Under the pieces are notes generated by a model. It searched no databases and was not told the DNA's origin. It was given only the letters and a program-made list of their open reading frames with translations. A DNA stretch of 64,000 bases from Carnegiea gigantea (Eukaryota > Streptophyta > Magnoliopsida > Caryophyllales > Cactaceae), in the NCBI GenBank assembly GCA_029747015.1, contig JAKOGI010000541.1, positions 167,177-231,176 on the forward strand, read 5' to 3'. Below are positions 1-64,000 of the stretch, piece by piece (position 1 is the first letter of the stretch; each line of letters opens with the position of its first letter). Made by a program: the position numbers and the translations under genes.

Positions 1-949
1 TAGCTGGATGACCTTTAGTAGGTTTCAACCCACCTAATCCTAGCCTCTTATACTCAGTGAAGGATAAAAAATTAACACTGGTCCCTAAATTAAGCAATGC
101 TTTATGAATAAACGAGTCCCTTGTGAGGGCAACCGGGGTCCTTATGCTTCATTAGGATCTAATGGGAAATAATAGAACTAGCACCAAAGACTAAGAAAGC
201 TTTCTTAAGAACACTAGCAGCTCTCTTGCTATTACACAGATCCTTCAAAAATATACTATGAGGAGGTGCCTGTTGAACAACATCAAGTAATGGAATGTTG
301 ATTTTGACTTGAGGAAAGGTCTCGTTTATGTTATTAACATGCGCTGCATCTTTCTTTTTCAGTCCATGAAGGAATGGAGGTGCAATCTTATAAACTCGCT
401 CAACGGCAGAAGGCAAAGGAGAAGTATCCTTTAAAAAAAAGAGGGATCCACTACATTAATAGAATATTTCTCTTTAGACTCTTCTTTGCCAAATAGTGAG
501 TCAGATGCATGAAGTTCATTAGAAAAATTACTAGGGACACTATTAATAGGATCTCGTGATTGATTGGATGAACTAATTTGTCAAGATGAAGAAAGGAAAG
601 AAGATCAATTTTGAAAGAAAATGTGAGGGTATCTGCAGGTTTCTTTCAAATTTTCCACTTGATTATCAACCTCTTGACCTGATTTAAGAGATGCAACTCC
701 ATTGGTTTTTTCCCACGGTCTCACTAGAGTGGGGTCAAGAAGAAAAAGACGAGGCATGACATTTAGGGTTCACCTCTTGTTGACTTGGAAAAGTACCTAG
801 CTGCCTAGCAAATATGTTAATTGAGAAAATTATTCGTTCATCATTCTCATCATCTTTTTAATTAGCATTAATTATCATCTCCGTATTACTATTAATTTTC
901 CTACTCAATCTTACCAATGTCAGTATAGGTACAAGGAGATTGAATGTGA
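1..949 (-). pseudogene. Athila-like gag C-terminus and start of protease region (fragment)
   Basis: Minus-strand translation gives degraded gag tail sequence, with the LKSGQEVDNQVE stretch at about 696-657 resembling the LRSGK motif of Athila/Tat gag. An 85-codon open stretch follows (416-159) with QVKINIPLLDVVQQAP and then FLKDLC, the conserved block these elements carry between gag and the aspartic protease. Downstream of its stop, 158-1 still reads like the beginning of protease (GGLKPTK near position 35-10) with several stops. The catalytic triad region and everything after it are beyond the left edge. Interrupted upstream at 949/950 by the hAT insertion. No intact product is expected. 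Confidence 0.75.
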
Positions 950-957
950 GCAACAGC

Positions 958-1110
958 TAGGGCTATTCATCAATCTAGGACCGGACTGGACTGACCAGAA
1001 CCAAAAGACCAATGAAGGTCAAGTTTATGGACCCAGGACCAGACCGATCCAAAGCCGGTCTAAACCAAACCGGACCAGTTTGAGACCAAACCGGCTTGAA
1101 GCGAGTCTCC
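958..1110. repeat. hAT left terminal inverted repeat and subterminal repeats
   Basis: Behind the TIR the first 150 bases are packed with short motifs of the type GGACCGG, GACCAG, CCGGTCT and ACCAAACCGG, on both strands. Clusters like this are where hAT transposases bind in studied elements; binding here is inference. A matching cluster lies at the other end (7680-7842). Confidence 0.65.
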
Positions 1111-2019
1111 AAAGCCCAAATTGAAATGGAATATGAAAATAAAAAATGGGCTACTATTCATTTCAAATAATGAGCTGCTACTAATGGCTTATAATTAGCC
1201 TGAATTGCTTGTGGTAAGCCTGAATACTTTAACCTGCACTAAGGGAAGATAAGTCAAATGCCTTTGAGTCCACATCAAATATTGGTTACTACAATTTAGA
1301 CTAGGAGTTCAATTGGCTTGAATTAAACCATTTGACTTACCAACTTACCAAACCAAGGTAACCAAAATACAAATCTAAAGCACCTCCTAAAGTAAAAAGT
1401 TTAATACAACCAACTGAACGCAATAGTTAATTACATAACCAAAGTTTTAAATGTTCAACATGTTCTTTTCTCAAAGTGACTCAATCTTCAAACCAATGCA
1501 ATTTCAAACTTGAAACCAATATATTGAACTTGGAGAAGGATTCCCTTCCAAGAATTTGCTCTTCAATCAAATGTTCAACCAATTGCTCAAGCAGTATAAT
1601 GGAATAAACATATAATGGAATAAACACAATAAAAGAACAAAAATTACGTTAGCATTAAATGTTCAAAGTATCACCTACATCAATCACATTACCCTTAAGA
1701 CTCAATTTACCAAGATTCAAAATAAACACAATAAAAAATTAAAGATTACAACATGAAAATATATAATCATATAAAGTAAATAAACAAAATTAAAATTGAA
1801 ATAAAAAATTGAACATAACCCTTACCAAGGTCTCGTAATTAATCAAAATAGTCAACCGTATCTAATCTATGTCTTAGCGTAAGCCAATAATGCGCACGTA
1901 TAAGAGCATAGACCATCTTTTCACAATCAAACCCAACAAGATATATAAGTTAAGAAAAGTTAGTACTTTATAAATTTATAATACAATACAAAGAAATATA
2001 CTAATTAAATAAATTACAT

Positions 2020-5000
2020 TTGGGGTTAAAGAAGTTCTAAATGAATCAAGAATATGTCCTCCTGTACTGAATGCCGACTCTGATGCAATCATAGAAGCGA
2101 GAATGACTAATACATCACAAGCTATATGGGCAACCACGGGATGTCGAGGATCATATACTTTCCACTATGGCAACACATCATCCCCTACTTCATCCTCTTT
2201 AAGTCCCTCATTTAGGTATTTTTGTAACTCTGTCTTAATGATTCCTCTTCCTCTATCTGGGCCCTTTAACTTCTTTCTTAATTATTGTGTATAAGGGGAA
2301 CTTTCACTAGATGCATTACCTTTCTCAACTTCACGTTATGCCCCACAACTTTGCCCACTTTAAGGAATCAATGGCTTGTGCAGTTATCAATGATCATAAA
2401 ATAAAGCTTCTAATTTCTCTACCACTTTCAAAACTATAGCATTGCCATGTGCTTCACCAAACAAATCATAAAGAGAAACCTCAAGACCTGCAAACTTGTA
2501 TCTGGCATCAAAGATGAGAGCAATATACCCTAAAGGGTTCATTTTCTCAGGTGCGCCATAGTACTTATCATATTTCATCCTCATTCTCTTGATCATTTCT
2601 TTAAAGTTTGTGACTCTAGATCCAATCTCCCTACTTTCTTCATCATTAGCATCAATGGCCTCAACAACTTGCTCCAAGTACTTTAACATAGTATGAATCA
2701 CCACAATCTTAAAGAAAAGCATGTTGGATGTCACATATGAATTACAGACAAATGCAAAGTAACGTTACAAAAAACCTCCCAAAAAACTAACAAGTGTTAA
2801 CTTGTTTCTAATCATTAGAGTTAGGAGGTTTATATGTATCATTATCTTTTGCCAACTCCACGTTCTAAAAAGGGTCTTTTTTGCTATACTTTGTGAATGC
2901 ATGCTCATACATTAAAGCAGTGCTAAGCAACTTATATGTGGAGTTCCATCTGGTGGGAACATCAAGAGACAAAGGAGCCTTACTCTCACCTTTTTCTACA
3001 ACTGCACATTCTTGAAATCTTTACAACCTATAAGCAGATTGTTAATAAACCTCACAGTAGTTCAAACATGCTTAACTGACTTCCCAAGAACCTTTAACCT
3101 ATCCCATATGTTCGTGCCAAAAGGTTGTTATTTTTATAATATTTTATACCCGATTTATGCTCGTTATAATCGTTATATTTAGTTTTTTATTTGATTTGAT
3201 TTGATTTTGTAGGTAATGAATAAATGCGGAAAAAATGCAAGAAAAATGATGAAAATACCGGAAATAAAGGCTTGGGCTGACTTGACTCAAGCCGGACCTG
3301 AATTGGTATACCCCGTTTCATGTTTAGCCCAAATAAAAAAAATAATAAAACCTAAAAACCCCCTAGCTCGGTATGTGCGCAGCACATAACCCAAATTTAG
3401 CCCTCCCCTCCCCTTAATCTCCTTTTCTTTTTCCTCCATTTCGATCCACAACAAACCCAGAGCCCCAAAACCCCATCCCCTGTCTTCATTCTCTCTCCCC
3501 ATCTCGAAATCCCTTCTTTCTCTTCGAACCACCATCTTCAGCCCCAATCCGCCGCAATTCACAGAGCAACTGCCACCTCAACATCCACCTTGCATCATCT
3601 CCCACCATCCATGCTACCCCTTAGTTGAACGATATAGATCGAAGAAGGGCTGGATATATGTCAAGCAACCGGTGCATTTGAAGAAGGTTAGGAGGAGTTT
3701 TAGGGTTTAATTTTAGGTTTTAGGTCTTAATTTCATGCGTTTTTCTGCATATTAGGATTCTAGGTTTAATTTCGATTCTAGGATTTTAATGTTAGATCTA
3801 TTATCGGCCTCAGATTTCATGTAATTTAAGTCTTGTTTTGTTAATTTCTAATTGATATTCACGAATTACAGCTTGCAATTGTAATAACTTGGCCTCGAGT
3901 TAGTTGATTTCAGTCGAGTTACTGCCTCCCCTGTTTCGGTTTCATTGAGCCTGACAATGGCGTTTCTGCCATCGTATGTGGTTATTAGCTGAGCTACAAA
4001 GTAAGGACGCTTGAATTCTGCTCTTCTACTCCCCTCCCCCTATTTTTCATTCTGTTCGAAGCCTTGGAGTTGGCGTTTCTGGTGCTGGGCTGTTTCGGCT
4101 AAACAGTGCTCTCCACCATTAATGAAGCTTGCTTCCATCTCCTCTATGTTGTAATCTCAGGGTTTAATCTTTGTTCTCCTCTTGTTTTAATGTTGCTGGA
4201 TACATCTGACGTTCCCCTTCCCTAGTGAGTTGATTTCAATTGAATGTGATTGAGTTAGCATGTTTTTCCCCTCCCCTATTTATGAGTGTAGTTCATCTGA
4301 ATAGGTGATTGAATGGTAATTGATTTCAACTATGTAGTTTTTTGATCGAATCCAGGTTAAATTGGTTCTGTTGCTTGGCTGCTTACGAGTGTAAGCCTAG
4401 GTTAGTAAATGGTTTCTGGTTGTCTCAGGTTTTGGTAATGATGGTGATTGAATGGTTTATCATTGCTTGCTCTAGTAATTTGATTGATGATGATAAGGTT
4501 ATTGATGGAGTTCTTTTAATTTGAGCATCCCTTGAATGTTTTGATTGCTTTTGTCTAGTTGATGATGTTTAATGCCTTAATTTTGATAGTTGTTGGATAA
4601 GGTTGCTCAATTTAGGTTGTTGGTATGGTGACTGAATAGTGATTTCAAATTCTAGATTTTAATTTTAGTTGAATGGTGATAAATGTATTAGACTCCTTTG
4701 TATGCTTTTGTTTAAATGCTTAGGTTTAGTTCATTTAAGTTCATTCAATTTAAGTTGCACACTTATGTTTAGTTGAATGTTTAGCCGAATGCTTAGCTGA
4801 ATGTTCAGTTGAATTAGGGTACTAGTTCTCTTTGAATGATTTAATTTGGTTTAGTGTAGTTAACATTAGATTAATTAGTTAATCCACCCTTTTGTGACCA
4901 TAATCTTTTCCATCGTCCCTGTGGAGATGACCCTCAAGTACTACGACGATAGTTACACACTTGCGGCAATTTAGTTTACACTCAAATTTTATCGAACACC

Positions 5001-5980
5001 ATATAATCAAATTAAGTATGTGATCAACACACCTAACATGTAAAAATCTCTACCAGAGAAAAGAAAATGACCATTTCACTCATAAGAGCAATACAAGCAG
5101 TGCTATTGGCCCCAGCATTATTAACAGTATTAGCGTACAGTTTAGATGCTAAACCCTAATCCTCTAAACACTTTCCAAGAACAAGAGAAATGTCATCATT
5201 TTTATGACTAGAAATGGCACAAAAATTTAATGTTTTCTTATGCAATTTGCAATCATTATCAATAAAGTGGGTAGTTATAACCATATAGTTAATCCTTTGA
5301 ACTGAAGTCCATGTGTCTGTTGTCACAGACACCCTTTGACATGAATGCATAAGATGTTCTTTCAATTTCACCCTTTCATTCACATATATGTGACAAATAT
5401 CTCTTGCAATGGTAATGCATGAAGGCATATTAAGTGAAGCACACAACAAACATATGTCATTAGCCTAAATCTCACATTTTCAACAAACCTAAAGGGCAAT
5501 ACATCAATTATGATCATTTTGGCTATAGACTCCCTCATCTCTTGAGGATTCAATATTCATGCCTTCAATCTAGCTTCTCCCTCATTTTTTTGATCCTTTT
5601 TAAAAACCAACTGACTTTGTGTCTGTTTGCTTTGACTATTAGGGTTTTTAGGGCACTTTAGAAAAAAATTATTTTAAGTTTTTCGTTCCATTCTTAATAG
5701 AGTCAGCTATATATATTTTGCCACAATAGTTACACTTATTGGCCACTCTTTTGCCAGTCTCTTTGATCTCTTCAAAATGCTCCCAACACTCTACCCTTTG
5801 AGTTAACTTTCTAGCTATTTATTTCCCCCTGATATTGCCTTTTGTTGCTTTTTGAGTTGGATCTTCTTCGTCCTCCTCAATGGGGGCATTCACTGGGTGC
5901 TCACTCAAAATATTGGTACCAATATCAACTGATTATTCTAGTTGCAAACTACTGCTCTTTTTAGATTTGGAGCTCGACAT
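2020..5980 (-). pseudogene. hAT transposase (BED finger type), broken by stops and a solo LTR
   Basis: The frame starts at an ATG at 5980 (MSSSKSKKSSS) but meets a stop within about 20 codons. A BED-type finger follows at about 5800-5650 (WEHFEEIKE, then CNYCGKIYIADS, then KCPKNP). The central block is an open stretch at 5449-5156 with CQRVSVTTDTWTS and NYMVITTHFIDND. It continues through HILNLI up to 4999, is cut by the solo LTR (4998-3109), and resumes at 3103 with WDRLKVLGKSVKHV. Another open stretch, 2734-2387, holds KYDKYYGAPEKMNPL and DARYK. The C-terminal dimerisation motif ASESAFSTGGHILDSFR sits at about 2100-2040. Several stops are spread along it. The family (RICESLEEPER/ZBED-like plant hAT) is clear; the protein is not functional. 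Confidence 0.88.
3109..4998 (+). mobile_element. Solo LTR (1.9 kb) inside the hAT transposase
   Basis: It begins TGTTCG and ends CGAACA, a 6-bp inverted terminus of LTR type, and is flanked by identical 5-bp copies CCATA at 3104-3108 and 4999-5003. No internal domain, PBS or PPT is present. The right end (about 4915-4990) resembles the end of the LTR of the gag-only element at 8265-9428 (GTGGAGATGACCCTCAAGTA type sequence), which gives the plus orientation. The block at 3190-3250 with GTAGGTAATGAATAAATGC resembles the same LTR near 8370. Removing it and one TSD copy restores the transposase frame across the junction, which supports the boundaries. No coding potential is apparent inside. Confidence 0.88.
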
Positions 5981-7842
5981 CTAGCATTTACAAGTTATTT
6001 AAAAAAATAAGTAACCACTATATATAGATCTTGTTACTTTAAATGATCAAATTACAAAACTTACTTTTCGAGAACAAGTCATAAGGGACTCCATGATTAC
6101 CAATCTAGTCAGAAATTGAGTTAAATAGCACACCTAAAAATAAAAAAGGTTTCACATGCAAGTGTCATTACGTGTTTTAATCCTAAAAAACATGGATATT
6201 CTCAACATCGCATTAAGATGACACAAGAGCCAATTGGCAACCATAGTGTACATACATTTTAGTCATAGTAGACTAATTATGCTGTTATTATAAATCAATC
6301 AGTCAAGGAAGAAGTCGTAATCTTCCAGGGAGACAAATGAAGATATGCACAATTATTGTATCTTAAAAAATTAAAAGCCACCTTCTATGGGAGGAAATTA
6401 TGGTTTAAAAAGTCCAAGCAGTTAAGTTAGCAACAAGTGAGTTGTCCTACCGTTTAATAATTAATGAGACCATTATTTATCCTCTTAAGTATGATATGCG
6501 ATCCTGGCTATATGTGCTAGCTAGCTACATTTAGTATGTTTTCCATTTTTCATTTTTTGTAAATACTAATTTAGAATTCATACATTTCTAGGGCTCAAGC
6601 ACACATGAACATAACAGATATAAGAACTTACGAGCTTGACAGTTTCTTTTGATTACATAAAGATCTATATATTATAGAGAAGCTAGAAACTGAGTAGCAA
6701 TACATGACAATGTTTACTTTCCTTGGAAGAAAAGGATACTAGAAAATAAAACTAGTTTCCACCCGAAACTAAAATGGGGTTTCACCAAACATCCACTAAA
6801 ATAAAACACTAACCATATCTACTAGAAGGATTAGTAGCAACTTAAATATATCAACAAAAACTAAACCTAGAACATAGGACGGACATGAGAGCATGAAAAG
6901 CGAACAACCCAAATTAAAATGAAACCTTTTTGTGGTTTTGGTTTTTATTTTTTTCCCCTATAAGCAATTAATTCAAATCCAATATAAAGAGAACATCTAC
7001 CATTTGTAATTTAATTATCATTGGCGAAGATGCTGATTAACACCACTAAATTATCAGCATAAGAAAAAGCTGAACATTCATATTATTAATCTATATAGTC
7101 GTACAATCACGAACACTCTACTTCCATATCTAGTATAACCTAAAACGTTTGTGTAGGCATTGGGGGGAGGGTCAAGAAATGAAAGTTTCCATGACTGCCT
7201 AGGAGGGAAAAAAAGGGAAATTGAGGCAATATGAAAGCATTAACCCAATTCCTTTAGTATTAATGTCTAATTTCTAGGGGCATGTTAGATTCAAAATTAG
7301 AGAGAAAGGGAGAGGAGAGAAAGGATGAGCACTTACCGATTTACCATGAAGAACCGCCAACAAAAGCAAAGAATAGAGAGTGTGACTTCTGACAGAAGTC
7401 GGCCAGTCGGGTCACACGACATAGATAAAGATAGAAAGGGCGACGAGGAGGTCAGAGGCTGTGACAGAAAGGGAGAGTGGGAGAGGAAAAGAAGACAGTT
7501 AAACCGAGTTCGAGGCGAGGCACAGGAGAGGAGAGGAGAGAGAGACAGGAGAGACCAAGAGGGAGTGGGTAGGGCAGCATAGTCACATGGCATGGTGCTG
7601 GGGCTCTAAATCTTCAAACTTAAATGAGGTCTACTAGTCTAGCACTTCCTCAAAAAAAAAAAAAAAAAACCATAACTTCATTTCGGTCCTGGTCTGGTTT
7701 TGGGTAGCTCGATCCAAACTGGACCGAACCAAGGACTAAAAAAAATAATAAATGGGATTGAAGACCAAACCAAATGGCCTCAGTTTAGTCCATCCTGATC
7801 TTTGGGTTGATCTGGTTATGGACTACATTATGAACAGGCCTA
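5981..7842 (-). other. hAT 5' non-coding arm with a purine-rich tract
   Basis: This is the upstream non-coding arm of the transposase gene. Most of it is AT-rich without recognisable features. The stretch 7290-7570 is strongly GA-rich on the plus strand (repeated GAGAGG and AGAGAGA), which creates overlapping open frames on both strands that I regard as artefacts of composition. An A-run of 17 lies near 7651-7668. The last 160 bases carry the subterminal GGTCC/CCAAACTGG repeats and the right TIR. Confidence 0.55.
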
Positions 7843-7850
7843 GCAATAGC

Positions 7851-7980
7851 AGGTAGGGGTCTAGGTGCATTAGGCACACCTTGAAAAGCTAGTCTCTGAT
7901 AAGAATTAGAAGAATACAAGATAGGCTAGGAGTTGTTTCTAGGAAACGCTCTAGACTGGGAGTTAGGGATCGCAACATTG
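7851..7980 (-). pseudogene. Athila-like gag fragment trapped between two insertions
   Basis: Only 130 bp of the host retrotransposon remain between the hAT (TSD 7843-7850) and LARD-B (TSD 7981-7985). Minus-strand reading gives GHNVAIPNSQSRAFPRNNS, one stop, then SSNSYQRLAFQGVPNAP, a proline/asparagine-rich gag linker. It follows directly in order from the gag piece ending at 24912 (SLGWRKHPNFFLSSGP), so the two are halves of one gene. Too short and broken to encode anything. Confidence 0.6.
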
Positions 7981-7985
7981 TGTCC

Positions 7986-8264
7986 TATAATAGTCGGGGT
8001 TCTTAATCCATGGCTAACTATCTAGATTTATGTTTTCATTAACGGTGCTCTACTTAATTGGCCATGTTATACTAATTGTTTGCGTACTGATTAGGTGTAA
8101 CACTCATACGAAGTAATCTTATAAATTTTCTTGATTAATTACACGATTTCATGAAATTAGTGGTTCATTAAAAACTAAGCTGAGGCGTACTTACGCAAAA
8201 TTAGCAAATTATGCGAAGGCATGTGGGGTCGAGATTAGCGTAATAAGATGATTTAGAATCGGAC
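7986..8264 (+). repeat. LARD-B 5' LTR, first part
   Basis: It aligns with the start of the 3' LTR (19825 onward): the shared phrases GGGGTTCTTAATC, TTTATGTTTTCAT, ATTGGCC and GTGGGGTCGAGATTAGCG occur in the same order. It lacks the MITE present in the 3' LTR. It ends at 8264 where the gag-only element inserted; the 5-bp site is CGGAC here and CAGAC at 13166-13170. Confidence 0.8.
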
Positions 8265-9428
8265 TGTTCGGTGATAATTTATCGTATTTTACGTGCCTCT
8301 ATCACCTAATTTTAGCTCGTATAATAATATGATCTTTAGAATTTTTACTTGTTTTATTTGCTTTCGTAGGTAATAAAATTCAATCGAGCAAACGCAATGA
8401 AAACGAGCAAACACGGATAAGAAAAGCAAAAGATGATAAGAAAGGATGATGGGGTGGCCGTGCCACCCCAGCACGGGGTGGTTGTACCACCTGGCTTCGC
8501 TCGCTCGCTCGATTTCCTATTTACAGCCCCTTCGGATATTTTTGTTCGGACCCCAAAGGGCTCTCCTTCTGCGACTTTTTTGGGAGTTTTTAGCTTAGGT
8601 TTAGCCAATAAAAACCCCATTTAGGTGGATTAGATTAGTTTAGTTTTATGTATAATTTGTAGAAGACGGATTGATTTCAAGGTTTAATGCTAAATTCTTC
8701 TTTTTCTCTCTCTCTCTCTTTAATTTTTTGCTTTTGAGTTTGTTTACTAGTTCAATAGATCATTGTTTTGCTTTGGTTTCAGTGTTTGTGAATTAAAGCC
8801 TTGATCTTTGGTTGTGATTTGTTCTTGATATGGCTGATTGATTCTTGTCTATACCTTGACCTACTTTATTTATGCTTAAATTTAGGGTTTTCCTTCATGC
8901 CCGTCATATGATCGATGAAATGCTTAAAAGAGCTTTCATCCGTATTTGGGGGCATTCGACTTATGCTGTGAGGTGAGGTTGATTTTCTAGTGTGGGTAGA
9001 GAAAATAGCTGGAATTCGGATATGAAAATAGTCTCGGTCGCTAGCTAGGTTAAGGGTTGTCAATCTTGTATTTTAATTGAGCTAATCCCATGAAAATAGG
9101 AGGTTACAGCAATTAGACTAGCTCATGACCCTTGAGAGAGGGCTTAGTGGTCTTTAATGATGCAACCTATCATCTCTTAATACTACCATAACTTGGAAAG
9201 GTTAAGGTTTCACTTGATTAGTTAGTTTATCTCAAGTTTAATCATAGTACAAATCTTTGTTTTTGTTTTAGTAGTTTAGTTCTATTTTCTATCCCTTCTG
9301 TTTTGCCTAACTTGAGACGCTTTAGTTAGTTATGGTATTTGGAAACACAACTCCCTGCGGACGATACCCCGAGTATTCAACGATGCACCTTGCACTTGGG
9401 GTTTATAAATATTAGAACTTCCCTAATA
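8265..9428 (+). repeat. 5' LTR of the gag-only element
   Basis: It pairs with 11963-13165. A TATA-like TATTTACAG lies at 8519-8527 (TATTTAAAG in the partner). Just upstream is a perfect 8-bp-stem hairpin GGGGTGGC-CGT-GCCACCCC (8452-8470). A short CT microsatellite lies near 8705-8720. The 3' terminus is TA rather than CA. Confidence 0.85.
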
Positions 9429-9435
9429 AGTTTTA

Positions 9436-9453
9436 AGTGTTGTTGCCAGGGGA
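9436..9453 (+). other. Primer-binding site, degenerate tRNA-Asp type
   Basis: AGTGTTGTTGCCAGGGGA lies eight bases after the 5' LTR. It matches the usual plant Athila/Tat site TGGCGCCGTTGCCGGGGA in the GTTGCC and GGGGA blocks, with several changes elsewhere. Confidence 0.6.
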
Positions 9454-9535
9454 GTTGGCGGTTCGCAATATTGGAGCTTGCTTGAGCATTCTAGACTAGG
9501 CTTTTATTTGAAAAAAAATCAAAAAAAAATAAAAA

Positions 9536-10846
9536 ATGCCAGTTTTTCACTTTCGTCAGAATGAGCATGAACTATTTTGGAGATACTTCGCCAGGTTACA
9601 TTCTTTTCTTACTCATTGTGGTTACTGTTTGGATAAGTGGGAAACTTTGAGTATAGTCGATGAGGATGTGACTTATGAAACCCATGCTCATCTAGAGCAT
9701 TGGGATTTTTGTGCCCATAATGTTGATGAAGCTTGGGATTTGCTTGAGTGGTTAGCTCAGGAAACTTTTGAATTTGAGATTACTTGTGTTGATTCTTGTA
9801 TACTCTTCCCTTGCATCCCTAGCTATGCCCCTTCTGTGTGCAAGCATTATAATTGTTCTGATCATGACAGTGATTCTTGTCCTTATTATGTTTTTGCTTG
9901 TAGTTTTGCTAAACTTTCCAGCATGATTTAGACAATGAATGAGCAACAACTCAAACTTACTAATGTTATACAGGAGTATGACCTATCATATGAGACTGAC
10001 TCTAGGTTTTGTTCCCCTGAACCTTATATCAACTTGTGTGATGATGGTGAGTCTTTTTCTACTCTAGAGTCCGGACTAGATGAAGTGTTCAAGCCTCCCT
10101 TGACTACTTTGCCCCCTGTTGCTCCATCCTTACCTAACACCCTAAGGGACAACACTAAATCTCTCATGACCTTTCCTAGTCCACCTTACCCTTTAACCCA
10201 GTCGACAGAGTTTAGGGTGGGTGAGATTTTTAGTGTTGATGTTAGTATTGATGAGGATGATTCCTGTTGTGGGTCAGACGATATAGCTATTGAGGAGCTT
10301 GATCCTAATGATGCTCATGTTGGGAGGCCAAGTGTGGATGTTATGTTTATAGTTTTACCTAGTCCTGATCATGATGACTATGTGTCCCCCAATCCCCTCA
10401 ACATTTTTCATGCTTCTCCTTCAGGTTCACTACCCTCCCATTCCCCTGAGTGTCACGATTGGCCACCTATTGATTCTTATGTTGTGCATAAGGGGAATAA
10501 GGTCGACTATTCTGAGACTCTAGGTACCTTTAGAAGGTATAAACCCTCCCTTGATCCTTACAATATGTACCTAGAGAATTTACCTGGAAAAATCATGTTG
10601 ATTATTGCCTTTGACTATTCTACCAATTTTTCTAAAGCATTTTATAAGTTTAGGAGAGCACTCACTATCATTTTTGGATTCATGTTTTTGTGCTCTTACT
10701 TACCTCCATTTGCGTTACATGCTCAGGTGTTCGATGAGCTCGTACGAGCTTTGACCACATCTGAGTTTCGAACTCGAGTCTTGAGAGACAAGAAGGATTG
10801 GCTGATGCTTTTCCAACCTCCTAAAGCACATCTTAGCGAGGCATAG
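9536..10846 (+). pseudogene. Gag-like protein of the gag-only element, one in-frame stop
   Basis: A single frame of 437 codons runs from ATG 9536 to TAG 10844-10846, broken by only one TAG at 9929-9931; the next ATG (9935) is in the same frame. The N-terminal part looks like retrotransposon gag: RQNEHELFWRYFARLHSF resembles the E-x-L/F-W-x-Y-x-x-R-F core, and LLEWLAQETFEFE follows at about residues 70-82. A cysteine/histidine cluster CKHYNCSDHDSDSCPYY (about residues 103-119) resembles a zinc knuckle with one cysteine shifted. The C-terminal 300 residues are acidic and proline-rich, then more hydrophobic, with no known enzymatic motif. There is no pol. The stop is one base from a sense codon and no frameshift is present, so it was coding until recently or is read through. 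Nonsense mutation is the simpler view. Confidence 0.72.
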
Positions 10847-11962
10847 TTTAGGTGCACGCAGCACCAAATGTGGTATGATCATTCCAACCCTTCTCCTTAC
10901 TCCTCTTTTCTTTTGTTTCTTTTCTTTTTGTTTAGTTGTAAATATTAGGTTGTGTTTACCTGTGGATATTAGGTGGTGTTTTTGTTGGTGATCAACTTTG
11001 AGGTGAACTTTGAGATGTTGTTGAGCCAACTGATGGCTATGATCACCTCTTTGCTCTGTTTTCGTTTGTGTGATTTTGTTTTCTTTGTTTTTGTGCATTT
11101 TTGTGCTGGTAGTGACTCCTCGACTTCCAATGAGGACATTGTGAGATTTAGGTGTAGGGGTGGGAAGTCATATACCCTTTTGTGCATATTTTTGTGAAAT
11201 TTTTACACTTTTGTGTAGTTTCACTTTTTGGCTTTGGAGAAGCTTCGTACTTTTCTGATTAGCTTAAATGCCATGTGCTTTGACTATTAGCTTATATGGG
11301 AACATGATGTGCATGATAGATCTTCATCCTCAGTGTGTCATTTTAGGCCCTAATTCTAACCCTGATTATTCATTATTGATGTGTAGTCTAATCTTTATCT
11401 ATACTATCATCATTAACTTAGGGCTTTAGTCTTCCATGATTGGCTCTCCCACTTATCTTGTACACAGTAACTTTAGTCTTTGTTTGCTTTCCCAAAAAAA
11501 AAAGAAAAAAACATAGAAAAAGAAAAAAAAATTGAAATGACAAGTATTCCTTTGAGGCATGTTCTATTGGGCGTTACACTTTGAGGCAATACTGATGCTG
11601 GGTGTGATCCTTTCAGGTAATACTGTTACTGGAAATGCTTGCTTTCCATGTTAATAAGCCAATAATGTAGTTTCTATCAATCAAGTGGGATTCAGTTTGA
11701 TTCTGGTAAGCCTAAGTCCTAGGATGATGATACACTAGCACACTGAGCACAAGGATGGATTCCAAGTTTTGATGTACAGTGATGTGAAAAGTTAGTGCTT
11801 TGATGTCATTGATGGGGATAGAGAGTCTTGATATGTATGCCCTGTTTATATGTAGGTTAATATCTTTGTTGCATAGGTGCCTTGGTTAGTTAAAATATGT
11901 ATAAAGTTCTCTCTTGTATATATTTGCGCTTTGTTTGTACATCCAAACTGTTTTCAAGTTCC
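10847..11962 (+). other. 3' non-coding part of the gag-only element
   Basis: T-rich sequence follows the gag-like frame. A purine-rich patch (AGGTGTAGGGGTGGGAAG, 11150-11167) resembles a PPT but lies 800 bp before the LTR. No clear PPT abuts 11963. An A-rich tract (11492-11532) is the only other notable feature. The small open frames here are on T-rich sequence and not credible. Confidence 0.5.
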
Positions 11963-13165
11963 TGTTAGACGATAATTTGTTGAATTTTACGTGCCTTTGT
12001 TACCTAATTTTAGCTTGTATAATAATATAATCTTCAGGATTTTTACTTGTTTTATTTGCTTTTATAGGTAATAAACTTTAATCGAGCAAACGCCGCGAAA
12101 AAGAGCGAAGCAAAAGACGGCAAGAAAGGATGATGAGGTAGCCTGCCATCGTGCCCAAAAATTGGGATGGTGTGGCTGTACGACGTGGTACAACCGTGCC
12201 ACCCCAGAAAGGGGTGGCTGTGTCACCTGACTTCGATCGCACACTCGATTTCCTATTTAAAGCCCCTTCAGGCGTTTTTATTCCGACCTCGGAGGGCTCT
12301 CCTTTTGCGACTTTTTGGGAGTTCTTAGCTTAATTTTAGCCAATAAAAACCCCATTTAGGGGGATTAGATTAGTTTAGTTTTAAGTACAATTTGTAGAAG
12401 ACGGATTGATTTCAAGATTTAATGCTAAGCTCTTCCTCTCTCTCTCTCACATTAATTTCATGCTTTTGAGTTTCTTTGCTAGTTTAATAAATTATTGTTT
12501 TACTTTGGTTTCTATGTTTGTTTGTTGAATTAAAGCCTTGATCTTTGGTTGTGATTTGTTCTTGAGATGGCCAATTGATTCTTGTGTAGACCATGACCTA
12601 CTTTGTTCATGCTTGAATTTAGAGTTTTCTTTTATGCCCATCAAGTGATCGATAAAATGCTTGAAAGAGCTTTTATCCGTATTTTGGGGCATTCTACTTA
12701 TGCTGATAGATTAGGTTGATTGTCTAGTGTGGGTAGACAGAATAGCTAGGATTCGGATATGAAAATGGCCTCGGTCGCTAGCTGGGTCAAGGATTATCAA
12801 TCTTGTAGTTTATTTAACTAATCCCATGAAAATAGGAGGTTAGAACAATTATACTAGCACATGACCCTTGAGACAGGGCTTGGGCGGTCTTTAATGATGC
12901 AACCGATCATCTTTGAATACTAGCATAACTTGGGAAGGTTAAGGTTTGACTTGATTGATTTGTTTATCTTAGGTTTAATCATAATCGAAATCTTTGTTTT
13001 TGTTTTAGTAGTTTAATTCTATTTTCTATCCCCTCTATTATGCCTAGCTTGAGATGCTTTAGTTAGGTCTGGTATTTAGAAACATAACTCCCTATAGGCG
13101 ACACCCCGAGTACTCAACGATGCACCTTGCACTTGGGGTTTACAAATATTAAAACTTACCTAACA
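11963..13165 (+). repeat. 3' LTR of the gag-only element
   Basis: It pairs with 8265-9428 over its whole length. TATA-like TATTTAAAG is at 12254-12262. The GGTGGC-type hairpin region seen in the 5' LTR is rearranged and longer here (about 12166-12230). It ends CTAACA. Confidence 0.85.
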
Positions 13166-13170
13166 CAGAC

Positions 13171-16100
13171 GCAGTTTAATAAGTGAGACTAAACAACACA
13201 AAAAAAAAGTAAAAAGGAATAAAAGGGGGGCCGAGACCCTTTTCTTCCTCCCAAGAACGGGAACTAGGGGGTTTTCTGCTACCCCAGCCCCGTGAACCAC
13301 CAAAAGAAGAGAGAGAGAGAGAGAGAGAGAGAGATGAGGCGCGACTATAGCGGTGCCGTCGCTCCACAGCTCGCACTACAACTACAACACCATACCCCGC
13401 TAGGCTAGAGGGAGATATCAAGTGAGAACAAGGGAGCAAGGTAAGAGAGAGGATTGGGGCTGCGCCTAGGCGTCGGCAATGGTAGGTTTGGCGGCACGGT
13501 GTCTCCGGTGACCACCAAGAGCCACGTGAATCAAGGGTTTGAGGGCTAATATTTTCAAATCCTGTACATCACAACTGTTGCAACCAGCATTGTTGGCAGT
13601 TGGGGTCGGTTTTCATGGCTAGGCGAGGTCGAGAGAAAAAGGTTAAAAGGAGGATGGGTAGTAGTAACCACGGCAACAGAACGACTGGTCTTCATTAGGT
13701 GGGTTCTCTTCTGTTGGTGCTTCTGGGTTTGTTCATTAAGTTCAATTCTGCCCAACTTTATTAAGCAGTTTTTGAATTGTTCTCACGTACCCATTTGCAT
13801 ATCGTGCTATCTTAGTGATCCTCCTTGGTGTGCAACAGTCATTCGATAAAATGCGAGACTAAACTAAGAATCTAAGCACAGGCATCCTGCTATTGCGTTT
13901 GGGCTAGAGACCGACCATGCGACCCATAAATTGGGTCCTTAGCTTAGAGTCCAGGTGGGTGGTTCCTGATCCCTAAACTTACTACGGATTTGCAAATGTT
14001 TTTAAAATATCTGCAGTAGTTAATTTAGTAGTTAGGTTGAAACTATGATGAGTTGACAAACTGTAAGTAGTTGGTGAATCATTTAGGTTGAACTGATATG
14101 GTTTTGAGGACTATTGCGGTTAGTGTTGGGAGGAGGGAGTTTGGATTATGTGAAATCTGTGTATTACGAAGTGTGATGTTGTATTTAATGTTGCATTATA
14201 TGTGTTGAGTGCCGAAACTTAGTCAATTTGTGTCAATGAACTAAATGTGATATGTTAGCCTTGGGTTTGCGCATGCGTTTTGTGTGTATGCCTGAATTGA
14301 GTTTCATGCTAAATTGAAGCTTTTATAACTATTTGATTGCTTGGTGTGTTAAGCAGACTTAAGCAAAGAGACATGTAACTACACTTAAATGAACCCTGTG
14401 TCATATCGTGAATAGTTTCCTGTATTCAATCGTGATGCTAAGTCACCTAGAGTTAAAATGTGTGACTGTCTATGGTAGATAGACAGATGTTAGCTAACGG
14501 TAGTAGTGATTATGCAATGTAAACCCCTTTTATGACCTGAATAACATCTCTTGAGTATGTTTAGAACTTCATGTCATTAGATGAAATGTTCACATCTGAA
14601 GTGTAAGAAATCGAGATAATTGTATATGAATTCAACGTTACCTTTAAAACGAGTTTTCATATCACCTGTTTTGAAGAATGAATGAATATGTAGTCATTAA
14701 CTCATTTTAAGTATATTTTATCAAAATTAGTGGTTCTATGCTTTCAAAGGTCAATGCCAAATCTTTATTGGCTTCAAGCCTCTTAAGAATGAGAATGTCA
14801 TTATTTGTGGTGCAATGAAAGTTGTAATGCAAGTGGTATTTGATGTGAAATGCATCTAAAATGTTTTGGGCTAGGAGAATGGTGCTAAGTGCTTTGACAA
14901 ATGATTAGGGAGCAGACCCAATTTGCAAGAACCTAAAGCTTAGGAGGTAGACCCAGAAGTGGGAACCCTAGAAGACTCTGATGAGCGTAACGGTCAACTA
15001 AATTCCCCGGGGATAATACGAAATGTGAGTGACAATCTCACCGGAACGATGGAGCGTGAGTGACAGCCTCACCTGTACTAAGCACAAATATGAGAATCCG
15101 ATGCCTTATAAAATGATTTCGTACATGTCATGCGATGTAGATGCCTCATTCGAGGGTGATGTTAATGTAAAGATATGAAAAAGGTGCATATCTTCTTGAA
15201 AAAAGTTTTCATTGAGTTCCAGTTATCTACCAAGTGCGTAACGAGGTTTTATAAGAATTTTCATTGGTTTAAGTGATATACATTAATCTCGCTTTCTTGA
15301 TAAATGGAGTCTCACTTGATGATTTTGTTTAAACTCTTTTATGATGGGTGTTTATATGTGGACAAAGTGTTCTATTGCATCCAATACTAGATTTGTTGCA
15401 TGAATTAGCTTAATAATGAATCCTCTGTGTGTGTTATGCGATGCTATGCTTATATTATGTGATTTTATGTTCATATAACATGGGATTACCACAAATAAGC
15501 TATAAAAGACTTAGATTAGACAAGTTAAGTACCTTGTGCATGAATTAGAAGGAGAATAAGATTACCATTGTACTAGAGAGGTCATTGAGGTGATGACAAA
15601 TGTGAAAGACCCTACATGCTTATTACACAATATGATAGATATCATATTATGTGTGCGCTACCTAAAGCATGATGTGTAACTGTTTAGTTTTCTGGGGGTT
15701 GGGAATTATTCACTGAGCGTGTGATAGTTCATGCTGCTATCTTTTCCCTTTTCCCCAGGATTTGGTTATGATAGGTAAAGTTTGGACTACACAAGTTGAA
15801 TCAGAGACTTCTTGCACTTTGGAAAGATGTGAAGGGCTTATGTGATATAGATTTAAGAGTTATTAGTGTTGTGTAATGTATTTATAAGTATGCAAGCCCT
15901 GTAAGTTAATTTTGTTGGTTCATATATAATATATTGAGTAATAGTCGCTCTGAATGGCCGTGTGGGCTAACCATCTATGTGGTCAGTTATTTGCTTAGCC
16001 GTTTTACTTATTATGGGATGTAAACCCCCATGCTCTGGATGTGTGATCTTTTGAGCTATATCTTTATTGTTCTTTCTGTGTATTGAACTTTATTCTTGGT

Positions 16101-16317
16101 ATACTCCAAGTGTGCAGCTCGTAGAGTTGTGATATCCCGCATTTAGTCGTTGAGTTATGAATGTATGTTTATGCATTTATCGAATGTAGGTACCTCTTGT
16201 AAGGTTGGAAGCCTAATTTTAGCCCATTTTTAGGCAGAACTCTGCCTATTTCACCCCAAATCTTAAGATATAAAGAAATCATTAATACTCATAACCCCAG
16301 AGGTTAGAGGTGTTATA
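13171..16317 (+). repeat. LARD-B 5' LTR, second part
   Basis: It aligns with 20342-24906 of the 3' LTR after removal of the solo LTR there. It opens with an A-rich stretch, then a GC-rich island of about 350 bp (13220-13530) holding a GA microsatellite (13308-13334) and GAGCCACGTGAA. The rest is AT-rich and non-coding. It ends GGTGTTATA (TA for CA) directly before the PBS. Confidence 0.82.
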
Positions 16318-16808
16318 GATAGTATCAGAACAAGGTCCTGTGACTATGGGCAGCAACCTGAGCCCTATCTTTCATATAGTTGCCTAGGAACACTTTGTGA
16401 TAATGTGACATATGTCGTGCTCTGTGTGCAAATGTGCCTTATGGAATGGTTATTTGCGACTTTTGTGCGTAGCCGGAGTAGTTCGGTTAATTAAAAGGGG
16501 GTGAGTTATGCATCAGTATAAGAGCTAATTGGCTCCTTATGCCTTGAACTGGCATTGTGGATGCTCCATTGGTGCAATACGTACTAATTGACTTGACCGA
16601 TTAACAGTTATGTGATTTGGTTAAGCCATAGGATAAAATGTGAGCTGTGTGTTAGAATGTGAACCCAATTAACTTGTGCATTCTTGCGTGAACTAAGTGA
16701 TGGTTCGGATAGTAAATGTTTCATTAGTGCGCCCTGATAAAACAATCGAAAGTTAAAGTACATTGTTTTAAACTTAAACGATTGGAAATCTTTTTCCAAG
16801 CTCATTCT

Positions 16809-16870
16809 TTGCCCCTACATACAGATTGCTCCTTAAGCCCTACAAGAGAGAGGGCAGACATACTTAGAAG
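16809..16870 (+). other. LARD-B copy of conserved internal motif P (stem decayed)
   Basis: TTTGCCCC, ATTGCTCCT, a run of AGAG and GCAGACATACTT occur in the same order as the PBS-side stem-loop motif of LARD-A. The flanking arms (CATACAG/CATACTT) are not complementary here, so the motif survives as sequence but not as a hairpin. Confidence 0.5.
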
Positions 16871-19582
16871 TGGTAGAGAAGAGGCTAAAAATAGATAAGT
16901 TATTTTCCACCTTTGAAATTCAGGATTTTGAAATGTTAATGTCATTTTGGCTGTTGCGTTAAGTTTTACTTTACACTGAAGGAGTTGCCTTCCTTTAATA
17001 ATGATGAATGAGTTTAGGCTCATAAGCACATGTCTTCATATGCGTTGGGATGTTGCTTGTGAATGTGTACGTGCTACGATGTGTTCATCAATGGAATCAT
17101 TCATAATGGACTAAGAGAGAAATGACTAGAGATCAGTTGCTATGAGTGATAATCCTACTAAATGATACCTTCCTCTTTTGAATTTTGAATTGCTTGAGGA
17201 AACGAGGGGATGTTTTTGTATGCATGCTTAAAGGATTAAATGCTGGCAGTAGAATCTTGTTGAACATTGCGTAAGTGTACCTATCATTCCCCATCCTTGT
17301 CATTATTTCCTATACAGTGCATTACTTGCTTTCTATCATACAAACTATTATTCGTGATGTGGGGTGACAATGTTTTGGCTGGAATGAAGCCTCATACGCC
17401 TAGAAAGTGCGAAGGAGAGAGAACCTAGCAAACTTTAGAATTATATGTAGTAAACGACTCTTACTAAGATATGCAACCTACACGGTAAGGCTCCTATGAT
17501 TCCTTATAGGACAGATGTGTCTCATAAGACCTCGACACATACCTATAATACCCTTAACGTTGACCATACTCAAAATGGTTATAGCTTGTTGGTCGATAAT
17601 CTCTTTAAAATTTGGATGAGCTTTCGGCCATACCATTGACCACAGGTTGCATATTAGGATTACACGCGTGTATACACGTCTAAGTGTTTTCCCTATGTGA
17701 CAACCCTGCAAGTTTGAATGTCTTAAGGAATGATTATGGCATCATATGCTGCATGAAGCCATGGGAGTACCTATAGTTAGGATTGTTGTGAGTGGTCGTC
17801 CGTATGTTTGTGGTCGAATGCTAAGAGAATGAGTTTTTAGTGGTTGCTTGGCTTGAACTTGATTAAACATATGACTGTACTAGCCGAGCGATTTGATTTA
17901 TGTGGTTAGTTACACAACATGACTCTTAATCATCATTTACAGTCCATGAATTCTATTTTCGCATGTTATAGTTGGAGTAATTAAACATAATATATGTAAT
18001 GCGTGACTTGATGACAATAGAGTTGCATTTGCATGTGTTCACATCTATAGCTGGGTATACTTCATATATAAGAAAGGTAGCATGGTAGAGCATCTAAGGG
18101 CATGCTAGCATATATATAGATACTCACACATTCATTATGCACAATCATTGTTGCATTATAGGAGTTAGCTCACTTACTAGCTATGTGGGTGACCTATTAA
18201 GTACATGAGCTTCTTGGTGCTCGTTTTAAGCCTGTATAGGATGTAGTTGAGATCAATGCACAACCTAATATGTGTGGCCTATCACATGATAAGATCGTTA
18301 GAGTGTTACTTGCATTACATGACCCCTATTGCTTTATGTTATAGATTGAATGGCTGGATGCACATATATTTAATACACGACCTAGTGACTATCAAAATTT
18401 GCATTCACATGCGCTCTTATGTTTGGTAAGAATAACATACTAGTACCTCGTATTTTTTAGGCTAACCTCTATTTGGATACCCAAATGCCAACGTGCTTCA
18501 TATGACACGATGATGTGTAGGTGTACTTACGATCATATGCGAGCCTTTACTGTATCATCTGGTCCTTAATTTGTAGAACGTCGCAGTTAAAGTGTTTGAT
18601 TGAAGTGTTCTGATGCGATTTAACTATATATTGGTATATACTTGTGCTATCCCCATTGGGACATGGGTATGTCAATTTACCTGCCTAGCTTCATGACTTA
18701 GAGAGAAACTAATTCCACATGGAAACTTGAGGGTAGGGCTTTACATTACGTAAACCATTGTGATTAAACTAATGTAATTACCATGCCTTTTATTGCTCGT
18801 TTAGCTATACCTATCGATAGAATATCCTTGATTGGGATGATTGCATTCGTATGCATAATAGGGGGCATCAATTTGGAGCTCTGAATTACTACCTTGCTAA
18901 CTCTCATGCTGCTTTCCATACCACATTCCACTACCTATAAAAACTAGTGACCACTTCAGTGATGTTCCTACTGAAAAAGACTTCCTTGGGTGGCTGAATT
19001 ACCAATCACAGTGTAGGTGAATAATTGGGAGTAGTGACCTTACACCCCCCAACCTCATCACCCCCTTCAAATAATGTCTGCATAAGAAGTGCTGGAAACC
19101 TTCCTATCATTGACCTGTTATTGGACCATGTTCCCCAAGCTGTTCTAGGCTTAGTGATTGATGACCACATGCATTATCCCAGTAATATGCCCTATATATA
19201 TACTGAAACATAGATTAACTCTGGGGATTATGCTTGATTTCAAAATGCAATGTTGTTACAAACCTATATGTCATTCTTGTGTGTTGTCATTGTTCATGTA
19301 AAGCTATGTGATGCTATGTGATGCAATGCAATGCCCTTTCTATTCCACATGATATAGAATTCCTGGTCGACAGACTTAATCGTAAAATGATTTGATTCCT
19401 TCATGCATTAGGAAGGACTTGATATAGCCGCATACCCTTATTCAACCTTCATTAGTACCACTGGTTGTCATGTATAGAAAGGGTCCTCATGTGTCAACTT
19501 ATGTGCTCCTATGTAAAGTGGTTCTTGTTTAACCCTTGTTTTAACGTGATTTTAAAAAAGGTATCCATGCAAACTCAATTGC

Positions 19583-19640
19583 CCTCTTCGATGCGATTTG
19601 CTGTCAGCACCTCAATAGAGTGAGTAGACACTTGAAGATG
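19583..19640 (+). other. LARD-B copy of conserved internal motif Q (stem-loop)
   Basis: The arms CTCTTCGATGCG and CACTTGAAGATG can pair over TCTTCGA/TTGAAGA with one G-T wobble. They flank a loop starting ATTTGC and ending GAGTGAGTAGA, identical at both loop ends to motif Q of LARD-A. Confidence 0.6.
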
Positions 19641-19808
19641 ATTGGCAAAGAGGAGATTGGATACCATAAGCTCGTTTTTTATTTAAAAGATACAGTTGAT
19701 TCCAAAATGAAGTTTTTGGATCCTAATGCAAGTTGTGTAGATCATAGAACATGTGTACATCTTATGTTTGACTAAACTGTGAACTTTGGAATTTTGAGGA
19801 CAAAATTC

Positions 19809-19824
19809 TTTTAGGGGGAGAATG
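19809..19824 (+). other. LARD-B polypurine tract
   Basis: CTTTTAGGGGGAGAATG-type sequence directly precedes the 3' LTR, which begins TGATAGCAGGGG at 19825. It overlaps the pol C-terminal relic, as in Tekay/Del-type elements. Confidence 0.85.
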
Positions 19825-19854
19825 TGATAGCAGGGGTTCTTAATCTGGGGCTAA

Positions 19855-20089
19855 GGGCCTATTCTTTTCGTAGGTAAATCAGGGTAAGTAAACGGGTGAA
19901 GTAGGTTGAGGTAGGTTAAAGTAGGCTGAGATAGGTTGAAGTGGCTTGAAGTAGATTGAAGTAGGTCGAAGTGGGTTGAAGTAGGTTGAAATAGGTTGAA
20001 GTGGGTTGAAGTAGGTTAAAATAGGTTGAAGTGGGTTGAAGTGGGTTGAGATTGGTATTTTAAAATTGACTCACGAAAAGAACAGGGCC
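19855..20089. mobile_element. Tourist-like MITE with a 10-bp minisatellite core
   Basis: A 235-bp insertion is absent from the 5' LTR. The ends are inverted: GGGCCTATTCTTTTCGT on the left and, read inward, GGCCCTGTTCTTTTCGT on the right. Both sides carry the 3-bp duplication TAA (19852-19854 and 20090-20092), and the empty site GCTAACT is seen at about 8010. TAA target duplications with GGG/GCC ends point to PIF/Harbinger (Tourist) MITEs. Confidence 0.85.
19901..20050 (+). repeat. 10-bp minisatellite, 15 units
   Basis: The consensus GTAGGTTGAA repeats in perfect 10-bp register 15 times, with point variants such as GTGGGTTGAA and ATAGGTTGAA. It makes up most of the MITE interior. Confidence 0.92.
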
Positions 20090-20485
20090 TAACTCTCTAC
20101 ATTTATGTTTTCATCAACTGTGTTCTATTTAATTGGCCGTGTTATACTGATTGTATGCATACTAATTAGGTGTACTATTTATACGAAGTAATTTTATAAA
20201 TTTTCCTAATTAATTAATGGATTTCATGAAATTAGTGGGTTCGTTAAAAGCTAAGCCAAGGTGTACTTACGCAAAATTAGCAAACTGTGCAAAGGCATGT
20301 GGGGTCGAGATTAGCGGAATTAGATGATTTAGGACCGGATTCGGTTTGATAAGTGAGACTAAACAACATAAAAAAATTTAAAAAGGGGAAAAGGAACAAA
20401 AGAGGGGTCGAGACCACCTTTCTTCCTCGCAAGAATGGGAACCGAGGGCGTTCTCTACTATGTCAGCCCTGTGAACTACCAGAGA

Positions 20486-20523
20486 AGAGAGAGAGAGAGC
20501 GAGAGAGAGAGAGAGAGAGAGAG
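20486..20523 (+). repeat. GA microsatellite in LARD-B 3' LTR
   Basis: Nearly pure GA dinucleotide run with one GC interruption; the counterpart in the 5' LTR is at 13308-13334. Confidence 0.9.
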
Positions 20524-22900
20524 ATGGCGCGGCAGCGGTGCCACCTCAGATCGCGCCACAGCTGTGACCTTGTACCCGGTCAGACAGAGAGAGACATCGA
20601 GCGAGAGCGAGGGAGTAAGATGACAGAGAGGATTGGGCTGCGCCTAGGCGTCGGCAATGACAGGTTTGGCAGCGAGCTTTCTCCCTTGGGCTCGAGTCCG
20701 GCAACCACTAGGAGCCACGCAAATCAAGGGTTTGAGGGCGAGGGTTTTCAAACACTATGCGTCACAACTACTGTGACCCACATTGCCGGTGGTTGGGCTC
20801 AGTTCCAGTGGTCGGGCGAGGTTGAGAGAAAGAGGGAGGAAGGAGGATGGTAGTGGTAACCACAGCAACAAAATGACTAGTCTTGATGAGGTAGGTTCTC
20901 CTCTGTTGTTGCTTCCGGGTTTATTTATTAAGTTCAATTCTGCCCAACTTTATTAAGCAGTTTTTGAATTGTTCTCACTTAACCATTTGCATGCCATACC
21001 ATCTTGGTGATCCTCCTTGCTATGCAACAATCGTTTGATGAAATGTGGGATAAATTGAGAATCCAGGCAGAGGCATTCTACCAATTGCATTTGGGCTAGA
21101 GACTAAACATGCAACCCATAAATCGCGCATTTAGCATGGAGTCCAAGTGGGTGGTTCTTGATCCCTAAACCTACTACTACTTTGCAAATATTTTTTAAAT
21201 ATCTATGATAACTGATTTAGTAGTTAGGTTGAAATTGTAACGAGCTGAGAAATTATAAGTAGTCGGTCAATCAGTTTGGCTGAACTGAAATGGTTTTAAG
21301 GATTGTTGTGGTCGGTGCTATGAGGAAGGAGTTCGAGTCGTGTGAAATCCATGTATCACGAAGTGCAATGTCGTGCTTAATGCTGCATTATATGTGTTGA
21401 GTGTCGAAGCTTAGTCGATGTGCGTCAATGAGCCAAATGTGATATGTTAGCCTTGGGTTCGTGTATGCATTACGTGTGTATGCCTGAATTGGGTTTCATG
21501 CTAAATTGACGCATTTATAACTATTTGATTACTTGGCGTATTAAGCTGACTTAAGCAAATAGACATTTAATTGCACTAAAAAAAACCCTGTGTCATACCG
21601 AGAGCAGTTTCCTTTATTCAATCGTGATGCCAAGTCGTCTTGAGTCGAAATGTATGACTGTCTATGGTAGATAGACTAGATGTTGGCGAAGGGTAGTAGT
21701 GATTATGCAATGTAAGCTCTTTTATGACCTAAATGACATCTCTTGAGTATGTTTAGAAATTCATATCGTTAGATGAAATGTTTGTATCTGAAGTGTGAAA
21801 AATCGAGATAATTATGTATGAATACAATGTTACCTTTAAAACACGTTTTCATATCACCTGTCCAGAAGAGTGAATGAATATGTAGTCATTAACTCGTTTT
21901 AAGCATATTTTACCAAATGAGTGCTTCCATACTTTGAAGCTCAATGTGAAATCTTTACGGCTTCGAGCCTCTTGAGAATGAGAATGTCATTGCTAGTGAA
22001 AGTTCTAATACAAGTGCATTTGACGTGAAATGCATATAAAATATTTTGGGTTAGGAGAATGGTGCTAAATGCTTAGACAAATGATTAGGGACCAGCCTCG
22101 ATTTTCGGGAATCCTAATGCCTAGGGAGATAGACCCAAAAGTAGGAACCCTAAAAGACCCTGACGAGGGTAATGGTCTGCCAATTTCCCATGGATAATAC
22201 GAAATGTGAGTGGTGATGTCACTGGTACGATGGAACGTGAGTGACGGCCTCACCCGTACCAAGCACAAATATGAGAATCTAATGCCTTATGAAAATGATT
22301 TGGCACAAGTTATATGATGTAGATGCCTCATTCGTGGGTGATGTTAGTGTAAAGATTTGAAAATGGTGCTTATCTTCTTGAAAAGAGTTTTTTTTATTGA
22401 GTTCCAATTATCTGCCAAGTGTATCACGATGGTTTTATAAGAATTTCCATTAGTTTAAGCGATGTATGTTAATCTCACTTTCTTGCTAAAAGGAGTCTCA
22501 CTTGGTGATTTTGTTTGAACTCCCTGACGATGGGTGTTTATATGTGGACTAAGTGTTCTTTTGCATCTAATACCTAAGTTGTTACATGAAATAGCTTATT
22601 AATGAATCTTGTGTGCATGCTATGCGACGTTATGTTTATATTATGTGATGTTATGTTGGTATAACATGGGATTACCACTAATAAGCTACAAAAGACCTAG
22701 GTCAGACACATTAAGTACCTTGAGTGTGAATTAGAAAGAGAATAGGGTTACCCCCATACTAGAGAGGTCATTGAGGTGATGACAAATGTGGAAGACCCTA
22801 CATGCTTATTACATGATATTATATCTATCAGATTTTGTGTGTGTGTACCTAAAGTACGATGTACAACTGTTTTGCTTTCTAAGGATTAGGAATCATTCAC

Positions 22901-24291
22901 TGATGCACATCTCATAGGGCATTACATATAACCTTGTTCATCAAATCCCTTTGGGGTGACTTCATTTCAAATCCAAGTTTGGCAAGATCTTTTTTCTTCT
23001 CCATTGTTTGAATTTCATGGTAAAAGGCACTTTATGGAGTTTCACTTGAACTTCAAAATGCCATTTTTAAAAGATGTTTTTTTTTTTTTTGGGGAGCAAG
23101 CATGATGTGCTCATGGAGGATCATGATGATGGTCAAGCCCAAGAGTTTCTCAAGTCCAAGGAAATTCCAAGAGGTCCTCAAAGTCATGAAAAATCAACTA
23201 GAAGACTAAGTGAGCTACTGCCCCCTTTTATCCAGCACATGCAGCAACATTTTGATTTTAGTTTCAAGTCATTTGGAGTTTATTTGCCCCACCAAATTAG
23301 GTCTCCAAGTCCAATTGTCTGAAACTGCCTAAAAATCCAGAATGATACCTGCTTTTGTGGGTCCATTTTTTCTAACTATGGACCGACTTAGGAACCTAAA
23401 AATATATTTTTTGGGAACCCATATGAGTTGGTTTCAGTGTCATGGATAGAATTTCGAGCCACATCAATCATCAATACGCATAAAGGCTGTTTCTTCAGGT
23501 TGACTGACTTTTCAGCTCCAGTTTGGACCACCTGGCTTGTGCAGACGATTTCTCCCAAATGGTTTATCCAAATCCAATGAAACTTTTGCATTGGAAAATA
23601 GACTTTTCAAGCTTTTCTATGACACCTGATTCATCACATTTGTACCAGAAACAAGAGAGTTATGGCTCAATGAATCTGGCCTACTGCAGTGTGAAAATGC
23701 GGTTTGGTGGAAACATTGAATACATTTGGATTCGTCACCCCTAAGGGAACTAATTCATGGCCACTTGACTCAAGGACGTATCTACGTCAGATAAGGAGGA
23801 ATTTAGAGTTAAGCTGATTGGATTAAGTCTCAAAGCTCCTGGTTTCGGATGTTATATTGTATCTTCCCTAGTTTGCTTAGTAATTTGTTTTAAATTTCCA
23901 ATGCTAGTCTAGTAAGTTGTGTTTCTATGTAAGTTGAGAGTATTGGCCAGCCCTATAAAAGCCATACTCGAGTTCAATTTGAATATCAATTTGTGAGTTA
24001 AAGTAAGGTTGAGTTCTATCTCCCTCTAAGTGTCTCTCTCTTGCTTATCTCTAGTTTAGCTCTTTAGAGTGGTGTTCAAGAGGCTTCATAATCTTTTAAG
24101 TGGTGATATCTTATCTCATTAGATCTGAAAGTTGAGCTGTAAGAATCTTGGTGGTGATATCTTATCCAAGATCCTTAGTTTACTATCTTTTGTTGCTGGT
24201 TTTAATCAATTCACGTCACTCTTCCTCTCTTCCCTTCCCAACTACGATCCCTTCTTTGTCCTTCATCATCTAAGGACTTAGAAGTGCATCA
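22901..24291 (+). mobile_element. Solo LTR (1.39 kb) in LARD-B 3' LTR
   Basis: It begins TGATGCAC and ends GTGCATCA, a perfect 8-bp inverted terminus, with identical flanks TTCAC (22896-22900 and 24292-24296). A TATA box TATAAAA lies at 23954-23960. The corresponding empty site in the 5' LTR is near 15705-15712 (ATTCACTGAGC). The small open frames inside (23074-23322, 23523-23744) start in homopolymer or carry no recognisable domain. The LTR family is not one I can name. Confidence 0.85.
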
Positions 24292-24911
24292 TTCACTGAG
24301 CATCTGGTAGCTATTCCCCTTATCTTTTTCCCTTTTCTCCAGGATTTGGTTGTGACAGCTAGAGTCTGGACTATGCAAGTTGAACTAGAGACTTCTTATG
24401 CTTCGGAAAGATGTGAAGGGCTTATGCAACGTAGATTTATGAGTTTATTGGCGTTGTGCAATGTATTCATAAGTATGCTAGCCTTGTAAGTTAATTATGT
24501 TGGTTCATATATAATATATTAAGTAATAGTTACTCTGAATGGCTGTGCGCGCCAACCATCTATGTGATCGGTCATTTGCTTAGCAGTTTTGCTTATTATG
24601 GGATGTAAACCCCAATGCTTCGGATGTGTGATCCATTAAGCTGTATCTTTATTTTTCTTCTATTTATTGAACTTTGTTCTTGGTATACTTTGGGTATGTG
24701 GCCCATAGAGTTGTGATATCCGGCATGTAACCGTTGAGTTTTGAATATGTGTTTATGCGTTTATCGAATGCAGGAACCTATTATAAGATTAGAAGCCTGG
24801 TCTTAGCCCATCTTTTAGGTGGAACTCTGTCCATTTCGCCCCAAAATTTAAGTATGATATAAAGCAATCGTTAACAGTACTAAACCTAGGGGTTATGGGT
24901 GTTACAGGTCC

Positions 24912-25800
24912 ACTACTCAAGAAGAAGTTAGGATGTTTTCTCCACCCTAGGCTATAATAAGGGGAGAACGGGTCGTTCTTGGATTTTTTGTAGGCCATAC
25001 TCACTTGCCCCTATCCAGTAGATAATTGGTGAGCAAAATAAGGGCATGAACTTAGTGTATGATCTAAGGCATGATAGTGAGGACATGACACTATAGAAGT
25101 ATGAGAAGTTTAAGGTTGCTGAATAGATTAGCCCTTCAACTTGTTCCCCTAGGTGACTCACATCAAAAACAGAATAAATTCCACCCCTAACAAACAGAGA
25201 ACTTAGACTATCATCCCTAGCGATTTTCCACTACATAGCATTCTCAACTAAATCCTCTAGAAATTCCTAAGCAATAGTGGCACTCTTAGAAAGAAAGCCA
25301 CCTGACACATGAATTCTAACATAGTTCTAGGTTAGTCAAGTCCTTCATAAACAATTTGACAAACATGCACTTGGTCTAACCCATGGTGAGGACACTAGAG
25401 TAGTAAATTCTTAAACCTATCTAAGTATTTCCAAAATGATTCTCTTTCTATTTGAACAAAATGATTGATTGCATTCCTTAGCTTTACAATCTTAGCATCA
25501 GGAAAATAGTTTCTTAAGAGCCACTTAACAAAGTCATTCCAAGTACAAAAAGAATTAGCAGCCAAGCTATGCATCCATCTTTTAGCAAAACTTTTTAACC
25601 AAAAGGAATTAATTTCATCCTCACCACATCAACAAATATGTTAGGGAAATGTATTATGGAAAACATTTCTTCAAATCACCTAAAAAACAAGTATGCATCC
25701 TCTAAACCAGCGAATTTAAAGAAGATTTGAGCATAATGAAGCCTTAATTCAAAGGTCGCATTAGGTCCCAGGTTAATTAAAACATGATGATAAAGTGGTC
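24912..25800 (-). pseudogene. Athila-like gag (retrotransposon gag domain), many stops
   Basis: Translating 25800 to 24912 gives a gag core. It has RMKLIPFWLKSFAKRWMHSL (about 25620-25560), TWNDFVKWLLRNYFPD, KLRNAINHFVQIERESFW, CPHHGLDQVHVCQIVYEGLD and, near the end, YKKSKNDPFSPYYSLGWRKHP (25000-24940). These blocks are standard for plant Athila/Tat gag. Several stops and small frame changes separate them. The gene is cut at 24911 by LARD-B and continues at 7980. Upstream (25800-26470, minus) is the leader and a poorly conserved N-terminus. Confidence 0.82.
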
Positions 25801-26473
25801 CTTAGAAGATGAAAAATATTACTTGAAGTCCTCTCTTGTATCATTTCTTTCAAGTCGAGTTCAGCCTTGGGTTCAAGCTCAGGTTCGGGTTCAGGTCAAT
25901 CCTGACAAGTCTTCTTCTCTTAGGGTCTCTAACCCAACAAATCATACAATGCCCATACCCTCAAAAAATATTTTTTGGTATTTTCTTTTTCTGATTTTTT
26001 TAAGAATTCTTTTACACACAAACAGAAATATAAAACCATAAAACAAAACAAAAACTAAAAATAAAATTAGACAAAAATTCAAACTCCGAATATTTAGAAA
26101 TAATAGTAGCCTTCTAAAATTCAAGTAAATCCCAAGCAATCCACTTAAGCAAATACCATGCATTATCAATATTTTTACCGTGAAAGCCCCAATACCCTAA
26201 AAGAGTTCGGGTTTCATTATTCACCCCTTCATCAACAACATCCAATATTTGCCATTTACCAATACGATAACCACATTAAGCAAGAAAGACATTTAAGCGC
26301 TTAAAATACCTCCAAAATAATTCATAGTCGAATCAGGTGAAATGGAAAATTGCCATTATTATTTCTCAAAAATTCTTATTTTTTTAGTTTTTCAATTTTT
26401 GTTTTCATTTTTTTCAAAGAAAAACAAAATGCTTAGTCAAACCTATCAGGAAAAACCCAATATTTGACGCTAG

Positions 26474-26491
26474 TCCCCGGCAACAACGTCA
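26474..26491 (-). other. Primer-binding site of the Athila-like element
   Basis: The minus strand reads TGACGTTGTTGCCGGGGA, close to the tRNA-Asp type TGGCGCCGTTGCCGGGGA. It lies six bases after the LTR end. Confidence 0.78.
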
Positions 26492-26497
26492 AAAACT

Positions 26498-27806
26498 TGA
26501 CATGGCCGCAAGCGCATGGTGGTGTTATAGCTATTCAAGGTCGATCCCACAGAGAGTAGGTGAAAGTACTAGGCTATACCCCCTCAAGATATGTTAAGCA
26601 AAATTCTAATTCAAATGGTTTCGACTCAACAATTGCAAATAAACTTTTCTAAATCAAATATAAGAAAAATGCCTAGTAATTTTCGTAGTTATGAAAGGGA
26701 ATTGAATCAAAAATGATAAACATGTACTTTTCTCTAATTGGTCAATTTTGAGGATTTGCAATCTATACAGAAATTCAGTCTATTCTTTCAAAATCAACTA
26801 AATTTGCCTGAACTAAGCAAATCTCTGGAACTAATTTGTCTTAATCCAAAGTAAATATGTTCGATTACTTAATTCGAATCATCCCAACTTGACAATCTCT
26901 CTTTCGAGACGATGCAATGATAGGTTCTAACAAGCAGTCCAATAACCAAATATCGTCTTTCAAATGTTCACTCAATTGTTTCAAGTGTGCAAGCAGATTT
27001 TAGCCACAAATCAGCTAACAATATGATAATCACTTGATAGAACAAAATTAAACCAATCATGAAAACAAGCACAATTAAATAAACTAAAACGCGATCCAAT
27101 AACAATTCCACAAACTACTAAATCCCAAGACAAAATAAAGCTACTCAAAAATGATTAAATTAAACATCTAAAATGATAAATCTAAAGAGAAGATAAGAGA
27201 AGAGAGAAAAGAAAAGGGATGCTTAGCCAAGATCGCGCTTGAACCGTTGTACAAACCCGGGGTGGAATCCTTGCAAGTTTTCACTTCAACTCTATCTCTC
27301 TCTCTCTCTCTCTCTAATCTAAAATCCTAATCTACTAGAAAAGAGGAAAATAATGGAATGGGATGGATGGGATGATTGCATTCTACTGCAGAACAGGGCT
27401 CTTTATAAGAGAGCTCGATTGATCTCAGCCACACGATAAGGAAAAATGAAGAGGCTAGTTGTTACAAGCCAGCTACATACTGTGGCATCCACCACGGGCC
27501 AACCATGGTCTGGGCTGGTTCGTCATTTGTCTATTCTTCCTCTCTTCCATGGGCATAGCAACTTAGGGCATCCATGATGAGTCAAAATACATCTAAATGA
27601 GGGTCAAATGCTCGGTAAAAATGCCTAAAATCCTGCAAAATACATCAAACAACCATACCCAAGCATAAATTAAGAATAGGAGTATAAATAATAATATAAA
27701 GCGCAATATTCTCCCAAAAAGACACAAAATAGCCCTGAAATGATATACATATTGAGCATTTACCATTATGACTCAATAATGGAATTGCAATATAGCACTC
27801 TTATCA
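26498..27806 (-). repeat. 5' LTR of the Athila-like element
   Basis: Minus strand: begins TGATAAGAGTGC and ends GGCCATGTCA (TG...CA), about 1.3 kb. A TATA box TATAAAG is at 27407-27401. A CT microsatellite lies at 27294-27315 (plus view). The LTR start is chosen by its TG terminus and resemblance to other plant gypsy LTR starts; no second LTR is available in the window to confirm it. Confidence 0.68.
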
Positions 27807-29165
27807 AACACTGAGCATCAACGATTCATGAAAACATCATAGAAATTGAGCGTCCAAAATTAATATTGCATCTCAAACAAGAAAGCAAACAATAACCAAA
27901 AGCAAAAGAAGCTTCCAAGATCTGAAACAGGAGAAATTAAACAAACATTGCAACAATTTGATATTGAATTCTAATTTTGAGCAACCCGAATGGAACAACA
28001 ATACCACAATCTCAGAAACTGGGTTCGAACAATAACTAGAACAAGGGAGGTATTGGAAACAATAACTAGAAACTCGGTTCAAACAATAGCCAATTCAAAC
28101 TGAACTGCTTGTAATTTTAATTAACAAGCTCAAAATCGAACTAAAAATTGACAAGCCAAATCCAAATTTTACAAACCTACTACTGTCTACTCTCTACTTC
28201 TCCTCCACCTATGTTAGTTGCAACTTATGGCTGAATTTAATTCCATTTCAATTAATTCGTGAATTAAATCTTCACCCCATAATCTTGTAACTGCTTGCAA
28301 TATTCCCAATTGCTGATAATTGGGGTAATGAAGTGGTTGGAATAATGAAGGTTTATGGAGTGTAATGATGGTAAAGAAAGAGAAAGGGAAGGAGATTGAG
28401 GTATGAGTGCCTATTGTGATTAATGGTGATGAATTAATGCTGAAGGAAGAAGATCAACGGCAGAGGCTGGAGGGGGGAATGAAATTCAGGTTTATGGGTG
28501 AGCAGAAGGTGGAGAGGTAAGGGGTGGGTTGGTGATCATGTACAGGCCACATACAAGTAGCAAGTGATGAGGATGAGGCTTGTTTTAGCCTCAATCACAC
28601 ACTAGAAAGACAAGAACATGCCTATATAGAAGAGTGACACAGAGAAATTAAGTGAGCCTGAGGTTGGCAGCGGCAGTGATTAGGCATGGGCTACGGGAAT
28701 TAAAATAAGGGGAGAGGAGAAGGAGTGTCTTGTGTGTTGGGCAAAGGATAAGAAGAACAGAAAAGGCCAGAGGAGGAGGATGGGAAGGGAGGAGAAGAGG
28801 CTGGCAAGTGATTGGGCCTTAAAAAAACAGACATGCCCAAAGTAAGGAAGAGGAAAGGAAGAGCTGAGGGTGAGACACTAGGGCTATTGGGCTTAGGTTT
28901 CATCTGTGCCATAGGGAGAAGATTAGACCAACTAGGCTACGCCTTTTGGACTTATTTTTTTTTTCTTTCTTTTCTTTCATCAGATCCAATTTTTTTTCTT
29001 TCAACTCCTTTAGCTAACAATTTTATCCATTCTCTTCAATCTTTTATAATTCCTACAAAATAAATAAAAATATATTAAAATTATAATTTAATTATTTATT
29101 TTGAGCATATTAGATAATAAAAGGGTATAAAATGTAATAATTTTTTTCATGGAAATCTACACTAA
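27807..29165. other. Unassigned sequence
   Basis: 1.36 kb between the Athila-like LTR and the truncated gypsy LTR. It is AT-rich at both ends, with a GA-rich plus strand at about 28340-28800. Open frames of 69-83 codons occur (for example 28700-28912 minus, rich in Pro/Ser/Leu), but none resembles a family I know. It may be older flanking DNA or an unrecognised element. Confidence 0.4.
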
Positions 29166-29620
29166 CTCCATCGATGCTTTATTTTCATTGGCTTATTTTT
29201 GTAGCTTCAAAAGGGGGTAGTAATTTTTGGGTTTATAAATTAACGTCCTTCTATCCAATTAGAGATAGACTTGATTTGAGAATTAAGGAATGCAAGCTAG
29301 AATGCTTTTCTCTTCCACAAAGAAAGTCCCTTTATTTCAAATATTTGAGTATCTGGAGGGTGATTGAGTCAATCCTTTTCATTAATTCTTTGTGTTTTGC
29401 TTTAGAGAATTAATTCATGGACTGTTAGACTTAGTGATGGATTGAGCCTTTATCTTAGTCATGTCCATCTTATTTTCATTTCTCCTATAATAAAAAATCC
29501 ATAAAAAATTTCATTATTTTTACTTTTATTATTCAAGGCCTGGCTTGGTTCAAGGTCTTGATGATTGGTGGCTATTGAAGTCTAATCATTCTTGTGATTA
29601 GGGCTATTACCTTATACTTT
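29166..29620 (+). repeat. 5' LTR (right part only) of gutted gypsy element
   Basis: It corresponds to about 31785-32219 of the 3' LTR; both share GACTTGATTTGAGAATTAAG and the CTCTTCC-CAAAGAAA block. TATAAAT lies at 29234-29240. About 600 bp of the LTR start are absent. Confidence 0.8.
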
Positions 29621-29623
29621 AAT

Positions 29624-29635
29624 TGGTATCAGAGC
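29624..29635 (+). other. Primer-binding site, tRNA-iMet type
   Basis: TGGTATCAGAGC, perfect 12-base match to the usual plant iMet site, right after the 5' LTR. Confidence 0.9.
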
Positions 29636-30039
29636 TGAAAGGTCTTACTTTTGGTTGATTTCTCTGTGAACCCTTTCTCGCACCCTATTTAAAGACTCAC
29701 ACTTTGATCTCCCCATATTTTTGTCACTCACCTTCCTTAATCAACAATTTTTAGTTAACAAAAGAACTCTAAAAATGGCTTGAATGTAATCCTTAACCCA
29801 AACATAACTTTAACTTCACAAAAAACCCAAAAACTGCCAAAAAAGAGGGTTATAATAGAAATTTGGCACTGCCTCCCAGTACCACTTGGCACTGTCATGT
29901 TAAAATCCTACACTTAAAAATTTTAACCCAGAAACTTGGCATGACCATGTCATACCAGCAAGCATGACCGTGTCATTTTCTACCACCTATTCTCTACCCC
30001 TTCCATCCTTATTCCATACAGATCATAGAAGATATCACC

Positions 30040-30720
30040 ATGCTTGAACTTCAAGCTTAAGTAAGGAAGCTTAGAGAGCAAATGACACAAGTGAACAAGG
30101 CTATGAAACCTCCTTGCTTTGATGGTATTGGTTTGGATCCTACTATCTATTTGAAATGGGTTCAATCACTTGATGATTATTTTGAGGGATAAGGATGCTC
30201 AAGTGAAGAGAGCTTCATGATAGCTACTCAAAAACTCCAATGTTATACCCAATATTAGTTTAGATGCCCTGGTAAGGAGAGTGCTCTTCAACAAAAGTCT
30301 AGAATTAAGACTTGGAGTTGACTCAAGTCCTACATAGATGTGAGATCCAGCTTAGATCAACTCTTGGAATAACAACCCTTGAAAGAGGAACACATTGTTG
30401 TTTAAGAGAGATCAATTTTCAAGAAGATGAACAGTCTACCATGGTTCAAGAAGAGGCCAATGAAGAAAATGAAATCATTTTGGATCTTGAAGAGATAGAA
30501 GTTGAATCAAATTCCATCTTGAAGGTTATCCTACCTATTGTTTCCCAAACCTTTTCTCATGCTCTCCATTGTCCCAATTTGGGAATTGAAGTCAATATCA
30601 CCAATGATGCTCTACTTTCATTTTCAATGAGCAAGTTGAGGAATGGGGCTATGTATGACATGGTTCCCATGGATGGTTGGTATCTATTTTTTTAGAAGAC
30701 CATTGAAATTTAGGCCAAGT
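30040..30720 (+). pseudogene. Ty3-gypsy gag and protease remnant
   Basis: The gag core is recognisable at about 30110-30330: PPCFDGIGLDPTIYLKWVQ, LDDYFEG, then a stop, and ALQQKSRIKTW, each near the expected spacing of FDG...W...FF and KTW motifs. After further stops the open stretch 30312-30695 carries VPMDGWYLFF, matching the conserved DVVPMDA-x-LLLG end of the gypsy aspartic protease. The catalytic DSG is not visible. Frames change at least twice, so no protein is made. Downstream 30829-31149 is open but has no clear domain; in another frame its end gives YEDLRTNPFNEGE, the pol C-terminus. Confidence 0.68.
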
Positions 30721-31160
30721 TTGTCTTTCATGAGGGATCCAACTTCCATGACCAAATTCTCACTCTCAATCTCCTAAATCCTCGTCAACCTCAAACCCAC
30801 AATAATGGAAGCTCCCTAAAGAAATCATTTGCCCTTCCAAGTCAAATGTGAAACTCACACCTTGTCGATACAAAGATTATTCGAACCCTTTCCCCGTAGA
30901 AGTAAGCCTCTAGAAGTCAAGCTTGTCCATGATACGGTAATCTCTCTTGGCATGGGTTGTGATGATTATATTGAGATTTTAAATAGTCTCATGAGTCTTG
31001 GAAGGATTGTTCATCCCACTTCCAAAGCCTTCAACAACTCTTACATGTTCAAGAAGGGTGATCCTTTTAGCACAATGAGTTTTCTAAAACTTAAGGGGTG
31101 CAACAAGTTATCAAGATTGGTATTTTGGGTTTCAAGTATGAGGATTTGAGGACAAATCCT

Positions 31161-31177
31161 TTTAACGAAGGGGAGCT
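31161..31177 (+). other. Polypurine tract of gutted gypsy element
   Basis: AACGAAGGGGAGCT precedes the inferred LTR start TGGTGCAAAG at 31178 and overlaps the pol-end relic. Confidence 0.7.
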
Positions 31178-32219
31178 TGGTGCAAAGCAAGGGCCCAAAT
31201 CATCTTTTGAAGTTGATTAGATTCATAATTCACTTCTTAGTAGTGGAGGATTATGTCAAATAAGCCTTTCAGTAGAAACTACCTAGAATTTTTAATTTTG
31301 CATGTTAACTTTAAGCTACTTTTTAAATGCTCAATAAGCTCTAAAACTAGGGTTTTAGCCATGGTTAGATAGGCGCCCCATATGTCTTTATTTTTCAACA
31401 AGCTATAGTTTCTTTCAAATTCCAAGTATTAAGTGAGTTATGGCTCTTAAACCAAGCAAGGGTCGGTGTAGGTCTAGATATGCATAGTTTTGAATACGAG
31501 ATTAATTTGGTTATCAAATGGATGATTAAGGGTTAAGATTTTATGCAATGTTAGAAGACACCTACAACAAATTTTGATTTGAATATCTTCCCCAAATTCC
31601 TCCGTGTGAGATGGTGGATGATGCCACCGATCAAGCATGAGCACAACAAAATTCCAGCCTTACATTTCGACAACTCATCACTAGCCTAGGAGCTTCTAAT
31701 TTCAATATGCTTAAATTTTTTTCTAAATATTATTAGCTACAATAGATGCTTGAATCCTATTGGTCCATTAAAACCCGATAGGTGCTTCATTTCTATTAGC
31801 TTATTTTTACAGCTTGGGAAAGGGGGTACTAATTTTTGTGGCTATAAATTATCCTCTTTGTATCCAATTAGTGGTGGACTTGATTTGAGAATTAAGGAAT
31901 GAAAGATAGAATACTTTTCTCTTCCGCAAAGAAAATCTCTCTTTTTATTTCAAATACTTGAGTATTTAGATGCTGATTGAGCCAATCCTCTATATTAATT
32001 TTTGGTGCTTTGCTTTAAAGAAATAATTAGTTGATTGTTAGGCTAAAGTGGTGGCTTGAGCCTTTATCTTAGTCATATTCATTTTCTTTTCTTTTCTTCT
32101 ATATTAAAATCCCCACAAAAATTTTCTTAATTTTTTTCTTTTGTTATTCAAGGTCTTCTTAATTGATGGTTGTTGAAGTTTAATCACTCTTGTGATTAAA
32201 GGCCTCACCTTCTACTTTA
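31178..32219 (+). repeat. 3' LTR of gutted gypsy element
   Basis: About 1.04 kb, TATAAAT at 31843-31849. Its last 440 bp match the truncated 5' LTR. The exact end (near CTACTTTA, 32212-32219) is taken from where the similarity stops; it is not a clean CA terminus. Confidence 0.72.
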
Positions 32220-33660
32220 TGATGGAATGCATCGCAGTATCGCCCGTCATCACTGATGTCCTCTATTATTAAAACAAGAAATTGAAATTAATTCACACTA
32301 ATATAAAAAACATGCAGCATATTAAGCACAATAATGAAAAATTGAAGCGACAATTAAAAATGGAGACAATGAAGTTAAATATTTGTAGAGAGCGGGGTTA
32401 TCAAAATTATATCACTCCAGATGAGACTACAAAATTTAAATAACACAAAATGAACAGGAGTGGAAAAGGTGGGCTTTGGACTAGAACCCATAGGTTGACT
32501 CACTTGATTAGTTCGGGAAACCCTGTAGGATTTCGATAGAGTGACGCGATGCAACACTTTCTCATAAGTTTATGTGTTCTTCTCTCAAATTTTAGAGCCT
32601 CTCCTCTCAACTTTTTTGGTGTGTCCCCTCTCAAATTTCAATCTCTTTTCACTCTGGGGGGGTGATTGCTTTTTACAGTGCATAAAAATAAATCGAGTGG
32701 ATTAAAAAAATGCAAAAAAGGTGAATTATCACTTAGTAAAATTAATCAAATCAGCCAAATCTTTATTTGATAAAATCTTTTCAAGGAGATGCATTTTGGA
32801 CATTGGAGAGAAAGAGCCAGGAACCTAGCCAGTTTAGGACGGGACAGCTAAAGAACACAGCCATTTTCCTGGGCAGACCGGGCATCCAACTGCCTCAAGT
32901 TCCAGATTGGGCGCTTAATTTGTGTTGGACCTACCATTTTTACACGTTTAAAGTCTATTAATAATGTTTTGGCTCTAAGACGAGATTCTACTCCTCCTAG
33001 GCCCCAAACATATAAATTGAGGCATAGGTATCATCATTGGGCTTTTTATAAAAACCGAGGTGCCATTTTTGGGTGTATACATGTGGCTAACGCATTTTGA
33101 TAGCAAATAGGGCAAGACCGTACTAATCCTTTTAAACATCTATTTTTAGGTACAAACAAAGCATTGCAATTAACATAAGATCATCCTAGTAACACTCTAG
33201 TTCTTTTTCCCAGCTACAAAACATATGCAACACTCTGGGAAAGGAAAAAATATAAATCATAAATAAGATCGTGGTTTTTTATCCTACAAATTAGAATGTA
33301 AATGGCAGCAACCTAGGAATGGCAAGAAACATAAAGAAGATCTTAACCTTCATCCAATGAACCAAAACATAAGGGGTTCAAAGCAACAACAAGATTATAA
33401 TTGTTCATTCAACGAACAACATGAGCTGTGGCTGAGTGGGAAGGCAAAAGCCTCAATGAGATTGCAGTTCTCTGTCTAACACATTAGAATATGAAGCATG
33501 ATGTGACAGACTAATAGTGCACATCTACTATTCATGGACCTTGCTTACTAAAGAAGACATAATAGTGACAGATAAGTGAAGCAAGGCCAGAAAGCAAACT
33601 ATGTGGCCTGCCCTACCTAAGATGGACACCATAAACTTTTACTCTTTTTGTTAAAGGCAC
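32220..33660. other. Unassigned sequence
   Basis: Left flank of the copia insertion. It is AT-rich, with a G run near 32656. No open frame above 64 codons and no family resemblance. Together with 37955-38708 it formed one stretch before the copia element inserted. Confidence 0.4.
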
Positions 33661-33665
33661 GAAAC

Positions 33666-34274
33666 TGTTGGGTTTCGTGGCCCAAAATCCGAGTACCGGC
33701 ATGGTGGGACCGTGCTACACAGACACGGACGTGTCAAGACGAAGGACGCCAAGTCGAAGAGGGCAGAAAAACGGCACGGGTGTGCCGTGCCATGTGGCAC
33801 TGGGTGACCGTGCCACGTGGCACGGTCGTGCCCCGTGTCTTTTCGCCGCCTCTTTCGGTAGGCGGCTAGGGTTTCTGTCCGAGGGGGATTCCTCCTGACG
33901 GCTAGGGTTCTACTCTAAAGGGGAAAACCCTACTGTTTAGACCCTATATAAAGAGAATCAAGCCTAGGATCTAAATCACTCCAGTATTCATAAATACATT
34001 GAGAGGTAGAAGTACTTTGTGAGAGATTACAAGAGAGAGGTTGTAATTCTACTCTTAGATCAAATCACTGTGGTGATTGTGATCGTGTTGTATTCTTCCT
34101 ACTCATAGTGGATTGTTTTGGTGCTGTCGCCGTCCGTGGTTTTTCCCGCATTGGGTTTTCCACGTTAAATCTCTTGTCTTCTTATTTCAGTTTCTGTTAT
34201 TCTACTTGAATTTCTGAATCTCTAACTCATCCTATCGCTTCTGCTATTGTTGTTACTCTAATATTTACCTAACA
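33666..34274 (+). repeat. Copia 5' LTR
   Basis: 609 bp, TGTTGGG to CCTAACA. TATA box TATATAAAG is at 33945-33953. Upstream, 33774-33835 is dense with GTGCC/GGCAC inverted repeats including an 18-bp palindrome. U3, R and U5 cannot be delimited without transcript data, but the TATA places the start near 33980. Confidence 0.93.
33808..33825. promoter_or_regulatory. 18-bp palindrome with a G-box core in the copia promoter
   Basis: CCGTGCCACGTGGCACGG is a perfect palindrome centred on CACGTG, about 120 bp upstream of the TATA box. CACGTG is the core bound by plant bZIP and bHLH factors. In the 3' LTR the same site reads GTGCCATGCGGCAC and the core is lost. Confidence 0.6.
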
Positions 34275-34276
34275 AG

Positions 34277-34288
34277 TGGTATCAGAGA
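34277..34288 (+). other. Copia primer-binding site
   Basis: TGGTATCAGAGA, two bases after the 5' LTR; it matches the tRNA-iMet site at 11 of 12 bases. Confidence 0.88.
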
Positions 34289-34518
34289 CAGGTTGTGCGT
34301 TCGGTTAGGCGACGAGGGTGTGACATGGTGGACCCCATGGACGAGCTTGGTGAAGTGACATGCAAGTGTTGATCGAGCGGTAATACGTGTGCTGCAGCGT
34401 GGCTCGATGGTGTGGATAAGCTCTTGATGATGGCTTGACACCTTGGTAAAGGCTTCCGCTCAAGGGGGAGCTTGTGCATTGATGTGGTGTGGAAGAGACT
34501 CATGTGTGAGGGGGAGAT

Positions 34519-34806
34519 TGTTGGGAATATCACACTATGAGTAAAGAAGTCCCACATTAGGAGTTTGAGAAGAATGGTCATGGTATATAAGTCAAGTGGG
34601 CTACTCCTCCTATTGCCAATTGGTTTTAGGATGGAACCTCACTTGGGCTTGTTGCCATGGACCTTGGTTGAAGCGGGCTCCCTCCTTGGACCTTGGTTAA
34701 ATCTCTTGTCTTTTTATTTCTGTTTTCTGTTATTCACTTGAATTCTGAATCTCTAACTCATCCTATCGCTTCCGCTATTATTGTTGCTCTAATATTATTC
34801 CTAACA
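34519..34806 (+). repeat. Internal short LTR embedded in the copia element
   Basis: Its start TGTTGGGAATAT directly follows a polypurine run GAGGGGGAGAT (34508-34518), and it ends CCTAACA at 34806. The last 110 bp (from about 34690) match the U5 end of the outer LTRs, while the upstream 170 bp are different and include GTATATAAG (34582-34590), a TATA box. No 5-bp duplication flanks it. PBS, 244 bp and PPT followed by this LTR looks like the 3' half of a TRIM-like element fused to copia pol. Confidence 0.7.
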
Positions 34807-34851
34807 ACCGAAAGTGTGTATGCTATCAGCCCCTCATCATCGTTGTAACGG

Positions 34852-37240
34852 GCAGGTCTCCTGATCTCCCTTCGAGAAAGATTAAGAAACTTAGGACTGA
34901 CAATGGTCTTGAGTTCGTTGAGTCAGAGTTTGAAGAGTTCTGTACGAAAAACGGCATAGCTAGGCACAAGACATTGGTTGACAAACCACAACTAAATGGG
35001 GTTGCAGAACGAATCAACAGGACTCTATTAGAGAAAGCTAGATGTATGCTTTCACATGCCGAGCTATGGGATCGCAAGGCCTTTTGGGCAGAGGCTATTT
35101 CTACAGCCTGCTACCTGGTGAATCGTTCACCACACACCTCCATTGACTTCAAAATCCCAGAAGAAGTATGGTCAGGTAATCCTGCTGATTGTTCTAATTT
35201 AAGAATATTTGGATGTCCTGTGTTTGCCCATGTGAATAATGGGAAATTAGCCCCTAGGGCTGTCAAATGCATGTTCCTTGGATATGCATCTGAGTCTAAG
35301 GGATGTGGTGTCCTGAGTCTAAGAAAGTAATTCAGAGCAGGGATGTTACTTTCAATGAGAATGCTATGTTATTCTTTGGGAAGAATTCTATTGTTCCTTC
35401 TACCGATGCAGGTAATCAGGAAGATGCCAGTGTGAAGGTAGAAATGGAGACCGTTACAGCTCAAGGTGGAGCTGCTAATCATCCCAACAAGGAAGATCAG
35501 GTTACTGAACCTGGAACCATCAGTCCCAATCAACCTCAAGAGGAGGTTGCCCGTACTATAGCTTGTGATCGTCCTCAAAGGGAGATCAAAAGACCTGCCC
35601 ATTACAACGATGATGAGGGGCTGATAGCATACGCACTTTCGATTGCAGAGGAAGTGCCTGAAGGGGCTGAACCTTCAAATTATACTGAAGCAATCACTTG
35701 CCCAAGTTCACCTAGCTGGATCCTAGCTATGCAAGAAGAGATGGAGAGTCTGTAAAAGAACCGAACCTGGGAACTCTGTGAACTGCCTAAAGGCCGAAGA
35801 GCCTTAACTGCCAAGTGGATATACAAGAAGAAAGAAGGAATTCCTGGAGTTGAAGATGCAAGATGGAAGGCACGGTTGGTTGTTCGTGGTTGCAACCAAA
35901 GGGAAGGTATTGACTACAATGAGGTTTTCTCCCCTGTTGTTAGACATACCTCTATTCGAGTGCTTCTTGCATTTGTCATGTTGTTTGACTTGGAGTTGGA
36001 GCAGCTTGATGTGAAAACAGCATTCCTACATGGAGAGCTGGAAGAAGAAATTTACATGAGACAACCTGAAGGGTTTGCTATTCCTGGGAAGGAAGAATTG
36101 GTGTGTAAATTGCAAAAGTCCTTGTATGGACTCAAGCAAGCTCCAAGGCAGTGGTATAAACGTTTTGACATGTTTATGACCGATAAAGGGTATAAACGCA
36201 GTAGATATGACAATTGTGTGTACTTTAGACAGTATTATGATGGTACATTTATTTATCTACTGCTGTATGTCGATGATATGTTGATTGCTTCTAAGGACAA
36301 GACCTTAATTGGCATGTTGAAATCTTAACTCAGTAAGGAGTTTGAGATGAAAGACTTGGGTGCAGCAAAGAAAATACTGGGCATAGAGATCCACAGGGAT
36401 CGGAAAGCAGGTAAACTGTACTTGTCTCAAGAAAGGTACCTTGAGAAAGTACTAAGTAAATTCAACATGCACAACTGCAAGGCAGTTTCCAGTCCACTTG
36501 CTACACACTTCAGATTGTCTGCGGGATGCTGCCCGCAAATAGAGGAAGACATCAGAAGAATGTCCAATGTACCTTATTCTAGTGCTGCTGGTAGTTTAAT
36601 GTATGCTATGGTTTGCACTAGACCAGACTTATCACATGCTGTAAGTGTGGTAAGCAGATATATGCACAATCCTGGGAAGGATCACTGGGAAGCTGTGAAA
36701 TGGATCCTTCAATATGTGAAGGGTACTATAGGGAAGAGGTTGGTGTTTGATAAAAACAAAGCTGTTACATCCGATGTTGTAGGCTTTGTTGAAGCTGATT
36801 ATACTGGTGATTTGGATAGGAAGAGGTCCATATCTAGGTATATCTTCATCATATGTACAAGTGCTATCTCCTAGAAAGCATCATTGCAATCTATTACAGC
36901 CTTGTCTACTACAGAAGCTGAGTACATTGCTGCTACCGAAGGGGTGAAGGAAGCTACCTGGCTAAGGGGCCTTGTGATTGAGCTCGGAGTCCCACAAGCT
37001 CCGACTGTGGTGTTTTCTGATAGTCAGAGTGCCATCCACCTGACTAAGAACGATGCCTACCACCCGAAGACCAAGCATATTAGTGTCAAATACCACTACA
37101 TTAGAGACACAGTTGCTGCAGGTGAAGTAACAGTGAAGAAGGTTCACACGTCAGAAAATCCTGCAGACATGTTAACCAAGCCTCTGCCATTGGCTAAGTT
37201 CAAGCATTGCTTGGACTTAGTGGGCATTCACAGCCACTAA
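34852..37240 (+). pseudogene. Copia pol: integrase core, reverse transcriptase, RNase H
   Basis: Integrase begins in mid-domain with KLRTDNGLEF (about 34886-34915) and GVAERINRTL (about 35000-35027); the HHCC end and first catalytic Asp are gone. Near 35300 a small deletion shifts the frame (GYASESKG, then WCPESKK in the next frame). The rest follows one frame with stops at 35753-35755, 36326-36328 and 36872-36874. Reverse transcriptase has QLDVKTAFLHGEL (about 36002-36040), SLYGLKQAPRQW and the active-site YVDDM (36266-36280). RNase H has GFVEADYTGD (Glu where Asp is usual), [11 protein letters not shown] (from 36903), [10 protein letters not shown] and the closing [10 protein letters not shown], ending at TAA 37238-37240. 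Similar to Tnt1-94-type polyproteins. One frameshift and three stops rule out function. Confidence 0.93.
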
Positions 37241-37324
37241 GTGCCCATCGGGGCATTGCCCCTTAGGAGGGGCATCACCCTTCGGGGTGCAATGACGGAG
37301 TCAGTAGTGATTGGAGATTTTGGT

Positions 37325-37337
37325 CCAAGGTGGAGAT
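37325..37337 (+). other. Copia polypurine tract
   Basis: CCAAGGTGGAGAT lies immediately before the 3' LTR start TGTTGGG at 37338. Confidence 0.88.
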
Positions 37338-37949
37338 TGTTGGGTTTCATGGCCCAAAATCCGAGTACCGGCACGGTGGGACCGTGCTACACAGACACGG
37401 ACATGTCAAGACGAAGGACGCTAAGTCGAAGAGGGCAGAAAAACGGCACGGGTGTGCTGCCGTGCCATGTGGCACTGGGTGACTGTGCCATGCGGCACGG
37501 TCGTGCCCCGTGTCTTTTTGCCGCCTCTTTCGGTAGGCGGCTAGGGTTTCTGTCCGAGGGGGATTTCTCCTGGTGGCTAGGGTTCTACTCTAAAGGGGAA
37601 AACCCTACTGTTTAGACCCTATATAAAGAGGGTCAAGCCTAGGATCTAAATCACTCCAGTATTCATAAACACATTGAGAGGTAGAAGTACTTTGTGAGAG
37701 ATTACAAGAGAGAGGTTGTAATTCTGCTCTTAGATCAAATCACTGTGGTGATTGTGATCGTGTTGTATTCTTCCTGCTCATAGTGAATTGTTTTGGTGCT
37801 GTCGCCGTCCGTGGTTTTTCCCGCATTGGGTTTTCCACGTTAAATCTCTTGTCTTCTTATTTCAGTTTCTGTTATTCTACTTGAATTTCTGAATCTCTAA
37901 CTCATCCTATCGCTTCCGCTATTGTTGTTACTGTAATATTTACCTAACA
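37338..37949 (+). repeat. Copia 3' LTR
   Basis: 612 bp, nearly identical to the 5' LTR, with a 3-bp difference in length. TATATAAAG is at 37620-37628. The G-box palindrome of the 5' LTR is mutated here. Confidence 0.93.
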
Positions 37950-37954
37950 GAAAC

Positions 37955-38708
37955 CTAAGGCAAATCCCTTTTGTATTGGAAGCTGCCTAATTCCGTTCAC
38001 GGCATATGATATTATATGATCAATAATCCACCATTTTAAGGAGAAGTAAAAGCCACAGGTGGTGGAGTAGAATGGCATCAGGAAGACGAACCAGGCCGAC
38101 GTATGTTTGCACTTTAGATCAAACATTCATGCAACACTGATAGAGAAAACTACCCATTGCCTTAAACATGATGGTGCATCTATTTAATTGAGAGACTATT
38201 CATAAGCAAAGGTTCTTCCTATGCCCTTGGCAAATTTGGCTAAAAGAAGTGAAGTTACGTTAGCAAAATGGAAGGAGTTTTGGCGTTTGATTCACATTTA
38301 CATGATTATCACAATCTAAGGCCTAGTTTCTTTCTTTATGAAGGAATTCTTTAAGGAGCTTTTATCCTATGTATTACTGGAATGCAATAAAACTATAGTG
38401 AGTGAAGATAATACATACAATAAAAAAACTTATTTTGGATGGAAGACCAAAATTAAGTTGTCATACATCATGGAGCCTCTTTGATTTCCTTTTTTAAAAA
38501 TAATTTTAGAAATAGTGATGTGACCATTACTAAGTTGTATCATGCCCTACTAGCTTGCTACAACGACTAATATTATCAATCGTAAAAAGCATTTGATGAA
38601 TGTTATTTTGCATGGAATATATAAGAGTTCAAGTCTCATTTAGGAGATTAGAATGCATGTTTATGTGATTTATGCCCCTATGTCTATGATCACGCTTGGG
38701 TTTCGTAT
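37955..38708. other. Unassigned sequence
   Basis: Right flank of the copia insertion, up to the LARD-A array. AT-rich, no long open frame. GGCCTAGTTTCTTTC at about 38322 resembles a MITE end, but no inverted partner is present. The last five bases before the array are CGTAT. Confidence 0.4.
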
Positions 38709-41700
38709 TGTAACACCCCCAGCCCCTAGGCCAGAAGCGTTACGCTTTCCTAACTTCTTACTTAAATCCTGGGACGAAGTGGGCAGAGTTCCCCCTAAAA
38801 ACTGACCATTTCCAGGCTAAAAGCCTTACAATAAGTCCCTGTAAATCAACGGAAGCGCAAACATTTGAAACATAGCTCAACGGCCACACGCCGGAGTTCA
38901 TAACTCAACGAGCCACTCGCTCGGAGTACACCAACCAGATTGATTCATGAATAAAGAAGAAATAGAAGATACAACTCAACGGTTAACAATACCGGAGTAT
39001 TAAGATTTACATCCCTAAACATAGCTAAATTAAATCAAGAAGACATCTAACTAACTTGATGGTTGGCTCAAGCGGCCATACAGAGCGACCTTTATACCAT
39101 ATGCATTACATGAACTAGAATAATCGTTTACAGACCTTTATAAACTAAGAGTACATTACATGACTTCATTAAACACGTAAGATCCCTTAAATGAGCACAT
39201 ACGACGCCTTGTAAGCAACAATAGGTTCCTTCTGGACTTATCTGACTCAACTTCTTCCTGTCAGAAAGAAAACCTGGGGAAAAGGGGAAAGAGTAGTGGG
39301 ATGAGCAACCACACGCTCAGTGAGTGTCCCCCAACCCCCTTAAAACCAAAACCGTTGCAGGCAATACTATCTTTACTAGTCACATATCACGTTTCCATAC
39401 TTTACTATCATAATAGATATTCATAGAACCTTTATGGGAGGATCACTAAACATAAACTTCACTTCGACCACCCAATCATATTTCTAGGTTCCTCAACGAC
39501 GGAGTTCTTTACTAGCAAGCAGTTAGGCATGTGAGTATCATCGAAGGCTAAGTATAAGGATCTTTTCTTTTCATAACATAACTTCCTAATACTCCATTTG
39601 AACTACACATGAACCCTCAATCATATGATGTGTATATAAGGTTATCCCTTTTCAAAATACACTTTTCTTGGCATTTCATTCATATAATACATATATCACA
39701 CACATAAACACATATCAACATTCGTTCTTTTAGGAAGAGACGCCTTCATTCATAGAATTTTCAACGTGCTATAACTTTCTTTCTCATCTCATACACTTTA
39801 AATCAGACAGATTTGCTATGGATAAGAATGATGCCACATAAGATTGGAATCCACGTTCAACCATACTTAAAAATCATTCATAATACATCCATTGAAAGCT
39901 TTCCTTAATACACAGGCTAAGAATCCACATTCATCATATTTAAGAACATTTTCTTTAAATCTGCAATGAAACTTTCTTTGAACATTGAAAGCATTTCATA
40001 ACCTTGAGGTTCTCAATCTTTTGAAAGGGTTTACATTTCGCATTCGTCGTAAAACGACCCTTGTAAGCATTTCATATTCATTCCATATGGCCTCTTTGGG
40101 CCCATAAAACTTTTTTTTCCTGAAAACATATAAAATGGCAAAGGCCAATTGCTTTTTTTATCTTGGTAGGAAAATACTTCTGGCATAAGATCATTACAGG
40201 GTGCTGATTGGGTGAGAACTATTCTCGACCCCATAGTGAGACATAACGCTCACGCTTAAGCTCTTACTCCCGGGATGGCTACATATAACATATCGGACCA
40301 TTACATTAGCCCTCGTCAGGGACTCTAGGGTTTATCCGGACTTATCCCCTAGGTTAACATTACATCATATCATATTGTCCGCAGCACATTATCTTAGCCA
40401 CTTAAAGCGTATCGGCCATACCGGCTAGTAATTTTCCATTTCAAACAATAAAATCATTCAACGTATAATTCCCATCTCCCTTTTGATAAAAACGTTTTAG
40501 GGATTCCTTCCAAACACTATTTGGATAGCTAAAATAGGCCATAGCTCATTACTAGACATGGCTATTATTCATTTAAAACACATGAAAAGTCATTTGCTAA
40601 AACATTACCCTCACACCCACATGTTACATTTAAAACACACAAGGAAAAGGGAATACACATATCACATTTAAACACTTCGTAATCATTTCAACAACACAAT
40701 AAGCCACACATGGCCTCGCAATCCACACGATTGCGGTAATTTCACAACCCGAACTCCCTCCTCACAAGCACCGTACCACAGGACCGCGAACGCTCATGAT
40801 TCTTTCCTCAAACCATCCAACTACCAACTCGATTCATCGATTTATTAATCACAACATATTATCATATTAGCTTATGAAAAAGGGAGGGAACTTTAGGCCC
40901 TTACCTGAGCAACCAACACCATTCAGCGGTGCATTACAACAAGCGTTCATATGGCCACATTTATTCATGAATCGACAATACTTTATTCAATAAATCAAAC
41001 ATAATTTGACTCTAAACATAACCGATACATTTCGAGTAACTTTCCTAAGCATGAATGTGCTAAAAAAAAAGGGTTCGTATTAAAGCTAAACATATTTTAA
41101 TAGCTTCAAATTTAATTCATTTACATGCATTAGCTAGGTTAACTCGAATTGAAGCTAAACATGTTTATATAACTTCGAGATTAATTCCTTTAACATGCAA
41201 TAACTAATCCACTTGATTCGAAACTAAACACATTGCATTAACCTTGAAATTAGCTCATTTCACGCATTGGTTAATTAACTCGAAGGGAAGCTAAGGATGT
41301 TAACGCACCTTCGATTTTAATTCTTTTTCATACATTAACCCACTAACTTGAATCGATACTGAACACGTTAAACTAACTTCATTTGTAATCCTTTTTCATG
41401 CAGCAACTAATTAACTTGAATCGATGCTAAGCATATCAAACAAACTTCGTTTCTAATTCCTTTTCAAACAATAACTCATTAACTCGAATTGAAACTAAAT
41501 ACGCTAAATTCATTTCGATTTTAATTCCGTTTTTAAACAATAATTCTTTGACTCGAATCGAAGCTAAATATGTTAAAATTAACTTCGATTTTGATATCTC
41601 AAGCATGATTTGCATTCATGGACTCGAATTGATGCTAAACACATTTAATTTACTTCGAATTAACAACTCAGGCATGATTTACGTTTATTGATTCGAATTG

Positions 41701-42803
41701 AAGCTAAACGCACATAATTCGCATTAATTTACAATCTTAAGCATCTACTAACTACACGCATTCGAATTAATGCTAAACGCATATAATTCACTTCGAATTA
41801 CAATCTCAGGCATCAATCAACCAAATGAATCGAACCTAAACATGAATAGCTAATTTCTTGACATTTCTAACAAATTTAACAAACCCTAGCTTGATATGCA
41901 ACATCAATCTGCTGAAAATCAATTTCGAAAAGAATAATAACTTAGGAGGCGAGAACACCCACCTCGATTTCACGCTAGATACACGCAATTTAGCTTGAAT
42001 TGAGGCCAAAAATCGAACACCAACAGCCTGCCCTTCCCGCGTGACTCGGCTAGCCCGAGCCCCAAAACCCTAACTTGCGTTATGGTCGCGGTTGGGGTTG
42101 TCTGGGGTCGAATTCGACCCCCAGATTTAGAGGGGAGGCCGAATCCGGTGTGGGTGACCAGATTCCGGCACGTGGTGGCGGAATTGGGCGTGGCTGATGC
42201 GTGGTTTTCAAGTTGGCTCGATTGTGTGACGTGGGGAAGGAGGATTGGAGGTGTTCTGGTGGTTGGCGACGCAGGGATGAGGGGACCAGGCGGTTCCTCC
42301 TCTCGCCGGCGACACGTGAAGGCCGGTGGTGTCACCAGGCGGCGACCGGTGACCGGAGAGAGCGAGGGAGAGAGAGAGCGTGGCAGAGAGAGAGAGCGAG
42401 AGCGTGCAGGGGGGGCGGGTTCTGCCCGACTTCGGTTCCCCCTTCCCCCTTTTCAATTTCCTTTTTTTTTTTTTGGGGTGACTCAATAACATCATTCAAC
42501 TGAATCCCGATCCCGTACCTGCTAAAGACTAGGCTAAACCCGAACTAAAACGACCTACAATCAACATTTCAGTTTAAACTTTGGGATTCAACCAAGTAAA
42601 ACGAAAAACGATTTTAAAAACTCGGTTTAGCGTTGATTCAAATATTTTATAAATAAGTAGCGTCAATAATAACGTTAATCAAATAATCGTTCTTTTTAAT
42701 GAATTTAATCGTTAAAAACTCACACAGTTACTAAAAATACGATTTCATAACGTAAAAGCAAGACAGACAACTTAACGTAAAAATAATGAAGGTGGGTCTT
42801 ACA
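38709..42803 (-). repeat. LARD-A LTR 1
   Basis: 4095 bp, TGTAACACCC at the left and GGTGGGTCTTACA at the right in plus view. It contains a 68-bp repeat array (41076-41870) and a GC-rich island (42077-42475) with a GA/CT microsatellite (42354-42405) and A/T tract. In the island, its left half is like LTRs 3 and 4 and its right half like LTR 2. The left edge borders unassigned DNA; the partner TSD is outside the window. Confidence 0.9.
41076..41870 (-). repeat. Degenerate 68-bp tandem repeats in LTR 1
   Basis: About 11-12 units of 66-71 bp. Each starts like ACTCGAATTGAAGCTAAAC, followed by a TTCGA-type block and AATTCCTTTT-CA near the end. Units differ from each other considerably, so the array is old. 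Confidence 0.88.
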
Positions 42804-42805
42804 TT

Positions 42806-42820
42806 CTTCCCCCCTTAAAA
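42806..42820 (-). other. LARD-A polypurine tract, unit 1
   Basis: The minus strand reads TTTTAAGGGGGGAAG, two bases before the LTR start. Confidence 0.88.
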
Positions 42821-42984
42821 GAATTTCGTCCTCGAAATTCCAAATCTAAGTTCGGTCTTTCTTAAAATGCATGCACATAACTAGGATCTACACGGTAGGT
42901 TTCCAGAAGGTTCCATTTTGCAATCACTACTTCTTTCTAAATCAAAAGAAAATATCTTATGGTATCCAGTCTCCTCTTCGCCAA

Positions 42985-43042
42985 CCTCTTCAAGCGTCTA
43001 CTCACTCTATTTAGGCGCCGAGGGCAAATCGCATTGAAGAGG
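42985..43042 (-). other. Stem-loop motif Q, unit 1
   Basis: Sense arms CCTCTTCAATGCG and CGCTTGAAGAGG pair over 12 positions with one bulged T. They enclose a 33-nt loop starting ATTTGC, with TCGG inside, and ending GAGTGAGTAGA. It lies 180 bp from the PPT-side LTR. Confidence 0.78.
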
Positions 43043-45443
43043 GGCAAATGAGTTGGCGTGGAAAACCATATCGAGTTTGTTTTGAAAAAGAAACATAGAT
43101 TTTCAATGATCTAGACTCAGTTCGCATGGTAAGCAATAATTCTATGCATATGCATCTATAAGTGGGCATCTAAAGGCACGACAATTGAGACAATGACATC
43201 TTCAGGTCATACACTAGTGGTCTCATTCTAAAACATGAATTCAAGTTACTATTGGGATCACAATGATTAACATGGAGACTACTATAACACATTTAGAGTA
43301 ATAGAAATGTCACATAGCACCACATAGTACCATTTAAGCACAATGGAACTGCATGGTATTAGCAATCCAATATTCTTAAGCTTAGGAGTCTCGGGGAGCA
43401 TGAACGCGTCTAAAACATACATGGCAAGCAATTTACAAAAGGAAAACATATACACCAACATTCCGATGTCTGTACATCAATCCCAGCTAACTTTTAGGCC
43501 CTTTCATTCATGACAACTTATTCAAGACATGTCAGGTTCGCATGAAGGCAATTAACTTAGTCAGGTCCATTCAAAGGCATCAAGATATTGGGTCACTCTG
43601 AAGTCAAATCAATTGGTCAAGAAGCTATCACGTCACACCTAAGCAGTAAAAACATTATATTACATCACATTGACAATGAAGGGACTTGGAGTAACACTCG
43701 AATTCACATTGGCATCACATAGAGTCTACAATAGAGTACTATGGATGAAGAATCATAAATGGCATGAACTAGCATGGCATGTCGATAAAAACAACTGAGA
43801 AGATAATGCTACAGCAAGAATACGTGCATGCAAGCAATGAGTCAAAGGTCATGTTATGCCGTGTATTATGAAATTTCATTCGTCTGGATAATCAAGTCAC
43901 CTACCAAACCAAACGCAAGTCAAGCATGGATTGCACATAGGCAAGCAAAGGTGAAGATGGACACCTAAGGTCACCACATCATGCATTAAGTGCGTATGTG
44001 TATAGTTGTTCAAACCATATCATGGGATAATAGAACTTGGGGAGTACAAGTAATGACTCAGAGATCGTACAAGCAATGGTTCGCATAGGTTGAACCACTT
44101 AATCAATCCAGCCACTACGCAACTAAAGTTCATGATAAGCAACTCCAATGACATGTATTTACTATACCATTCACTCATAAAACATACGGCTGATCATCAA
44201 TCAACTAGCATTGGTAAGAACTACGGTGCTAATGGTCTTATAGGTATGTGTTGAGGGTCTACAAGGTACATCTATCCCATAGGTGATCATATGGGTCTCA
44301 CTGTAGTTCGCTTACCTTAGTGGAGATCATTACTATGTACAATTCCAAAGTCTGCTAGGTTCTTCCTCTCTTTCACTTTCTTGGTGTATTAGGGTTCGTC
44401 CAAGCCAAAACATCGTCTCTCCAATCAAACATAAGAGGCATAAACCTTAGTTCGAATAGAACATGAGTAACTCCCTTACAATCATGATTATTCTAGCATA
44501 CCATTCAATGATGCATTCGGAGATAAACATTTCAAAGCAAAGGTTACAATCACGCAATCACACCATGGTATATGTGCGCAATTAGCAATTTAACCACAAC
44601 ATAAGGACTATACGCTATGCAGTGATTAGCTAACTATGACTACACGAAGCAACAACTCATGTAGGTTGAATTCTTTGGCCAATTAAGTGACATACCCCAT
44701 AAGAATCAAGTTGAAGAAGCACCACATAGCTTACTTACTTTACCGTTAGTTAATAAACATAAAGTTGGCCCTGCATATCATTCTAAGTGACTATATAAGC
44801 TTTCAAGGTCCATGGTTTCAAGTTCACAACTAATATCACGTAAGGGGTCATTTAGAACGGCATACAGGATTGCATTTCTCATTTGCAAACTAAGGTCAAG
44901 GTATGTCTTGAAACTTGTCAAAATCATTAAAAATTAGCCATCAACCGACTAACAGGCGTAAGAACGAATCTAAGTGTTAATAACACATATGGGATAACAC
45001 TTAGGTCACAATCAACAGGACTCTGCCACAATCACTCATATTGGCATGTGCACACACGAAGCTATCACCCAGCCTTCTTAACAATAAACATTCACGTAAA
45101 AAGGTTTATTGTCAAAAAGAAGCTTTTAGTCAAGAGGAGCAATTCTTAGTCGCTTATAACTTGTCATTTACACATCAAGCAACATATGCATCTTGGCAGA
45201 CAGGCATTCAAAACGTTTAGTTGCGCATAGAAACTTACGACAGTAGCAGGGACTCGAGTGTGATTATAAAGCAAATGCAAGCTTTCAAATGCGGTATTAA
45301 AACCTATCCACATAATTAGAAGGGTCTTTCAATGCGAAGCAAACATCTTAATTCACTATTTAGAAAAGTCTTAACTTTCAAAATCTCTAGCTTTTCAAAC
45401 GAGAAATAGTCCATCTGCCTCTAGCCTATCCCTACCAACCATT

Positions 45444-45492
45444 AAGTACGTCTACTCACTCCATTACGGGGTCCGAGGAGCAAATCGTACTT
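45444..45492 (-). other. Stem-loop motif P, unit 1
   Basis: Sense arms AAGTACG and CGTACTT pair perfectly. They enclose a 35-nt loop starting ATTTGC, with TCGG inside, and ending GAGTGAGTAGA, closely matching the loop of motif Q. It lies 350 bp from the PBS-side LTR. Confidence 0.78.
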
Positions 45493-45825
45493 CGGGGGCA
45501 AAGATGGGCTTAGAGTTAAGACTTTTCAATCATTCAATTTCAAACCGTCAAGGCGTATAAGCAAATAAACAAACATCCTTCGATTGGACTAATACTTAAC
45601 TCATTCATGAGAAAACAAGTTACTCGACTAACACCCTTAACAATTCGTTCGTTCACTCGATTAGTGAGCTCACTCGAGCAGTACCTAGCTAGCTGAATAC
45701 ACCAAGATTCTCATTAAACGCACAATTATAGACCTAGTAAGCATATATCACATCGTTATGAACGCGTTCCTATTGGACTATATGAATGCAAGACTCAGGT
45801 CGCGGCCTATGGTCGCAGGACCTTT

Positions 45826-45837
45826 GCTCTGATCCCA
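45826..45837 (-). other. LARD-A primer-binding site, unit 1 (mutated)
   Basis: TGGGATCAGAGC in sense; one change from the TGGTATCAGAGC seen in units 2 and 3. Confidence 0.85.
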
Positions 45838-45841
45838 TCAA

Positions 45842-48800
45842 TGTAACACCCCCAGCCCCTAGGCCAGAAGCGTTACGCTTTCCTAACTTCTTACTTAAAT
45901 CCTGGGATGAAGTGGGCAGAGTTCCCCCTAAAAACTGACCATTTCCAGGCTAAAAGCCTTACAATAAGTCCGTGTAAATCAACGGAAGCGCAAACATTTG
46001 AAACATAGCTCAACGGCCACACGCCGGAGTTCATAACTCAACGAGCCACTCGCTCGGAGTACACCAACCAGATTGATTCATGAATAAAGAAGAAATGGAA
46101 GATACAACTCAATGGTTAACAAAACCGGAGTATTAAGATTTACATCCCAAAACATCACTAAATTAAACCAAGAAGACATCTAACTAACTTGATGGTTGGC
46201 TTAGGCGGCCATACAGAGCGACCTTTATACCAAATGCATTACATGAGCTAGAATAATCATTTACAGACCTTTATTAACTAAGAGTACATTACATGACTTC
46301 ATTAAACACGTAAGATCCCTTCAAATGAGCACATACGACGCCTAGTAAGCAACAATAGGTTCTTTCTGGACTTATGTGACTCAACTTCTTCCTGTCAGAA
46401 AGAAAACTTGGGGAAAAGGGAAAAGAGTAATGGGATGAGCAACCACACGCTCCGTGAGTGTCCCCCAACCCCCTTAAAACCAAAAACGTTGCAGGCAATA
46501 CTATCTTTACTAGTCACATATCACGTTTCCATACTCTACTATCATAATAGATATTCATAGAACCTTTATGGGTGGATCACTAAACATAAACTTCACTTCA
46601 ACGACTCAATCATTTTTCTAGGTTCCTCAACGACGGAGTTCTTTACTAGCAAGCAGTTAGGCACGTAAGTAAGTTTCAAAGGCTAAGTATAAGGATCTTT
46701 TCTTTTCATAACATAACTTCCTAATACTCCATTTGAACTACACATGAACCCTCAATCATATGATATGTATATAAGGTTATCCCTTTTCATAAATACACTT
46801 TTCTTGGCATTTCATTCATATGATATACATATCACACACATAAACACATATCAACGTTCATTCTTTTAGGAAGAGACGCCTTCATTCATAGAATTTTCAC
46901 GTGCTATAACTTTCTTTCTCATCTCGTACACTTTAAATCAGACAGATTTGCTATGGATAAGAATGATGCCACATAAGATTGGAATCCACGTTCAACCATA
47001 CTTAAGAATCATTCATAATGCATCCATTGAAAGCTTTCCTTTAATACACAGGCTAAGAATCCACATTCATCATATTTAAGAACATTTCTTTAAATCGGCA
47101 ATGAAACTTTCTTTGCACATTGAAAGCATTTCATAACCTTGAGGTTCTCAATCTTTTGAAAGAGTTTACATTTCGCATTCGTCGTAAAACGACCCTTGTA
47201 TGCATTTCTTATCCATTCCATGCGGCCTCTTTGGGCCCATAAAACATTCTTTTTCTTTAAAACATATAAAATGGCAAAGGCCAATTGCTTTTCTTAACTT
47301 AGTACGAAAGTACTTCTGGCATAAGATCATTACAGGGTGCTGATTGGGTGAGAACTATTCTCGACCCCATAGTGAGACCTATCGCTCACGCTTAAGCTCT
47401 TACTCCCGGGATGGCTACATATAACATATCGGACCATTACATTAGCCCTCGTCAGGGCCTCTAGGGTTTATCCGGACTTATCCCTAGGTTAACATTACAT
47501 CATATCATATTGTCCGCAGCACATTATCTTAGCCACTTAAAGCGTATCGGCCATAACGGCTATTAATTTTCCGTTTCAAACAATAAAATCATTCAACGTA
47601 TAATTCCCATCTCCCTTTCGTTAAAAACGTTTTAGGGATTCCTCCCAAACACTATTTGGATAGCTAAAATAGGCCATAGCTCGTTACTAGACATGGCTAT
47701 TATTCATTTAAAACACATGAAGAGTCATTTGCTAAAACATCACCCTTCCACACATATGTTACATTTTAAACATATAAGGAAAAGGGTATACACATATCAC
47801 ATTTAAACACTTCGTAATCATTTCAACACAATAAGCCACACATGGCCTCGCAATCCACACGATTGCGGTCAATTCACAACCCGAACTCCCTCCTCACAAG
47901 CACCGTACCACAGGGCCTCGAACGCTTATGATTCTTTCCTCAAACCATCCAACTACCAACTTGGTTCATCGATTCATTAATCACAACATATTATCGTATT
48001 AGCTTATAAAAATAAAGAGTGAAGTTTAGGTTCTTATCTAAGCATCCAGCACCATTCAGCGGTCCGCTACAACAAGCGTTCATATGGCCACATTTATTCA
48101 TGAATCGACAATACTTTATTCAATAAATCAAACATAATTTGATTCTAAACATAACCGATACATTTCGAGTAACTTTCCTTAGCATGAATGTGCTAAAAAA
48201 AAAAAAGGGTTCGTATTAAAGCTAAACATATTTTAATAGCTTCAAATTTAATTCGTTTACATGCATTAGCTAGGTTAACTCGAATTGAAGCTAAACATGT
48301 TTATATAACTTCGAGATTAATTCCTTTAACATGCAATAACTAATCCACTTGATTCGAAACTAAACACATTGCATTAACCTTGAAATTAGCTCATTTCACG
48401 CATTGGTTAATTAATTCGAAGGGAAGCTAAGGATGTTAACGCACCTTCGATTTTAATTCTTTTTCATACATTAACTCACTAACTTGAATCGATACTGAAC
48501 ACGTTAAACTAACTTCATTTGTAATCCTTTTTTCATGCAGCAACTAATTAACTTGAATCGATGCTAAACATATCAAACAAACTTCGTTTCTAATTCCTTT
48601 TCAAACAATAACTCATTAACTCGAATTGAAACTAAATATGCTAAATTCATTTCGATTTTAATTCCGTTTTTAAACAATAATTCTTTAACTCGAATCGAAG
48701 CTAAATATGTTAAAATTAACTTCGATTTTGATATCTCAAGCACGATTTACATTCATGGACTCGAATTGATGCTAAACACATTTAATTTACTTCGAATTAA

Positions 48801-49926
48801 CAACTCAGGCATGATTTACGTTTATTGATTCGAATTGAAGCTAAACGCACATAATTCGCATTAATTTACAATCTTAAGCATCTGCTAACTACATGCATTC
48901 GAATTAATGCTAAACGCATATAATTCACTTCGAATTACAATCTCAGGCATCAATCAACCAAATGAATCGAACCTAAACATGAATAGCTAATTTCATGACA
49001 TTTCTAACAAATTTAACAAACCCTAACTTGACATGCAACATCAATCTGCTAAAAATCAATTTCGAAAATAATAATAACTTAGGAGGCGAGAACACCCACC
49101 TCGATTTCACGCTAGATACACGCAATGTAGCTTGAATTGAGGCCAAAAATCGAACACCAACAGCCTGCCCTTCGCGCGTGACTCGGCTAGCCCGAACCCC
49201 AAAACCCTAACTTGCGTTATGGTCGCGGTTGGGGTTGTCTGGGGTCAAATTCGACCCCCAGATTTAGAGGGGAGGCCGAAAGGGAGGTGGGCCGCCGGTT
49301 AACGGCAACTGGGCGGCCGGTTCTGGCGAAGGAGACGCGTGGGTAACTGGCCGTGCGAAGTGGATGAGGTTCGTTGGAGGATTGGGTGGCTAGGACGCGT
49401 GGTTGAGGGGACCAGGCGGTTCCTCCTCTCGCCGGCGACACGTGAAGGCCGGTGGTGTCACCAGGCGGCGACCGGTGACGGAGAGAGCGAGGGAGAGAGA
49501 GAGCGTGGCAGAGAGAGAGAGCGAGAGCGTGCAGGGGGGGTCGGGTTCTGCCCGACTTCGGTTCCCCCTTCCCCCTTTTCAATTTCCTTTTTTTTTTTGT
49601 GACTCAATAACATCATTCAACTGAATCCCGATCCCGTACCTGCTAAAGACTAGGCTAAACCCGAACTGAAACGACCTACAATCAACATTTCAGTTTAAAC
49701 TTTGGGATTCAACCAAGTAAAACGAAAAACGATTTTAAAAACTCGGTTTAGCGTTGATTCAAATATTTTAAAAATAAGTAGCATCAATAATAACGTTAAT
49801 CAAATAATCGTTCTTTTTTAGTGAAATTAATCGTTAAAAATTTACACGGTTACTAAAAACATGATTTCATAACGTAAAAAGCAAGACAGGCAACTTAACG
49901 TAAAAACAACGAAGGTGGGTATTACA
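45842..49926 (-). repeat. LARD-A LTR 2
   Basis: 4085 bp. Its GC-rich island (49217-49592) has a block at about 49280-49408 quite unlike the other three LTRs, while the adjoining microsatellite side (49409-49560) matches LTR 1. This indicates a mosaic origin. Confidence 0.9.
48211..49009 (-). repeat. Degenerate 68-bp tandem repeats in LTR 2
   Basis: Same unit order as in LTR 1, preceded by a 12-base A run (48196-48207). Confidence 0.86.
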
Positions 49927-49928
49927 AT

Positions 49929-49943
49929 CTTCCCCCCTTAAAA
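49929..49943 (-). other. LARD-A polypurine tract, unit 2
   Basis: TTTTAAGGGGGGAAG in sense, next to the LTR start TGTAATACCC. Confidence 0.88.
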
Positions 49944-50107
49944 GAATTTCGTCCTCGAAATTCCAAATCTAAGTTCGGTCTTTCTTAAAATGCATGCACA
50001 CAACTAGGATCTACACGGTAGGTTTCCAGAAGGTTCCATTTTGCAATCACTACTTCTTTCTAAATCAAAAGAAAATATCTTATGGTATCCAGTCTCCTCC
50101 TCGCCAA

Positions 50108-50165
50108 CCTCTTCAAGCGTCTACTCACTCTATTTAGGCGCCGAGGGCAAATCGCATTGAAGAGG
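50108..50165 (-). other. Stem-loop motif Q, unit 2
   Basis: Identical to motif Q of unit 1 in both arms and loop. Confidence 0.78.
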
Positions 50166-52514
50166 GGCAAATGAGTTGGCATGGACAACCATATTGAGTT
50201 TGCTTTGAAAATGAAACATAGATTTCCAATGGTCTAGACTCAGTTCGCATGGCAAGCAATAATTCTATGCATATGCATCTATAAGTGGGCATCTAAAGGC
50301 ACGACAATTGAGACAATGACATCTTCAGGTCATACACTAGCGGTCTCATTCTAAAACATGAATTCAAGTTACTATTGGGATCACAATGATTAACATGGAG
50401 ACTACTATAACACATTTAGAGTAATAGAAATGTCACATAGCACCACATAGTACCATTTAAGCACAATGGAATTGCATGGTATTAGCAATCCAATATTCTT
50501 AAGCTTAGGAGTCTCGGGGAGCATGAACGCGTCTAAAACATACATGGCAAGCAATTTACAAAAGGAAAACATATGCACCAACATTCCGATGTCTGTACAT
50601 CAATCCCAGCTAACTTTTAGGCCCTTTCATTCATGACAACTTATTCAGGACATGTCAGGTTCGCATGAAGGCAATTAACTTAGTCAGGTCCATTCAAAGG
50701 CATCAAGATATTGGGTCACCCTGAAGTCAAATCAATTGGTCAGGAAGCTATCACATCACACCTAAGCAGTAAAAACATTGGCATCACGTAGGGTCTACAA
50801 CAGAGCACTTAAGGATGAAGAATCATAAATGGCATGAACTAGCATGGCATGTCGATAGAAACAACTGAGAAGATAATGCTACGGCAAGAATACGTGCATG
50901 CAAACAACGAGTCAAGGGTCATGTCAGGCCGTGTACTATGAAACTTCATTCGTTTGGATAATCAAGTCACCTACCAAACCAAACGCAAGTCAAGCATGGA
51001 TTGCACATAGGCAAGCAAAGGTGAAGATAGACACCTAAGGTCACCACATCATGCATTAAGTGCGTATGTGTATAGTTGTTCAAACCATATCATGGGATAA
51101 TAGAACTTGGGGAGTACAAGTAATGACTCAGAGATCGTACAAGCAATGGTTCGCATAGGTTAAACCACTTAATCAATCCAGCCACTACGCAACTAAAGTT
51201 CATGATAAGCAACTCCAATGACATGTATTTACTATACCATTCACTCATAAAACATACGGCTGATCATCAATCAACTAGCATTGGTAAGAACTACGGTGCT
51301 AATGGTCTTATAGGTATGTGTTGAGGGTCTACAAGGTACACCTATCCCATAGGTGATCATATGGGTCTCACTGTAGTTCGCTTACCTTAGTGGAGATCAT
51401 TACTATGTACAATTCCAAAGTCTGCTAGGTTCTTCCTCCCTTTCGCTTTCTTGGTGTATTAGGGTTCGTCCAAGCCAAAACATCGTCTCTCCAATCAAAC
51501 ATAAGAGGCATAAACCTTAGTTCGAATAGAAGATGAGTAACTCCCCTACAATCATGATTATTCTAGCATACCATTCAATGATGCATTCGGAGATAAACAT
51601 TTCAAAGCAAAGGTTACAATCACACAATCACAGCATGGTATATGTGCGCAATTAGCAATTTAACCACAACATAAGGACTATACGCTATGCAGTGATTAGC
51701 TAACTATGACTACACGAAGCAACAACTCATGTAGGTTGAATTCTTTGGCCAATTAAGTGACATACCCCATAAGAATCAAGTTGAAGAAGCACCACATAGC
51801 TTACTTACTTTACCGTTAGTTAATAAACATAAAGTTGGCCCTGCATATCATTCTAAGTGACTATATAAGCTTTCAAGGTCCATGGTTTCAAGTTCACAAC
51901 TAATATCACGTAAGGGGTCATTTAGAACGGCATACAGGATTGCATTTCTCATTTGCAAACTAAGGTCAAGGTATGTCTTGAAACTTGTCAAAATCATTAA
52001 AAATTAGCCATCAGCCGACTAACAGGCGTAAAAACGAATCTAAGTGTCAATAACACGTATGGGATATCACTTAGGTCACAATCAACAGAACTCTGCCACA
52101 ATTACTCATATTGGCATGCACACACACGAAGCTATCACTCAGCCTTCTTAACAATCAAACATTCACGTTAAAAGGTTTATTGTCAAAAAGAAGCTTTTAG
52201 TCAAGAGGGGTAATTCTTAGTCGCTTATAACTTGTCATTTACACATCAAGCAACATATGCATCTTGGCAGACAGGCATCCAATACGTTTAGTTGCGCATA
52301 GAAACTTACAACAGTAGCAGAGACTCAAGTGTGATGATAAAGCAAATGCAAGCCTTCAAATGCGGCATTAAAACCTAACCACATAATTAGAAGGGTCTTT
52401 CAATGCGAAGCAAACATCTTAATTCACTATTTAGAAAAGTCTCAACTTTCAAAATCTCTAGGTTTTCAAACGAGAAATAGTCCATCTGCCTCTAGCCTAT
52501 CCCTACCAACCATT

Positions 52515-52563
52515 AAGTACGTCTACTCACTCCATTACGGGGCCCGAGGAGCAAATCGTACTT
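52515..52563 (-). other. Stem-loop motif P, unit 2
   Basis: Arms AAGTACG/CGTACTT unchanged; the loop differs from unit 1 by one base (GGGCCC for GGACCC in sense). Confidence 0.78.
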
Positions 52564-52894
52564 CGGGCAAAGATGGGCTTAGCTTTAAGACTTTCCAATC
52601 ATGCAATTCCAAACCGTCAAGGCGTATAAGCAAATAAACAAACAACCTTCGATTGGACTAATACTTAACTCATTCATGAGAAAACAAGTTACTCGACTAA
52701 CACCCTTAACAATTCGTTCGTTCACTCGATTAGTGAGCTCACTCGAGCAGTACCTAGCTAGCTGAATACACCAAGATTCACATTAAACGCACAATTATAG
52801 ACCTAGTAAGCATATATCACATCATTATGAACGCGTTCCTATTGGACTATATGAATGCAAGACTCAGGTCGCGGCCTATGGTCGCAGGACCTTT

Positions 52895-52906
52895 GCTCTG
52901 ATACCA
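52895..52906 (-). other. LARD-A primer-binding site, unit 2
   Basis: TGGTATCAGAGC in sense, four bases after the LTR end TGTTACA. Confidence 0.9.
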
Positions 52907-52910
52907 TCAA

Positions 52911-55900
52911 TGTAACACCCCCAGCCCCTAGGCCAGAAGCGTTACGCTTTCCTAACTTCTTACTTAAATCCTGGGACGAAAGGGCAGAGTTCCCCCTAAA
53001 AACTGACCATTTCCAGGCTAAAAGCCTTACAATAAGTCCCTGTAAATCAACGGAAGCGCAAACATTTGAAACATAGCTCAACGGCCACACGCCGGAGTTC
53101 ATAACTCAACGAGCCACTCGCTCGGAGTACACCAACCAGATTGATTCATGAATAAAGAAGAAATAGAAGATACAACTCAACGGTTAACAATACCGGAGTA
53201 TTAAGATTTACATCCCTAAACATAGCTAAATTAAATCAAGAAGACATCTAACTAACTTGATGGTTGGCTCAAGCGGCCATATAGAGCGACCTTTATACCA
53301 TATGCAATACATGAACTAGAATAATCGTTTACAGACCTTTATAAACTAAAAGTACATTACATGACTTCATTAAACACGTAAGATCCCTTCCAATGAGCAC
53401 ATACGACGCCTTGTAAGCAACAATAGGTTCCTTCTGGGCTTATCTGACTCAACTTCTTCCTGTCAGAAAGAAAATCTGGGGAAAAGGGGAAAGAGTAATG
53501 GGATGAGCAACCACACGCTCAGTGAGTGTCCCCCAACCCCCCTTAAAACCAAAACCGTTGCAAGCAATACTATCTTTACTAGTCACATACCACGTTTCCA
53601 TACTTTACTATCATAATAGATATTCATAGAACCTTTATGGAAGGATCACTAAACATAAACTTCACTTCGACCACCCAATCATATTTCTAGGTTCCTCAAC
53701 GACGGAGTTCTTTACTAGCAAGCAGTTAGGCATGTGAGTATCGAAGGCTAAGTATAAGGATCTTTTCTTTTCATAACATAACTTCCTAATACTCCATTTG
53801 AACTACACATGAACCCTCAATCATATGATGTGTATATAAGGTTATCCCTTTTCAAAAATACACTTTTCTTGGCATTTCATTCATATGATATACATATCAC
53901 ACACATAAACACATATCAACGTTCATTCTTTTAGGAAGAGACGCCTTCATTCATAGAATTTTCAACGTGCTATAACTTTCTTTCTCATCTCGTACACTTT
54001 AAATCAGACAGATTTGCTATGGATAAGAATGATGCCACATAAGATTGGAATCCACGTTCAACCATACTTAAGAATCATTCATAATGCATCCATTGAAAGC
54101 TTTCCTTTAATACACAGGCTAAGAATCCACATTCATCATATTTAAGAACATTTTCTTTAAATCGGCAATGAAACTTTCTTTGCACATTGAAAGCATTTCA
54201 TAACCTTGAGGTTCTCAATCTTTTGAAAGAGTTTACATTTCGCATTCGTCGTAAAACGACCCTTGTATGCATTTCATATCCATTCCATGCGGCCTCTTTG
54301 GGCCCATAAAACATTCTTTTCTTTAAAACATATAAAATGGCAAAGGCCAATTGCTTTTCTTAACTTAGTACGAAAGTACTTCTGGCATAAGATCATTACA
54401 GGGTGCTGATTGGGTGAGAACTATTCTCGACCCCATAGTGAGACCTAACGCTCACGCTTAAGCTCTTACTCCCGGGATGGCTACATATAACATATCGGAC
54501 CATTACATTAGCCCTCGTCAGGGCCTCTAGGGTTTATCCGGACTTATCCCCTAGGTTAACATTACATCATATCATATTGTCCGCAGCACATTATCTTAGC
54601 CACTTAAAGCGTATCGGCCATAACGGCTAGTAATTTTCCGTTTCAAACAATAAAATCATTCAACGTATAATTCCCATCTCCCTTTTGATAAAAACGTTTT
54701 AGGGATTCCTTCCAAACACTATTTGGATAGCTAAAATAGGCCATAGCTCATTACTAGACATGGCTATTATTCATTTAAAACACATGAAAAGTCATTTGCT
54801 AAAACATTACCCTCACACCCACATGTTACATTTAAAACACACAAGGAAAAGGGATTACACATATCACATTTAAACACTTCGTAATCATTTCAACAACACA
54901 ATAAGCCACACATGGCCTCGCAATCCACACGATTGCGGTAATTTCACAACCCGAACTCCCTCCTCACAAGCACCGTACCACAAGACCTCGAACGCTCATG
55001 ATTCTTTCCTCAAACCATCCAACTACCAACTCGATTCATCGATTTATTAATCACAACATATTATCATATTAGCTTATGAAAAAGGGAGTGAACTTTAGGC
55101 CCTTACCTGAGCAACCAACACCATTCAGCGGTGCATTACAACAAGCGTTCATATGGCCACATTTATTCATGAATCGACAATACTTTATTCAATAAATCAA
55201 ACATAATTTGATTCTAAACATAACCGATACATTTCGAGTAACTTTCCTAAGCATGAATGTGCTAAAAAAAAAGGGTTCGTATTAAAGCTAAACATATTTT
55301 AATAGCTTCAAATTTAATTCGTTTACATGCATTAGCTAGGTTAACTCGAATTGAAGCTAAACATGTTTATATAACTTCGAGATTAATTCCTTTAACATGC
55401 AATAACTAATCCACTTGATTCGAAACTAAACACATTGCATTAACCTTGAAATTAGCTCATTTCACGCATTGGTTAATTAATTCGAAGGGAAGCTAAGGAT
55501 GTTAACGCACCTTCGATTTTAATTCTTTTTCATACATTAACTCACTAACTTGAATCGATACTGAACACGTTAAACTAACTTCATTTGTAATCCTTTTTCA
55601 TGCAGCAACTAATTAACTTGAATCGATGCTAAACATATCAAACAAACTTCGTTTCTAATTCCTTTTCAAACAATAACTCATTAACTCGAATTGAAACTAA
55701 ATACGCTAAATTCATTTCAATTTTAATTTCGTTTTTAAACAATAATTCTTTAACTCGAATCGAAGCTAAATATGTTAAAATTAACTTCGATTTTGATATC
55801 TCAAGCATGATTTACATTCATGGACTCGAATTGATGCTAAACACATTTAATTTACTTCGAATTAACAACTCAGGCATGATTTACGTTTATTGATTCGAAT

Positions 55901-57027
55901 TGAAGCTAAACGCACATAATTCGCATTAATTTACAATCTTAAGCATCCACTAACTACATGCATTCGAATTAATGCTAAACGCATATAATTCACTTCGAAT
56001 TACAATCTCAGGCATCAATCAACCAAATGAATCGAACCTAAACATGAATAGCTAATTTCTTGACATTTCTAACAAATTTAACAAACCCTAACTTGACATG
56101 CAACATCAATCTGCTAAAAATCAATTTCGAAAATAATAATAACTTAGGAGGCGAGAACACCCACCTCGATTTCACGCTAGATACACGCAATTTAGCTTGA
56201 ATTGAGGCCAAAAATCGAACACCAACAGCCTGCCCTTCGCGCGTGACTCGGCTAGCCCGAACCCCAAAACCCTAACTTGCGTTATGGTCGCGGTTGGGGT
56301 TGTCTGGGGTCGAATTCGACCCCCAGATTTAGAGGGGAGGCCGAATCCGGTGTGGGTGACCGGATTCCGGCACGTGGTGGCGGAATTGGGCGTGGCTGAT
56401 GCGTGGGTTTCAAGTTGGCTCGGTTGTGTGACGTGGGGAAGGAGGATTGGTGGTGTTCGGGTGGTTGGCGACGCAGGGGTGAGGTCGGACGGCTCCTTCT
56501 CTCGCCGGCGACACGTGACGGCCGGCGGTGACGCCAGGCCGCGACCGGTGACCCGCGAGAGAGAGAGAGAGAGCGAAGCAGAGAGGGAGGGAGAGCAGAG
56601 AGAGAGAGCGAGCGTGCGGGGGGGGAGAGGTGGTCGGGGTCTCTGCCCGACTAAGGTACTTGAACCCCTTTTCTTTTTTTTTCTTTTTTTTTTTGGGTTG
56701 ACTCAAATAACATCATTCAACTGAATCCCGATCCCGTACTTGCTAATGGTTAGGCTAAACCCGAACTGAAACGACCTACAATCAACATTTCAGTTTAAAC
56801 TTTGGGATTCAACCAAGTAAAACGAAAAACGATTTTAAAAACTCGGTTTAGCGTTGATTCAAATATTTTAAAAATAAGTAGCATCAATAATAACGTTAAT
56901 CAAATAATCGTTCTTTTTTTAGTGAAATTAATCGTTAAAAATTTACACGGTTACTAAAAACATGATTTCATAACGTAAAAAGCAAGACAGGCAACTTAAC
57001 GTAAAAACAACGAAGGTGGGTATTACA
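52911..57027 (-). repeat. LARD-A LTR 3
   Basis: 4117 bp, almost identical to LTR 4. The GC-rich island is 56281-56695, with the microsatellite at 56557-56610. The open frames over the island (plus 56284-56724, minus 56410-56706) are translated low-complexity sequence. Confidence 0.9.
55278..56073 (-). repeat. Degenerate 68-bp tandem repeats in LTR 3
   Basis: Same unit order as in LTRs 1 and 2. Confidence 0.86.
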
Positions 57028-57029
57028 AT

Positions 57030-57044
57030 CTTCCCCCCTTAAAA
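57030..57044 (-). other. LARD-A polypurine tract, unit 3
   Basis: TTTTAAGGGGGGAAG in sense. Confidence 0.88.
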
Positions 57045-57208
57045 GAATTTCGTCCTCGAAATTCCAAATCTAAGTTCGGTCTTTCTTAAAATGCATGCAC
57101 ACAACTAGGATCTACACGGTAGGTTTCCAGAAGGTTCCATTTTGCAATCACTACTTCTTTCTAAATCAAAAGAAAATATCTTATGGTATCCAGTCTCCTC
57201 CTCGCCAA

Positions 57209-57266
57209 CCTCTTCAAGCGTCTACTCACTCTATTTAGGCGCCGAGGGCAAATCGCATTGAAGAGG
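57209..57266 (-). other. Stem-loop motif Q, unit 3
   Basis: Arms and loop identical to units 1 and 2. Confidence 0.78.
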
Positions 57267-59615
57267 GGCAAATGAGTTGGCATGGACAACCATATTGAGT
57301 TTGCTTTGAAAATGAAACATAGATTTCCAATGGTCTAGACTCAGTTCGCATGGCAAGCAATAATTCTATGCATATGCATCTATAAGTGGGCATCTAAAGG
57401 CACGACAATTGAGACAATGACATCTTCAGGTCATACACTAGCGGTCTCATTCTAAAACATGAATTCAAGTTACTATTGGGATCACAATGATTAACATGGA
57501 GACTACTATAACACATTTAGAGTAATAGAAATGTCACATAGCACCACATAGTACCATTTAAGCACAATGGAATTGCATGGTATTAGCAATCCAATATTCT
57601 TAAGCTTAGGAGTCTCGGGGAGCATGAACGCGTCTAAAACATACATGGCAAGCAATTTACAAAAGGAAAACATATGCACCAACATTCCGATGTCTGTACA
57701 TCAATCCCAGCTAACTTTTAGGCCCTTTCATTCATGACAACTTATTCAGGACATGTCAGGTTCGCATGAAGGCAATTAACTTAGTCAGGTCCATTCAAAG
57801 GCATCAAGATATTGGGTCACCTTGAAGTCAAATCAATTGGTCAGGAAGCTATCACATCACACCTAAGCAGTAAAAACATTGGCATCACGTAGGGTCTACA
57901 ACAGAGCACTTAAGGATGAAGAATCATAAATGGCATGAACTAGCATGGCATGTCGATAGAAACAACTGAGAAGATAATGCTACGGCAAGAATACGTGCAT
58001 GCAAACAACGAGTCAAGGGTCATGTCAGGCCGTGTACTATGAAACTTCATTCGTTTGGATAATCAAGTCACCTACCAAACCAAACGCAAGTCAAGCATGG
58101 ATTGCACATAGGCAAGCAAAGGTGAAGATAGACACCTAAGGTCACCACATCATGCATTAAGTGCATATGTGTATAGTTGTTCAAACCATATCATGGGATA
58201 ATAGAACTTATGGAGTACAAGTAATGACTCAGAGATCGTACAAGCAATGGTTCGCATAGGTTAAACCACTTAATCAATCCAGCCACTACGCAACTAAAGT
58301 TCATGATAAGCAACTCCAATGACATGTATTTACTATACCATTCACTCATAAAACATACGGCTGATCATCAATCAACTAGCATTGGTAAGAACTACGGTGC
58401 TAATGGTCTTATAGGTATGTGTTGAGGGTCTACAAGGTACACCTATCCCATAGGTGATCATATGGGTCTCACTGTAGTTCGCTTACCTTAGTGGAGATCA
58501 TTACTATGTACAATTCCAAAGTCTGCTAGGTTCTTCCTCCCTTTCGCTTTCTTGGTGTATTAGGGTTCGTCCAAGCCAAAACATCGTCTCTCCAATCAAA
58601 CATAAGAGGCATAAACCTTAGTTCGAATAGAAGATGAGTAACTCCCTTACAATCATGATTATTCTAGCATACCCTTCAATGATGCATTCGGAGATAAACA
58701 TTTCAAAGCAAAGGTTACAATCACGCAATCACACCATGGTATATGTGCGCAATTAGCAATTTGACCACAACATAAGGACTATACGCTATGCAGTGATTAG
58801 CTAACTATGACTACACGAAGCAACAACTCATGTAGGTTGAATTCTTTGGCCAATTAAGTGACATACCCCATAAGAATCAAGTTGAAGAAGCACCACATAG
58901 CTTACTTACTTTACCGTTAGTTAATAAACATAAAGTTGGCCCTGCATATCATTCTAAGTGACTATATAAGCTTTCAAGGTCCATGGTTTCAAGTTCACAA
59001 CTAATATCACGTAAGGGGTCATTTAGAACGGCATACAGGATTGCATTTCTCATTTGCAAACTAAGGTCAAGGTATGTCTTGAAACTTGTCAAAATCATTA
59101 AAAATTAGCCATCAGCCGACTAACAGGCGTAAAAACGAATCTAAGTGTCAATAACACGTATGGGATATCACTTAGGTCACAATCAACAGAACTCTGCCAC
59201 AATTACTCATATTGGCATGCACACACACGAAGCTATCACTCAGCCTTCTTAACAATCAAACATTCACGTTAAAAGGTTTATTGTCAAAAAGAAGCTTTTA
59301 GTCAAGAGGGGTAATTCTTAGTCGCTTATAACTTGTCATTTACACATCAAGCAACATATGCATCTTGGCAGACAGGCATCCAATACATTTAGTTGCGCAT
59401 AGAAACTTACAACAGTAGCAGAGACTCAAGTGTGGTGATAAAGCAAATGCAAGCCTTCAAATGCGGCATTAAAACCTAACCACATAATTAGAAGGGTCTT
59501 TCAATGCGAAGCAAACATCTTAATTCACTATTTAGAAAAGTCTCAACTTTCAAAATCTCTAGGTTTTCAAACGAGAAATAGTCCATCTGCCTCTAGCCTA
59601 TCCCTACCAACCATT

Positions 59616-59664
59616 AAGTACGTCTACTCACTCCATTACGGGGCCCGAGGAGCAAATCGTACTT
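59616..59664 (-). other. Stem-loop motif P, unit 3
   Basis: Same arms and loop as unit 2. Confidence 0.78.
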
Positions 59665-59997
59665 CGGGGGCAAAGATGGGCTTAGCTTTAAGACTTTCCA
59701 ATCATGCAATTCCAAACCGTCAAGGCGTATAAGCAAATAAACAAACAACCTTCGATTGGACTAATACTTAACTCATTCATGAGAAAACAAGTTACTCGAC
59801 TAACACCCTTAACAATTCGTTCGTTCACTCGATTAGTGAGCTCACTCGAGCAGTACCTAGCTAGCTGAATACACCAAGATTCACATTAAACGCACAATTA
59901 TAGACCTAGTAAGCATATATCACATCATTATGAACGCGTTCCTATTGGACTATATGAATGCAAGACTCAGGTCGCGGCCTATGGTCGCAGGACCTTT

Positions 59998-60009
59998 GCT
60001 CTGATACCA
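59998..60009 (-). other. LARD-A primer-binding site, unit 3
   Basis: TGGTATCAGAGC in sense, four bases after the LTR end. Confidence 0.9.
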
Positions 60010-60013
60010 TCAA

Positions 60014-63000
60014 TGTAACACCCCCAGCCCCTAGGCCAGAAGCGTTACGCTTTCCTAACTTCTTACTTAAATCCTGGGACGAAGTGGGCAGAGTTCCCCC
60101 TAAAAACTGACCATTTCCAGGCTAAAAGCCTTACAATAAGTCCCTGTAAATCAACGGAAGCGCAAACATTTGAAACATAGCTCAACGGCCACACGCCGGA
60201 GTTCATAACTCAACGAGCCACTCGCTCGGAGTACACCAACCAGATTGATTCATAAATAAAGAAGAAATAGAAGATACAACTCAACGGTTAACAATACCGG
60301 AGTATTAAGATTTACATCCCTAAACATAGCTAAATTAAATCAAGAAGACATCTAACTAACTTGATGGTTGGCTCAAGCGGCCATATAGAGCGACCTTTAT
60401 ACCATATGCAATACATGAACTAGAATAATCGTTTACAGACCTTTATAAACTAAGAGTACATTACATGACTTCATTAAACACGTAAGATCCCTTCCAATGA
60501 GCACATACGACGCCTTGTAAGCAACAATAGGTTCCTTCTGGGCTTATCTGACTCAACTTCTTCCTGTCAGAAAGAAAATCTGGGGAAAAGGGGAAAGAGT
60601 AATGGGATGAGCAACCACACGCTCAGTGAGTGTCCCCCAACCCCCCTTAAAACCAAAACCGTTGCAAGCAATACTATCTTTACTAGTCACATACCACGTT
60701 TCCATACTTTACTATCATAATAGATATTCATAGAACCTTTATGGAAGGATCACTAAACATAAACTTCACTTCGACCACCCAATCATATTTCTAGGTTCCT
60801 CAACGACGGAGTTCTTTACTAGCAAGCAGTTAGGCATGTGAGTATCGAAGGCTAAGTATAAGGATCTTTTCTTTTCATAACATAACTTCCTAATACTCCA
60901 TTTGAACTACACATGAACCCTCAATCATATGATGTGTATATAAGGTTATCCCTTTTCAAAAATACACTTTTCTTGGCATTTCATTCATATGATATACATA
61001 TCACACACATAAACACATATCAACGTTCATTCTTTTAGGAAGAGACGCCTTCATTCATAGAATTTTCAACGTGCTATAACTTTCTTTCTCATCTCGTACA
61101 CTTTAAATCAGACAGATTTGCTATGGATAAGAATGATGCCACATAAGATTGGAATCCACGTTCAACCATACTTAAGAATCATTCATAATGCATCCATTGA
61201 AAGCTTTCCTTTAATACACAGGCTAAGAATCCACATTCATCATATTTAAGAACATTTTCTTTAAATCGGCAATGAAACTTTCTTTGCACATTGAAAGCAT
61301 TTCATAACCTTGAGGTTCTCAATCTTTTGAAAGAGTTTACATTTCGCATTCGTCGTAAAACGACCCTTGTATGCATTTCATATCCATTCCATGCGGCCTC
61401 TTTGGGCCCATAAAACATTCTTTTTCTTTAAAACATATAAAATGGCAAAGGCCAATTGCTTTTCTTAACTTAGTACGAAAGTACTTCTGGCATAAGATCA
61501 TTACAGGGTGCTGATTGGGTGAGAACTATTCTCGACCCCATAGTGAGACCTAACGCTCACGCTTAAGCTCTTACTCCCGGGATGGCTACATATAACATAT
61601 CGGACCATTACATTAGCCCTCGTCAGGGCCTCTAGGGTTTATCCGGACTTATCCCCTAGGTTAATATTACATCATATCATATTGTCCGCAGCACATTATC
61701 TTAGCCACTTAAAGCGTATCGGCCATAACGGCTAGTAATTTTCCATTTCAAACAATAAAATCATTCAACGTATAATTCCCATCTCCCTTTTGATAAAAAC
61801 GTTTTAGGGATTCCTTCCAAACACTATTTGGATAGCTAAAATAGGCCATAGCTCATTACTAGACATGGCTATTATTCATTTAAAACACATGAAAAGTCAT
61901 TTGCTAAAACATTACCCTCACACCCACATGTTACATTTAAAACACACAAGGAAAAGGGATTACACATATCACATTTAAACACTTCGTAATCATTTCAACA
62001 ACACAATAAGCCACACATGGCCTCGCAATCCACACGATTGCGGTAATTTCACAACCCGAACTCCCTCCTCACAAGCACCGTACCACAAGACCTCGAACGC
62101 TCATGATTCTTTCCTCAAACCATCCAACTACCAACTCGATTCATCGATTTATTAATCACAACATATTATCATATTAGCTTATGAAAAAGGGAGTGAACTT
62201 TAGGCCCTTACCTGAGCAACCAACACCATTCAGCGGTGCATTACAACAAGCGTTCATATGGCCACATTTATTCATGAATCGACAATACTTTATTCAATAA
62301 ATCAAACATAATTTGATTCTAAACATAACCGATACATTTCGAGTAACTTTCCTAAGCATGAATGTGCTAAAAAAAAGGGTTCGTATTAAAGCTAAACATA
62401 TTTTAATAGCTTCAAATTTAATTCGTTTACATGCATTAGCTAGGTTAACTCGAATTGAAGCTAAACATGTTTATATAACTTCGAGATTAATTCCTTTAAC
62501 ATGCAATAACTAATCCACTTGATTCGAAACTAAACACATTGCATTAACCTTGAAATTAGCTCATTTCACGCATTGGTTAATTAATTCGAAGGGAAGCTAA
62601 GGATGTTAACGCACCTTCGATTTTAATTCTTTTTCATACATTAACTCACTAACTTGAATCGATACTGAACACGTTAAACTAACTTCATTTGTAATCCTTT
62701 TTCATGCAGCAACTAATTAACTTGAATCGATGCTAAACATATCAAACAAACTTCGTTTCTAATTCCTTTTCAAACAATAACTCATTAACTCGAATTGAAA
62801 CTAAATACGCTAAATTCATTTCGATTTTAATTCCGTTTTTAAACAATAATTCTTTAGCTAAATATGTTAAAATTAACTTCGATTTTGATATCTCAAGCAT
62901 GATTTACATTCATGGACTCGAATTGATGCTAAACACATTTAATTTACTTCGAATTAACAACTCAGGCATGATTTACGTTTATTGATTCGAATTGAAGCTA

Positions 63001-64000
63001 AACGCACATAATTCGCATTAATTTACAATCTTAAGCATCCACTAACTACATGCATTCGAATTAATGCTAAACGCATATAATTCACTTCGAATTACAATCT
63101 CAGGCATCAATCAACCAAATGAATCGAACCTAAACATGAATAGCTAATTTCTTGACATTTCTAACAAATTTAACAAACCCTAACTTGACATGCAACATCA
63201 ATCTGCTAAAAATCAATTTCGAAAATAATAATAACTTAGGAGGCGAGAACACTCACCTCAATTTCACGCTAGATACACGCAATTTAGCTTGAATTGAGGC
63301 CAAAAATCGAACACCAACAGCCTGCCCTTCGCGCGTGACTCGGCTAGCCCGAACCCCAAAACCCTAACTTGCGTTATGGTCGCGGTTGGGGTTGTCTGGG
63401 GTCGAATTCGACCCCCAGATTTAGAGGGGAGGCCGAATCCGGTGTGGGTGACCGGATTCCGGCACGTGGTGGCGGAATTGGGCGTGGCTGATGCGTGGGT
63501 TTCAAGTTGGCTCGGTTGTGTGACGTGGGGAAGGAGGATTGGTGGTGTTCGGGTGGTTGGCGACGCAGGGGTGAGGTCGGACGGCTCCTTCTCTCGCCGG
63601 CGACACGTGACGGCCGGCGGTGACGCCAGGCCGCGACCGGTGACCCGCGAGAGAGAGAGAGAGAGCGAAGCAGAGAGGGAGGGAGAGCAGAGAGAGAGAG
63701 CGAGCGTGCGGGGGGGGAGAGGTGGTCGGGGTCTCTGCCCGACTAAGGTACTTGAACCCCTTTTCTTTTTTTTTTTTTTTTTGGGTTGACTCAAATAACA
63801 TCATTCAACTGAATCCCGATCCCGTACTTGCTAATGGTTAGGCTAAACCCGAACTGAAACGACCTACAATCAACATTTCAGTTTAAACTTTGGGATTCAA
63901 CCAAGTAAAACGAAAAACGATTTTAAAAACTCGGTTTAGCGTTGATTCAAATATTTTAAAAATAAGTAGCATCAATAATAACGTTAATCAAATAATCGTT
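60014..64000 (-). repeat. LARD-A LTR 4 (runs off the window)
   Basis: 3987 bp visible; by comparison with LTR 3 about 110-130 bp are missing. The GC-rich island is 63373-63782, with the microsatellite at 63647-63702. A private 12-bp loss in the 68-bp array (near 62854) distinguishes it from LTR 3. Confidence 0.9.
62381..63165 (-). repeat. Degenerate 68-bp tandem repeats in LTR 4
   Basis: Same unit order as the other LTRs, with a 12-bp deletion at a unit boundary near 62854. Confidence 0.86.

Follow-up and report, generated by a model that had tools for sequence, protein, structure and literature searches.

Paired and related RNA rods near both ends of the noncoding core of cactus LARD retrotransposons: candidate cis-acting signals

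The window, a stretch of 64,000 nucleotides from Carnegiea gigantea, contains on its minus strand, between around 38.7 and 64 kb, a tandem array of the noncoding LTR retrotransposon LARD-A. The array comprises three cores of around 3 kb each, with common LTRs of around 4.1 kb between them, and the three elements are near-identical to each other (97-99.6%). LARD-B, an older relative, has plus-strand orientation, and its core spans around 16318-19822. The LTR of LARD-B could be aligned over around 3.4 kb in pieces that are 81-85% identical, and LARD-B thus has decay of its own. LARDs of the Sukkula type have long LTRs and a noncoding core with a PBS and a PPT. The same organization is found here: the LTRs measure several kb in both elements and the internal domain of around 3 kb carries a PBS-like site (TGGTATCAGAGC) and a PPT, and is free of retrotransposon ORFs. 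In fact, none of the 13 ORFs of at least 150 amino acids (stop to stop) in the window lies inside one of the four cores. The cores also share a conserved RNA secondary structure, formed by the motifs P and Q, which is apparent from RNAalifold against column shuffles but not within single families. The coordinates are given in Table 1. The location of the two motifs agrees with the original prediction: in each of the three LARD-A cores, Q is on the PPT side and P on the PBS side. The six copies that were said to keep both stems were all recovered, but they represent three near-identical elements with two motifs each.

Table 1. Features of the LARD elements in the window. R1 and R2 are covariance models trained on Q copies only and on P copies only, respectively.
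Feature	Position	Strand	Remarks
LARD-A copy 1, noncoding internal domain	42804..45841	-	PBS-like site at high end, PPT at low end
LARD-B, noncoding internal domain	16318..19822	+	bounds taken from sequence
PPT block GGAATTTCGAGGACGAAATTCTTTTAAGGGGGG, LARD-A copy 1	42809..42841	-	its GAGGACG starts 143 nt downstream of Q
Q motif, LARD-A copy 1	42977..43048	-	helices I, II, III, apical loop with GGCGCC; MFE -30.3 kcal/mol; in R1 training set
Extended Q rod, LARD-A copy 1	42953..43073	-	extra outer pairs UAUGGU .. ACCAUA; z -5.47, 0/1000 shuffles
P motif, LARD-A copy 1	45431..45502	-	apical hexamer GGACCC; MFE -25.5; in R2 training set
Extended P rod, LARD-A copy 1	45398..45525	-	MFE -48.8
Q motif, LARD-A copy 2	50100..50171	-	in R1 training set
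P motif, LARD-A copy 2	52502..52571	-	2 nt shorter beside helix I; in R2 training set
Q motif, LARD-A copy 3	57201..57272	-	
P motif, LARD-A copy 3	59603..59674	-	apical GGGCCC; in R2 training set
Q motif, LARD-B	19578..19649	+	rod retained despite mismatches; 72 bits (R1; in its training set); z -3.2, 5/1000
P motif, LARD-B	16807..16877	+	helix II lost, outer helix retained with flanks; 56 bits (R2; in its training set)

On folding, P and Q form rods of three stacked helices, 72 nt in length and extendable to around 120 nt by further helices. The stem reported earlier corresponds to helix II, which is flanked by helix III on the inside and by helix I on the outside. Its description was accurate as regards the length of the enclosed segments, 33 nt in Q and 35 nt in P, and the CG on which both stems end flush at identical edges. 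Most of the supposed shared loop, however, is engaged in pairing (UUUGCYC to GAGUAGA and CUC to GAG). In P, helix III is made up of seven pairs between UUUGCUC and GAGUAGA, including two G-U, plus CUC with GAG, and Q has the same pairing but with two bulges. Helix I (UUUGCC/GGYRRR) encloses both stems in LARD-A copies 1 and 3 and in Q. In the P of copy 2, which misses 2 nt, helix I is largely missing from the fold of the bare 70-nt motif; the helix forms when the flanks are included. The sequence common to P and Q constitutes both sides of helices I and III, whereas helix II differs, with at most five ungapped identities between the arms of P and those of Q. Within the window, GAGTGAGTAGA occurs seven times, namely in the three Q and three P of LARD-A (minus strand) and in the Q of LARD-B (plus strand). 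The latter still pairs, as had been predicted, and retains the rod with mismatches (z -3.2). The P of LARD-B had been thought to survive as sequence only; the bare 71-nt motif indeed yields no rod on folding and has lost helix II, yet formation of the outer helix UUCUUUGCC/GGUAGAGAA is retained once the flanks are included. The apical loops are 12-13 nt long, that of Q starting with GGCGCC and that of P having GGGCCC near its start (GGACCC in copy 1). A perfect apical palindrome is present in 18 of 29 distinct P rows and 19 of 43 distinct Q rows of the alignments described below (GGGCCC in 18 of the P rows, GGCGCC in 17 of the Q rows), and 29 of the 43 Q rows are self-complementary when G-U is counted. 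By our own reckoning, chance alone would place a 6-nt palindrome within a 12-nt loop in around 1 of 9 cases, which is not rare.

The tendency to fold was compared with chance in several ways. When the arms of helix II were shuffled 5000 times, pairing as good as the original was obtained 0 times for the Q and 16 times for the P of LARD-A copy 1, and 419 and 2617 times for the Q and P of LARD-B; for five further arms the numbers were 44 (L122 P), 122 (L144 P), 271 (L169 Q), 664 (L185 P) and 820 (L174 Q). The extended Q rods were equalled by none of 1000 dinucleotide shuffles for each LARD-A copy and by 5 for LARD-B, and P rods cut at 90-92 nt were weaker (15, 107 and 23 of 1000 for LARD-A, 87 for LARD-B). 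In a scan of z over 110-nt windows, P and Q ranked 1 and 2 of 147 in LARD-A copy 1, 6 and 1 of 144 in copy 2, 2 and 1 of 144 in copy 3 and 8 and 4 of 170 in LARD-B. Considering the fact that z went down to as low as -3.8 among 101 control windows of the LTR, z by itself proves little. Local alignment of the cores of LARD-A and LARD-B resulted in islands at the PBS end, at P, in two middle blocks and from Q to the PPT, besides weak short matches (a global alignment of the whole core with loose gaps gave a spurious 76% identity and was replaced). RNAalifold on LARD-A copies 1 and 3 and LARD-B, taking the best window per island, gave z -5.8 for P and -3.9 for Q, with none of 200 column shuffles as good, against -2.4 and -2.0 on the antisense strand. 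No conserved structure was recovered in this alignment for the PBS island and the C island (lowest z of the latter -0.06 sense and -1.27 antisense), and the C2 alignment consisted mostly of gaps and says little. A segment of the middle core (44214-44323 and equivalents) had attracted attention by a low single-sequence z and was dropped, given the absence of conserved structure in the C island. Among 17 P copies lacking the exact 13-mer introduced below, 11 exceed 95% of mononucleotide shuffles in folding, and the other 6 fall short of this.

With dinucleotide shuffles as the reference, folding of the sense strand is superior to that of the antisense strand in all eight P and Q rods, which represent about four independent sequences; the same was seen in five core windows that had been picked for a low sense z. 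In control windows the sense z was the lower one in 28 of 53 cases (core of LARD-A copy 3) and 27 of 62 (core of LARD-B), which is near even and implies that there is no general sense bias in z. Windows with z at or below -2 numbered 4 sense and 0 antisense in the core of copy 3, and 6 sense and 1 antisense in that of LARD-B. The raw sense energy was lower than the antisense energy in 19 of 22 further P copies, but this carries little weight because the background shows the same excess (39 of 53 and 38 of 62 control windows). These data bear on the idea that the rods are cut by Dicer-like enzymes and serve as a source of small RNAs, or that the motifs are binding sites at the level of DNA. Rods of around 120 nt with few bulges resemble small-RNA precursors, and P and Q have this shape and are repeated in sequence. 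The preference of z for the sense strand in all eight rods argues mildly against a role as DNA, and a small-RNA function is not backed by Rfam 15, which gave no match at the gathering threshold over the 64 kb and none at E up to 1 over positions 42800-45860. We consider this explanation highly improbable, even after raising our estimate slightly when the argument from raw energy fell.

The motifs are not confined to the window. The 13-mer GAGTGAGTAGACG has 1,285 exact copies (625 and 660 on the two strands) in the 1.135-Gb assembly, against 17 (8 and 9) for the reversed control; the PPT pattern has 634 and 688 matches and the exact linked Q-PPT pattern 464 (219 and 245), against 0 in the control for both. 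This bears out the prediction that a noncoding LARD core has one of two related stem-loops at either end, and the motifs are seen to persist in hundreds of genomic copies. Of the first 100 listed PPT sites, 20 had a 13-mer (from the first 100 listed) 165-193 nt upstream on the same strand, while no opposite-strand pair within 4 kb occurred among the first 100 listed of each. The first 30 of the 1,285 places (L113-L142) were read as loci, one of which (L119) held no clear member. In addition, 20 regions of 8.3-10 kb were analyzed. Six of these (L143-L148) owed their selection to a pair of 13-mers separated by 2.3-2.8 kb; the 14 others did not, 13 of them having been chosen at the 13-mer of a Q and one (L161) at that of a P. 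P and Q were found in the same orientation with P upstream in 19 of the 20 regions, including the six pre-picked ones, and in 13 of the 14 that were not picked for a pair. More explicitly, P was present in all 13 regions chosen by Q, and Q was missing in the single region chosen by P. The P copies counted later were found with R2, a model that scores structure.

The position of Q is fixed: the distance to the PPT block is 130-151 nt in 24 of 24 cases. A PBS was recognized for 14 of the 36 P copies examined (not for the other 22), and in 12 of these 14 it lies 335-361 nt from the start of P, the remaining two distances being 486 and 497 nt. Both motifs are thus located where a packaging signal may be sought, in the terminal few hundred nucleotides outside the LTRs. 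The spacing between P and Q is variable (1507-2808 nt in 24 elements). The 5' (P-end) and 3' (Q-end) blocks align to LARD-A copy 3 in all 22 other elements, although some of this similarity is built in by cutting the aligned segments at P and Q matches; the middle could be aligned over 15-70% in 19 of them and fully in three. As judged from these alignments, the LARD subfamilies appear to be mosaics with common ends.

To cover other families, 20 PPT sites without the exact 13-mer were read. At eight of them R1 found a Q-like match, which was strong in L175, L181, L177, L169 and L172 and weak in L164 (E 3.5e-6), L174 (1e-4) and L176 (0.03). By eye, the 3' arm of helix III is missing in the three weak ones, and the Q of L164, L169 and L174 gave no rod on folding. 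P was found at guessed positions for two elements of the reduced-Q family (L185 and L186). The guesses made for two other loci, L183 and L184, gave no P. Four further sites (L163, L165, L168 and L179) represent a noncoding family without Q, and L171, L173 and L178 lack it as well. The other five look like the ends of coding chromovirus-like elements, four with ORFs of 244-247 aa (L166, L167, L180 and L182) and one with a broken ORF (L170). The one ORF of these ends that was checked, that of L166, matches SH3_Tf2-1, and upstream in the same element a gag ORF (Retrotrans_gag) follows a PBS. Q is absent from all five coding 3' ends, and the leader of the L166 element contains neither an R2 match at E up to 10 nor GAGTGAGTAGA within two changes. 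The expectation that coding partners carry the same pair hence fails for the few elements sampled. This would argue against a signal simply shared with a helper, unless the true helper was missed. Outside plants, searches of viral contigs returned 5 and 0 stretches and those of prokaryote genomes 107 (with microbial titles among those listed), all of which, counted without a control, we take for chance.

P and Q are related to each other. R1, which has seen only Q, picks up the P of all three LARD-A copies in the window (28-29 bits, E 4e-6 to 7e-6) and misses the P of LARD-B, and R2 finds all four Q copies (21-36 bits); neither gave another match in the window at E up to 1. BLAST joins P with Q in LARD-A copy 1 (E 7e-5), not in LARD-B. 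This mutual homology and the co-occurrence described above indicate that P and Q are probably paralogous copies of one RNA module near the ends of the LARD core. In our reading, with the bulged U of Q gapped, P and Q have different bases on both sides of five adjacent helix II pairs, all of which are nevertheless maintained. The claim that the stem sequences differ while pairing is kept was borne out in a combined alignment (A9; E up to 0.5, 83 matches, 76 distinct rows, 57 loci), in which 91.6% of the cells are paired versus 83.5% in shuffles and 134 cells are changed on both sides versus 40, neither value being reached in 500 shuffles, although the alignment is fitted to the structure and so leans towards it. 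It also lacks the worst copies: P of LARD-B, P of L160, L176 and L186, which gave no match, and L161, which was not among the input. The covariation score exceeded every shuffle, the two remaining measures were reached by 2 and 18 of 500, and the count for P and Q together was far above slid controls. When the same substitutions were placed at random (A8), the comparisons of P to Q retained an excess of pairs (p 0.0002-0.0014). The rows form two groups, which makes this essentially one deep comparison, and covariation is apparent at the level of the paralogues only.

Within the groups the picture is different. In the P table (E up to 1e-10, 34 matches, 29 distinct rows) covariation is weak, with 45-114 of 500 shuffles as high over five measures, and the same holds for the Q table (E up to 1e-9, 45 matches, 43 distinct rows; 14-62 of 500). 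The pairs retained relative to a reference copy are close to the random-placement expectation (p not below 0.09 for any P copy or below 0.17 for any full Q copy; 0.076 for the reduced Q of L164), so that most differences between copies are probably the result of decay after insertion. One-sided substitutions gave a mixed result: C-G pairs were kept 24 times and lost 15 times in P (p 0.2) and 37 and 21 times in Q (p 0.048), and A-U pairs 21 and 29 times in P and 13 and 4 times in Q. Moreover, CpG decay on both sides can mimic a change from C-G to U-A. The signature of selected structure that had been proposed is therefore retained between P and Q and by position, whereas covariation inside the P and Q families does not support it.

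The neutral rate at which pairs survive within each family is what one would expect of an old duplicated fold-back segment that has no present function and persists because those LARD lineages that are active are of recent age compared with their mosaic middles. The loss of helix II from the P of LARD-B and of part of Q from some families points in the same direction. Such a relic would not readily explain why P and Q lie in conserved islands and the distance of Q to the PPT is fixed when a large part of the middle has turned over, nor why the five adjacent pairs have changed on both sides with pairing preserved. We regard it as unlikely, but as an explanation to be taken seriously.

We tentatively favor, at somewhat less than even confidence, that P and Q are paired cis-acting signals for packaging and/or dimerization that mark the LARD RNA for mobilization in trans. 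They would act at either end (5' and 3') of the genomic RNA, where the rods may be recognized by the Gag/nucleocapsid of an autonomous chromovirus. The noncoding RNA would thus be marked for dimerization and packaging, and subsequently be reverse transcribed in trans. The apical palindromes, GGGCCC in P and GGCGCC in Q, could give rise to kissing-loop dimers, and the second copy at the 3' end might favor full-length RNA or add Gag binding sites. Several of the data given above count against such a role, namely the neutral retention of pairs inside P or Q, the imperfect apical palindrome in many rows (perfect in only 18 of 29 P and 19 of 43 Q) and the degraded Q of the more distant families (L164, L169, L174 and L176).

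By description, P and Q may be likened to the retroviral CTE and the HIV DIS, known for a rod with repeated protein-binding features and for a GC palindrome in the apical loop, although they match no Rfam family. One option is that of elements for nuclear export or RNA stability similar to the constitutive transport element (CTE) known from simple retroviruses, in which two protein-binding rods take the unspliced noncoding RNA out of the nucleus. Export elements often lie just before the 3' LTR, as Q does, and an imperfect rod that has internal loops and is present twice would suit them. A position at the 5' end, like that of P, is less usual for such elements, and the sampled coding relatives do without either motif, which makes export quite unlikely. 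It has also been considered that P and Q swap arms (UUUGCYC with GAGUAGA) and in this way hold the two ends together or aid strand transfer during reverse transcription. The sequences of helices I and III are common to both motifs, so that cross-pairing is possible there, and the positions near PBS and PPT would be apt, but helix II favors local folding; we consider such bridging decidedly improbable.

Several known systems can be compared with the proposed packaging and dimerization signal. A minimal Ty1 that is supplied with proteins in trans needs 380 nt of its 5' end and 357 nt of its 3' end, and in a like assay nt 429-4979 of Ty3 are dispensable (PMC4974528). Similar to what the location of P and Q would suggest, a few hundred nucleotides at each end thus suffice for trans-mobilization in the cited assays. 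The RNA of Ty3 dimerizes via an apical 6-nt palindrome in a 5' hairpin (PMC11381356), to which the apical palindromes of P and Q might correspond. Unlike P and Q, the signals of yeast do not take the form of a homologous hairpin at each end as far as the available text of these papers describes them (PMC4974528, PMC11381356), and localization and packaging of Ty3 are said to require POL as well as both UTRs, which speaks against the proposed role (PMC11381356). The yeast precedents fit it in part. BARE2 is a non-autonomous element that keeps its dimerization and packaging signals and is packaged by BARE1; it differs from LARD-A in that it belongs to the Copia superfamily, is without Gag only and has a known helper (PMC3735527). 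Tandem arrays with shared LTRs, like that of LARD-A, are known for the TRIM Cassandra (PMC7215508). LARDs are reported to specify conserved RNA structures, and in this respect the Triticeae LARDs (Sukkula and relatives) are, by description, like those of the cactus (PMC7215508). With conserved LARD RNA structure already known, the twin end module would be the new aspect, one that we have not seen in print. It was not found in the literature searched, most subscription journals being outside its coverage.

How coding-free retrotransposons are recognized by the proteins of other elements is an open question, and such elements are abundant in large plant genomes. A more specific version of the packaging reading, which we rate as rather improbable, holds that P and Q constitute a private bipartite tag that is needed at both ends, so that dimerization and packaging by a helper devoid of the tag are confined to full-length RNA of the parasite. 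If true, this would amount to a packaging code specific to the parasite instead of a retained helper signal. More generally, two small homologous rods at the ends that survive swaps of the core are concrete candidates for the recognized signal, and both P and Q are short enough for work in vitro and for deletion analysis in reporters.

A third island conserved between the noncoding LTR retrotransposon LARD-A and its diverged relative LARD-B lies in the middle of the core (see table). The single-sequence fold z of this island was low in part, and RNAalifold returned no conserved structure for it.

Among the 20 PPT sites lacking the exact 13-mer common to the P and Q rods, four (L163, L165, L168 and L179) represent a noncoding relative with the PPT block of LARD-A, in which Q is absent. 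Upstream of the PPT this family has low-z windows and, by eye, a candidate hairpin (GTGCGTTGGG.../...CCCAACATGCAC). One 13-mer copy, at L119:1482-1566, has no clear P or Q context and was matched by neither covariance model (Q-trained R1, P-trained R2); a helix III-like partner is still present by eye (TTTGCTCCTTCC ... GGAGTGAGTAGA). This copy may be due to chance, or else belong to another family.

The left LTR of LARD-B is broken up by a repeat pair, which is probably a nested element; the ORF found with it matched no Pfam family. In the Copia-type element pol is split into several ORFs, with a match to RVT_2.

Features of the window outside the P and Q rods
Feature	Position	Remarks
Third island, LARD-A	44230-44427	~74% identity to LARD-B
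Third island, LARD-B	17355-17556	
LARD-B LTRs	8014-16317 and 19823-24907	alignable in pieces only, 81-85%
Repeat pair	8264-9426 / 11962-13163	83%
304-aa ORF	9932-10846	with the repeat pair
Copia-type element	33666-37949	LTRs 96% identical

LARD-A forms tandem arrays with shared LTRs, both in the window (38709-64000) and at G000 C69, C95, C53, C65, C74, C85, C96, C114, C135 and C146. Among the 100 motif sites listed, many pairs on the same strand are separated by 6.4-7.3 kb, a distance close to the length of one element. Parallels are found in Cassandra, which likewise forms arrays (PMC7215508), and in Triticeae elements, which like LARD-A have an LTR in common (PMC1950507).
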